The position numbers and the translations under genes are program-made. Of a stretch of 51,552 bases of DNA, positions 1-51,552 are shown in pieces (position 1 is the stretch's first letter; each line of letters opens with the position of its first letter). Under the pieces are notes generated by a model. It did not search any database. It had not been told where the DNA came from and saw nothing but the letters and a program-made list of their open reading frames with translations. The stretch is from Planctomycetota bacterium (GTDB lineage Bacteria > Planctomycetota > UBA1135 > UBA2386): assembly GCA_016872675.1 (NCBI GenBank), contig VGZG01000019.1, positions 1 through 51,552 of the forward strand, read 5' to 3'.

Positions 1-517
1 CGGTTCCGAGGCGCCGCCGCCGGAGCGGCGCGAACTCGCGACCCGTGGCGGCGTCGTGCACGTGCTGCCGGGCGCGGCGCACGGCCGCTGCCTGCTGGTC
101 GCCGACGCAACCGTCGCCGACGGCGCCGCGGTGCTGCACAACGGCCGCCTGCTCGGCGTCGCCAAGTCGCTCGCTGGCGGCACGGCGCTGGTGACCGCAT
201 TTGGCGCCTCGCGCCAGGCGTGGAACCTCATCCTGCTGCCCGACGACCCGACGGCCGCGCCGGTCGAATTGCACGGCGCCGTCACCCACTGTGACGGGGC
301 GCTGGTCCGCGTGCGCTGCCGGTCGCGACTGCCAGTCGCCGCGGCGCCTGGGCCCGGCCAGCTCTTCACCGGCAGCAACGGCCTCGGTTGTCCGCCCGGA
401 CTCTGGATCGGGCCCGCCAGCGGCGATCCCGGCGACTTCGATCAACTCGTCGTCGACACGTCGTCGCCGACGGGCGCGTGCGTAGTGCGCTGGTGCGCTG
501 CGGAGGCGCAGCCTTGA
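1..517 (+). CDS. mreC: MreC-like rod-shape protein, C-terminal part (5' end outside window)
   Basis: The reading frame is open from base 2, so the N-terminus lies upstream of the window. The visible 171 residues are a beta-rich stretch with repeated Val/Gly-Leu turns (for example LHNGRLLGVAKSLAGGTALV), which fits the periplasmic beta domain of MreC, the scaffold linking MreB to the wall synthases. The sequence alone is a weak match. The call rests mainly on order: it is followed without a gap by an MreD-like membrane protein, PBP2 and RodA, the canonical mreC-mreD-mrdA-mrdB order. Its TGA overlaps the ATG of the next gene (TGATG form, sharing one base), indicating translational coupling. An mreB gene would be expected upstream, outside the window. 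Confidence 0.65.
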   Translation, partial: GSEAPPPERRELATRGGVVHVLPGAAHGRCLLVADATVADGAAVLHNGRLLGVAKSLAGGTALVTAFGASRQAWNLILLPDDPTAAPVELHGAVTHCDGALVRVRCRSRLPVAAAPGPGQLFTGSNGLGCPPGLWIGPASGDPGDFDQLVVDTSSPTGACVVRWCAAEAQP

Positions 518-993
518 TGCGCTGGGCGTGGTGGTTCCTGTTGGCGCCGCAGGCGCACCTGCTCGCCGGCCTCTGGCGCGACCTCGGCTTGCCGGCGTTC
601 GACATGGGCGTGCTCTGGTGCCTGTTCCTCGGCTTCTTCGCTGAGCGCCGGGCCACGCCATGGCTGTTGCTCGGCGCGGCGTTGAGCCGCGCGCTGGTCG
701 ACGAGTCGTCGCTCGCCGTGCAGGCGCTCGTGCTCGGCATCCCGGTCGCGCTGTTGCTGCCGATGCGAACGCTGTTCTTCGGCCAGCGGTGGCTGTGGCT
801 GACCCTGGCGGCGGCGGCCTGTGCGTTCGCGCTGCCGCGATTGTCGGCCTGGTTCGGCGTCTGGTTCGCGCAACCGTCGGCGAGCGCGCAGGCCGACGGC
901 GCCATGGTGCTGTGGACGGCGGCGCTAGCAGCGCCGCTGCTGGCGGTGTTGCGACGCCTGCCGCCGTGCCGCAGCTTCGAGGAGAGTGCGTGA
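517..993 (+). CDS. mreD: MreD-like rod-shape membrane protein
   Basis: 158 residues, the usual MreD size, and almost entirely hydrophobic, with about five predicted membrane helices (around residues 5-20, 28-42, 48-62, 70-85 and 128-146). MreD is the small integral-membrane partner of MreC in the elongation complex. MreD is poorly conserved and there is no diagnostic motif, so the assignment depends on length, topology and position between mreC and PBP2. The ATG at 517 overlaps the preceding stop. The longer in-frame extension to 388 was rejected because it would run back into mreC and its translation is Arg-rich and not membrane-like. The gene ends in GTGA, overlapping the PBP2 start. Confidence 0.7.
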   Translation: MRWAWWFLLAPQAHLLAGLWRDLGLPAFDMGVLWCLFLGFFAERRATPWLLLGAALSRALVDESSLAVQALVLGIPVALLLPMRTLFFGQRWLWLTLAAAACAFALPRLSAWFGVWFAQPSASAQADGAMVLWTAALAAPLLAVLRRLPPCRSFEESA

Positions 994-3326
994 CCGCGAC
1001 CCCGACGCGCACCCGCATCGCCGCACTCGGCCTCGTCTTCGCCGCCGCGTTCGCCGTCGTTGGCGTCCATCTGTGGAAGGTCATGGTCGTCGACCACGAC
1101 ACGTGGGCGCGGCGCAGCCAGCAGAACCGCTGGGCCTTCCACTCGGTGCCCGGCAAGCGCGGTGCGATATTCGACCGCAATGGCGCGCCGCTCGCCTTCG
1201 ACGAGGCGACGATGGAACTCAGCGTGCTGTACGTGCGATTTCGGCTGCGGCATCCGGTCGGCGCCGCCGTGCACGGAGCCACGAAGTTGGCGTCCTGCCT
1301 GCCCGGCGGCGATGCCACGACCTACGACTTCGGCGACGGCGAACTCGGCGCCGAGGCCGCCGCGCGCGCGCTGCTGGCCATGCCGGCCGCGGTGCTGCGC
1401 CCGCGCGTGCTGCCGAAGGCTGTCGCCAGCGAACTCGCCGCGGCGGTAACGACGGTGCTGGCGGCGTGCTCCGGCCAGACGCGCAGCCGCGTGTTCGGCG
1501 CCGTTCGCGCCGCTGCCCGCGCCGACGAATCGCACGCTGTCGGTGACGCACTCGGCGTGCCGCGCGAGCGGTTGTTGGCGGATTTCGCGCAGCGGCTGCA
1601 GGCGTTGCGCACGCTCGACCGCGACCTGACGGCGCTCGAGGAACGTCGGCTCGGCCGCCCGCTTGGCGCCGACGACCCGCCGGGCCTGATGGCGACCCTG
1701 GAGCGGCTACGACCGCTCAGTCTCGCCGGCGCGCGCGTCACCTGGCAGGAGCCGTCGTCCGCCGATCCGGCCGTTCAGGTCGAGCGCGAGGGCAGCCGGA
1801 AGGAGGAGGTGCGCGTCGTGTTCGCGCGTCATGTGCCATTCGACGCAGCTGCGGAACTTCGTGTCGGCGCCCGCAACTTCGCCGGCATCGACGCGGCGCC
1901 GACGCTGGCGCGGCGGCAGGAAGCGGTCGAGGGCACCGCGCTCGGCGCCTTGATCGGAGTCGTCGATCGAATCGATCGCACGCTGCCGGGTCAGGAGTGG
2001 CTCGAGGCCGTCGTCGACAATCGTCTGCCGGACGACTGGTTCGAGGACATCGACTTGCCCGAGGAACTCGCCGACATCGGTGGCCGCGCCGAACTCGCCG
2101 CGGCGGCGAAGTCGCGCTATGCCGAGGCCGTGCTGCTGCGCGAACGGCGCGGGATGTCCGGCGTCGAGTTCGACTTCAATGGCACGCTCATGGGCGCAAT
2201 GGGCATGCGCTTTTCCGAGCACGACAGCCGTCGCCGCGAGCAGCAGATGCTCGACCACCTGCGCGTCGAGGCTGGCAACGACGTCCGACTGACGCTCGAT
2301 CTCGGACTGCAGCGAATCGCTGAAGCCGTGACCAAGGCGGCACATCGGGCGCAGTCGTTCGGCGGCGCGGAAGACCGCGTGCGCACCGAAGCGGCGCTGG
2401 CCGTGATCGACGCGCGCACCGGCGACCTGCTGGCCTATGCCGGCGCGCCGGTGTCGAGCCCCTGGGCCAAGCACTTGCCCGGCGTGCAGTGGGTCGGCAA
2501 CGGCTCGGTCGGCTCGTTGGCCAAGCCGTTCGTGCTGGTCGAGCAACTCAAGGCCGAGGAGATGGGCTGGCCGCATCGGCCGTGCGGGGGCTTCGAGGCA
2601 TGCAACGGTCGCAACTGCAACCGGCGCGCGCACTGGGACGGCGGCAAGGATCCGGTCGAAGCGCTCGCCGAGTCGTGCAATTCGTTCTTCTACCAATCCG
2701 CGCTCGGCCTCGGGGATGCGGGCGTCGCGCGCGCGCTGCAGCGCTTCGGGCTCGCGCCGGCCGAGCCCGGCGATCCGTACGCCGCGTGCTGGCAGCCGAC
2801 GATCCGCGGCGTGCCGGCGCCGGCGCCGGCGCGCGACACCGTGGCGACGGCGCTGCCGCAGCAGGCGGTTGGCTACGGCCTGCAGGCTACGCCACTGCAC
2901 GTCGCCCGCGCCTACGCCGGCCTCGCGACGGGCTGGTTGCCTACCCTCGGTCTCGTGCCCGGCCCGCGCCCCAGAGTGCCGCTCGACGACGTCGTCGGCG
3001 CCATTGCTCTTGCCGAGCGCGGCTTGCGTGCCTGCTTGCGGAACGGCACCGGCCGCAAACTGCAACTGCTGAATGAACTCGGCGCCTGCGGCAAGACCGG
3101 CACCGCCGAGGTCGGCCAGCGCGGCGAGAACAACGCGTGGTTCGCCGGCTACCTGCCGCCGCTCGGCGACAGCGGCGTGCAGCTGTGCTTCTGCGCCGTC
3201 GTGTACTGGGTCCAGGACGAGGTGCACGGCAGCGAAGCGTCAGGCCAGCTGGTCGTCGACTTCCTCGACACCGCGCTGCGCGACGACGCGTTGCGCCGCC
3301 GCTATGTGCAGGGAGGCGGCCGATGA
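990..3326 (+). CDS. mrdA: Penicillin-binding protein 2 (elongation-specific transpeptidase)
   Basis: 778 residues. An N-terminal membrane anchor (residues about 8-25) is followed by the RGAIFDRNG motif of class B PBPs. The transpeptidase domain carries all three penicillin-binding motifs: SLAK (Ser509 and Lys512), SCN (Ser562 to Asn564) and KTG (702-704). It cross-links peptidoglycan during side-wall growth together with RodA. The GTG at 990 overlaps the mreD stop and has a GAGGAG Shine-Dalgarno just upstream. The protein is about 150 residues longer than typical PBP2 (around 630); the extra sequence lies between the anchor and the catalytic domain (about residues 90-440), where the pedestal/head would be. 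SLAK replaces the common STFK. The function call is secure. Confidence 0.95.
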   Translation: MTATPTRTRIAALGLVFAAAFAVVGVHLWKVMVVDHDTWARRSQQNRWAFHSVPGKRGAIFDRNGAPLAFDEATMELSVLYVRFRLRHPVGAAVHGATKLASCLPGGDATTYDFGDGELGAEAAARALLAMPAAVLRPRVLPKAVASELAAAVTTVLAACSGQTRSRVFGAVRAAARADESHAVGDALGVPRERLLADFAQRLQALRTLDRDLTALEERRLGRPLGADDPPGLMATLERLRPLSLAGARVTWQEPSSADPAVQVEREGSRKEEVRVVFARHVPFDAAAELRVGARNFAGIDAAPTLARRQEAVEGTALGALIGVVDRIDRTLPGQEWLEAVVDNRLPDDWFEDIDLPEELADIGGRAELAAAAKSRYAEAVLLRERRGMSGVEFDFNGTLMGAMGMRFSEHDSRRREQQMLDHLRVEAGNDVRLTLDLGLQRIAEAVTKAAHRAQSFGGAEDRVRTEAALAVIDARTGDLLAYAGAPVSSPWAKHLPGVQWVGNGSVGSLAKPFVLVEQLKAEEMGWPHRPCGGFEACNGRNCNRRAHWDGGKDPVEALAESCNSFFYQSALGLGDAGVARALQRFGLAPAEPGDPYAACWQPTIRGVPAPAPARDTVATALPQQAVGYGLQATPLHVARAYAGLATGWLPTLGLVPGPRPRVPLDDVVGAIALAERGLRACLRNGTGRKLQLLNELGACGKTGTAEVGQRGENNAWFAGYLPPLGDSGVQLCFCAVVYWVQDEVHGSEASGQLVVDFLDTALRDDALRRRYVQGGGR

Positions 3327-4501
3327 GCAATCGCGCGTTGCGGTTCGCCCGCAGGCGGCTCGACGTGCTGCGCGAGGTCGATGGGTGGGTCGTGCTCGTG
3401 ACCGCCGCACTGTGCCTGTGCGGCATCGTGTTCATCGGCTCAGCGACGCGCGACGATCCGCTGTTCCACGGTCAGCAAGCGAGGCAAGCGTTGTTCGTCG
3501 CCTGCGGCTTCGGCTTCGGCCTGTTCGCCGTGCTGCCGCATTACGTGCATGTGCTGCGTGGCGCGTGGCCGTTCTACGGCCTCGTGCTGCTGGCGCTGCT
3601 CGGGCTGCCGTTCTTCGCGCCCGAGATCAACGGCGCGCGCCGCTGGTACGCGCTGCCGGGCTTCTCGGTGCAGCCGAGCGAGTTCGCCAAGCTGGCCGTC
3701 GTTCTGGCGCTGGCGGCGCTGCTGCGCTTCAAGGCCCGGGCGCGCACCTTCGACGGCCTGATCGTGCCGATGCTGGTCGCCGCCGCGCCGGCGCTGATGG
3801 TGCTGCGCCAGCCCGACCTCGGCAGCTCGCTGGTGTTCGGCCCGGTCCTTTTGGCGATGTGCTACACCGCCGGCGCGTCGGGCCGCAGCATCTTGCTCGT
3901 GCTGCTCTGCGCCTGCGGGCTCGCCACCGTCGCCTACCTCGAACTCTTGCACGAGTACCAGCGCGCGCGCATCGATGTCTGGTTGCAGCATTGGCATTGG
4001 GACGAGGCGGCGCTCGATACGCATGACGTGCGTGAGCATCTGCGCGGCAACGGGTTCCAGCCGTGGCAAGCGCTGATCGCGCTCGGCGGCGGCGGCGTAT
4101 TCGGCATGGGGCTCGGGATGGGGGCGCAGAACCGCCATGACTTCCTGCCGTTGCGCAGCGAGGACTACGTCTTCGCCGTCGTCGGCGAGGAGGTCGGCTG
4201 GATGGGCGCGATGGGCGTGTTGGCGCTGCTCAGCGCGCTGGTGTGGCTGCTGCTGGCGACGGCGATGCGCACCCGCGAACGCTTCGGTCGCCTCGTTTGC
4301 GTCGGCGTCGCGACCTGGCTCGGGACGCAGGCGCTCGTCCACGTTGCCGTCTGTGGTTGGCTGGTGCCGGCGACCGGCTTGCCGATGCCGTTCCTCAGCT
4401 ACGGCGGCAGTTCGGTCTTCAACGCGCTGCTCGGCGTCGCCGTTTGCGCCAACATCGGCGCCCGCCGCGAACCGATCCTCGCCGGCGATGGCTTCACGTA
4501 G
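3323..4501 (+). CDS. mrdB: RodA peptidoglycan glycosyltransferase (SEDS family)
   Basis: 392 residues with about ten membrane helices. SEDS hallmarks are present: QPSEFAK at 117-123, QPDLGS at 163-168 (the family's essential Asp is Asp165 here), VVGEEVG around 286-292 and PFLSYGGSS ending at 364. RodA polymerises lipid II and works as a pair with the upstream PBP2. The ATG at 3323 overlaps the PBP2 stop by four bases (ATGA) and is preceded by GGGAGG at about 3311. It is the last gene of the operon. The 166 bases to the next, convergent gene contain a short hairpin (4522-4535, TGGCC-GCGA-GGCCA) with no T-tract, so no clear terminator can be called. Confidence 0.95.
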   Translation: MSNRALRFARRRLDVLREVDGWVVLVTAALCLCGIVFIGSATRDDPLFHGQQARQALFVACGFGFGLFAVLPHYVHVLRGAWPFYGLVLLALLGLPFFAPEINGARRWYALPGFSVQPSEFAKLAVVLALAALLRFKARARTFDGLIVPMLVAAAPALMVLRQPDLGSSLVFGPVLLAMCYTAGASGRSILLVLLCACGLATVAYLELLHEYQRARIDVWLQHWHWDEAALDTHDVREHLRGNGFQPWQALIALGGGGVFGMGLGMGAQNRHDFLPLRSEDYVFAVVGEEVGWMGAMGVLALLSALVWLLLATAMRTRERFGRLVCVGVATWLGTQALVHVAVCGWLVPATGLPMPFLSYGGSSVFNALLGVAVCANIGARREPILAGDGFT

Positions 4502-4667
4502 GAGTCCGTGGCGCTGACGCCTGGCCGCGAGGCCACGCGACGTTGTGTCCGCGAACTCGTCGCCGATTCTCGGCGGAGCCACGGATTGGCTTCCGGTCAA
4601 AGTCGTTGTTTGGGCCGCGTATCCGCGCACCGGCTCGGCGCGCGTCCCGTGACGCAGGCCCTCAGGG

Positions 4668-5405
4668 TTACTTGCCGCTGCCGCCCGTGCCGCTGGTCGG
4701 CTTCTGCTTGAGGTAGGCCTCCCAGTACTTGCGGAACTTCTCGGGCACCTGCGGCGGCCGGCTGCCGCGGTTCTTCATGAAGTTCATGTAGGGCTGTAGT
4801 TCGCCCCAGGTGCCATCGCCGGTCGCCGCGTTGGCGGGGCCGACGCCGCCGTCGTCGGGGGCGCTGCCGGGGCGGTTCTGGCCGCCGTCCTTGCTCTCTT
4901 GGCCGCCCTCAGGCTTGCCGTCCTGCGGTTGCTCCCCAGGCTGCTGCTCTTGCTGACCCGGCTGCTGTTGGCCCGGTTGCTGCTGGCCCTGTTGCTTGCG
5001 GCGGTCGACGAGGTCCGGTGTCTGGTTCTCCCGGCGGTTCTGCTGGCCTTGTTGTTGCTGTTGTTGCCGCTGCTGGCCTTGCTGGCCCTGCGACTGCTGG
5101 TCCTCGTCCGGCTGACCGCTGCCGCTCTGGTTCTTCATCTGGTTGAGCTTGTCGATCAACTCGTCGATGCCGCCTTCGACTGACTCGCTGCGCTGCTTTG
5201 CCTGCTGCAGCAGGTCCTTCGGCTTGCTGCGCGCCTGGCCCTTCTTGCCGGACTCGAGCAGCAGCCGGTCGATTTCCTGCAATTGCTCGTCGACGCGGCG
5301 CGCGATCTCCTGGATCTCGCGCACCGCCTCAGGGTCCTGCGCCCGCAGCGCGGCCAACGGCGCCAGGACGGCGAGCAGGATCGGGAGGAAACGGTTGTGA
5401 TTCAT
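4668..5405 (-). CDS. Secreted Gln-rich protein with conserved-looking C-terminal segment
   Basis: 245 residues. A signal peptide (about 1-22, ending ALRAQ) is followed by a charged helical region (25-90), a low-complexity Gln/Gly/Pro region (about 95-190), and a folded-looking tail beginning WGELQPYMNFMKNRG and running to the C-terminus. Such a tail (Trp-Gly...Leu-Pro...Lys-Tyr-Trp-Glu) after a low-complexity linker recalls small proteins at the ends of planctomycete MoxR/vWA clusters. That is recollection of a pattern, not a named domain. It starts 5 bases after the stop of the large Gln-rich gene and is the last gene of the nine-gene run. Function unknown; an extracytoplasmic role with its larger neighbour is inferred from shared composition and position. 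Confidence 0.8.
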   Translation of the reverse strand: MNHNRFLPILLAVLAPLAALRAQDPEAVREIQEIARRVDEQLQEIDRLLLESGKKGQARSKPKDLLQQAKQRSESVEGGIDELIDKLNQMKNQSGSGQPDEDQQSQGQQGQQRQQQQQQGQQNRRENQTPDLVDRRKQQGQQQPGQQQPGQQEQQPGEQPQDGKPEGGQESKDGGQNRPGSAPDDGGVGPANAATGDGTWGELQPYMNFMKNRGSRPPQVPEKFRKYWEAYLKQKPTSGTGGSGK

Positions 5406-5410
5406 GGGGC

Positions 5411-8400
5411 TCAGCGGCCGCGGCCGCCCTCCTGGGTTTCGCCTTCCTGCTGCTGCATCTGTTGCATCGTCTCTTCGACACCCGCCTTGATCTGCTGGAA
5501 CAGGCGGGTGATCTCGGCGTGGCGGTGGGCGAGGCGCTCGATCAGCGCCGTCTCCGGCTCGCTGATCGTCGCGTCGCTGCGGGCCTCGACCAGCGTCTTG
5601 AGGTTGTCGGTCTGCGCGCGCGTGTCGATGCCGAGCTTCTTCAGCATCTCCAGTTCGGCGATCAGCGACACCAGCTTCTTCTGCTGCTGGTTGAAGCGGT
5701 TGCGGCCGCGGTCTTGTTGCTGTTGGCGCTCCTGCTGTTGGCGCTCCTGCTGGCGGCGCTGGCGCTCGCGCTCGAGGGCCTCGAGCAGGTCGACCGTGCG
5801 GCGCTCGACGTCCTGCTGCAGCAAGGTGGTGAACGCGCCGACGTCCGGCCGCCGGCCAGAAAGGCGGCGCGCGACCTCGCGCAGGTCATCGACGTTGGCC
5901 TTGAGCACCGCCTGATAGACGAGGTTGCCTTCCTCCGTCAGGGCCTGGACGACGCCTTCGAGCTTGCCGGCGAGTTCCTGCTCGTCCTCGCCGAGCTGGT
6001 TGGCCCTGGTGCGCATTGCGCGCGACAGTCCGTCGGCGGTCGCCGACTTCTGCGCCTTCGCGGTCTGCTCGGTGATCGGGCGTTGGCGGTCGAGGAACGC
6101 CGTCAACTCGTCGCGCATCCGGAACAGCAGCTCCTCCTGGCGGAGGTCCTGGTAGCGGTCTTCCTCCTCCTCGAGTTCTTTGGCGGCTTCCTCGAGCTTC
6201 TGGCGCGCTTCTTCCTGGCGGTCGAGCGCTTCCTCGGTGTCGCCCTGATCCATCGCGCGGCGTGCCTTCTCGGCGGCATCGGCGGCTGACTGGGCTTTGC
6301 GCTCGGCGGCCTGTGCCTGGCGCTTCTTCAATTCCTCGGCGAGGCGGACGATGTCCTCCTGCAGTTGCTGCTGGCGCTGCGCCTGTTCCTGCAGTTTTTC
6401 GCGCTGTTCGGGCGCGGCGGGACGGTTCTTGTCGAGCGCGTCCATCGCCTGCTGCACCTCCTCTGCGGCGGCCTGCTGCTCGACCGCGGCGCTGGCCTGT
6501 TCGCCGGCTTGCAGTCGCTGTTGCGCCTGCTGCATGCGCTGCTGCGCCTGTTGCAACTGCTCGGCAGCCTTGTCGCGCTGTGCGGGCGTGAGCGCACCCT
6601 GCTCGGCTTGCTGCTGCAATTGCTGCCGGACCTGCTCGGCTTGCTGCTGCAATGCCTGCTGGCGCGCGGTCGCCTGCTGCATGGCCGGCTGCGAGTTGCC
6701 GCTCGCTTGCTGCAGCGCCTGCTCGAGCGTGCGCTGCGCCTGCTCGAGGGCTTGCCGCGACTGCGCCGCAGCCTGCTGGCGCTGTTGCGGGGATCCCTGT
6801 TGGCCCTGTTGGCCCTGTTGGCCCTGTTGACCCTGTTGGCCCTGTTGACCCTGTTGGCCCTGTTGGCCCTGTTGACCCTGTTGGCCCTGTTGGCCCTGTT
6901 GGCCCTGTTGGCCCTGTTGGCCCTGTTGGCCCTGTTGGCCCTGTTGGCCCTGTTGGCCCTGTTGGCCCTGTTGGCCCTGTTGACCATCGGCATTGGCGCC
7001 GTCGGGCGTCGACGCAATGCCCCGCAGCGCCTCCTCAGCAGTCCGCAGCGTCGCGCTGGCGTCCTGCTCAGCCTGCTCGGCGCTCGGCGCATTGGCGAGT
7101 TCCTGGCCGGTGGCGCGCGCTTCCGCCGCCATGCGGGCTGCGTTCAGGTCGGCGTCGGGGTTCTGCGCCTGTTGGCGGGCGCGCGCCCGCTCCAGGGCTT
7201 GCAGCGCCGCCTCGGCCGCCTGCTGTGCCTTGCCAGCGTCGCCTTCCTGCGCGGCGGCGGCGGCAGCAGCAAGCTTGGCCGCAGCTTCCTCGACGGCGGC
7301 GGCCGGGCTGTCTGCGGGCTGTTGACCAGCGGGCGCGTTCGCGCGCAGGCGCTCAGCGAGGCGGTCGGCGGCCTGCTGCAGCTTGCCGGCGGCGCCGCCG
7401 TTTTGCGTCGCCGCCTCGGCGGCGCGCGCCTGCGCCAACTGCTCGCCGCGTTCGGCGAGTTGCTGCAACTGCTCGCGCTCGGCCGGCGTGGCGCCGGCGC
7501 CCGCGGCGCGCAACTGCTCCTTGAGCTCGGCCCACTGCGGGTCCTTGGCTTTGCCCTCCGACGTGCCGCCCCGGCGCGGCGCCCGTTGCAACTGCGATTC
7601 GAGCGCGTCGCGGGCGCGTTCGACAGCGGCCTGGTCGGCGCCGGTGGCCTGCTCGCGCAGTTCCTTGCTGGCGGCGCCGAGTCCTTGCTGGCGCTGCTGG
7701 TCGCGCAGCTCGGCCTGCAGCGCGCGCGTGCGCTCCGTCAGCTCGCCGAGGTCGAACTCGCGCGCCTTGGCTTCGCCGCGGCGGCCGGCGGCCTCGTCAG
7801 CGAGGCCCTGTTCGAGCTGTTGCTGGTCGCGTAGCAGCGCGCGCACGCGTTCGAGCGCGTTCTCGAGGAACGGCCGGCGCGTGCCGGCCTGGCGCATGTT
7901 GGCCTCGGCCTCGCGCTGCTCGGCGTCACGCAGCTTCGACATGCCGTCGAGCAGCGCCTGCTCGGCGGGCGACGGCGGCGACGTCGCGGCGGCCTCCGTC
8001 TGCTCGCGCAGCTCGCGCTGCCGCTGCTCGAGTTCGCGCGCGCTGCGCGCCTGCTCGGCGATCGCTTGCCGCTCGGCGGCGGGATTCTCGATCGACTTGC
8101 GCTCGAGCAGGATGTTGAGCAGGCGCTCGAGGTCGTCGACGACCTCCTTCTGTTTGCGTATCGCCTCGACGTACGCGCTGGCGGCGATGTCGTCGCGGAT
8201 GCTGGCGACCTCGCGCAGGATGCCGGAGCGCTCGAGGTGGGCGAGCCCTTCGCGCAGCAGCTTCACCTGTTCGGGCTTCTGCTCACGCTCGTAGCGCTGT
8301 TGCAGGCGTTCCATCAGGCCTTGCAGCCGCTCGGCCTTGCGGAAGATCTCGTCTTGGTCGCGCCGTAGCCGTTCGAGCGCCTCGGCGTCCGTCTGTGCCA

Positions 8401-8473
8401 GCGCAGGAACGCACGCGAACGCTGCCAGCAGCGTGGCCAGCCAGGGACGGAGCGAGTTGGTGCGCGGGGTCAT
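5411..8473 (-). CDS. Large secreted Gln-rich coiled-coil protein with (Gly-Gln-Gln)21 tract
   Basis: 1020 residues. A signal peptide (about 1-26, ending PALAQ) is followed by long Glu/Arg/Gln/Ala heptad-like helices (about 30-490), a tandem (Gly-Gln-Gln)21 tract (about 497-560), a second Gln-rich helical block (560-760) and a charged C-terminal coiled coil (760-1000). No enzymatic motif is visible. The ATG at 8473 overlaps the stop of the DUF4175-like gene by four bases. Composition and position match the Gln/Gly-rich C-terminal half of TIGR02302/DUF4175 proteins, which in Alphaproteobacteria is usually fused to the membrane half; here it is a separate polypeptide. The protein presumably forms extended periplasmic fibres or a spacer. 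That is inference. Confidence 0.85.
6795..6983 (-). repeat. Tandem repeat: 21 copies of a 9-bp unit inside a coding region
   Basis: On the + strand the unit CCCTGTTGG repeats 21 times without interruption (189 bp). Four copies end in A instead of G (at 6830, 6848, 6875 and 6983). On the coding (-) strand each copy encodes Gly-Gln-Gln, and the A variants only change the Gly codon from GGC to GGT. The unit length is a multiple of three, so copy-number changes would lengthen or shorten the Gln-rich tract without a frameshift. Confidence 0.97.
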
Positions 8474-10806
8474 TTCTTGTCTCGTACGTCTTGGATGCGG
8501 TCTTGCAGGTCGCGCTGGCGGTCGCGCAGCGAGCGCACGTCCTGCACGAGGTCCTGGTAGTCGTTCCAGTCCTGCAGGCGTAGCAGCAGTTCGTTCAGGT
8601 CGGCGACGAGGCGGCGCTGGCCTTGGCCGGCGCGCACGAGCGCGGCGCGGCGATCGGTTTCATCCTTCGCCACCTGCGACTCGGCAAGCGCGCGCGCGAT
8701 AGCGTCTGAGGTGGCGCTGGCGGCGCCGTCGGCGAGCGTCAGCATCGCCAAGATCGGATCGAGGCAACGCTCGAGCTCACCAATCGTGCCAGCGACGCGC
8801 CGCTGCTGCACTTCGCGGTAGAAGGCCGGGTCGAGCGCGACGCCCTCAACCAGGCCGGCGCTGCGCTCGACGTACAGGTCGACGACGCGGGCCGCGTTCT
8901 GGCTGGTCTCCAGCCGGTTCCACAGATGCAGATCGAACGCGCGCATCAGGCCGCGGTGGGCGCGCTCAAGGCTCGCGCGCACGCGGCCTTGGCCGACCTC
9001 GAGGCCGGGCGCCTGCTGCGCGAAGTCGCCGGCGGCGGCGCCCTCGGCGAGCAGTTCGTCGAGGCGTGCGGCGCGGTCCTGCTGGATGTCGAGAGCCTGC
9101 GCGACGTCCTCGCGCAGGCCGCGGAACGATCGCGCGATCGCCGCGGCAAGCTGCGGTTCGTCGACGATCTGCACGATACGGCGCGGCAGGTCGGTCGCGT
9201 TGGCCTGCGGCTGCTTGCCGTCGCGCAGCGTGACCATCAGCACGAGGCCGTCGCCGCCTTCGGCCGGCGGCGCCGCGGTGCCCGGCGCGGGGGCGCGCGC
9301 CAGCAGGTCCTTCACCTCGAGCAGCGCCGTCGGCACGGTCGCCAGCGTGCGTGAGCCGTCGGCCGTGGCCGTGAACAGCGACTTCGGTTGCGGCGGCGCG
9401 CCGGCGTGGCTGATCTGCAGGTCGATGGCGGTGAGACCGAAGTCGTCGCGGCCCTCGACGCGCACGCACAACAGCGCGCCCGGCAGCAGCAAGAGGCCTT
9501 CGTCGTCGGGCAACAGCCAGCGGCCGATCGGCGCGTAGTCCTGCAGCGCGACGAGCGGATAGACGCCGGGGTTCGGGTTGCGCAGGCCGTTCTGGCCGAC
9601 GAGCTCGATCTGGTAGCGGTCCGAGGCCTCGAGCGCGAAACGCGCGCAATAGTGCACGGCGCCGTCGTCGGCCGGCTCGGTGGCGAGTTCGAGGCGGCGG
9701 CCCGTCTCGAGGAACACCATCGTCGCTGACGCGACCGGCGCCGTTGCGGTGACGGTGATCGTGATCCCGCTGCCGACCAGCGCCTCGATGGCGCCGCCCT
9801 TCTGTTCAGCGGCCGCCGCGCCGGCGTATGCGGGCGGCGCCACCGCCGCGGCGATGGTCGCGACCTGCGGCGGTAGCACGGTACGCACGATGACGCGGCG
9901 GTCGCCGCGGTCGTCATCGCCGCCGCGGGCGCGGAACTCGAAGGCGCCGCTGACGCGACGGAAGACGTGACGGAAGCGGTCGCCGGGCCGCGGCGCGGCG
10001 GCGACCGAGCGTGCCTTGGCGCTGTCGTCATCGCGCAGCGGGCGCACGTCGAGGAAGACCTCGCGCGGCACGAGGCCCTCGGCCAGCACGGAGACGTGCA
10101 GGTCGCCGCCGGCCGGCAGCGTCAATTCGGTCTCGTCATCACGGTCGACGCGCTGCAGTTCGGCGCTGGCGGACGGCAGTTCGATGCGCAGCGTGGTCGC
10201 GCGCGGGTAGCCGACGTCGGCGCCGAGATGGCGCCGCACGAACGCCGTCGCGGTGGTCGGCGACGACAAGGCGCCGGCGGCGAGCAGCGCCAGCGCGGCC
10301 AAGGCGCCGGCGCCGACGCGCGCGGTCGGACGGGCGTCGATCAGTTGGCGCAGCGGCAGCGCCTGGACCGTGTCGGCGGTCTCGCGCAGCAATTCGTCGA
10401 TCATCGCGCGCGACTGGTCGCGCAGGCCGTCGGCAGCCATGGCGGCCTGCAGCTGTAGGGCCGAGACCAGCCGCTGGCTGAGCGCTGGGAAGGTGCGTTC
10501 GAACCAGACGGCAAGGTCGTCGTCGGAGAATGGCCGCGCCAGCGGGTAGCGCACGAAGCGCATGACGCCGTAAACGCACGCGGCGGCGACGACGGCGGTG
10601 TGGAACAGCCGGATCGGCAGCGGCATGCCGATCAGCCTGTCGAGCGCGAAGAACAGCAGCGTCAGCGCGCCGGCGGCGGCGGCCACGACCGCGAGTCCGT
10701 GCCACAGAAAGCGGCGGCGTAGGCGTCGCAGCTGGGTCGCGAGCAGCCCGCGCAGGCTGGCGGCGAGCGCGGCGTCGACGGCGGGCGGCACGGCGGGGGT
10801 GGTCAC
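8470..10806 (-). CDS. DUF4175-like membrane protein with large extracytoplasmic region
   Basis: 778 residues. Two close N-terminal membrane helices (about 34-56 and 63-83) and a third near 155-173 are followed by about 600 residues of beta-rich then helical soluble sequence. The N-terminal motif PFSDDDLAVWFERTFPALSQRLVSALQL (about 92-120) and this topology match what I know of DUF4175/TIGR02302 proteins, whose biochemical role is unknown. The GTG start at 10806 lies 10 bases after the preceding stop; the end overlaps the next gene as ATGA. Unlike the fused alphaproteobacterial proteins of about 850 residues, the Gln-rich part is encoded by the next gene. DUF4175 was assigned from architecture and memory of the family, not by a search. 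Confidence 0.8.
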   Translation of the reverse strand: MTTPAVPPAVDAALAASLRGLLATQLRRLRRRFLWHGLAVVAAAAGALTLLFFALDRLIGMPLPIRLFHTAVVAAACVYGVMRFVRYPLARPFSDDDLAVWFERTFPALSQRLVSALQLQAAMAADGLRDQSRAMIDELLRETADTVQALPLRQLIDARPTARVGAGALAALALLAAGALSSPTTATAFVRRHLGADVGYPRATTLRIELPSASAELQRVDRDDETELTLPAGGDLHVSVLAEGLVPREVFLDVRPLRDDDSAKARSVAAAPRPGDRFRHVFRRVSGAFEFRARGGDDDRGDRRVIVRTVLPPQVATIAAAVAPPAYAGAAAAEQKGGAIEALVGSGITITVTATAPVASATMVFLETGRRLELATEPADDGAVHYCARFALEASDRYQIELVGQNGLRNPNPGVYPLVALQDYAPIGRWLLPDDEGLLLLPGALLCVRVEGRDDFGLTAIDLQISHAGAPPQPKSLFTATADGSRTLATVPTALLEVKDLLARAPAPGTAAPPAEGGDGLVLMVTLRDGKQPQANATDLPRRIVQIVDEPQLAAAIARSFRGLREDVAQALDIQQDRAARLDELLAEGAAAGDFAQQAPGLEVGQGRVRASLERAHRGLMRAFDLHLWNRLETSQNAARVVDLYVERSAGLVEGVALDPAFYREVQQRRVAGTIGELERCLDPILAMLTLADGAASATSDAIARALAESQVAKDETDRRAALVRAGQGQRRLVADLNELLLRLQDWNDYQDLVQDVRSLRDRQRDLQDRIQDVRDKK

Positions 10807-10816
10807 GGGGAGCGGG

Positions 10817-11941
10817 TCAGCGTTGGAAGATCGGCAGGTACTGCAGCGGGATCTGCAAGACCAACGACGCGACTGCGGTGCCGAAGGCGTCGCCGGGGCC
10901 GGTGTGGCAGCGCCAGCGGCCGTCGCGCTCCTGCGTCTCGAGCAACAGCGCCTTGGTCTTCTTGAAGTAACCGGTCCACTTCGGGTCGCCGGTCACGTAG
11001 TACGCCTGCACGGCGTAGTAGTGCCCGTAGAAGAAGAAGTAGTGGCCGATGTTGTCGTTCGAGAAGCGGACGAGTTCGCGGTCCAGGTAGTCGAGCGCGT
11101 CGCGGATGATCGAGTTGTCGTACTCGCCGGCCGCGTACAGCGTGGTGATGCCGGCGGCAGTCAGCGGGAAGGTCGCGCGCGTCGGCTCGCGGTTCTGGTA
11201 GCGGAAGCTGCCGCCGAAGTCGCCGTAGGCCGCGCCCCAGCTGTTGTAGGTGCGGTCGTTGCTGCGCACGGCGCTGCGGTAGACGTAGCTCTGCGCGTTC
11301 TTGATCGTCGTCACCGGCACGAAGATGCCGACGTTGCGCGCGGCGCGCAGCGCCAGCACCTGGCACACCGTGATCGACATGTCCGACTCGCGCGCGAATG
11401 GCCGGTAGCGCCAGCCGCCTTCGGCGTTCTGCGAGCTGACGATCAGGTTGACCGAGCTCTGCAGCGTCTGCTTGACGTCCTCGCGGTCGATCATGCCATA
11501 GACCTCGGCGAGGAACAGCGTGGCGAACGCGTGGCTGTACATGCGCGTGCCGTGCTCCGCGATCTGGCCGTCGTCCTGGGCGCACGACAGCACGAAGTCG
11601 ATGCCGCGCTCGAGCACCTTGCCGTACTTGCCGCGGTCGGGCAGGTGGCCGCCGGCGAGGTAGCTCATCAGCGCCAGCGCGGTGACGCCGACGTGCGGCA
11701 GCGGCTGGTCGTCCTGCAGTTCGTAGCCGTTGTTGAGCTTGTAGCCGACCAGCTGGGCCCAGTGGCCCTCGGGCGCCTGGCTCTGCGCCAGCCAGTCGTG
11801 CGCGCGGGCGACCGACGCGCGCAGCTTTTCGTCGATCAGCAGTTCATTGCTGGCGCCGCGGTTGCGGGTCTCCTGGCCCGGCAGCGCGCTGGCGAGCAGC
11901 GCGGTCGCAGCGGCAACGAGCAGGCATAGGGGCGAGTTCAT
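10817..11941 (-). CDS. Secreted prenyltransferase/squalene-cyclase-like alpha/alpha-toroid protein
   Basis: 374 residues. A signal peptide (about 1-22, ending ALPGQ) is followed by repeated helical-hairpin units with the terpenoid-cyclase toroid signature (for example NAEGGWRYRPF, about 190-200, and RDGRWRCHTG near the C-terminus). The catalytic DXDD of class II cyclases is not apparent, and the protein is half the length of squalene-hopene cyclase. A binding or scaffold role is more likely than terpene cyclisation. Its ATG overlaps the stop of the upstream PQQ gene by four bases, so it is translationally coupled. Toroid proteins of this kind accompany vWA/MoxR clusters in planctomycetes. Substrate unknown. 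Confidence 0.85.
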   Translation of the reverse strand: MNSPLCLLVAAATALLASALPGQETRNRGASNELLIDEKLRASVARAHDWLAQSQAPEGHWAQLVGYKLNNGYELQDDQPLPHVGVTALALMSYLAGGHLPDRGKYGKVLERGIDFVLSCAQDDGQIAEHGTRMYSHAFATLFLAEVYGMIDREDVKQTLQSSVNLIVSSQNAEGGWRYRPFARESDMSITVCQVLALRAARNVGIFVPVTTIKNAQSYVYRSAVRSNDRTYNSWGAAYGDFGGSFRYQNREPTRATFPLTAAGITTLYAAGEYDNSIIRDALDYLDRELVRFSNDNIGHYFFFYGHYYAVQAYYVTGDPKWTGYFKKTKALLLETQERDGRWRCHTGPGDAFGTAVASLVLQIPLQYLPIFQR

Positions 11942-14900
11942 CGGGGACCTCGTTCGGAACCGAGCAGCAGCACGCCGCGTGCGCCCGAGATGGCGATCGC
12001 GTCGCCAACGCGGAGCATCTCGTCGACGTTGCCGATGGCCGGCAGCGGTCGCTGCCGACGGCCATTGGCGAGCATACCGGACCGATCGGTCAGCGAGACC
12101 GCCCACAGCCGGCTGCCGCCGTTGCCACGGGCGGGACGCGTCGCGAAGGCGAGGAAGTCTGGGCCGAGGACCGGGCTGGCGATGAGGTCGCCGTCCTCGC
12201 GGCCGAGCGGCAGCGCAAACGTCGGCGCACCCGTAGCGACGCCGACGACCAGCAACTGCCGTTCGGTGCGGTCGGCGTCGGCCCACGACTCGATCGCCAG
12301 CAACGCCGGCGCCGGCGCATCGATCCAACCTCGCTCCCAGTTGTGCGGTGTCGCGTCGAAGCCGGCGTCAACCGTGCGGCGCACGGCGCCGGTAGCCGCA
12401 TCGAGCGCGAGCGCCTGCGCTGCGCCGGTCGCAGTTGTCGACAGCAGCGCCAGCGTGTCGCCGTGCAGCGCCGCCATCTGCAACTGGCTGCCGGGCGGGC
12501 CCTGCCACCGCCATGCGATGCGGCCGTCGGCGGCGACAGCGACGATGCGCGCGGCATCGCCGGAGAGCGAGCGATCGACCGGCAGCAGCAGCAGATCACC
12601 GTGCGCCAGCAGCGATTGTGGGTCGAAGCGACTCGACAAGCTGCCGCCGTCGAGTTGCACATGCTTCAGCGCCGCGACCTGAATCGTCCAGGTCGTCGTG
12701 ACCGCGCCGCTGATCGGATCGAGGCGGCGCACGATGGCATCACCTTCGCGGCTGATCGCCATGCAGAGCACGCCGCCGTCGACTGCCTTGGGCTTCAGTT
12801 CATCGGTCGGCACGGCTCGGCGGAACAGCACCGCGCCGGTCAGCGGCTCGACGCCCATCAACTCGCCTGCGCCCTCGCCGCTGCGCGGCATTGCGGTCAC
12901 CAGCAGCACGCCCTGCTGCACGCCGAGGCTCTCGAGCAGCCGCCGCTGCGGATTGGCGAGCTGCCAGCGCCGGGCGCCGGTGCGGCAGTCGAAGCCGGCG
13001 ACTGCGTCCATGTCGGGCACGACCAGCGTCGTGCCGCAAAGCAGCAAGTGCTCGACGTAGGAGATCGACAGCGCAAAGCGCACCGGCTTCGGGTCGATTG
13101 CGGCGCGCGCGTCGATCGCTAGCAGTTCGTTCTCGGCGCGGCAGTAGAGCAGCGCGTCGGCGGACGCATTGAAGCCGTCGACGACGATCGTCGGCGCCAG
13201 CAGCAGGAAGTCGGCGCCTGGCGGCGGTCGCAGCAGCGCCAGATCCTGCGCTGGCGGCGCGACTGCTGGGGTCGGAGCGAGCGGCGGCGACGCCAGGGCG
13301 ACGTCGCGGTAGGGGCGCTTGCCGTCGTCGGGCCAGTCGCTCGCCGTGTCGGCGTGGCGGCGCAGGCGTGCGGCCATCGCCGCGGCGATCGCCTGGTTGC
13401 CGCGGGTAGCCGCTGCGACCTGGACGCGGCGCAGGAGGCCCGGCGAGGGCTCGCCTTGCGCGATCGCGGCAGCTAACACCTCGGCGGCGAAGGCGAGGTC
13501 GCCGGCCTTCACGCCGGCGTCGAGCAGGCGCACGCGCGCGGCGGCCGCGGCGGCGCTGTTGGGGAAGCGCGCGACGCAGGCGGCGAGCGCAGCGCGGTCG
13601 TCGCCGGCGGCGGTCGAGGCGGCGGCGGCGCGCGCTTCGACGGCGGCGTAGCAGCCGCGGCCGTGCTGGCGCAGCAGGTCGTCGATCGCCTTGCGCGCGA
13701 CGTCGGCGCCGCTGCCACCGACCAGCGGCGCGTCGCTGTGCATCTCGAGCAGCTCCTGCCAGCCGGCGATGGCGGCCGCCGGATTGGCCTGCGCCGCGGC
13801 CTTCTGCCAGGCGACGAAAGCGCGCACCGGCGTGACATCGTCGGCGTCGAAGGTGCGGTCGCGCGGCAGCGGGAAGGCGAGGCGGGGAAAGGCGCCGTCG
13901 GGCATGCGCGCGAGCAGGCGGTCGAGTTCGGCGGTGAAGCGGGCGCCGTCGCGGCGCACGGCATCGAGCACGGCGGCGTGGACCAGCGCCCATTGCGCGT
14001 CATCTGGCGCGAGGTCGCGCGCCGCGATCGTCAAGGCCAACGCTGTCGGCGCGCCGGCATTGGCGGCAGCCTGCGCGCTGGCGATCGCCTGCGCGAACAG
14101 TTCGCGCTGCAGCGCCTGGCGCACCGGGTGATCCGCCGGCAGGCCACGGCGCACGGCCGCGTCGAGACCATTCTGGTAGGCCTGCTGCACGGCGGCCCGT
14201 TGGTCGGCGTCGGCGTCGGCAGGCAGCAGGGCGCGGCGCAGGCTGGCGAGGCGCAGCAGCAGCGATGGGTCGTCGGGATTGGCCTTGGCGGCGGCCTCGA
14301 CGCGGCCGCGCAGGGCGAGGGCGTCGTAGGCGAAGTCGATCGCACCCTGGCGCAGCGACACCACGAGGCCGCCGTCCGACAGCAGATTGCCGAACGCGAA
14401 GCGGCCGAGACCGACCGGCGAGCCGGGCACGGCCTTGCCCTGGCGGTCGAAGCCACGCAGGCCGTCGGTGCGCGCGAACCAGATGCTGTTTGGGCACAGC
14501 GCTGGCCGCGGCGACAGCGCGCTGCCGCCGCGTTCGTCGAGTTCGCTGGGATCGACGATGGCGCGCAGCTGCGGGCTGTGCGCCGCGCTGCCGCCCGAGC
14601 GGGCCGTCACCGCGATGGCGCCTGCGCCGGCGAGCACGAACTCGTCGGGCCAAGAGCCAGCGATCCAGAAGACGCGGTGGTCGACGCCGTCGACCGTCGC
14701 CTGCGCCGGCACGCGCCACAGCGTCCGGCCATTCTCGGCGTCGAGTCCGAGCACGAACTGCGAGTCGAGCGGCGTCAGGCAGACGACACTTGCGGTGACC
14801 GCCGGCGCGTTGTTGGCGAAGAACACCGGCCGCTCCGGCTGCTGGTGCCAGCCGACGAGCGGCATGCGCACGACCTCGTACGACGACAGCCAGCGGAGGC

Positions 14901-16452
14901 GACCGGTCGCCGCCTCGACCGCGAACGCGACGCCGAGGTTGGACGCGCCGTAGAGCACGCCGTCGCGCAGCGCCAGCGGCGACGCGGCGAACTCGGCGCG
15001 CGCGTTGCCGAACATGTTGACGTCCTGCTGGCCGCTGCAGACAAGCCGCCGCCAGCGCATCTCGCCGGTGCGCAGGTCGTAGGCCGCGATCGAGAACGCG
15101 ATCGCGCCGGCGCGGTCGTGCACCGGCGCGTAGACGACGCCGTCGGCGACCAGTGGCGCGCCGCAGGCGTCGTGGCCGCGGAAGCGGCGGGTGCGCGGGC
15201 CGTCGAGCTCATCGTAGTGCGTCCACAGCGCATTGCCGGTGCTGCGCGCGAAGGCGTGCAGGCGTCGCATCGGGATCTTGCTTATCACCCGGAGACCACC
15301 CTGGAAGTCGACGTTCACCGACTTCTCCGGCACCTGCAGCGCCGCGACCACGACGTCGTCGCCGAGCGCAGCGGCGAGCGTGCTGTCCTCGTTGACGCCG
15401 TCGTCGCTCGAACGGCGCTGGCGGCGGCCGAAGCCCGGCACCGACGCCGGCTCGTTCTCGGCCGCGCGCATCGGCGCGATGGTGGCCCATAGCGCTTCCT
15501 TGCGCAGCGGATCGAAGGCGACGACCTGGTGGCCGGTGTTGACGTAGACCGCGTCGAGGTCGCCAACCGCCTGCATGGCGAACTGGCTGATCTCGCGCGT
15601 GTCGAAGCCCGGCGCCACGACCTCGGCCGACCAGCGGGTGTCGAAGTGTCGCGGCGGCTCGGGCATCGCCGGGCGGCCCGATCCGGCGCCGGCGACGCTG
15701 GGCCAGGTGCGCTGCGCGGTGGCGGCGGCCGGTAGCGCGCCGAGGGCGTCCTCGCCGGCGGCGGACAGCGCGCCGACGGCGCGATCCGCAGCCGCGGCGA
15801 CCGGGTCGAGCAGCACGCCGGCGCAGTAAAGCCGCTCGGCGGCGCGCCGTTCGTCGTCGCTGCCGATGGCGGCGCCGTCGAAAGCCTGGCGGAAGTGGCC
15901 GCAGGCGCCGCGCGCGTCGCCAGCGACGAGCGCGAGGTCGCCCAGGCGCAGGCGCGCGCGCCGGCCGATCGCGGCGGCGGGGAAGCGGTCGGCGAGCTGG
16001 CGCAGCGCCGCGTCATCGAGCTGCGTCAGGTCGGCGGCGACGCCGCCCTCGCGTTCGACGAGTTCCTCGTAGGCGGCCTTGGCGGCGGGCGACAGATTGG
16101 CGAGCGCCAGCGTGACGGCGAGCCGCAGGCCGAGGAAGCGGCCGGGCGCAACCGGCACGACGCCGGTGGCGTCGGCCTGCAGCACGCGGTGCAGGCGCTC
16201 GACGCCGGCGCGCACGTCGCCGGCGGCGACTTCCTCGAGGCCCTGCTCGTAGGCGTGGATCTGCTCCTGCAACCGCACGACCGAGAACAGGTTGTCGTCC
16301 TGGCCGGTGGTGAACTCGATCGGCGGCTCCACGGCGCGCGGCGGCGGTTGCTGCGCGAGGGCGAGCGCGGCGAGGGCGAGCGCGACGACGACGCCAAGCC
16401 GCGCGCGGCCGCGCGTCGGCTGTCCTTGGTTCGCGTCGTGGCTCGTCGGCAT
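11938..16452 (-). CDS. Giant exported protein with TPR-like helices and two PQQ-type beta-propellers
   Basis: 1504 residues. An N-terminal signal/anchor (about 16-34, LGVVVALALAALALAQQ) is followed by TPR-like helices (about 50-200), a first PQQ-type propeller (about 260-690; blades such as VVAFDPLRKEALWATI and AYDLRTGEMRWRR), an Ala-rich TPR-like block (about 700-1040), and a second propeller (about 1080-1500; blades such as VAGFDCRTGARRWQL and VEPLTGAVLFRR). The blade pattern 'D..TG...W' is that of BamB/quinoprotein-like propellers, but no dehydrogenase catalytic segment is evident, so protein-protein interaction is the likelier role. The ATG at 16452 lies 59 bases after the vWA gene's stop. 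It is the largest protein of the cluster. Confidence 0.88.
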   Translation of the reverse strand: MPTSHDANQGQPTRGRARLGVVVALALAALALAQQPPPRAVEPPIEFTTGQDDNLFSVVRLQEQIHAYEQGLEEVAAGDVRAGVERLHRVLQADATGVVPVAPGRFLGLRLAVTLALANLSPAAKAAYEELVEREGGVAADLTQLDDAALRQLADRFPAAAIGRRARLRLGDLALVAGDARGACGHFRQAFDGAAIGSDDERRAAERLYCAGVLLDPVAAAADRAVGALSAAGEDALGALPAAATAQRTWPSVAGAGSGRPAMPEPPRHFDTRWSAEVVAPGFDTREISQFAMQAVGDLDAVYVNTGHQVVAFDPLRKEALWATIAPMRAAENEPASVPGFGRRQRRSSDDGVNEDSTLAAALGDDVVVAALQVPEKSVNVDFQGGLRVISKIPMRRLHAFARSTGNALWTHYDELDGPRTRRFRGHDACGAPLVADGVVYAPVHDRAGAIAFSIAAYDLRTGEMRWRRLVCSGQQDVNMFGNARAEFAASPLALRDGVLYGASNLGVAFAVEAATGRLRWLSSYEVVRMPLVGWHQQPERPVFFANNAPAVTASVVCLTPLDSQFVLGLDAENGRTLWRVPAQATVDGVDHRVFWIAGSWPDEFVLAGAGAIAVTARSGGSAAHSPQLRAIVDPSELDERGGSALSPRPALCPNSIWFARTDGLRGFDRQGKAVPGSPVGLGRFAFGNLLSDGGLVVSLRQGAIDFAYDALALRGRVEAAAKANPDDPSLLLRLASLRRALLPADADADQRAAVQQAYQNGLDAAVRRGLPADHPVRQALQRELFAQAIASAQAAANAGAPTALALTIAARDLAPDDAQWALVHAAVLDAVRRDGARFTAELDRLLARMPDGAFPRLAFPLPRDRTFDADDVTPVRAFVAWQKAAAQANPAAAIAGWQELLEMHSDAPLVGGSGADVARKAIDDLLRQHGRGCYAAVEARAAAASTAAGDDRAALAACVARFPNSAAAAAARVRLLDAGVKAGDLAFAAEVLAAAIAQGEPSPGLLRRVQVAAATRGNQAIAAAMAARLRRHADTASDWPDDGKRPYRDVALASPPLAPTPAVAPPAQDLALLRPPPGADFLLLAPTIVVDGFNASADALLYCRAENELLAIDARAAIDPKPVRFALSISYVEHLLLCGTTLVVPDMDAVAGFDCRTGARRWQLANPQRRLLESLGVQQGVLLVTAMPRSGEGAGELMGVEPLTGAVLFRRAVPTDELKPKAVDGGVLCMAISREGDAIVRRLDPISGAVTTTWTIQVAALKHVQLDGGSLSSRFDPQSLLAHGDLLLLPVDRSLSGDAARIVAVAADGRIAWRWQGPPGSQLQMAALHGDTLALLSTTATGAAQALALDAATGAVRRTVDAGFDATPHNWERGWIDAPAPALLAIESWADADRTERQLLVVGVATGAPTFALPLGREDGDLIASPVLGPDFLAFATRPARGNGGSRLWAVSLTDRSGMLANGRRQRPLPAIGNVDEMLRVGDAIAISGARGVLLLGSERGPR

Positions 16453-16511
16453 CGGGCGGCGGCGGTTGGCGGTGGGGTCGGGCAAGGGGTGGTTTGGGAC
16501 GAAGCGCCGGA

Positions 16512-18920
16512 TCACACCAGCCGCGCGCGCTTGCGCAGGAGCCACTCTACGGCCAGCAGGCCGAGGACGATGGCGAGCGACCAGCCGCTGTCCCACGCCG
16601 GCCGCGTGCGCGTGTCCTGGCGGCTTTCGGCTGGCTTGCGATTCTGGAAGTCGGCGACCAGGCCGTCGGCGTCGGCGAGGAAGACGTAGCGGCCGGCGCC
16701 ATCGGCGCTGCGGCTCTGGGCGGCGATCCGGCGCAGCGTCTCGGCGTCCTGGCTGGAGTCGGCCATCTCGCGGTCGGGCATGCGCACGAGCACGTCCTGG
16801 CGCGCGAGCACGGCGTCGGCCGGGTTGTCGTTGGCGAACGCCAGGAACGAGTACGCGCCCGGCTCGGCCATCGTGAACGTCGCCTGGTAGACGCCCGGCT
16901 CGCCCGGGACGCTGCGCAGCGTTCGTTTCTCGGCCTTGTTCGCCTGGTCGCGCAGGAACACCGGCTGCTCGGCGACGCTCGCCGGCTGCAGTTCGTCGTC
17001 GAGCACGCGCAGTTGCACGCGCACCTTGTCGCCGGCCTCGGCCTGCACCTTGTCGATGGTGAGTTCGACGAGGTCGTTGCGCCGCTGCAAACGGCCCTGC
17101 GCCAGCCAGCGCACGACGTTGCGCCAGAAAGCATCCATGTAGGTCTCGGCGTACGGATCGCGCCAGCGCCACGTTTCGTCGGTGCCGAGAAAGAACACAT
17201 TGCCGCGCGGCGCTGGGCCGGCGACGGCGATTGGGCGCTTGCCGTAGGCGTTGCCGTCGGTGGGGTGGCGGAGCAGCACAGTCGCGCCCGGCTTGGCGCG
17301 CTGCACCGGGTGGTAGACGTAGAAACCCGGCAGGCCTTCCTCCCACAGCCGGCGGTTGAACGCCGGGTCGCGCTGCAGCAGCAGGATGTCGTGCGGTTGC
17401 GTCGGGTTGTCGAGCAGCGGATGGAACTCGACGTCGCGGCGCGGCTTGTTGGCCTGCAGCCAGCCGCGTTCCTCGAGCACGACGGGCAGCAGGTCCTGCA
17501 CCGCCGTGTTGCGGTAGCGCTCGGGCATCGCCTGGTCACCAAACAGGAACGCCACGCCGCCGCCGAACTCGACGAATCTGACCAGCAGCTCGAACCACTG
17601 CCGGCGACGCTCCTCAGTCGCCGCGATGCGCTCGGGCGGCACATCGCCGAAGACCACGACGTGGTAGGCGAACAGCTCCTTCTCGGTGCGCGGTAGGTCG
17701 CGCAGCGGCGGCAGCGCCTTGCTGTGCTCCTGCTCGAAGCGCGGGCTGGCGTCGAACATCACCGCCTGCATGACGATGCTCGGGTCGACGCGCTTGAGTC
17801 CGTTCTTGACGTAGCGGTACTCCCAGCGCGGCCGGTCGTCGACGTAGAGGACGCGGATCTTCTCGTCGTTGACGCGCAGGAACCGCACGTCCTCGTTGTC
17901 GTCGAGTTGGCTCTCCTCCGGCAGCGGCTCGAGGCGGAAACGCAGCGTCCAGTCGCCAGGCGCGTCGAACGCGTGGAACACGCGCGCTGTGCCGGCGTCG
18001 CCGTCGGCGGGCAGCTCGGCGGTCGCTGTCGCCAGCGGTCGGTACGGCCCGCCATCGCGCGAGCCCTGCAGCTCGACGCGCGCGCGCTTGCCCCGCAGGC
18101 CCTCGGCGCGCAGCGCGACGTCGAAGCCGACCTGCTCCGACACCAGCGCTTCCTTGGGTCCCGGCGGGCCGACGAGCCAGGCGTTGCGCGGCGCCTCCGA
18201 ATTGCCGACGCCGATCGTGTGCACCGGGATGCCGCGCAGCGCGTAGCTGCCGGCGGCGTCGACGGGGTCGATGCCGGCGTTGTTGCGGCCGTCGGAGACG
18301 ACGATGAGGGCGTCGACGTTCGCCGAGGCGTTGGCGGCGAGGTGCAGGTCGAGCGCGTCGCCGATCTGCGTGCGCGCCCCACGCGCCGTCACCTCGTCGA
18401 GGCTGCGGATCGGCGCCGGCTTGCGCGCCATGCGGAACAGGCGCACATCGTGCGTCTTGGCGAGTTGCGTCAGCAGGCCATCGGGTCGGCCGAGCGCCTG
18501 CCGCACGAGGTCGATGCGCGTGGTCGCCGCGATGTCAGTCGTCGGCAGCATGGCCTGCAACGCCGCCATCTGCGGCGCGTCCGGGTAGCGGTCCTTGCGC
18601 TGCATGCTGGCGCTGTCGTCGACAAGCACGTGCACCTGGTTCTGCGTGCGCCGGTAGGTCGTGATCTCGAACGCCGGCTCGCACAGCAGCACGACGCAAG
18701 CCGCGATCGCGAGCCACCGCAGCGCCGCCAGCACGGCGCGCGTGCGCGGCTCGAGGCGCGACAGGCCGCCGTACGACCACCACGCGAACGCCAGCGTGCC
18801 CGGCACCAGGATCAGCGCGACGACCCAGAGCGGCGGCGCGGCGAGGAAGCGGAACGTCTCCTCGACGTAGCCGCCGTCGGCGGCGGGATCCTGTGGCAGG
18901 ACGGACAGGGCGCCGGCCAT
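16512..18920 (-). CDS. Membrane-anchored vWA / glutamine-amidotransferase-like protein
   Basis: 802 residues. Two N-terminal membrane helices (about 30-50 and 64-82) are followed by a von Willebrand factor A domain with an intact MIDAS start (Asp101, Ser103, Ser105 in DDSAS), beta-sandwich sequence, a class-I-amidotransferase-like Rossmann domain (about 400-600; FGGGVAFLFGDQAMP), and a C-terminal membrane helix followed by a basic end. No catalytic Cys nucleophile typical of a working amidotransferase is obvious. The ATG at 18920 was chosen; it lies 2 bases after the preceding stop with GGGAGG about 11 bases upstream. A TTG at 18947 would extend it by nine residues. It probably acts with the BatA-like protein as a substrate of, or adaptor for, the MoxR ATPase. 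Confidence 0.88.
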   Translation of the reverse strand: MAGALSVLPQDPAADGGYVEETFRFLAAPPLWVVALILVPGTLAFAWWSYGGLSRLEPRTRAVLAALRWLAIAACVVLLCEPAFEITTYRRTQNQVHVLVDDSASMQRKDRYPDAPQMAALQAMLPTTDIAATTRIDLVRQALGRPDGLLTQLAKTHDVRLFRMARKPAPIRSLDEVTARGARTQIGDALDLHLAANASANVDALIVVSDGRNNAGIDPVDAAGSYALRGIPVHTIGVGNSEAPRNAWLVGPPGPKEALVSEQVGFDVALRAEGLRGKRARVELQGSRDGGPYRPLATATAELPADGDAGTARVFHAFDAPGDWTLRFRLEPLPEESQLDDNEDVRFLRVNDEKIRVLYVDDRPRWEYRYVKNGLKRVDPSIVMQAVMFDASPRFEQEHSKALPPLRDLPRTEKELFAYHVVVFGDVPPERIAATEERRRQWFELLVRFVEFGGGVAFLFGDQAMPERYRNTAVQDLLPVVLEERGWLQANKPRRDVEFHPLLDNPTQPHDILLLQRDPAFNRRLWEEGLPGFYVYHPVQRAKPGATVLLRHPTDGNAYGKRPIAVAGPAPRGNVFFLGTDETWRWRDPYAETYMDAFWRNVVRWLAQGRLQRRNDLVELTIDKVQAEAGDKVRVQLRVLDDELQPASVAEQPVFLRDQANKAEKRTLRSVPGEPGVYQATFTMAEPGAYSFLAFANDNPADAVLARQDVLVRMPDREMADSSQDAETLRRIAAQSRSADGAGRYVFLADADGLVADFQNRKPAESRQDTRTRPAWDSGWSLAIVLGLLAVEWLLRKRARLV

Positions 18921-18922
18921 GG

Positions 18923-21181
18923 TCAGTTGCGCCTCCCGGACACCCAACGCGCCAGCGCGGCTTCGGACAGCACGAACAGCAGCGTCGCCAGCAGCAGGCT
19001 CGGGCCGAGGTCGCTGCGGCCCGGCTCGTCGCCCTTGATCTGCGCCACCGGCAGCCCGGTCAGCACGTTCTCGAGGCCGAGCGCGCCGCGCGCTTCGTCG
19101 TGGCCGACGTAGCGCAGGTCGCCCTCGTCAGCCTCGACGTTGACCGCGAACGGCGTCGACGCCGCTTCCTTGCCGGACTCGCGTTCGATCGTGTAGTCGA
19201 ACACGTAGAAGCCGGCGTACACGGCGTCGGCGAGCGGGCCGAGGCGGTAGCGCTTGCCCGGCAGGGCCGCGGCATCGTCGGCGAGCAGCGCCTTCGGTCG
19301 GCCGTCGCGCTCGGGCCGCTGGACCTCGACGGCTTCGGGGCGGCGCGGCAGCGTGCATGACAGTTCGGCGCCGACGTCGGCGAGGAACGGGTCGGTGGCC
19401 GGCAGGGCCAGCCACTGCGCGAGGCCGAACAGCAGCGGCAGCGCGACCATGCCGTCGTTGAGCTGGTTCCAGCGCGCCGGCTGGAACTCCGACGCGATCG
19501 TCGAGGTCAGGAACACGGCGCGGCCCTCGCCGAACGGCCGCGTCACCAGCAGCGGCGTGCGGTCGGCGTCGGTCAGCTGCGCGAGCACCTTGGCGTCGGG
19601 ATGCAGCGAGCCGGACGCAACCGTGCTCCAGCGCCAGAACGGCACGCTCTGCAGCACCTCGCGGTAGAGGTCCTCGGGGAACTCGCGGAAGGCCGGGTGC
19701 TCCGGCGCCAGCAACGTCGCGGTGCGCGCCGGCGCGCTGCCGGCGGCGCCGCCGATCTTCGGGCCGAGGCGGAACGGCATCGGGCCGTCGCCGCCAGCGT
19801 GGAACAGCAGGTTCCAACTGGTCGGATCGGCGCGCTCGCCGAAGGTCACGCAGACGCCGCGGCCGGCCTGCAGCGCCTCGATCAGACCCTGCGCGGCGCG
19901 CTCGTTGAGCCGTTCGACGTCGGCGAGCACGATCAGGTCGTGGTTCTTGGGCACGGCCTGGCCACCGAGCAGCGCCAGCAGGTCGACCGACTCGACGGCG
20001 AACGTCGGCAGCGACGCGGCGTCGGGGTCGAGCATCTGCCAGACGAAACGATGGGCGAGCAGTGGGTCGCCGCCGGCCTCGCCGTCGACGAGCAGGATGC
20101 GGATGCGGTCGCGCACGTCGACGGTCAGGAAGCGCTCGTCGTCGGCGGCCAGCGTGTCGCTGGCGAGGCTCGCGCGCACGCGCCGGCGGCCGGCTTCGCG
20201 GAACACCACCTGGAAGTCGGCCTCGGCTTCGCCGCCGGCCGGCACGTTGACGACCTTGCGCATCGGCTCGCCGCCGTCGACGTCGAGCGTCAACTCGCAG
20301 TTGGCGGTCGTGGCGCCGCGGTTGCGCAGCGATGCGGTGAACTCGACCGGCGTGCGCAGCACCGCCGCCGGCTGCGTTATGCGCAACTCGACGAGCTGCA
20401 CGTTGTCGAGCGCGCCGCCTTGGCGGCCGTCGGCGAACGGCCCGACGTCGATCCAGTGCAGCTTCGTGCCCGGGAGCTTGCGCAGCGCCTCGACGACGTC
20501 GCGGGCCGTGTCCGCCAGCTCGGCCGCCGGTTTCTCGTCTGGCGCGGCGAGCGCCTTGCCGAGGCTGCGCGCCTGCAGGTCGGTGAACACGTACACGCGC
20601 GTCTCGGGGTCCTTTGTCTCTTCGACCCACGCCGCCGCCTGCTGCAGCGCCTCGCTGAGGTCGCCGGCGGCGTCCTCCGGCTTCAGCATCTGCAGCCACT
20701 GCGCGCGCGCGGCGGCGAGGTCGAGGTCGCCGCGGACGAGGAAGCGCGGCCGCACGCCGGCGAACACCAGCGAGACTTTGGCGTCGGTGTCGCCTTCGAG
20801 GTCGTCGAGCAGGCGACCGGCGAGGCTGCGGGCGCGTTCGAATGGACTCGTGGCGCCGGCGCCGCGAGCGCCCATGCTGTAGCTGCCGTCGACGACGAGC
20901 ACGTGGTGCACGCCGCCGCCGCCGCCGAGCAGGCCGGCGACGTCCTGCCAGACCGGCCGCGCCACCGCCAGCGCCAGCGCGATCGGCACCAGGCATCGCA
21001 GCAGCAGGAGCAGCAGGTTCTCGTTGCGCAGCCGGTTGCGCTGCTTCTGGTAGGCCTTGAGCAGGAATTCCATCGCCGCCCACGGTCGCCGCTTGTGGCG
21101 CTGCCGGTTGAGCAGGTGGATGACCAGCGGCACCGCGAACAGCAGCACGCCGAACGCCAGGGCCGGATTGAGGAAGGTCAA
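18923..21181 (-). CDS. BatA-like (aerotolerance-type) membrane protein with vWA domain
   Basis: 752 residues. The N-terminus (FLNPALAFGVLLFAVPLVIHLLNR) is the typical BatA/aerotolerance-regulator N-terminal helix with its NRQRHKRRPWAAMEFL continuation. A second helix (about 56-74) precedes a vWA domain with intact MIDAS (Asp98, Ser100, Ser102 in DGSYS). A CARDB-like beta domain (about 250-330) and an amidotransferase-like fold (about 340-600) follow, with a final membrane helix near 725-742. The family belongs to MoxR-vWA systems linked to metal-centre or complex assembly and stress resistance in other bacteria; the partner here is unknown. It starts 12 bases after the DUF58 stop. Confidence 0.9.
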   Translation of the reverse strand: MTFLNPALAFGVLLFAVPLVIHLLNRQRHKRRPWAAMEFLLKAYQKQRNRLRNENLLLLLLRCLVPIALALAVARPVWQDVAGLLGGGGGVHHVLVVDGSYSMGARGAGATSPFERARSLAGRLLDDLEGDTDAKVSLVFAGVRPRFLVRGDLDLAAARAQWLQMLKPEDAAGDLSEALQQAAAWVEETKDPETRVYVFTDLQARSLGKALAAPDEKPAAELADTARDVVEALRKLPGTKLHWIDVGPFADGRQGGALDNVQLVELRITQPAAVLRTPVEFTASLRNRGATTANCELTLDVDGGEPMRKVVNVPAGGEAEADFQVVFREAGRRRVRASLASDTLAADDERFLTVDVRDRIRILLVDGEAGGDPLLAHRFVWQMLDPDAASLPTFAVESVDLLALLGGQAVPKNHDLIVLADVERLNERAAQGLIEALQAGRGVCVTFGERADPTSWNLLFHAGGDGPMPFRLGPKIGGAAGSAPARTATLLAPEHPAFREFPEDLYREVLQSVPFWRWSTVASGSLHPDAKVLAQLTDADRTPLLVTRPFGEGRAVFLTSTIASEFQPARWNQLNDGMVALPLLFGLAQWLALPATDPFLADVGAELSCTLPRRPEAVEVQRPERDGRPKALLADDAAALPGKRYRLGPLADAVYAGFYVFDYTIERESGKEAASTPFAVNVEADEGDLRYVGHDEARGALGLENVLTGLPVAQIKGDEPGRSDLGPSLLLATLLFVLSEAALARWVSGRRN

Positions 21182-21193
21182 GGCGAGCCCTCG

Positions 21194-22108
21194 CTATTTG
21201 CGGCGCTTGCTGCGCGCGGCGCGGGCGCTCAGGTAGGAGGTCAGCAGGATGTCGAGCGGCGTGCTGTCGACGATGCGCACGTAGTCGATGCGATGCTGCA
21301 GGCAGCCCTTGCGGAGCGCTTCGGCGAAGCCCTCGATCTCGGCGAGGTACGCGTCGCGCAGCGACTTCGGATCGCACAGCAGCTCTGGCATCTGCTCGAG
21401 CCCCTCGAACAGCGTCATGCGCTCGAACGGGAACTCGACCTCGTCGCGGTCGAGCACGTGGAAGACGATGACGTCGTGGCCCCGGCTCGCCAGTTCGCGG
21501 AGGCCCTCGACGACTGTCGCCGGCTCGTCGAACAGGTCGCTGAAGATCATCACCATGCCGCGCTGGCGCAGCTGCGCCGCCAACTGGTGCAGCACCGTTC
21601 CGACCCTGGTCTTCTTGTTGCGTGCCTTGGCCTGCTCGAGCGCGCCGAACAGGTGGCCGAGGCCGGCGCGCGTGTTCGACGGTGGCAACTGCCGGCAAAC
21701 GTCCTCGTCGAACAGCGTCAGGCCGACAGCGTCGGCCTGCTGCTGGATCATGTAGGCGAGCGAGGCGCAGGCGGTCGCGGCGTAGTCGAACTTCGCCATG
21801 CCGCCGTCGTGGCCGTAGTTCATCGACTCGCTCTGGTCGAGGAATAGGTGCGCCCGGAGGTTGGTCTCTTCCTCGTACTGCTTGATGAAGAGGCGGTCCG
21901 ACTTGCCGAGGATCTTCCAGTCGAGGTGGCGCAGGTCGTCGCCGGTCACGTATTCGCGGTGCTGGGCGAACTCGACCGAGAAGCCGCGATAGGGCGACTT
22001 GTGCATGCCCGCGACGAAGCCCTCGACGACGAGGCGGGCGCGCAGCTCAAGCCGGCCGACCTTGTTGAGGACGCGCGGGTCGAGGTAGTCGGTGGGTGTC
22101 TCGGACAT
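21194..22108 (-). CDS. DUF58 domain protein (vWA-like, MoxR-associated)
   Basis: 304 residues, cytoplasmic, with no signal peptide or membrane helix. The DUF58 signature is clear: GFSVEFAQHREYVTGDDLRH (42-61), DWKILGKSDRLFIKQYEEE (63-81), then a vWA-type fold with an intact MIDAS start (Asp91, Ser93, Ser95 in DQSESM). DUF58 proteins are the near-constant neighbours of MoxR ATPases and are thought to bring client proteins to the AAA+ ring. The ATG at 22108 lies 59 bases after the moxR stop and 12 bases separate its stop from the next start. Confidence 0.95.
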   Translation of the reverse strand: MSETPTDYLDPRVLNKVGRLELRARLVVEGFVAGMHKSPYRGFSVEFAQHREYVTGDDLRHLDWKILGKSDRLFIKQYEEETNLRAHLFLDQSESMNYGHDGGMAKFDYAATACASLAYMIQQQADAVGLTLFDEDVCRQLPPSNTRAGLGHLFGALEQAKARNKKTRVGTVLHQLAAQLRQRGMVMIFSDLFDEPATVVEGLRELASRGHDVIVFHVLDRDEVEFPFERMTLFEGLEQMPELLCDPKSLRDAYLAEIEGFAEALRKGCLQHRIDYVRIVDSTPLDILLTSYLSARAARSKRRK

Positions 22109-22167
22109 GGCGGCGGGTCGGTGGCGGCGGCCGGCGACGCGGCGTCGGGCAGCGCCTGGCGGTCGGG

Positions 22168-23223
22168 TCAGCCCTTGGCGAGGACCTTCGGCAGCTTGCC
22201 GTCGGCGAGCGCCTCGCTGGCGTTGGCCGGCGTCTCGGCGAGCAGGCGCTCGACGACCTTGTCGGTGGTCACGCCTTCGGCCTCGGCGGCGAAGCTGGTG
22301 ATCAGGCGGTGGCGCAGGACCGGCTTGGCCACCGCCTGCACGTCCTCGGCGGCGACGTAGAAGCGACCGTTGAGCAAGGCGTGCGCCTTGGCGGCGAGCA
22401 CGAGGTTCTGGCTGGCGCGCGGGCCAGCGCCCCACTGCAGCCACTCGCGCGCCCACGCCGGCGCCTCGTCGGTGGTGATGCGGGTCTGGCGCGTGAGGCG
22501 CAGCGCGAAGTCGAGCACCGCGTCGGCGATCGGCACGCGGCGGACGATGTCCTGCAGCGCGAAGATGTCCTCGGCGCCGAGCACCGGCACGATGTCGGAC
22601 TTCCGGTCCTCGGTCGTGCGGCGCACGATCTCGCGCTCGTCGGCGGCGGACGGGTAGTCGACCTTGACCATGAACATGAAGCGGTCGAGTTGGGCTTCCG
22701 GCAACGGGTACGTGCCCTCCTGCTCGATCGGGTTCTGCGTCGCGAGCACGAAGAACGGCCGCTTCAGCTCGTGGCGGTAGCCGGCGACGGTGACCTGGTA
22801 CTCCTGCATCGCCTCGAGCAGCGCGGCCTGCGTCTTCGGCGGCGTGCGGTTGATCTCGTCGGCGAGGATGACGTTGCTGAAGATCGGGCCTGGGAGGAAC
22901 TTGAACTCGCGCCGGCCGGTGGCCTTGTCCTCTTGGATGATCTCGGTGCCGGTGATGTCGCTCGGCATCAGGTCCGGCGTGAACTGGATGCGGTTGAAGC
23001 CCAGCGACAGCACGCGCGCGAGCGTCGAGATCAGCAGCGTCTTGGCGAGGCCGGGCACGCCGATCAGCAGGCAGTGGCCGCGGCAGAACAGCGCCATGAA
23101 CAGCTCGTCGACGACTTGGTCCTGACCGACGATCACCTTGCGGATCTCGTCTTTCATGGCCGCATAGGCCTTGCGCAACTTGTCGACGTGTTCGAGATCC
23201 TTCTTGTTGCCTTCGATGCTCAT
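22168..23223 (-). CDS. moxR: MoxR-family AAA+ ATPase
   Basis: 351 residues. The Walker A GVPGLAKT (55-62), Walker B ILADEIN (119-125), the MoxR-typical GTEII and [22 protein letters not shown] sequences (the latter in the sensor-1 region), and the C-terminal lid are all present. MoxR ATPases are chaperone-like motors that act on vWA partners, and three such partners follow directly in the same orientation. It heads the nine-gene run. The ATG at 23223 has no Shine-Dalgarno; a weak TACGAC hexamer (23240-23235) lies 11 bases upstream. The 81 bases to the FtsB-like gene are the only likely site for a cluster promoter. Confidence 0.97.
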
Positions 23224-23304
23224 GGCGGGTGCGTGTCGTACGGTTTGGCGCGCGGGCCGGGTGGTAGTTCGTGCGGACTCAGACGGGGATGCGCCGGAAA
23301 GACT

Positions 23305-23661
23305 TCAGCGCCCGCCCTCGACAGGCGGCGCGTCTTCGCCGGGTTCTGGCGGCAGGACCTGGTCGGCGCGCTCCGGGTAGGTCGCGCACAGTTCGAAGGG
23401 CGTGAAGCCGCGCTGGTCGATGGCCACGAGCAGCGCCTGCAGGTCGAAGTGGGCGTTCGGACCGACGCCCAGTCGCGCGTCGCGGATCGCCGTGTCGTAG
23501 TCGACGCGCAGCTTGCTCAGCGTCGCCTTGTAGTCCTGCAGTTCCTGCTTCTCGTGCAGCGCTGGCACCGTGTGCCGGAAGAACAGCCAGAGCACGAGGG
23601 CGAGGCTGCCGAGCGCGACCCAGTGCGGGAACGACGACGGGGCCTCGAGGTTGCGGCTCAT
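23305..23661 (-). CDS. Small bitopic membrane protein, FtsB/DivIC-like septum-formation initiator (candidate)
   Basis: 118 residues. A short cytoplasmic N-terminus, one membrane helix (about 12-30, FPHWVALGSLALVLWLFF) and then a heptad-like helix (about 34-65, ALHEKQELQDYKATLSKLR) are seen. This is the size and topology of FtsB/DivIC, the bitopic divisome proteins. The gene lies directly downstream of enolase in the same direction, and eno-ftsB adjacency is common in other bacteria, for example Pseudomonas. The C-terminal 45 residues (Pro/Glu-rich end) are not diagnostic. The family call is inference from topology and synteny. The ATG at 23661 was chosen as the first start before the membrane helix; longer in-frame extensions are Arg-rich and run into eno. 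Confidence 0.6.
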   Translation of the reverse strand: MSRNLEAPSSFPHWVALGSLALVLWLFFRHTVPALHEKQELQDYKATLSKLRVDYDTAIRDARLGVGPNAHFDLQALLVAIDQRGFTPFELCATYPERADQVLPPEPGEDAPPVEGGR

Positions 23662-23822
23662 GACGCGGAAGATCCGGGATGCTACCGGGTTGCGGCGGCG
23701 GGGCCAGGACCGACCGGTCGCTTCGGCGTCGCCGCCGGCGGTTGCCCGCCGGGAAGTCGAAGGGTGGCCCAGGGATCCCGTCGGCGGGGCGCTGGTCGGG
23801 CCCGGCGCGGCTCCCGTCCCGC

Positions 23823-26097
<2,275 letters not shown>

Positions 26098-26106
26098 GCA
26101 ACTCGC

Positions 26107-26115
26107 ACCATAGCA
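26107..26115 (-). promoter_or_regulatory. Candidate extended -10 element of the UPRT gene
   Basis: On the - strand TGCTATGGT (26115-26107) fits an extended -10 (TGnTATnnT) and ends 9 bases before the ATG. No good -35 is seen at 17 bases, and no Shine-Dalgarno separates it from the start codon. Confidence 0.35.
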
Positions 26116-26188
26116 AGGCTTCGTCCGGCGCGCGTCGCCAAGGTGGCAGGCGCCAAGGCCCTGCCCTGGTTGGATCGCCGTCAGCGGC

Positions 26189-26194
26189 TATTCT
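26189..26194 (+). promoter_or_regulatory. Candidate -10 element of the MBL/lamin-tail gene
   Basis: TATTCT lies 6 bases before the ATG at 26201, in a 103-base divergent intergenic region. A TTGGAT (26170-26175) is present but only 13 bases away, too close for a standard -35. If used, the transcript would be leaderless. Confidence 0.35.
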
Positions 26195-26200
26195 TCGGCA

Positions 26201-28000
26201 ATGTTCGCCAGCCTGCTCGTTGCCTGTCTCTGCGCAGCGTCGACGTTGCCGCAAGGCAGCCAGGCCGACGCGCCGACCGGCTTGACGGTGGTGATCGTCG
26301 ACGTCGGCCAGGGCGATGGCATCGTCATCAGGGCGCCCGATGGCACCATGCACGTCGTCGACGCCGGCCCGACCGGCCAGGGCACGGTGGCGATGCTGCC
26401 GGCGATCGCGGCGCTGCAGCCGACCGCCTGCGGCAAGACGTTCCTGTCGCACTTCCACGAGGACCACGGCGGCGGCCTCGACGAGGTGCTGAACGCCCTG
26501 CCGTTCGTCGCCGCGATCGACCGCGGCGACGTCAACCGGCCGACGACGCAGAACGTCACGCAGTACCTCGCCGCCGCCGGCAGCCGCCGCCAGTTCGCGG
26601 TGCTCGGCGCGGTCTATCCGCTCGGCGGCGGGGCGCAGATCCGCGTCATCGCGCTGAACGGCAACATCCTCGGCGGCGGCTTCGTCGATCCGACGGCCTC
26701 GGCCCAGGAGGAGAACTCGCGCTCGCTGGCGCTGCGCCTCGAGTACGGCAGTTTCTCGATGTGGCTCGGCGGCGACCTCACTGGTGGCGGCAACAGCACC
26801 GCCGACGTCGAGACGCCGGCCTCGCTCGCCTGCGGCGACGTCGACGTCTACAAGCTGAACCACCACGGCAGCAACACCTCGTCGAGCCTCAACCTCGTCG
26901 CCAATCTGCAGCCAGAGCTGGCCGTCGTTTCGTGCGGCGCCGGCAATTCGCTCGGCCACCCGACCCCGACGATCGTCAACCGCCTCAACCAGGCGGCCGC
27001 CGCGCGCGCGTTGCTGTCGACGTCGATCGGCAGCGCCAGCACGATCGGTTTCGGCGTCGCCGGCTCGATCCGCATCGATACCGATGGCCGCCGCTACCGC
27101 GCCTCGACGTCCAGCGGCGACTTCCTCGACTTCTACTGCGACGAGGTGGCGACGCCGGCGTTGCAGCCCGGCGATGTGCGCATCAGCGAGATCCAGCGCA
27201 ACCCGGCGATCGTGCCCGACACCAACGGCGAGTACGTCGAAGTGGTCAACGTCGGCGCCAAGCCGGTCGGCCTGCGCGGCCTGCGCCTCGTCGACAACAG
27301 CGCCACGGTGACCCTGGCGAGCAACTTCCTGCTCGTGCCTGGACGGCCGATGGTATTCCAGGTCGACGGCGCGCCGTCGCGCAACGGCGGCCAACCGCTC
27401 GGCATGGCGCTGCCGTTCGGCACGACGGTCCTCGGCGACACCTCCGACACGGTCACGATCGACCAGGGCGGCGTCGTCGTCGACTCGCTGACCTACACCA
27501 CCGGCTTCCCCGGCGGCAGCGGCGTCGCCGCCGAGCGACGCGACCTGCTGGCCGCGAACACCACGGCCAACTGGCTCGGTGCGCCCAACGTCTACGGCGC
27601 CGGCGACCGCGGTTCGCCCGGCGCCGCCAACCCCGGCGACGCGACGAACCACCCGGTGCGCTGCGGCGTCTCGATCGACAACGGCAGGTTCACCGTGCAC
27701 GGCACGGCGTTCGAGTTCCCGGGCCTGTTCAGCGTGTTCGGTCTCGCCTACGGCACGACGCCGGCGACGCCGTTCGGCGGCGCCCTGATCCCGCTGGCGT
27801 TCGACCCGCTGTTCCAGGCCGCGCTCGGCGCGTCGGGGTTCTTTGCGTTCGTGCCAGCGCTCGGCTACCGCAGCGTCGACGTCGCCATCCCGCAACCCAA
27901 CCCGGTGGCCGGTGTGACCCTCTTCGCCGCGCACATCGTGCTCGACTTCAACCTCGCCATCCCAGGCGTTTCGACTGCCACCCCGTTCGTGCTGCCGTGA
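26201..28000 (+). CDS. Secreted ComEC-like metallo-beta-lactamase-fold protein with lamin-tail domain
   Basis: 599 residues. A short signal peptide (about 1-22) precedes an MBL fold beginning VVIVDVGQGDG (30-40) with the zinc motif HFHEDH (84-89) and later KLNHHGS. This is the arrangement of the ComEC C-terminal DNase-like domain and of secreted MBL hydrolases. A lamin-tail (LTD) beta domain follows (about 325-470; ISEIQRNP, GEYVEVVN, GLRLVDNS). A last beta-rich tail (about 490-599) ends with IPQPNPVAGVTLFAAHIVLD and so on, like tails of planctomycete exported proteins. A phosphodiesterase or nuclease acting outside the cell is plausible but unproven. The stop overlaps the hpt GTG start by four bases. 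Confidence 0.9.
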   Translation: MFASLLVACLCAASTLPQGSQADAPTGLTVVIVDVGQGDGIVIRAPDGTMHVVDAGPTGQGTVAMLPAIAALQPTACGKTFLSHFHEDHGGGLDEVLNALPFVAAIDRGDVNRPTTQNVTQYLAAAGSRRQFAVLGAVYPLGGGAQIRVIALNGNILGGGFVDPTASAQEENSRSLALRLEYGSFSMWLGGDLTGGGNSTADVETPASLACGDVDVYKLNHHGSNTSSSLNLVANLQPELAVVSCGAGNSLGHPTPTIVNRLNQAAAARALLSTSIGSASTIGFGVAGSIRIDTDGRRYRASTSSGDFLDFYCDEVATPALQPGDVRISEIQRNPAIVPDTNGEYVEVVNVGAKPVGLRGLRLVDNSATVTLASNFLLVPGRPMVFQVDGAPSRNGGQPLGMALPFGTTVLGDTSDTVTIDQGGVVVDSLTYTTGFPGGSGVAAERRDLLAANTTANWLGAPNVYGAGDRGSPGAANPGDATNHPVRCGVSIDNGRFTVHGTAFEFPGLFSVFGLAYGTTPATPFGGALIPLAFDPLFQAALGASGFFAFVPALGYRSVDVAIPQPNPVAGVTLFAAHIVLDFNLAIPGVSTATPFVLP

Positions 28001-28572
28001 CCCACCCCGCCACGCCGCCCTTCCGTGTTCTTGTCCCGCACGACCTGATCGTGCGCCGCGCCCGTGAGCTCGCCCGCGCCATCGCCGACGCGATGGGCAG
28101 CGAGCCGCCGCTACTGGTGGCGGTGATCGAGGGCGCGCGGCCGTTCGCCCAGCTGCTGCAGCAGCACCTGCCGACGCCGCTGCCAGTGCACGAGGTGCGC
28201 GCGTCGTCGTACGCCGGCACCGCCAGCACCGGCGCGGTCAAGATCCTGCTCGGCGCCGACCTGGTTGTGCGCGGACGCGACGTGCTGCTGCTCGAGGACA
28301 TCGTCGACACCGGCCGCACGATCGACGCGCTCAAGCGGCACTTCCTCGCCGGCGGCGCGCGCAATTGCCGCGTCGCCTCGCTGCTGAGCAAACCGTCGCG
28401 CCGCGTCGTCCAGGTCGACGTCGACTTCCTCGGCTTCGAGATTCCCGACGAGTTCGTCATCGGCTGCGGCATGGACCTCGACGGCCGCTACCGCGAACTG
28501 CGCGACGTCGTCGTCTACGACCCGGCGGTCGAGAGCGCGCACGCCGCCGCCGCCGCGGCTGGCGCCCGCTGA
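27997..28572 (+). CDS. hpt: Hypoxanthine(-guanine) phosphoribosyltransferase
   Basis: 191 residues. The PRPP motif LLEDIVDTGRTI (98-109), the flexible-loop region SSYAGTASTGAVKIL (70-84) and the purine-binding end VDFLGFEIPDEFVIGCGMD are all typical of HPRT. It salvages hypoxanthine/guanine to IMP/GMP in the cytoplasm. The GTG at 27997 overlaps the preceding stop (GTGA), so a cytosolic salvage enzyme is coupled to a secreted MBL protein. If that protein degrades nucleic acid, the pair would make sense for nucleobase acquisition; this link is inference. The C-terminus has a run of Ala residues. Confidence 0.95.
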   Translation: MTHPATPPFRVLVPHDLIVRRARELARAIADAMGSEPPLLVAVIEGARPFAQLLQQHLPTPLPVHEVRASSYAGTASTGAVKILLGADLVVRGRDVLLLEDIVDTGRTIDALKRHFLAGGARNCRVASLLSKPSRRVVQVDVDFLGFEIPDEFVIGCGMDLDGRYRELRDVVVYDPAVESAHAAAAAAGAR

Positions 28573-28586
28573 CGGGCGGCCGGCGC

Positions 28587-28608
28587 GATCGCCATCGCGG
28601 CGGCGATC
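28587..28608. terminator. Possible bidirectional terminator hairpin
   Basis: GATCGCC (28587-28593) and GGCGATC (28602-28608) form a 7-bp stem with an 8-base loop between the convergent hpt and S46 genes. The downstream arm overlaps the first two bases of the S46 stop codon. There is no T-tract on either strand, so intrinsic termination is uncertain. Confidence 0.3.
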
Positions 28609-30712
28609 ACTTCGCCGCCAGCAACTCGCCGAGCAGCGCCGGGCTCGGCATCACCGACTCGACGACCCAGAGCACGTAGCGGACGTCGCAGACGACGTTG
28701 CGCGAGCGGTCCTTGTTCCAGCCGAAGTCGCCGGCGACATTCTCGAACACGCGGTCGAAGTTGAGTCCGATGAGTCGGCCCTTGCCGTCGACGACCGGTG
28801 AGCCGGAGTTGCCGCCGGTGGTGTCGCCGTTGGTCAGGAAGCAGACCGGCACATCGCCCAGCCGCTTGTCGAACCAGCGCGACTGCTGGCGCGTCGCCGC
28901 CGCCGTGAGCAGCGCCTTCGGGTTGGCGAACGGCTCCTTGCCGTTTTCCTTCTGCAGCAGTCCGGCGACCGTCGTGTGCGGCGCGTAGGTGACCGCTTCA
29001 CGCGGCGAGTAGCCGGCGACCTCTGCGATCGACACCCGCAGCGTGCTGTTGGCGTCGGGGTAGAACGACCTGCCCCGGAACGACTCCTGCGCCAGGATCC
29101 AGCGGCGACCGACGTCGAGCATCTTGCCGAAGCGCTCGCGCTGGCGCTGCACCGTCGCCATGCGCTCGTCGGCGAATGCGCGCGCGAGGCGCACCAGCGG
29201 GTCGTCGCTGGCGGCGATCGCGTCCTTGCCGCCGGCGAACAGTTCCTTGCGCGCGGCAGCATCGCGCAGCGTCGTGCGGGTGATCAGCGCGTCGACCGCC
29301 TTGTCCCCGTCGGCGAGGAAGTCCGTGCCGGCGAGGCGCTGCGCTGGCGACAGTCCGCCAACCTCGCCGGCGAGGATGCACAGCAGCGGCTGCTGGATCG
29401 TGTCCCAGTGCTGCGTCAGTTGCTCGCTGCCGAGCGCTTGCAGCAGGCGACCGGGAACCTTGCCGGTCGGGCTGGTCGCCGCCGCGCCGCACGCCTCGAT
29501 CAGCACGCCGAGCAGCGGCACGTCCTCGCCCAGCAGGTTGAGGAACGCGATCGTCGTCTCCTTCTCGATGGCCGCGGCCTCGGCCTCGTCGATCGCCAGC
29601 ATGTCGGCGAGCACGGTGTTCCATTCGGCTTTGCCGGCGGTCTTCACGAAGGCGGCGAACTCCTCCTCCTCGCGCAGTTTGCGCGCGGCGGTGCCGTTGT
29701 TGCGCAGGCCGAAGATCATGCCCGAGGCGTTCTTCTGCACGTTGGCGAGCGACTTGACGCGGTCGGCGACCTCGAGCTCGAGCTTCTCGTCGGTGCGGCC
29801 GGCGGCCTCCAGCGCGGCGATCGCGCGGGTCAGCACGTCGAGCCGGCGCGGGTAGACGTAGCCCTGCTGCGTCATCACGCCGCGGCTGGTCTTGTAGCGC
29901 TGCGTGCGGCCCGGATAGCCCATGATGATCGCGAGGTCGCCCTGCCGCACGCCCTCGGTCGAGACCGGCAGGATGTGTTGCGGCTGGTAGGGGACGTTGG
30001 CCGCATCGTGGTCGCGCACCGTGCCGTCCGGCGCCACATAGGCGCGGAAGAACATGAAGTCGCCGGTGTGGCGCGGCCACTCCCAGTTGTCGACCTCGCC
30101 GCCGAACTCGCCGATCGCGCGCGGCGGCGCGTAGACCAGCCGGACGTCGCGGATCTGCGTGCGGTAGTAGAGGTGATACTCTTTGCCTTCGAGGAACGAG
30201 GCCACCGAGCACTTGGTGTTGGTCTCGCGCTTCTCGCCGTCGGCGACGAGCTTCGCCAGCACGCGCTGCGTGCGCTCGAAGCGCTCGAGGTCGCTCGTCG
30301 CCTTCTGCTGCTCGACGTGCACCACCGCGGTGACGTCCTCGATGCGCTTGAGCACCGCGGCGACCATGCCAGGCGCCGGCCGCTCGCTGCCGCGGTCCTT
30401 CGCCGCGAAGCCGTCGCGCAGCAGGTTGTCCTGCGGCGTGCTGAGTTCGCTGACCGCGCCGAAGCCGCAGTGGTGGTTGGTCACCAGCAAGCCGTCCTTG
30501 CTGACGAACGAGGCGGTGCAGCCGTTGATCTGCACGGTCGCCGACAGCGTGCCGCCGTTCTCTGGGTGCCAGAACTGGTCCTTGGTCAGGACCATGCCGC
30601 GCTTGTGCAGCGCGGCCCAGTCCATCTCGCGGACCTGGGTCGGCAGCCATTGGCCCTCGTCGGGCAGGCAGGTGACGGCGGCGAGGAGGAGCAGGACGGG
30701 GCGGAGCAGCAT
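28607..30712 (-). CDS. S46-family dipeptidyl peptidase (DPP7/DPP11-like)
   Basis: 701 residues, the usual S46 length, with a signal peptide (about 1-15). Chymotrypsin-fold catalytic elements: TNHHC around His80/His81, the GGEVDNWEWPRHTGDF segment that holds the catalytic Asp, and GGNSGSP with nucleophile Ser636. S46 enzymes release dipeptides from N-termini in the periplasm. At the position 18 residues after the Ser, which separates acid-preferring DPP11 (Arg) from DPP7 (Gly), this protein has Arg654, so cleavage after Asp/Glu is predicted. The ATG at 30712 lies 7 bases after TAGCCT with no Shine-Dalgarno. It is convergent with hpt and diverges from the thioredoxin-like/toroid gene. Confidence 0.95.
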   Translation of the reverse strand: MLLRPVLLLLAAVTCLPDEGQWLPTQVREMDWAALHKRGMVLTKDQFWHPENGGTLSATVQINGCTASFVSKDGLLVTNHHCGFGAVSELSTPQDNLLRDGFAAKDRGSERPAPGMVAAVLKRIEDVTAVVHVEQQKATSDLERFERTQRVLAKLVADGEKRETNTKCSVASFLEGKEYHLYYRTQIRDVRLVYAPPRAIGEFGGEVDNWEWPRHTGDFMFFRAYVAPDGTVRDHDAANVPYQPQHILPVSTEGVRQGDLAIIMGYPGRTQRYKTSRGVMTQQGYVYPRRLDVLTRAIAALEAAGRTDEKLELEVADRVKSLANVQKNASGMIFGLRNNGTAARKLREEEEFAAFVKTAGKAEWNTVLADMLAIDEAEAAAIEKETTIAFLNLLGEDVPLLGVLIEACGAAATSPTGKVPGRLLQALGSEQLTQHWDTIQQPLLCILAGEVGGLSPAQRLAGTDFLADGDKAVDALITRTTLRDAAARKELFAGGKDAIAASDDPLVRLARAFADERMATVQRQRERFGKMLDVGRRWILAQESFRGRSFYPDANSTLRVSIAEVAGYSPREAVTYAPHTTVAGLLQKENGKEPFANPKALLTAAATRQQSRWFDKRLGDVPVCFLTNGDTTGGNSGSPVVDGKGRLIGLNFDRVFENVAGDFGWNKDRSRNVVCDVRYVLWVVESVMPSPALLGELLAAK

Positions 30713-30719
30713 GGCTGGC

Positions 30720-30725
30720 AGGCTA
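30720..30725 (-). promoter_or_regulatory. Candidate -10 element of the S46 peptidase gene
   Basis: TAGCCT (30725-30720 on the - strand) ends 7 bases before the ATG. The divergent gene has CATACT (30812-30817) 6 bases before its ATG, so the 111-base intergenic region appears to carry two short-leader promoters. No -35 is evident for either. Confidence 0.3.
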
Positions 30726-30823
30726 CGCGGCGTGGGCCGGGCGCGCGACGGGGGAACGCGCGCTGGCGCGCTGCCAGCGCCGCCGCGATGGCTCGCCGCC
30801 GGTCCGCTGCGCATACTCGCGCC

Positions 30824-32677
30824 ATGCACGCCGCCGCGACGTTGCTCTCGCTGTTCGCCGTCGGTCTCGTCGCCGCGTTGCCGGCGCAGAACTCGACGCG
30901 CAAGGTCCGCATCGCCCCAGGCGACCTCGCCGCCCGCGCCGGCAGCGCGGTGCCGTGGCGCCAGGACCTCGCCGCCGCGCTCGCCGAGGCCAAGCAGTCC
31001 GGTAAGCCGGTGTTCTGGTACGTGCCCGCAGTGCAGCCGTCGCCGATGGATCGCAAGCCGGAGATCGACCGCTACCTGCGCGGCGGGCCGTTCTCGTGGC
31101 CGAGCACGATCGACCTGCTGGCGATGCACTTCGTGCCCGTCGCCGAACCCGCGAAGGGCGATGCCGCCAAGCAGCGCGGCCTCGTGCACAACCAGTTCCT
31201 CGAACCCGGCTACCTCGTGCTCGACGGCGACGGCAACACGCTGCTGCGCGTCGATCAGTTGACGACGCTCCATCCGGAGTGGTTCGAAGCGCCGCTGCGC
31301 CGCTTGGCGAAGGCGCCGGCCGACGGCTTCCCGTGCCATCCGGCGCTGCGCGAAGCGTGGGCGGCCTACCGCGACGGCGACCGTCCCGCCGCGCAGTCGC
31401 GCGCCGAGGCCGTGCTCGCCGCCGAGCCGCCGCCCGCGGTCGCCGCCGAGGCGCACTGGTTGATCGGCGCGGCGCTGCTGCGCAGCGGCCAGCGCGGCGC
31501 GGCGCTGCAGCGGTGGACGGCGCTCGGCCAGGAACTGCCCGACCAGCCGTTGGCGTATAAGGCGGCGCTCGAGGTGGAGGGCCACGGGCCGTTCGGCCGC
31601 GGCTTCGAGGACTACCTGCCGTTGCCGGCCGCCGCGCTCGCCGCCGATCCGGTCGACGGCACGCGGCTGTCCGGCGTCTACGACGAGGCGGAGCTATGGC
31701 GCCGCGGCGTCGCCTTCCTCGTCGCCATGGACGGCGACGACGGCGTGCTGCGCGACAGCATCTACGACTTCGGCGGCACGGACGGACTGCCCAACGTGCA
31801 CGCCGCCGTCACCTGCCTCGCCGGCGAGGCGTTGCTGCTGGCGACGCGCAAGGACGCGCCGTTCTCGTTGCCGGCAGCGCTGGCGGCGCGCGCCGAGGCG
31901 ACGCTGCAGCGCCTGCGCGCCAACGTCGAGGCCGACCGCATGGCGGCGGTCTCTGACCGCGACGAGATCGTCTGGGCGCGCGCCTACGCGCTGCGCTTCC
32001 TCGCCGCCTGGACGCGCGCGCGCTCTACCGACGCCGAGGCGGTGCGACCGGCGCTGCAGCGCGGCGTCGCCGCGCTGGTGGCGCTGCAGCCGGAGACCGG
32101 CGTGTGGTTCCACGAGTACGGCAATCCGTTCGCGATCGCGACGGCGCTGCAGGCGCTGCACTTCGCCAAGCAGGCGGGCATCGAGGTGCCGCAGGACAAC
32201 GTCGACAGGGGCCTGCGCGCGCTGGCGATGAACCGCACCGACGCCGGCGCCTTCACGTACCAGCACACGGCGAAGGGCAAGCCGCGGGCCTCGATCGAGT
32301 CGGCGGCCGGACGCATGCCGCTGTGCGAACTCGGGCTGTACCTGTTCGGCGCCAGCGATCAGGCCAAGCTGCGCGCCGCGGTCGAGGCCGGCCAGCGCCA
32401 CCACGGCCTGCTGGCCGCGGTGCGCAAGTACGATGACCACGCCGACCGCCACGGCTACGGTGGCTTCTTCTTCTGGTTCGACGTGCTGGCGCGCGTCGAG
32501 GCGACGGCGCGGCTCGACGACGCGGCGGCGCGGCTCGAACTGCAGCGGCGGATGCGGCAACTCGTGCTCGAGTTGCCTGAATTCGACGGCGTCTTCGTCG
32601 ACAGCCATGAACTCGGCCGCTGCTACGGCACGGCGATGGCGCTGCTGGCCCTCGACGGCCTCGCGGCGGCGCGCTGA
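30824..32677 (+). CDS. Secreted protein: thioredoxin-like N-terminal region plus alpha/alpha-toroid region
   Basis: 617 residues. A signal peptide (about 1-22, ending ALPAQ) is followed by a thioredoxin-like segment (about 45-160; WRQDLAAALAEAKQSGKPVFW) that lacks a CXXC redox motif, a short TPR-like helical part (about 165-250), and a toroid region (about 290-600) with units such as LQPETGVWFHEYG and HGYGGFFFWFD. Toroid repeats are those of prenyltransferase/squalene-oxidase domains. It is unlikely to be a redox enzyme given the missing cysteines. Function unknown. It is a second toroid protein in this window, besides the one in the MoxR cluster. Downstream lie 180 bases containing a G9 run (32743-32751) and then nfeD. 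Confidence 0.8.
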   Translation: MHAAATLLSLFAVGLVAALPAQNSTRKVRIAPGDLAARAGSAVPWRQDLAAALAEAKQSGKPVFWYVPAVQPSPMDRKPEIDRYLRGGPFSWPSTIDLLAMHFVPVAEPAKGDAAKQRGLVHNQFLEPGYLVLDGDGNTLLRVDQLTTLHPEWFEAPLRRLAKAPADGFPCHPALREAWAAYRDGDRPAAQSRAEAVLAAEPPPAVAAEAHWLIGAALLRSGQRGAALQRWTALGQELPDQPLAYKAALEVEGHGPFGRGFEDYLPLPAAALAADPVDGTRLSGVYDEAELWRRGVAFLVAMDGDDGVLRDSIYDFGGTDGLPNVHAAVTCLAGEALLLATRKDAPFSLPAALAARAEATLQRLRANVEADRMAAVSDRDEIVWARAYALRFLAAWTRARSTDAEAVRPALQRGVAALVALQPETGVWFHEYGNPFAIATALQALHFAKQAGIEVPQDNVDRGLRALAMNRTDAGAFTYQHTAKGKPRASIESAAGRMPLCELGLYLFGASDQAKLRAAVEAGQRHHGLLAAVRKYDDHADRHGYGGFFFWFDVLARVEATARLDDAAARLELQRRMRQLVLELPEFDGVFVDSHELGRCYGTAMALLALDGLAAAR

Positions 32678-32857
32678 AGTTGTCCGTTCGCACACCCTTG
32701 CCGCGGCGGCGACGAGGGCTTGCGCGCGGCGCGGGTGGCGCAGGGGGGGGGCGGCATGCCGGCGCCATCGGCCGGTTGGTCCCCAGCGTAGGCGTTGTCG
32801 ATGCGGCGACGAATCGTGCCATCGCTCGGCCACTTTGCTACACCTGTGCCCGTGACG

Positions 32858-34918
32858 ATGTCGCTGCGTTCCTTCCGGTCGTGGTTCGTACGCGCCCTGC
32901 TGGCGACGGTAGCTGGCATGGGCGGCCCGCTCGCGGCGGCCAGCGTAGTCCCCCAGGAACCGGTCAGCGCGCCGCGCGTGCTGGTCGCGACGCTGCGCGG
33001 CAAGCTCGGCACCACCGAAGTGGCGCGCTTGCACCGCACGCTGCGCCAGGCCGACGCCGCCAGTTGTTCGTTCGTGATCTTGCGGCTGGAGGATGCCGGC
33101 AGCCAGGGCGAGGACGCGAGCGACGTGCAGAGCCTGCTCGACCATGTGCAGCGCACGACGGTGCCGACCGTCGCGGTGTTGTCGGGCCGCGTCGTGCATG
33201 GCGCCGCCGCGCTGGCGCTGTGCTGTGATCGCATCTACTGCCTGACGCGCACCGACTGGGGCGAGGTCGAGAAGCCCGAACAGGACCTCGGCGAACTGCT
33301 CAGTGGCGCGCCCGATGCGGCGACCGACGCCCGCCTCGACGCTGCGCGCGCAGCGATGCAGGGCCGGCTCGCCGCCCGTGACCCGAAGTTTCGCGCTGAC
33401 GCCGAGAAGCTGGCGCTGGCGATGGCGGACCCACGCCTGCAGCTCGTCGCCGCCACCGTGCGTCAGGGCGGCGTCGAGCGCCAGCAAGTGCTCGAACGCG
33501 GCGAGATCGCGCCGCTGCAGGCGGCCGGCGGCAAATTGCTGGGCGAGCGCGCGCTGACGCGGCCGCTGGTGCTGAGCGCGCAGGAGGCGGAGGACTTAGG
33601 CCTTTCCGGCGGCACGCTGCAGTCGTTCGACCAGCTCGCCGACGTGCTGGCCTTCGACCGCACGGCGATGGGCGAGGTGCAGGGCTCATGGGCCGAGGAC
33701 ATGGTCGGCTGGCTCGAGTTGCTGCAGCCGTTCTTGCTGGTCGCCGGCTTTCTCTTGCTGATCGTCGAGGTGAAGACGCCGGGCATCGGCGTCGCCGGGC
33801 TGTTCGGCGTCGGCTTCCTGCTGCTGGCGATGTTCCACGGCTACCTCGTCGGTCTCGCCGAGGTCGAGGAAATCGTCGTGTTCTTCCTCGGCATCGCCGC
33901 GATCGGCGTCGAGATCTTCCTGCTGCCGGGCTCGGTGATCTTCGGCGCGATCGGTTTCCTGTGCCTCGTGCTGTCGCTGGTGCTGAGCCGCCAGTCATTC
34001 GTGCTACCTGGCAACGCCGCCGAGGAGGCCATCTTCCTGGCCAACCTCGGCAACCTGACGCTGCTGTTCGTCGCCGTGCTGGTGCTCGGCGCGGTGATCT
34101 GGCGCGTGCTGCCGAGGGTGCCGTGGTTCAATCGCGTGTTCCTGCCGCCGCCCGCGCCTGTCGGCGCCGCCGGCAGCGGGCTGTCACTCGCCGGCAGCGG
34201 GCTGGGCCTCGCCGACAAGGGCCTGATGGTCTACGTCGGCCGCATCGGCACGGCGATCACCGTGCTGCGGCCGACCGGCGCGATGGAGATCGACGGTGAA
34301 CGCATCGACGTCGTCACCGAGGGCGCCTTCGTCGAACCCGGCACGCCGGTGCGCGTGCTGTACGTGCAGGGCGCCCGCGTCGTCGTCGCCGCCGAGCCGG
34401 CGGCAGACCGCGCCGGCGAGCGCGGCAGCGTCGGCCTCGTCGTGCTGCTCTGCGTCGTCGGCCTGCTGCTGCTCGTCGCCGAGGTTGTATTCGTCTCATT
34501 CGGCGTCATCGCCACGGCGGCTGCGATCGCGCTGCTGTCGGCGATCTTCGTCGCCTTCCAGCAGTCGGTCGCCTTTGGCGTGATGATCCTCGCCGTCGAG
34601 GCGGTGGCGGCGCCGATCGTGCTGACGCTGGCCTTCAGGCTGTTGCCGAACACGCGCATTGGCAAGGCGATGATTCTCAGTGGCCCGCAGGCGACCGGCT
34701 CGGTCGGGGACCCGGCGCTGCGCGCGCTCGTCGGCAAGCATGGGGTGACCACTTCGCCGCTGCGGCCCGCCGGCTTCGCCCGCATCGACGGCGCGCGCGT
34801 CGACGTCGTCACCCGCGGCGAGATGCTCGACGTCGACTGCCCCGTCGTCGTTCTCGACGTCACCGACCACCGGGTCGTCGTCGCTTGCCGTGCGTCTTCG
34901 CAACCTCACGCCACCTGA
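32858..34918 (+). CDS. nfeD: NfeD-family membrane protein with two NfeD domains and degenerate protease domain
   Basis: 686 residues. A signal peptide (about 8-28), a ClpP-like domain (about 38-215), a four- to five-helix membrane block (about 285-390), a further helix (about 400-420), a first NfeD OB-fold (about 450-515), three more helices (about 523-595), and a second NfeD OB-fold (about 622-680). NfeD proteins partner flotillin-like proteins, and floA follows 25 bases downstream. In the protease domain the usual A-S-A-G nucleophile segment reads [10 protein letters not shown] (111-120), so the catalytic Ser seems replaced by His114. ATG 32858 was chosen; an in-frame GTG at 32852 lies 7 bases after TACACC and could be a leaderless start. 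Confidence 0.9.
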
Positions 34919-34943
34919 CCTAGCCCTCCCTACCCACACCGCC

Positions 34944-35999
34944 ATGACTATGACCCTCGCCGCCGTTCCGCCGCCGTTCGCCCCGAGCTGGGGGTGGCCG
35001 CTCGCCATCCTCATCCTGCTGCTCGTCGTTCTGCTGCTCGTACTGCTCAAGTTCCTCAACCTTTGGATCCAGGCGTACATGTCGGGCACCCCGATCGGGC
35101 TGTTTCAGCTCGTCGGCATGTCGCTGCGCAAGGTCAACCCGACGGTGATCGTGCGCGCGGCGATCTCGGCGACGCAGGCCGGTCTGCCGCTCAACGTGCG
35201 CGAGCTGGAGGCGCACTATCTCGCCGGCGGCCGCGTGCTCAACGTCGTGCAGGCATTGATCGCCGCCGACCGCGCCAACCTCGGCCTCGACTTCCGCCAG
35301 GCCGCGGCGATCGACCTCGCCGGCCGTGACGTGCTCGACGCCGTGCAGACCTGCGTCAACCCGAAGGTCATCGACTGCCCGGCCGACGGCAAGATCGCGG
35401 CGATGGCCAAGGACGGCATCCAAGTGCTGGCCAAGGCCCGCGTGACCGTGCGCACCAACATCAAGCGCCTCGTCGGCGGCGCCACCGAGGAGACGATCAT
35501 CGCGCGCGTCGGCGAGGGCATCGTGTCGACGATCGGTTCGTCGAACTCGCACAAGGACGTGCTGGAGAACCCCGACCGCATCAGCAAGGGTGTGCTGAGC
35601 AAGGGCCTCGATGCCGGCACGGCGTTCGAGATCCTGTCGATCGACATCGCCGACGTTGATATCGGCGACAACATCGGCGCGCGCCTGCAGGCTGATCAGG
35701 CCGAGGCCGACAAGCGCGTCGCGCAGGCCGCCGCTGAGAGCCGCCGCGCCATGGCCGTCGCGGCCGAACAGGAGAACGTCGCCGAGATCGCCGCCAACCG
35801 CGCCAAGCTGGTGCTCGCCGAGGCCGAGGTGCCGCAGGCGATGGCAGCGGCGTTCCGCAGCGGGCACCTGGGCATCCTCGACTACCAGCGCATCAAGAAC
35901 CTCGAGGCCGACACGCGGATGCGCACGCAGATCGCGCTGGGCGAGGAGTCGCACCAGTCGGCCGAGAGCCAGCGCAAGAAGATGCCGGGCCAGGAGTGA
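34944..35999 (+). CDS. floA: Flotillin-like protein FloA
   Basis: 351 residues. An N-terminal hairpin membrane segment (about 17-40) is followed by the SPFH/flotillin-like region with FloA signatures ([50 protein letters not shown]) and a coiled Ala/Glu-rich tail (about 245-300). FloA forms membrane microdomain scaffolds. It follows nfeD, as expected for the partner pair. ATG 34944 was chosen; a TACCCA hexamer lies 7 bases upstream, so an internal promoter is possible. An in-frame start at 34890 would overlap nfeD and adds a non-membrane, Pro-rich leader. Confidence 0.96.
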
Positions 36000-36002
36000 G
36001 TC

Positions 36003-36662
36003 GTGGGCAGGCTGATCGAGTTCTTCGCGCGCAACCCGGTCCTGCTGCTGGTGGCCGTCGTCTGGCTCCTCGGCATGATCGGCAACGTCGCCAAGGCTGC
36101 CAGGAAGGCGCGCGAACGCGCCGCGCAGCGGCAGGCGTCGTTGCCATCGCCGCAGCCGACGCCCGTCGCCGAGCCGCGGTCGTCGCCGACCGCCGGCGGT
36201 CGACCGATGGCCAAGCGCGAGGCCGACGCGGTGGCGCGCGAGATGCGCCGCATCCTCGGCCTCGAACCGGTGGCTGGCGACAGCAGCGAGCGGATCGAGG
36301 CGCCACGGCCGGCGCCCAAGCCGGCGGCGCGCCCGCTCGTCCGCGCCGAGGCGCCACGTCTGCGCCGTAACGTCGCCGAGCCGGAGAAACCGCCCGCGCC
36401 GATGCAGTCATCGACCAACCGCCGGCGGCTCGCCATCCACGTCGATCCGCACGTCGGCGAGTCGATCGGCAAGCGTGCCCGCGTCGGCTCCGGCAAGGTC
36501 GGCGGCCACGCGCTCGGCGAACTCGGCGGCCGTGTGCACGCACCGGTAGCGCGCGCGGTCCGCGGCGCGCGCTACGCGCTGGACGACCTCAAGCGCGTGT
36601 TCGTGCTCAGCGAGATCTTGGGCCCACCGCTGGCGTTGCGGCCCGAGCGCCGCGAGCCCTGA
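36003..36662 (+). CDS. Small membrane-anchored protein downstream of floA, function unknown
   Basis: 219 residues, GTG start 3 bases after the floA stop. One N-terminal membrane helix (about 8-27, ARNPVLLLVAVVWLLGMIG), a basic stretch, then a Pro/Ala/Arg-rich linker (about 45-140). The C-terminal end (about 185-219, ARYALDDLKRVFVLSEILGPPLALR) looks folded and resembles conserved tails ('SEIL.PPLALR') that I associate with planctomycete proteins. It is probably co-transcribed with nfeD-floA and may be a microdomain client. No enzymatic motif. Confidence 0.8.
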   Translation: MGRLIEFFARNPVLLLVAVVWLLGMIGNVAKAARKARERAAQRQASLPSPQPTPVAEPRSSPTAGGRPMAKREADAVAREMRRILGLEPVAGDSSERIEAPRPAPKPAARPLVRAEAPRLRRNVAEPEKPPAPMQSSTNRRRLAIHVDPHVGESIGKRARVGSGKVGGHALGELGGRVHAPVARAVRGARYALDDLKRVFVLSEILGPPLALRPERREP

Positions 36663-36682
36663 CGCGGCTCACCCGCGCGGGC

Positions 36683-38368
36683 TCACTTGCCCGCGCCCTG
36701 CTTGAGCGGCGCGGCCGGCGCCTCCGGCGCGCGATTGCGGCCGCCGCCACGGAACTTGCCCCACAGTTCGGGGTCGATCTCCGGCCGGCCGGCCTGGCTC
36801 GCCAGTTCGAAGCCGATGTCGTAGACCCACATCGCGATGCGCAGCAGCTTCTCGTAGTGGATTTTGTCCGGCGTGTCGGTCGGCTGGTGGTAGTCGCGGT
36901 GCAGGCCGGTGAAGAAGAACGCCACCGGCACGCCCTTCTGCGCGAAGTTGGCGTGGTCGCTGCGGCCGAACATGCCTTCCTGGTCGTACTCGATCGCGAA
37001 GTCGGCGGCCTTGTTGGCGGCGAGGCAGAGGTCGTGCAGCGATGGCGCGAGCTTCTTCGTGCCGACGAGGTGCACCGTGTTGCGGTTGTTCTCGGCGAGC
37101 TCGCCCTTGTCGCCCTCGACGTTCTCCTCCTCATCGCGGCCGATCATGTCCATCTGCAGTTCGGCGACGATCGACGACAGCGGGATCGGGCAGTTGTCGG
37201 CGAAGAAGCGCGAGCCGATCAGGCCGTTCTCCTCGCCGGAGAAGCAGACGAACAGCACGCTGCGCGCCGGGCGGACCTTGTTCTTGGCGAACATCTGCGC
37301 GACCGCCAGCACGCCGGTCGTGCCCGAGCCGTCGTCGTCGGCGCCGGGGCTGATGGTGTCGCCGCGGCGGCCGAGGTGGTCGAGGTGGCTGCCGATGACG
37401 ACGTATTCGTCCTTCTTCGCCGGGTCGCTGCCCGGCAGCACGGCGAACACGTTCATCGCCGGCGCGTTGACCTCCTCGGTGGCGAGCGACAATTGCGCCG
37501 TCAGCGGCAGCGGCGTCGCCGTCGGCGCCTTGGCGAGGCCTTCGACCGTCAGCCCGGCCGCTGCGAGCACTGCCGCCAGGTCGTCGCCGCCGATGACCGG
37601 CTGGGCCGGCTGACGGCGCGCGCCGCCGGCGGCCGGATTGGCGCGGCCACCGCGGCCAGCGCCGGCGCGGCCGGTCATGCCGCCGGTCGGCGTCGTCGCC
37701 TGCGTCATCACGATCGCCGCCGCTTCCTTGCCCTGCAGCGCCTGCTGCACGGCGAAGGCCGAGAACGGATTGCGCGTCGCGTCGTCGCCCTGCTGGCGCA
37801 CGTGCACCAGCGCCACCTTGTCCTTCAGGTCGATGGCGTCGAGGCCCTCGATCTTCGGCATCTGCATGCGGCGGGCGCCGCCTTCGCCGCGCGCGGGGGC
37901 GGCGGGCACGTCGAGGCACAGCAGCACCACGTCGCCGCTGGCGTCGATGGTCGAAGCGTTGCCGCCCAGGCGCGCGGCCGGGATCGTCAGCACGTCGGCG
38001 CCAGCCTTGCGGAACTTCACGAACGTCTTGTCGGCGACGACCTTCGTCGTCGACCAAGGCACGTGCTGGAAGTATGTGCCGTCCTGGCCGCGCGCCTCCA
38101 GGCCCAGCGCCTTGAAGTGCGCGGCGACATAGTTGGCGGCCTTCTCGAAGCCCGGCTGGCCGGTGCCGCGGCCCTCGAACTCGGGGCCGGCGAGCGTGTG
38201 CAGCCACGCCTTGCACTGCGCGACGTCGACGGCCGCGGCGCCGGCGGCGCGGTCGTCCTTGAGCGCTGTGGCCTTCGGCGTGGGGACTTGGGCGAACAGC
38301 GGCGCTGCGGCCAGCGCGGTGACGGCGAGCAGGGGCAGGCGGCGGCGCAACATAAGCAGATCGGACAC
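36683..38368 (-). CDS. Secreted M28-family metallopeptidase (aminopeptidase-like)
   Basis: 561 residues with a signal peptide (about 1-26, ending PLFAQ). The two-zinc ligand set of M28 is complete: His328 (SHLDH), Asp344 (PGADDDGSG), Glu379/Glu380 (SGEEN; general base and ligand), Asp407 (DMIGR) and His494 (DYHQPTD). A PA-like domain lies before the catalytic core and is interrupted by a Gly/Arg-rich insert (about 229-256). It probably removes N-terminal residues from peptides in the periplasm or outside. The GTG at 38368 was chosen because GAGG lies 5 bases upstream; an ATG at 38353 is an alternative. Confidence 0.95.
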   Translation of the reverse strand: MSDLLMLRRRLPLLAVTALAAAPLFAQVPTPKATALKDDRAAGAAAVDVAQCKAWLHTLAGPEFEGRGTGQPGFEKAANYVAAHFKALGLEARGQDGTYFQHVPWSTTKVVADKTFVKFRKAGADVLTIPAARLGGNASTIDASGDVVLLCLDVPAAPARGEGGARRMQMPKIEGLDAIDLKDKVALVHVRQQGDDATRNPFSAFAVQQALQGKEAAAIVMTQATTPTGGMTGRAGAGRGGRANPAAGGARRQPAQPVIGGDDLAAVLAAAGLTVEGLAKAPTATPLPLTAQLSLATEEVNAPAMNVFAVLPGSDPAKKDEYVVIGSHLDHLGRRGDTISPGADDDGSGTTGVLAVAQMFAKNKVRPARSVLFVCFSGEENGLIGSRFFADNCPIPLSSIVAELQMDMIGRDEEENVEGDKGELAENNRNTVHLVGTKKLAPSLHDLCLAANKAADFAIEYDQEGMFGRSDHANFAQKGVPVAFFFTGLHRDYHQPTDTPDKIHYEKLLRIAMWVYDIGFELASQAGRPEIDPELWGKFRGGGRNRAPEAPAAPLKQGAGK

Positions 38369-38461
38369 GGCAGCCTCGGGGTTGGCGTTGCAATAGGTTC
38401 TAAGGCGTTGGTGGGCGCCGCGCGTGTCACGGGTTCGTCGCAGGCGCTGTCCGCAGGCTGG

Positions 38462-39795
38462 CTAGAGCCCGCGCAGCGACACCAGCGGATCGTGGCGGGC
38501 CGCTCGCCACGCCGGCAGGAACGACACCAAGATGCCGACGGCGAGCGCCATGCCCGCGACCTGGGCGAGCCACATCGGCTCGATGGCGCACGGCACGCGG
38601 TCGAGGTTGTAGACGTCGATCGGGAACAGGTCAATGCCGGTCGTCCAGCGCACGGCCCGCCGGACTTCCTCGAGGTAGACGCCGGTGACGACGCCGAGCG
38701 CGAGTCCGGCGACCACGCCGCAGCCGGTGATGACGATGCCACAGGCGAGGAACACCGAGGCGACGCCGCGCGGCGTGCCGCCCATCGCGGTCAGGATGCC
38801 GATGTCGGAGACTTTCTCCGTCACCATCATCGACAACGTCGCCAGCATCAGGAACGCGGCGACGACCATGATGATGACGAGCACCAGTTGCATCAGGCCG
38901 CGTTGGTGCGCGATCGACTCGAGGAACTGGGCGTTGCGCTGCCGCCACGTCTGCGCGGTGCCGAAGCCATGGCCGTCGCGCTCGACGACGGCGATGACCG
39001 CGCGCTGCAGCCGCTCGGCGGTGGCGTCGAGCGTCGCGGCGTCGCGCACGCGCACCGCCGCTTCCGGCGCCCAGTCGGGCTGGTCGGGGAACATCGCGGT
39101 GCGGAGCAGGCTCGCGGCGACGAACACCGTGTTGCCGTCGAAGCCGCTGTGCGCGGTCTTGAAGGCGCCGCCGACGACAAGGTCGAGCTGCACCTTGACC
39201 GGCGTCTTGCCGCCTTTGCCGTCGCCGCGCAGCTGCGCCGTGGTCAGCAGCACGCGATCGCCGCGGCGCAGGCCGTCGCGGCGCATGCGGTCGAGGCCGA
39301 CGAGCACGGTCGGGCCAGCGGCGGCGGGCGCCAGCGGCGCGCTCTCACAGCGCAGTTCACTCGGGATCGCCGGATCGGCGAGCCAGCCGGCGAAGCCGGT
39401 GACCTCGGTCTCGGCGACCGGCTCGACGCCCTGCACGAACAGGAACGGTTGGTCGCCGCCGTGCAGCGCCGAGCGGCCGGGCAGCGGCGGCGTCGGCGGC
39501 CGGTGGCCAGGGCGCGACAGGATGCCGAAGTGCAGCAGTCGCGGCGCGACGCCGGCGACGTTGGGGTCGTCGCGCAGCGCCGCCTCGACCTTGCGCCAGT
39601 CGCTCCACGCCGGCAGGTCGCCGACGACGACGTCGGCGCTGGCGGCGTGCACGTGCGACTCGACGACCTGCAGGAAGCCGGAGAACAGCGACACGACGAC
39701 GACCAGCGCCCACACGCTGATGGTGATGCCGGCCATGCCCAGCACGTTGATCGGCCGGGTCAGCAGGTAGCGCAGCGCGAGGAACAGCCGGTACA

Positions 39796-39796
<1 letters not shown>
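38462..39796 (-). CDS. lolE: Lipoprotein-releasing ABC permease, LolE/LolC type (FtsX fold)
   Basis: 444 residues. An N-terminal helix (about 20-45) follows ALRYLLTRPINVLGM, then a long periplasmic domain (about 50-275) and three C-terminal helices typical of FtsX/MacB permeases (about 305-330, 350-380, 415-435) with EKVSDIGILTAMGGTPRGV, a conserved LolC/E segment. With LolD and the upstream permease it should extract lipoproteins from the inner membrane. The ATG shares one base with the lolD stop. Which of the two permeases is LolC and which LolE cannot be settled here. Confidence 0.92.
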
Positions 39797-40487
<691 letters not shown>

Positions 40488-40491
<4 letters not shown>

Positions 40492-41975
40492 TCGTGGGCG
40501 AGGCAGAGGACGGGGTTCATGCGCGCGGCCTTGCGCGCGGGCACCGCGGCGACGACGACGGCGAGCGCGATGGCGCCGACGGCGACGGTCGCGGCCCACG
40601 ACGGCTCGAGACGGCACGGCACCTCGCGCAGGTCGAACAGGCGGCGCGGAAACAGCTCGAGCTGGAAGTTGGCGTACATCCACTCGTTGGCGGCGTTGAG
40701 GTTGGCGGCGGAGAGCACGCCGACGCCGAGACCGAGCGCGGTGCCGAACAGCGCCACGGCGAGGCCGCCGAGCAGGAACACCGCGCCGACGCTGCGCGGC
40801 GAGCCGCCGATCGCCGCGAGGATGCCGATGTCCTTGACCTTCTGCACGACCATCATGTGCAGCGTCGCGTAGATGACGAACGCGGCCACCAGCATCACGA
40901 CGAACAGCACGAACTGCATCATGCCCTGCTCGTGCGCGACGGCCGACAGGAAGGTGACGTTCTGCTGTTCCCAGTCGGCGACGAGGCACGACGGGCTGCC
41001 GGGCGGCAGCGCGGCGTTGACGCGGTCGCGCAGGCGCGCGCCGGCGGCGGCGACGGCCGCGGCTCCGAGGCCCGGGCGCAGCCGCACGGCGACGTCGGTG
41101 ACGACGTCGACGCTGCCGGGGTCGGCGGCGTCGTGGCCGAGCATCGTGCGCAGCGTCTCGATCGGCAGCAGCGCCATGCCTTCGTCGGCGGCTCGGCTGC
41201 CGGTGGCGAACACGCCGGCGAAGCCGACGCGGGCCGAATGCGTGTGCAGCACGGCGTCGCCGTCGCCGCCGGTGAACGATGCGCAGACGACGTCGAACGG
41301 CTCGCTGCGCGCGAACCAGCCGAGCCGGCGGATGCGCTGCCAGCCGAGCAGGACGCCCGGCCACGCGCCGCGCTGGTTCGCCACGTCGGGCTCGTGCGCG
41401 AGGCCGGCGCGGCGGCGCGCGCGCCATTCGTCGGCGTCGGGCATCGCCAGCCGCCCCTTGCGGCCGGCGTCGGTCTCGTCGAGCGCCGGCGACGGCCAGA
41501 AGTCGCCGGGGTAGCGCTGGGCCAGCTCTTCGGGGCCGCGGACGAGCCACTGCCGCAGGCCGCCGATCGCCTCCTCGCGCGCCGGGTCGATGCCGATCAA
41601 CAGCGCGAAGCCGTTCGCGGTGTGGTCGAAGTCGACCTGCGAGCTGCCCTGGTTGCGGGCCGAGCCGGCGCGCACGCGCACCTGCTGGAGCATGCCGTGA
41701 TGGCGCAGTCGCGGCGCCGTCGCGACGACGTCGGCGTCGGCCTCGATCGCGGCGCGCAGCGCTTCGTACGAAGCGTCGTGCGGCAGCTCGGTGACCATCA
41801 GGTCGCAGGCGCTGGCGCGCACGTCGCTGCGGATCTGGCTGACGAAGCCGGTGAAGACGCTATCGACCAGCAGGATCGCCCAGACCGCGAACATGACCCC
41901 GCCGACGGCCAGCAGGTTGATGCGGCGCGTCAGCAGGTAGCGCCACGCCACGTAGGGGCTGAAGGCGTCGATCAC
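40488..41975 (-). CDS. lolC: Lipoprotein-releasing ABC permease, LolC type (FtsX fold)
   Basis: 495 residues. YVAWRYLLTRRINLLAVGGV with a first helix (about 20-42), a large periplasmic domain (about 45-345, longer than in the partner), and three C-terminal helices (about 355-380, 400-430, 465-485) around VQKVKDIGILAAIGGSPRSV. The partner permease has the same segment with related sequence, so the two probably arose by duplication. GTG start at 41975 overlaps the lysS stop (GTGA); the end overlaps lolD. Confidence 0.92.
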
Positions 41976-43459
41976 GGCTGTGGCGCGTCCGCGGCCCCGG
42001 CGGGGGGCGCTTCGGGGTTGGCCTCGAGGCGGCGCAGCAGCGGGAACAGCACGATGTCGCGGATCGACGTCGTGCCGGTCAGCAGCATGCACAGGCGGTC
42101 GATGCCGATGCCGAGCCCGCCGGCCGGCGGCATGCCGAACTCGAGCGCGGTGACGTAGTCGACGTCGACCTCGCCCGGCGTCTCGTCGTCCTTGTGCGCC
42201 ACTTGTTCGGTGAAGCGCTGTTCCTGGTCGATCGGGTCGTTGAGCTCGCTGAAGGCGTTGCCCAGCTCCATGCCAGCGACGAACAGCTCGAAGCGTTCGG
42301 TGACGCGCGGGTCGTCGGCCATGCGCTTGGCCAGCGGGCTGATCGCCACCGGGTAGTCGTGCACGAAGATCGGGCCCTGCAGCGTGTCCTCGACCGTCGC
42401 CTCGAACACGTCGTTGGCGAGCTTGCTCGGCGCGATGCCGTCGGTCTCGAGGCCGAGTTCGCGGGCGCGGCGCAGGCAGCTGGCGTGGTCGAACCAGTCG
42501 ACGCCCGGGTTCTGCTGCGCGAACAGGTCGAGGTAGCGCGCCTTCTGGAACGGCGGCTTCAGGTCGTACGGCTTGTCGCGGAAGGTGACGACGCCCTTGC
42601 CGCCGAGCACGGTTGTGACGAGGTGGCCGAACAGGCCTTCGACGCGCGCCATGATGTCGCGGTAGTCCGCCCACGCCTCGTAGCTCTCGAGCATGGTGAA
42701 CTCGGGGTTGTGGCGCGTGCTGATGCCTTCGTTGCGGAAGACGCGGCCGATCTCGTAGACGCGCTCCATGCCGCCGACGATCAGGCGCTTCAAGTACAGC
42801 TCCGGCGCGATGCGCAGGTAGAGCTGCATGTCGAGCGCGTTGTGGTGGGTGACGAACGGCCGCGCCGACGCGCCACCGAAGATCGGCTGCAGGATCGGCG
42901 TCTCGACCTCGAGGTAGCCGAGCGAGTCGAAGTAGTGGCGCACCTCGCGCACGATCTTGCTGCGCGTCGCGAACGCCTGCCGCACGTCGGGGTTGGCGAA
43001 CAGGTCGACGTAGCGCATGCGATAGCGCTGTTCGGTGTCGACGAGGCCGTGCCACTTCTCGGGCGCGGCGCGCAGGGCCTTAGCGGCCAGTTCGACCGTG
43101 CTGGCCCACAGCGTCGGCTCGCCCTTCTGGGTCGTGCCGAGCGTGCCGGTGACGCTGACCAGGTCGTTGCCCTCGACCTGCTTGCGGTTCTGCCAGAACG
43201 CCGGCAGGCGGTCGCGTTCGAAGCCGACTTGCAAGCTGCCGGTGCGGTCGGCGACGTGGGCAAAGCGCAGCTTGCCGAAGTCGCGGACCACGCCCAGGCG
43301 GCCGGCGATGGTCACCACCTGGCCGATGCGGGCGGCGAAGTCGGGCAGCAGTTCCCCGATCGGTTGCCCCCGGGCGACCCTGGCCGGAAACGGGTCCTGG
43401 CCGGCGGCGCGCATGGCTTGGAGCTTCTGGAGGCGGTCGTTGGCGATGCCGTCGGTCAC
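41972..43459 (-). CDS. lysS: Lysyl-tRNA synthetase, class II
   Basis: 495 residues, close to the 500-505 standard. An N-terminal OB-fold anticodon-binding domain (about 45-140), class II motif 2 (RVFRNEGISTRHNPEFTMLE) and motif 3 (GLGIGIDRLCMLLT) are clear. It charges tRNA-Lys. The GTG at 43459 was chosen because AGGA lies 5 bases upstream; a TTG at 43519 would add 20 residues with no good ribosome site. First gene of the lysS-lolC-lolD-lolE operon, so lipoprotein export is tied to a housekeeping gene. Confidence 0.97.
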   Translation of the reverse strand: MTDGIANDRLQKLQAMRAAGQDPFPARVARGQPIGELLPDFAARIGQVVTIAGRLGVVRDFGKLRFAHVADRTGSLQVGFERDRLPAFWQNRKQVEGNDLVSVTGTLGTTQKGEPTLWASTVELAAKALRAAPEKWHGLVDTEQRYRMRYVDLFANPDVRQAFATRSKIVREVRHYFDSLGYLEVETPILQPIFGGASARPFVTHHNALDMQLYLRIAPELYLKRLIVGGMERVYEIGRVFRNEGISTRHNPEFTMLESYEAWADYRDIMARVEGLFGHLVTTVLGGKGVVTFRDKPYDLKPPFQKARYLDLFAQQNPGVDWFDHASCLRRARELGLETDGIAPSKLANDVFEATVEDTLQGPIFVHDYPVAISPLAKRMADDPRVTERFELFVAGMELGNAFSELNDPIDQEQRFTEQVAHKDDETPGEVDVDYVTALEFGMPPAGGLGIGIDRLCMLLTGTTSIRDIVLFPLLRRLEANPEAPPAGAADAPQP

Positions 43460-43582
43460 GTCGTTCCTGGGAGAGCCGGTTTCGGGGCCGGATCCTAGGG
43501 GGGGTGGGTTCCCAGACAAGGCAGCGGCAGCCCCCTTGCCACGGCGGCGACACCCCCGACGTGCGAACGGCTGGCGCGTTGC

Positions 43583-43588
43583 TATCCT
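43583..43588 (+). promoter_or_regulatory. Candidate -10 element of the 43600 gene
   Basis: TATCCT ends 11 bases before the ATG at 43600, the same spacing seen for eno and ppa. No Shine-Dalgarno lies between. No -35 at the proper distance was found. Confidence 0.35.
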
Positions 43589-43599
43589 ATTTGCCCCCT

Positions 43600-43992
43600 A
43601 TGGCCCGGACGGCATACCTTTGGTCGGCAGCGCTGCTGCTGGTCGGCGCTCTGGCGGTCGGCAACCCGACCCTGCGTCCGGCGCCGCAGTCGGCCGCGCC
43701 GCCGGCGAGCGCCGTGGTCGCGGCGCCGTCGGCGCCGTCGCCAGGGCCCGCGCGGATGGCCAACGCGGTCGCCGCGCCAGCGGCCGTGACCTTGGTGCAG
43801 CACGGCGGCGCGCCGGCCGAGGTGTCGTCCGGTTACGGCTGCCCGGACCCGGCGATTGCGCCGTTCGTCGTCGCCGTCGAGTCGTCCACGCTGCACGGCG
43901 CGGTGTGGGTGCTCGGCGATGGCCGCCGCATGGCGCGCGGTCCCGGCGGGACGCCGCTGCTGGTCGAACTGCCGCGCGCGGCGGCGAAGTGA
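43600..43992 (+). CDS. Small exported protein of unknown function
   Basis: 130 residues. A signal peptide or anchor (about 6-20, YLWSAALLLVGALAVG) is followed by an Ala/Pro-rich linker (about 25-65) and a small beta-like C-terminal part (about 68-130) with one Cys. No family recognised. ATG 43600 was chosen because it directly precedes the hydrophobic segment; an upstream in-frame start (43504) would add a polar leader overlapping the lysS promoter region. Monocistronic, ending 4 bases from the convergent Rieske gene. Confidence 0.65.
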   Translation: MARTAYLWSAALLLVGALAVGNPTLRPAPQSAAPPASAVVAAPSAPSPGPARMANAVAAPAAVTLVQHGGAPAEVSSGYGCPDPAIAPFVVAVESSTLHGAVWVLGDGRRMARGPGGTPLLVELPRAAAK

Positions 43993-43996
43993 CCGG

Positions 43997-44323
43997 CTAG
44001 GTCTTCGGGCCCGGCCACAGCACGAGCGCCCGGCCTGCTGCTTCGCGCACGGCATACGTGCGCACGCTCCACCCAGCGCCGAGGTCGCAGGCGCCGGTTC
44101 GCAAGTCGAACTCCCAGCAGTGCAGGAAGCAGATCACTTTGCCGCGCTCGACGCGGCCATCGCACAACGGCGCGTTGGCGTGCGGGCAGGCGTTGTCGAT
44201 GGCGACGAGCTTGCCGTCGTGGCGGAACAGGGCCAGCCAGTGGTCGCCGACGCGCACCGGCGCGCCGGGGCCGAACTTCAGGTCGGCGACGGCGCCGACG
44301 TCGATCCATGAGTCTTCGGTCAT
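43997..44323 (-). CDS. Rieske [2Fe-2S] ferredoxin-like protein (NirD type)
   Basis: 108 residues, a single Rieske domain. The cluster ligands are Cys46-His48 (CPHAN) and Cys65-His68 (CFLHCWEF), with the 16-residue spacing usual for small Rieske ferredoxins. It is soluble, with no transmembrane helix, and likely an electron carrier for an oxygenase or reductase elsewhere. The ATG overlaps the trmB stop by four bases, an odd pairing with a tRNA methyltransferase. Confidence 0.92.
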   Translation of the reverse strand: MTEDSWIDVGAVADLKFGPGAPVRVGDHWLALFRHDGKLVAIDNACPHANAPLCDGRVERGKVICFLHCWEFDLRTGACDLGAGWSVRTYAVREAAGRALVLWPGPKT

Positions 44324-45030
44324 CGCGACAACCGGCGGAACGCGAAGCGGCGGATGACGCGGCCTTCTTCGAGGTACTTGCGCTCGAAGTTGGTTGGCGA
44401 GAAGGCGTGGCCGGGTCCGCGCGCGCGCGCGCGCGCTTCTTCGTCCAAGTCGCGGGCGAAGTCGACGGCTGCGCCCATGACGCGCGCGACCTGGCCGGAG
44501 TAGCCGGCGTTGTCGGAGGCGAAGTACAGGTAGCCGCCGCCGCGGATGGCGCGCGCCAGCACCGGCACGACGTCCGGGGTGAAGAACCGGCGGCCGGCGT
44601 GGCGGCGCTTGGGCCACGGGTCGGGGAAGTACACATGCACGGCCGCCAGTTCGCCGTCGGCGACGCGGTCCTTGAGGTAGAGCTTGCCGTTGTCGACGAG
44701 CAGCAGGCCGTTCTTGCAGCCGGCGTCGTTGAGGCGCGTCGCCGCCAGCGTCGCGTACGCCGGCGCCGCCTCGATGCCCAGCAGGAAGACGGCGGGCTTG
44801 GCCGCCGTCGCCGCCAACAAGAAAGCGCCCTTGCCGGAACCGATCTCGATTTCGACGTCGGCGTAGCTGGGTGGCGCGAGTTCACGCAGCGTCGGCGGAT
44901 TCTTGCCGCCGAGGACCAGCCGGTCGCCGGGGCGGACGTCGCCGTCCTGCACGCGACCGCGGAAGGCGAGCTTGCCGCCCTGATGCATGCGCGGGTTGTG
45001 CGCCGGGCGGTCGGTGTCGGGCGACGTCAT
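44320..45030 (-). CDS. trmB: tRNA (guanine-N7-)-methyltransferase
   Basis: 236 residues. SAM-binding EIGSGKG (62-68), the TrmB hallmark FPDPWPKRRH (135-144), and SPTNFERKY near the C-terminus. It methylates G46 in the tRNA variable loop. ATG 45030 has no Shine-Dalgarno and lies 8 bases after TATGCT (45044-45039). A 19-base alternating CG tract (44418-44436) encodes an Ala-Arg repeat just before SPTNFERKY. Confidence 0.96.
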   Translation of the reverse strand: MTSPDTDRPAHNPRMHQGGKLAFRGRVQDGDVRPGDRLVLGGKNPPTLRELAPPSYADVEIEIGSGKGAFLLAATAAKPAVFLLGIEAAPAYATLAATRLNDAGCKNGLLLVDNGKLYLKDRVADGELAAVHVYFPDPWPKRRHAGRRFFTPDVVPVLARAIRGGGYLYFASDNAGYSGQVARVMGAAVDFARDLDEEARARARGPGHAFSPTNFERKYLEEGRVIRRFAFRRLSR

Positions 45031-45079
45031 CGGGAGCGAGCATAGCGACGGCCGCAGCCGTCGCGCATCCGGGCCGCGG

Positions 45080-45697
45080 TCAGCCGCCGAACGGGCCGCC
45101 GTAGACCTCGTGGTAGTCTTGCAGCGAGGCCGTGATCACCTGGTGCGCGCGCTGTTTGTCGTACGGTGTGATCGGCAGCGGCGTGGTGTCGGGCAACAGC
45201 TTGTAGGTCGAGAAGTAGTGGCGCAGCCGCTCGACCAGCACGCCCGGCAGGTCGGCGAGGTCCTCGACGTTGCCCCAGACGAAGTCGGTGGCCAGCACGG
45301 CGACGATCTTGTCGTCGGCCTCGCCGCCATCGAGCATTGTCAGGCCGCCGATGACCTTGGCCTTGACCAGGATCTCGCGCGCGGTGATCGGCCGTTCGCT
45401 GAGCACGCAGATGTCGAGCGGGTCGCCGTCGCCCTTGCTGGCGCCGGGCGTCAGCTTGCCGACGCGCGGGCCGCACAGCGTGCGCGGGATGAAGCCGTAG
45501 AGGCTCGGCGGCTGCGAACTCGTGCGCTGCGGGCGGTCGACGCGCAGGAAGCCGTTGACCTTGTCGATCTCGTACTTCACGAGGTCGAATGGCGTGATCT
45601 CGATGTAGGCCTGCACGACCTCGGGGGGCTTGGGGCCCGCCGAGATGCCATGCCAGGGGTGCGGACGCCAGCTGTAGAACGGCTCGGGGAAGGACAT
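45080..45697 (-). CDS. ppa: Inorganic pyrophosphatase, family I
   Basis: 205 residues. Active-site elements of family I are present: KYEID (41-45), LYGFIPRTL (67-75), DGDPLD (90-95, metal ligands Asp90, Asp92, Asp95) and [10 protein letters not shown] (121-130). It hydrolyses PPi in the cytoplasm. An insert of about a dozen residues (76-88) lies between the YGFIP and DGDPLD motifs. ATG 45697 was chosen, 11 bases after TATCCT; an in-frame start at 45730 would add a basic 11-residue leader. Confidence 0.95.
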
Positions 45698-45708
45698 CGG
45701 GGGCGAAC

Positions 45709-45714
45709 AGGATA
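45709..45714 (-). promoter_or_regulatory. Candidate -10 element of ppa
   Basis: TATCCT (45714-45709 on the - strand) ends 11 bases before the ATG, identical in sequence and spacing to the element before the 43600 gene. Confidence 0.35.
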
Positions 45715-45761
45715 GGGACCGCCGGCGCACGCGCCAGGGGCCACCCGGCCTAGCGCCCCGG

Positions 45762-46502
45762 TCAGCCGCCGAACATCTGCAGCCACTCAGCTTCGGTCTT
45801 CGGCTTGAAGACGAAGTTGCTGCGCCGGGTCTCGCCCATGCCGGCGTGCGGCCGCGGGTCGTAGGCGTGGCCGGGGTAGAGCGTGGCGTCGTCGGGCACC
45901 TTGGCCAGCTTCTGCGTCAGCGACAGATACAGCTCGCGCGGGTCGCCGCCGGGGAAGTCGGTGCGGCCGCAGCCCTGCAGGAACAACGTGTCGCCGGCGA
46001 TCAGGCGGTTGTGCACCAGGAAGCACTGCGAGCCGGGCGTGTGGCCGGGGGTGTGGATCAGCGTGATCGGCACGTCGCCGACCATGAGCACGTCGCCGCT
46101 GTCGTGCAGCGCGAGGTCGGTGTCGCCGCAGCCGGTCATGCGCTTGACCCACGGCGCCTCGGCACGCTGCACGTGCACCTTGCAGCGGCACTGCGTCAGC
46201 AGCTCGCGGACGCCTTCGAGGTTCTGGCCGAAGAGATCGCCGCCGACGTGGTCGGGGTGATAGTGCGTCGCCAGCGCGCCGACGACCCGCATGCCGTCCT
46301 GCTGCGCCTTCTGGACGAGTTCGCCGACGGCGTAGCACGGGTCGATCAGCACCGCCTCGCCGGTCGATGCGTCGCCGACGGCGTAGACGTAGTTGGCCAT
46401 CTGCGCGCCGACCGGGTCATCGGCGGCGAAGTCGCGGCCCGCGAGCCACTGGCGAAAATAGAGACGCGGTTCGGCCGGCGACTTGGGATGATGCGGACTC
46501 AT
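45762..46502 (-). CDS. Metallo-beta-lactamase-fold hydrolase (ETHE1/glyoxalase II type)
   Basis: 246 residues. Metal motif THYHPDH (79-85; His80, His82, Asp84, His85), His154 (HTPGHTPGS) and Asp171 (AGDTLF), followed by [11 protein letters not shown] (177-187), as in persulfide dioxygenase/hydroxyacylglutathione-hydrolase relatives. The N-terminal [14 protein letters not shown]...QMANYVY is characteristic of the actinobacterial/planctomycete branch, which supports the early start. Substrate (persulfide versus glutathione thioester) is undetermined. ATG 46502 is 2 bases from the divergent start at 46505; TAGCAT (46519-46514) lies 11 bases upstream, inside the other gene. Confidence 0.92.
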
Positions 46503-46504
46503 CG

Positions 46505-49500
46505 ATGGGTCAGATGCTAGGACAACGGCGGTGGCGCGGGAACGGCGCGCTCGCAGCGCTCGCGCTGCTGGCCGGCGCGTGTTGTGGCCCGGACCGGCGC
46601 GGCGCCGCGGCGTCGCGCTTGCCGGCGGTGGTGGTCGCGCTACAGGACATGCCGAACGTCCGCTACGCCGACCTGCGCGGGCAGGAACCCTTGAACTGGC
46701 CGACGCTGCTCACCATGGGCGGTGTGCTGGTGATCGACGATCGCAGCGCGCCGGTTCGCGCGCGGCTGCCTGAAGTCGCGCTGCAGGCGCTGCGCACGTT
46801 CGTCGTCAAACGCGGCGGCCGCCTCGTGCTGTTCGGTCACGCGGCGGCGCTCGCGCACGAACTCGGCATCGAGTCGGAGGCGCCGGAGGCGACGACGTTC
46901 CGCTGGGGCCACGACGCGCGCGCCGTCAGTGGCCGCGCCGAACTTGGCTTGCACGTCACCTCGGGCAAGCACGCCGAGTTGTTCGACGACCCGACGGCCG
47001 GCGTCGACGTCGCCGACGGGCCGCTGCTGCTCGCCGGCGACGCGCCGTGCACCGCGCCGGTGTGCGCGTGGTCGATCGGCGCGCCGCGCGAAGGCGCCGT
47101 GCTGGCGCGGTTGGCCAGCGTCCGCGACGGCGCCGCCGATCCGCCTGGCGCGCCGGTGGTGGCGCTCTGGGAGTTCGGCGCCGGCGCGGTGCTGGCGTGC
47201 GGCGTGCTGCCGCGGCCGGACCATCCTGACGAACGCGTGCGCGCCGCCGCTCGCGGCTTCCTCGCGCGCTGCGCGCAGTGGGCCGCGCGCGGCGCTGCGT
47301 GCGCTGTGCTCGTCGACGACGCCTACGCGCCGCCGCCGGCGCCCCCGGCGTTGCCGCCGATGGCGCCACTGGTGCCGCACTGGGGCTGGCAGGTGCCGCA
47401 GCAGTCCCGCGGCGCCGAGCGCACGCCCGACGAGGCGCTGGCCGACGTGCTGACGCCGAGTTGGCTCGCCGGCGCCGACCTCGCCGTGGTCGAGGTCGTC
47501 GACGCCGACGGCAAGGCGCCGCTGGCGTGGCCCGCCGAGGATCCGCTGCGGCCGGCGCCGAGCTATCAAGCGAAGGCCGCCGATCGCGCGTGGCACGACG
47601 CCGCCTTGCGGACCTTGGCGCAGGAGGCGCACGGTCGCGGCATGGCGACGCTCGCCGCGCTCGAACCGCTGCCGGTCGGTGATCGCGCCGTCGAGCGGTT
47701 GGTGACGCTGCGCTTCCTGGCGCGCGAGTTGGCGTGCGTCCGGCGCTTTGGCGATGGCGCGTTCGACGGCTTCGTGCTGCAGCCTTGGGCGCTCGATCGC
47801 GCCGGTCGGACGCTGGCGATGGCGCAGGACTTCCAACCGGCGGCGCTGGTGGCGTTGCTCGGCGAACGCGCGCCCGAGGTCGGCGGCGCCGTGCGCGCCC
47901 TCGACGCCGACGACGGCGCGCTGCGCGACCTGCCCTTTGCTGGCTTGGCCGACGGTTGGCGCAACGGCTTCTCGGCGGCGACGTTTCCGCTCGGCGCGCT
48001 CGACGCGCGCGGCGGCGCGCTCGGCAAGGCGACGACCGCCGACTGGATCGTGGCGCAGGCCAGCGCGTTTGCGCGGGCGCGCGCGGGCCGCGGCGCGGCG
48101 ATGTGGTGGCGTCGGCACGATGACGCCACGCTGCCGGGCGATCTCGCCGCCTACGTCGAAGGCGTGTCGCTCGAGCCGCTGCGCGCCGCGGTGGCGATGC
48201 CGCTGGCGGCGACCGGCACCGACGGCCTGCGCGCGGCCGGCGCGGCGCTCGTCGCCCAAGCGCCGGCAGCGTTCGCCGCGGCGGCGTCCGCGCCTGCGCC
48301 TGCGGCGGTGCACGCGTTGCAGAACAACTGGTTTCGCCTGCTGGGCAGCGGCGGCGCGCTCGCCTACGACCCGACCGGTCGCGCCGACTTCGGCGCTGGC
48401 GCCGTGTCGCTGTCGCCGGCGCTGCTGCGCACGCGCTTGTTCGGCGCGCTGCCGGACGCCGCCTCGCTGCGCGCCGACCGCGTCGATTTGCTGGCCCGCG
48501 GTCGCGCCGGCGAAGGTGGCTATCGCGATGAGCGCTTCGTCGACCTGACCGTGGCTGTCGGCGACCTGCCGCCCGCGCAGCTCGCGTCGGGAGGCGCGCC
48601 GTCGTGGCCGGCGTCGGCGCGGTTCCAGCTGGAGCTCAACCACGGCTACCACGAACTCGACGTCGCGCTGCGACCGCAGCGCGGCCGCGGCGTGCTGGCG
48701 ATCGCGCTGGATGGCGTGCTGCTGCGCGCCCTGCCGTTCGACGGCGGCGCGCCGGTGGCGACCACGGTGCCAGTGCACGTGGCCCGCAAGGGCTTGCGCG
48801 AACTGTCGTTCACCGTCTTCGCTGGCGGCGCTTGCGCGCTCGACCGCCTCGTGCTGCTGCGCGCCGCCGACGTCGGCGTCGAGGCCGCGGCGGCGACGCC
48901 GGCCGGCAGCTACGCCAGTCTCCGCGAGTCATCGCAGTCGACCTACCACGCCGAGACCGTGCACTTCGACGCGCTCGCCGACCTGCCCGGCTTCGTCGTG
49001 CGGGCGCGCTGCGAGCGCAGCGCGCGCAACCTGCAGGTCGAGCGCACGCTGGCGCTGCCGCTGCACCGCGCGGTCGCCGCGGCGAAAGGCGAATCGGCCG
49101 ACGACCTGCGCGCGCCGTTCGCGCTCGCGGGGGAAGCCGCCGACGTGCCCGACATCGTCGTCGTGCCGCTGCAGCGCGCGCGCCACGACACGCTGTGCTG
49201 GCGGCCCGGCGAGCTGATCTGGCGCAGCGAGCCCGACGCCGGCACGCAGATGCGCTTTGGCCTGTTGTTCGTGCCGCCGGGCGAAGGCCGCGCGCGTCTT
49301 GCCGAAGCCGCCGTCGTGCTCGCCGCGCTCGCCGACCCGATCGCGCTGAACCTTGCCGAGTTGCGCAGCGCCGTGGTGACGAGCGACCAGCCGTTTGCAT
49401 GGCCGCGGTTGCTGCGCATCGACGGCGGCGGCAATGCGCCGTTCTTCGTGCAGGAGGATGGCTGGTGGACGCTGCGCGGCTCGCAGCGCGGGCCCGATGG

Positions 49501-50098
49501 CAGCCGTTGGCTGCGCGTGCGCCAGGCGCCGGACGACGCCGTGCAGATCGTCGGCGGGCCGTCGGTGCTGGCGCGCACGCGCCCTGGACCGGGCTCGCTG
49601 CGCCTGCTGGCGCTGCGCGATCCCGAGCCGGGCGCGGTGACGGTGCGCGTGCTGCAGCCGAGCGTGCTTGGCGCGCCCTCAGTGGTCATGGCGCGCGACT
49701 TCGCCGACGTGCAGCTCGACGGCGAGGACTGGGCCCACCGCGACGGCCGCGTCGTCTTCCTGCCCAATCGCGCCGGCGACTTCCGCGTGCGCACGCGCGA
49801 CCACGCCGGCGGCAGTTCGCCGCACGTGCGCCGCACCGCCGCGCCGCTGACCGTCTGCCGCTATCTGCCGGGCGAGCGCACGCTGGTGCTGGCGACTGCC
49901 GGCGACAGCGGCCGTCCGGCGGAGTTGCCGTGGATGGCGGTGCTCGGCGGGCCGCGGCCGATCGGCGTCGACAACGGCGAGATCGTCGACGACGCGCAGT
50001 TGCGCTACCCGGACGCGGCAGCGACGGCGGCGGCGCGCAATGGCGGCACGCTGGTGCGCTTTGGCAGCGGCGTCTGCCGCGTGCGCTACGCCGAGTGA
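46505..50098 (+). CDS. Very large exported or lipoprotein-like protein of unknown function
   Basis: 1197 residues. A hydrophobic N-terminal signal (about 14-25) ends in LLAGACCG, a possible but imperfect lipobox. Residues about 55-270 look like a class-I-amidotransferase/ThuA-like Rossmann fold (VVKRGGRLVLFGH). Residues about 370-560 look like a TIM-barrel glycoside-hydrolase-type region (AFDGFVLQPWALD). The rest is beta-sandwich-like to the C-terminus. None of these is a confirmed family; the catalytic pair of a hydrolase was not located. ATG 46505 was chosen; ATG 46514 is possible. No clear -10 or Shine-Dalgarno lies before it. Rich in Ala and Arg; all codon use matches the neighbours. Confidence 0.8.
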   Translation: MGQMLGQRRWRGNGALAALALLAGACCGPDRRGAAASRLPAVVVALQDMPNVRYADLRGQEPLNWPTLLTMGGVLVIDDRSAPVRARLPEVALQALRTFVVKRGGRLVLFGHAAALAHELGIESEAPEATTFRWGHDARAVSGRAELGLHVTSGKHAELFDDPTAGVDVADGPLLLAGDAPCTAPVCAWSIGAPREGAVLARLASVRDGAADPPGAPVVALWEFGAGAVLACGVLPRPDHPDERVRAAARGFLARCAQWAARGAACAVLVDDAYAPPPAPPALPPMAPLVPHWGWQVPQQSRGAERTPDEALADVLTPSWLAGADLAVVEVVDADGKAPLAWPAEDPLRPAPSYQAKAADRAWHDAALRTLAQEAHGRGMATLAALEPLPVGDRAVERLVTLRFLARELACVRRFGDGAFDGFVLQPWALDRAGRTLAMAQDFQPAALVALLGERAPEVGGAVRALDADDGALRDLPFAGLADGWRNGFSAATFPLGALDARGGALGKATTADWIVAQASAFARARAGRGAAMWWRRHDDATLPGDLAAYVEGVSLEPLRAAVAMPLAATGTDGLRAAGAALVAQAPAAFAAAASAPAPAAVHALQNNWFRLLGSGGALAYDPTGRADFGAGAVSLSPALLRTRLFGALPDAASLRADRVDLLARGRAGEGGYRDERFVDLTVAVGDLPPAQLASGGAPSWPASARFQLELNHGYHELDVALRPQRGRGVLAIALDGVLLRALPFDGGAPVATTVPVHVARKGLRELSFTVFAGGACALDRLVLLRAADVGVEAAAATPAGSYASLRESSQSTYHAETVHFDALADLPGFVVRARCERSARNLQVERTLALPLHRAVAAAKGESADDLRAPFALAGEAADVPDIVVVPLQRARHDTLCWRPGELIWRSEPDAGTQMRFGLLFVPPGEGRARLAEAAVVLAALADPIALNLAELRSAVVTSDQPFAWPRLLRIDGGGNAPFFVQEDGWWTLRGSQRGPDGSRWLRVRQAPDDAVQIVGGPSVLARTRPGPGSLRLLALRDPEPGAVTVRVLQPSVLGAPSVVMARDFADVQLDGEDWAHRDGRVVFLPNRAGDFRVRTRDHAGGSSPHVRRTAAPLTVCRYLPGERTLVLATAGDSGRPAELPWMAVLGGPRPIGVDNGEIVDDAQLRYPDAAATAAARNGGTLVRFGSGVCRVRYAE

Positions 50099-50179
50099 AC
50101 GTGGCCGCGGCGGCGGCGCCGCTGCTGCCGCCGATCGCGCCGCCCGCCGTGCGGGGTGGCCTTGGTTGGCGCCAGCCCC

Positions 50180-50185
50180 TACCCT
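50180..50185 (+). promoter_or_regulatory. Candidate -10 element of miaE
   Basis: TACCCT ends 7 bases before the GTG at 50193 in a 94-base intergenic region that shows nothing else. This would give a leaderless message. No -35 seen at normal spacing. Confidence 0.35.
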
Positions 50186-50192
50186 CTGCGCC

Positions 50193-50810
50193 GTGCAACA
50201 TGCCGATGCCGCGCCGCCTGCTGCCTATGTGACGCCGTCTGCCTGGGCGCTGGCGCAGGCGCCGCATCGCGACGAACTGCTGGTCGAGCAGGCGCACCTC
50301 GAGAAGAAGGCCGCCGCCGCCGCGATGCAGTTCCTGTTCCGCGTGCCGGCGCCGGCCGCGGCGCTGCGCGGGTTGTCGGCGCTGGCGCGGGAGGAACTGG
50401 CGCACTTCGAGCGCACGCTGCGCCTGCTCGATCGCCGCGGCGTGCCGTTCGGGCCGCAGGCGCCAGCGCCGTACGCCGAGCGACTCAAGCAAGGCTGCGC
50501 GCGCACCATGCCCGAGCGGCTCGTCGACGAGTTGCTCGTCGCGGCGGTGATCGAGGCGCGCTCGCACGAGCGCATGCAATTGCTCGCTGACGCGCGCCGC
50601 GCCGACGACGTCGAACTCGCCGACTTCTACGCCGATCTCGTCGGCGCCGAGGCGCGCCACGCGCCGATCTACGTCGAACTCGCGGCGCACGTGCTGCCGA
50701 CGGACGCCGTGGCGGCGCGGCATACGGCGCTGCTGGCCCACGAAGCGGCGGTGCTGCGCGCCCTGCCGTTCGCGCCGCGCCTGCACAGCGGCGCGCCGGC
50801 GGAGGCCTGA
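50193..50810 (+). CDS. miaE: tRNA 2-methylthio-N6-isopentenyladenosine-37 hydroxylase (MiaE family)
   Basis: 205 residues, ferritin-like four-helix bundle. The candidate diiron ligands form the expected E...ExxH...E...ExxH series: Glu37, Glu68/His71 (EELAH), Glu121 (EARSHER) and Glu153/His156 (AEARH). MiaE uses O2 to hydroxylate the isopentenyl group of modified A37, so the organism is presumably aerobic. GTG 50193 was chosen: it precedes the first conserved helix; longer in-frame extensions overlap the upstream gene. Followed at 2-base distance by the hydrolase gene. Confidence 0.92.
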   Translation: MQHADAAPPAAYVTPSAWALAQAPHRDELLVEQAHLEKKAAAAAMQFLFRVPAPAAALRGLSALAREELAHFERTLRLLDRRGVPFGPQAPAPYAERLKQGCARTMPERLVDELLVAAVIEARSHERMQLLADARRADDVELADFYADLVGAEARHAPIYVELAAHVLPTDAVAARHTALLAHEAAVLRALPFAPRLHSGAPAEA

Positions 50811-50811
50811 G

Positions 50812-51552
50812 GTGGGCGCGGCGCGCCGGCTGGGCCTCACCGTCGCCGCGCTCGCGCTGGCCTTCGGCGGCGGCGTGCTCGCCGGCGCGCCGGTGGCCTG
50901 GCCATTCGACGCGGCGACCAACCTGTTGCCGTATCCGTTCGATCCGGGCTTGCGCGCGCCGGCCGGCGGCGCGCGCGTCGTCGTGCTGCAGCACGGTCTG
51001 TTCCGCACGGCGGCGTCGCTGTCGCGGCTCGAGCGGGCGCTGCGCGCGCACGGCTACGAACCGCTCAACGTCGGCTATCCGAGCACGTGCGGCGGCATCG
51101 CGGCGCACGCCGACCGACTGGCGGCCGCCATCGCCGCGCGACGCGCCGCCGGTCCCGTCGCCGACTGGGCGTTCGTCGGCCATTCGATGGGCGGGCTCGT
51201 CATCGCCGAGGTCCTGCGGCGCGCCGACGCCGTGCGGCCCTGGGCCGTCGTCACCATCGGCACGCCGCACCGCGGCGCCGTGCTCGCCGACCTGCGCAAG
51301 CGTTGGTTCCTGTTCCGGTGGGCGATTGGGGATGAGGCGGCGTTCGAACTGTCGCCTGGGCATGCGCGGCACGCCCGGCCGTGGCCGGCGGACTGTCCGC
51401 TCGGCGCCATCGCCGGCCAACTGCCCGGCGACGGCCACGCGGCGATCCCCGGACCGGACGACGGCACGGTGGGGGTCGCCGAGGCGCTGCCGGCGGCCGC
51501 GGCCGCGCGCCTGGTGCTGCCGCTCGGGCACACGCGGCTGTCGTTCGCCGAC
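50812..51552 (+). CDS. Alpha/beta-hydrolase (lipase/esterase-like), 3' end outside window
   Basis: The frame from GTG 50812 is open for 247 codons to the window edge. A signal/anchor helix (about 8-30, LTVAALALAFGGGVLAG) precedes an alpha/beta-hydrolase domain: VVVLQHGLFRTAASL (oxyanion-hole HG), nucleophile Ser125 in GHSMGG (123-128), VTIGTPHRGA, a candidate acid in GPDDGTV, and a candidate His in LGHTRLSF just before the edge. This is the pattern of EstA/PGAP1-like lipases. A chain of this type would end soon after the visible His. It is only 1 base after the miaE stop and probably co-transcribed with it. Confidence 0.88.
   Translation, partial: MGAARRLGLTVAALALAFGGGVLAGAPVAWPFDAATNLLPYPFDPGLRAPAGGARVVVLQHGLFRTAASLSRLERALRAHGYEPLNVGYPSTCGGIAAHADRLAAAIAARRAAGPVADWAFVGHSMGGLVIAEVLRRADAVRPWAVVTIGTPHRGAVLADLRKRWFLFRWAIGDEAAFELSPGHARHARPWPADCPLGAIAGQLPGDGHAAIPGPDDGTVGVAEALPAAAAARLVLPLGHTRLSFAD

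Follow-up and report, generated by a model that had tools for sequence, protein, structure and literature searches.

In a draft planctomycete genome (3.58 Mb, 95% complete), two neighbouring genes encode a membrane protein and a Gln-rich exported protein, raising the question of whether they are halves of a protein that other bacteria make as one chain. A preliminary description had proposed this, likening them to the TIGR02302/DUF4175 proteins and seeing in the locus either the ancestral split form or a fission. The stretch of DNA analysed, hereafter referred to as the window, is the complete 51,552-base contig that carries the locus. The two genes (D and Q), a third gene (G) and two smaller features are as follows.

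8470..10806, minus strand: D, 778 aa, GTG start, predicted inner-membrane protein and putative N-terminal part of a DUF4175-type chain
5411..8473, minus strand: Q, 1020 aa, predicted to be exported, Gln-rich, probably coiled-coil; putative second part of the chain
4668..5405, minus strand: G, 245 aa, predicted to be exported, Gln/Pro-rich; putative counterpart of the C-terminal tail of fused chains
8470..8473, minus strand: four-base overlap, ATGA, between the stop codon of D and the start codon of Q
6795..6982, minus strand: 9-bp tandem array in Q, 20.9 copies with 96% matches, coding for (Gly-Gln-Gln)n

The D, Q and G reading frames were all picked unprompted by a purpose-written gene caller that uses codon statistics, trained on the window, and dynamic programming; the ATGA overlap of D and Q, both on the minus strand, was confirmed as described. 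A simple hydropathy rule also bore out the claim that each half has an export signal or helices of its own: Q has a signal-like start, and D has hydrophobic segments at residues 37–55, 67–85 and 164–182, plus one at 348–366. The last of these falls within the predicted beta region and probably does not form a membrane helix. D is predicted to consist of three N-terminal hydrophobic segments followed by beta-rich (Ig-like) and helical parts in the periplasm. The AlphaFold model of D (window, L032 and L033) had a mean pLDDT of 53.2 and a pTM of 0.28, too poor for a fold search.

D is preceded, in the same direction, by the following genes, whereas Q and G lie downstream of it.

10817..11941, minus strand: cyc, squalene-cyclase/prenyltransferase-like alpha-alpha toroid protein with a signal-like start; precedes D in type-A operons (defined below)
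11938..16515, minus strand: propeller protein, 1525 aa, PQQ-type beta-propeller repeats
16512..18920, minus strand: V, 802 aa, VWA domain (24.6 bits; cut-off 23.8)
18923..21181, minus strand: BatA-type VWA protein, BatA N-terminal domain (62.8 bits)
21194..22108, minus strand: DUF58 (VWA-like) protein (147.9 bits)
22168..23223, minus strand: MoxR-type AAA+ ATPase, AAA_3 (212.4 bits)

A single gene row thus combines AAA_3, DUF58, BatA N-terminal and VWA domains, with VWA-type Pfam scores of 24.6–39.8 bits, which places it among the MoxR/Bat operons. It resembles the MoxR-DUF58-BatA (‘Bat’/aerotolerance) operons in having the MoxR AAA_3, DUF58, BatA and VWA genes in the same direction, but differs from them in additionally carrying the propeller protein, the cyclase-like protein and then D-Q-G. 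We know of no described Bat operon with this extension, and a full-text search found no literature joining MoxR, BatA and Planctomycetes. On the other side of the operon lie RodA and PBP2 genes that are transcribed towards it.

To learn how general the split between D and Q is, we turned to the relatives of this bacterium. A search for D gave a match in 100 of 101 genomes, its own included; in a few of the 101, the D matches listed are the type-B copy (see below) alone. From many of the D-matching genomes we extracted stretches of up to 20 kb around the match and called their genes. We define as type A those operons in which D comes after cyc and the propeller gene, so that cyc is part of the definition. 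D was a separate gene, encoding 681–815 aa, in 50 of 50 type-A operons, and Q was the next gene in all 48 of those that show one. These 50 operons were chosen through a D or DUF4175 match and are not a random sample; they were counted without a length condition because an earlier set of 36 type-A and 14 type-B operons had demanded 600–900 aa for D, which built the outcome ‘D always separate’ into the count. With D separate in 50 of 50 operons and Q next in 48 of 48, type-A operons ordinarily have D and Q as separate genes, and the locus in the window is no special case. D and Q overlapped in 14 of 35 type-A pairs, in ten of these by four bases. In one genome (G044), a split type-A operon (L050) coexists with a second MoxR/BatA operon that encodes a single chain of 1480 aa (L069:5835-10277).

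The type-B operon is a paralogous one with the order BatA-V-D-Q. Among 27 D genes found directly after V or BatA in such operons, six are long chains (950 aa or more), and D and Q are mostly apart in type B too. The Q proteins of the two types are related to each other (profile comparison, E 2.9e-33 over 346 columns). As for the view that the Gln-rich part had been expanded to 1020 residues, the Gln-rich stretch is present, but 1020 is for the most part a usual length for Q: 32 of 35 type-A Q proteins have 528–640 or 911–1161 aa, and the genes of the other three (153, 310 and 595 aa) are cut by contig ends. The Gln content of type-A Q genes ranges from 3.6 to 17.4%. Since the nearest relative, L032, differs from the window within the 9-bp array at 6795–6982, the length of this array probably varies between relatives.

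We then compared the proteins with the two families named at the outset. D of the window had no DUF4175 match up to an E-value of 1 and no NCBIfam match, so that the DUF4175 assignment of the 778-residue protein fails for the sequence itself. Standard hmmscan found DUF4175 in none of 32 type-A D proteins at an E-value of 0.01, and in 8 of 31 type-A Q proteins at the same threshold; Q of the window scored 16.3 bits, below the 27.3-bit cut-off. TIGR02302, with a cut-off of 394.3 bits, had no match in the organism's own genome at an E-value of 10 and none among the 32 D proteins. The likeness originally put forward to this alphaproteobacterial low-complexity family would be a membrane part combined with a Gln/Gly-rich part; the fused planctomycete chain L157 matches the second half of the TIGR02302 model at 23.1 bits, which is sub-threshold.

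The relatives of D gave a different picture. The split D proteins of L174 and L165 each scored 52.1 bits against DUF4175 by hmmscan, well over the cut-off of 27.3, and were also matched by our D profile (E 1.2e-76 and 1.7e-83, respectively). Four long chains exceeded the DUF4175 cut-off with two stretches each (hmmscan; L154, 62.0; L157, 49.4; L170, 33.1; and L069, 30.5 bits). In a profile-profile comparison, D aligned with seven fused planctomycete chains over 410 columns (probability 99.7, E 1.6e-26). The matches fall on the model in the same order as the genes: D homologues cover approximately positions 180–340, the Ig-like part, and Q homologues and the second half of the fused chains cover approximately positions 500–823. 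PF13779 (DUF4175) describes one chain of 825 model positions, whereas here three genes are present.

In a genome profile search, DUF4175 exceeded its cut-off in 14 out of 61 near genomes and in 98 out of 292 sampled across the phylum, with D genes covering model positions near 180–340 and Q genes those near 500–794. This search also gave scores over the cut-off for some type-A D proteins, as well as for L171 (54.9 bits) and L175 (53.1 bits), where hmmscan gave none; L162, too, had no DUF4175 match by hmmscan. Such scores thus depend on filters, and for this reason we base the DUF4175 link on L174, L165, the long chains and the D profile alignment. These data support the classification of D of the window as a DUF4175-type protein through its relatives, not by its own sequence.

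Natural fusions connect D with Q directly. L162 (family f17) has D followed by Q in a single ORF of 1342 aa, in which the D profile matches residues 4–614 (273.7 bits) and 633–726 (16.7 bits) and the Q profile matches residues 740–913, 906–1072 and 1059–1337 (best, 119.5 bits); a separate G-like gene of 218 aa comes next. In its sister genome G109, where the caller had cut the gene in two, an open frame of 1345 spans the same match, and the D+Q frames of G109 and G167 are open with no interruption. L170 (f30) likewise has D then Q in a single chain of 1151 aa (Q, 57.9 bits). L154–L159 and L166 are one-chain forms of 1106–1155 aa that end in the tail motif described below, and both DUF4175 halves were seen in L154 and L157 by hmmscan and also in L155 and L156 by the genome profile search. 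Other lineages carry either a D-Q chain with a separate G or one long chain. The chains of L154–L159 and L166 are each followed by a gene of 529–564 aa that matches none of the MoxR, BatA, V and cyc models; the starts inspected in four of these genes (L154, L155, L157 and L158) look exported or signal-like. G153 (L160:4160-8143) has D and Q in one frame with a single TAG at residue 804. We rejected it as a fresh fission: the TAG falls within Q rather than at the junction of D and Q, and is for that reason more likely an error or the mark of a broken gene.

The proposal that the pair represents the halves of a DUF4175-type chain thus holds as far as D aligns with fused chains and D+Q fusions exist, but not as a direct match of D of the window. 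The relation of Q to the C-terminal part of the family is similarly supported by the L162 and L170 fusions, but not by the sub-threshold score of Q itself. Q and G could instead be independent exported coiled-coil proteins that resemble the second half of the fused chains by convergence of coiled-coil and Gln-rich sequences. Such convergence would account for the weak alignment of the Q profile with the fused chains of f45 and f67 (91 columns, probability 79), for the collagen-like low-complexity matches that dominate Q of the window and for the confinement of the G alignment to a single short motif. Yet the Q profile recognises the stretch behind D in the single ORFs of L162 and L170 at the scores given above, and its matches are confined to the neighbourhood of D. 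At an E-value of 1e-3 it matched 84 of 1033 genes, 83 of which contain a D or lie within three genes of one; the remaining match (L189) lies beside a D fragment, and none of the 949 genes left over in these loci was matched. All 61 genomes searched contained a match to the profile. Together with the type-A to type-B similarity over 346 columns, these results make convergence improbable.

The earlier two-part account overlooked a third piece, G (4668–5405). G ends in WGELQPYMNFMKNRGSRPPQVPEKFRKYWEAYLKQ plus a short Gly/Ser-rich end, and a closing motif of roughly the form WGxLP...LPxxYRxxxxxYYRR is shared by G proteins and fused chains at their ends. A strict pattern covering the second part of this motif was found downstream of Q in 51 of the 61 split loci in which another gene follows; of the 23 long chains, nine end in it and the other 14 have no strict form. 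As the pattern was written after the sequences had been seen, the figure of 51 is a description, for which the controls are its occurrence in 3 of 703 other genes and in D or Q of none of the 61 split loci. Several of the ten loci lacking the strict motif show a variant by eye (L067, L072, L073, L175, L187 and L192). The G profile aligned in register with the tail of the fused chains (probability 16, E 0.0015), an alignment that is not significant alone. On these sequence comparisons, G quite probably corresponds to the C-terminal tail of the fused chains.

If a periplasmic chain is split, each piece must leave the cytoplasm by itself, and own signals on Q and G are what such a chain needs. 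By the hydropathy rule, 31 of 34 Q proteins of type A and all 12 of type B had signal-like starts, as did 29 of 31 G proteins of type A and 10 of 11 of type B (the mis-called Q of L055 was left out of the type-B counts). The background in these loci, 366 of 815 remaining genes, is high because the rule also calls some membrane proteins. Type-A D proteins had three hydrophobic segments in 21 of 36 cases, two in nine, one in three, four in two and none in one.

Whether the split or the single chain came first was addressed by trees of the D region, a first one with 92 rows and a second one with 58 chosen rows and bootstraps. The first tree lacked seven long chains of f45 and f67, dropped for low column fill, and L162, dropped as a near-duplicate; four of the seven were restored in the second, and D of L046 was excluded from A1. 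L160 was counted as split in the first tree and as ‘long’ in the second and in the AU test. Split and long forms require at least three changes (3–5 in the bootstrap trees); the first tree needs seven changes of the label ‘split’, a number obtained with L160 mislabelled and seven unclear rows counted in. The deep branches are weak (48/83), many rows are long and the root is not fixed, and these trees of split and fused forms decide neither way between the ancestral split and the fission envisaged at first. There is about an even chance that the split is derived and that a one-chain ancestor underwent fission, a single time in the type-A lineage and perhaps again elsewhere, as the one-chain form of PF13779 itself and the presence of long chains on several deep branches, with split rows in nested groups, would suggest. 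The weak deep branches, the unfixed root and the 3 to 5 changes needed speak against it and make re-fusion possible; a single clade of all split rows was, moreover, not rejected (AU test, p = 0.193). We regard it as possible but rather unlikely that the split is ancestral in the phylum and the long chains are repeated fusions. Chains of the L162 type keep G separate, as expected of stepwise fusion, and the long chain L069 adjoins a split group in the trees, but many different families contain long chains and the Pfam model itself describes a single chain. Both are histories of the same three pieces and not alternatives to their acting as one complex.

We consider it likely that D, Q and G, as parts of a single DUF4175-type envelope protein, form one complex in the periplasm, served by the MoxR/DUF58/BatA genes. 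Support for this comes from the gene order, the signal-like starts, the homology of D to fused chains, the D+Q fusions and the shared C-terminal motif. D would be anchored in the inner membrane by its three helices, with the Ig-like and helical domains in the periplasm, where Q and G, exported on their own signals, would join it and do the job of the second half and the tail of the one-chain relatives. The MoxR ATPase and its VWA partners would probably assemble or remodel the complex, which may work in envelope maintenance. To our knowledge no mechanism has been assigned to DUF4175 or TIGR02302 proteins, and the accessible portions of the literature on these families yielded none.

We infer an envelope complex helped by MoxR from the gene order and from the following literature. 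RSP_0730, a TIGR02302 protein of Rhodobacter, is among the targets of CenR, for whose direct targets of no known function the authors proposed envelope roles (PMC9275681); an Azorhizobium TIGR02302 mutant overproduces exopolysaccharide, according to a title (Sato 2016) cited in PMC6842974; and MoxR-VWA pairs have been described as chaperones or in metal insertion (PMC9976466, PMC13036017, PMC3893208, PMC10585395). AdvA of Acinetobacter, called a DUF4175 protein in PMC7481262, was set aside in this functional reading. Reports of MoxR-VWA-beta-propeller ternary conflict systems (PMC7159879) offer another reading of the operon, with D, Q and G as accessory or target parts. The MoxR protein of the window (22168–23223) indeed exceeds the cut-off of PF20030 (bpMoxR; 37.4 bits against 27), and VWA and propeller genes are present, as in those systems. 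Its score on the general AAA_3 model is, however, 212.4 bits, and D, Q and G would be additions to the ternary arrangement. D is, furthermore, widely present, and its occurrence in 100 of 101 genomes resembles that of a core envelope system more than the patchy distribution of a conflict system. We consider a conflict system very improbable.

Outside the window, the organism's own genome (G000) encodes a paralogous type-B Q on contig 100 (L054:429-2303, minus strand), which is interrupted by an in-frame UGA, as are related type-B Q genes at L198–L205, L209, L210, L212, L109, L068 and L071. The in-frame stops found in type-B Q genes are TGA only. We counted a UGA as selenocysteine (Sec) only before the conserved motif LVPxSAEL; the TGA in some other type-B Q matches (e.g. 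G021 and L067) was rejected as Sec, being a terminal stop. Among the 34 family genomes read (G000–G033), the LVPxSAEL stretch was present in 32 and not found in G026 and G031. Before it, 15 of the 32 genomes, including the organism's own, have UGA, 14 have cysteine and three have neither. The UGA forms have one or two UGA 4–11 codons before the motif (for instance, GHUTGNGGGGQPPLVP, GHUTSCGGGGQPPLVP and GTUSTGGTUTPPLVP, as against GQCNCNGQPPLVP), and the cysteine forms have CNC, CGSC, CCMC or a single C at the site, so that residue patterns such as UxxC, UxxxU and CxC stand just before LVPxSAEL. Of 33 type-A Q genes, 22 have a recognisable LV motif, and all 22 are free of cysteine over the 25 residues that precede it.

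In 14 of the 15 UGA forms the frame continues after the first UGA for 80–83 codons to a common end; the 15th is cut by a contig end. Judged by substitutions, the stretch after the UGA is under purifying selection (pooled pN/pS of 0.40, versus 0.30 over the 150 codons before, in seven pairs). Thirteen of the 14 genes with an intact end also terminate in TGA; this counts against the Sec reading, for the same gene would have to use UGA both as Sec and as stop, which needs a local signal. Hairpins follow the UGA, and single folds of this region gave a mean z of -1.59 for the 15 UGA forms and -0.34 for 20 others. The consensus fold is weak, with four pairs, one of them changed on both sides, and an unfavourable covariation term of +0.36. 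Seven of the 15 sequences have in common GGUGGC-GGUC-(A/C)GCCACC, a hairpin that we take to be like the SECIS loop of E. coli fdhF. The organism's own genome encodes tRNA-Sec (72.7 bits, anticodon TCA), selB (343.5 bits) and selA (447.5 bits), the latter two over their cut-offs. A tRNA-Sec scoring at least 69 bits is listed for every UGA genome except G005 (14 of 15) and for 14 of the remaining 17; having one does not in itself track the UGA. Selenoproteins are known in planctomycetes (PMC4807772), and among the papers listed for selenoproteins together with Planctomycetes, Planctomycetota or MoxR, none describes the type-B Q family, as judged by titles and opening lines. Type-B Q is probably a new selenoprotein family. 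It is also fairly likely that these cells have two MoxR-linked forms of the three-piece DUF4175 complex, a cysteine-poor one, encoded in the window, and a redox one with a periplasmic selenoprotein coiled-coil subunit.

The natural splits described here give testable domain boundaries for DUF4175-type chains and suggest which parts act together, and the natural fusions (L162, L170 and L154) indicate which pieces to combine in a pull-down. The MoxR/VWA link suggests a client for a MoxR group that has no known one. If confirmed, type-B Q would add a family of Sec-containing proteins and hint at a redox or metal-handling version of the complex; if true, the assembly of a Sec- or Cys-bearing complex of the envelope, driven by MoxR/VWA proteins, would represent a selenoprotein system of a new kind.
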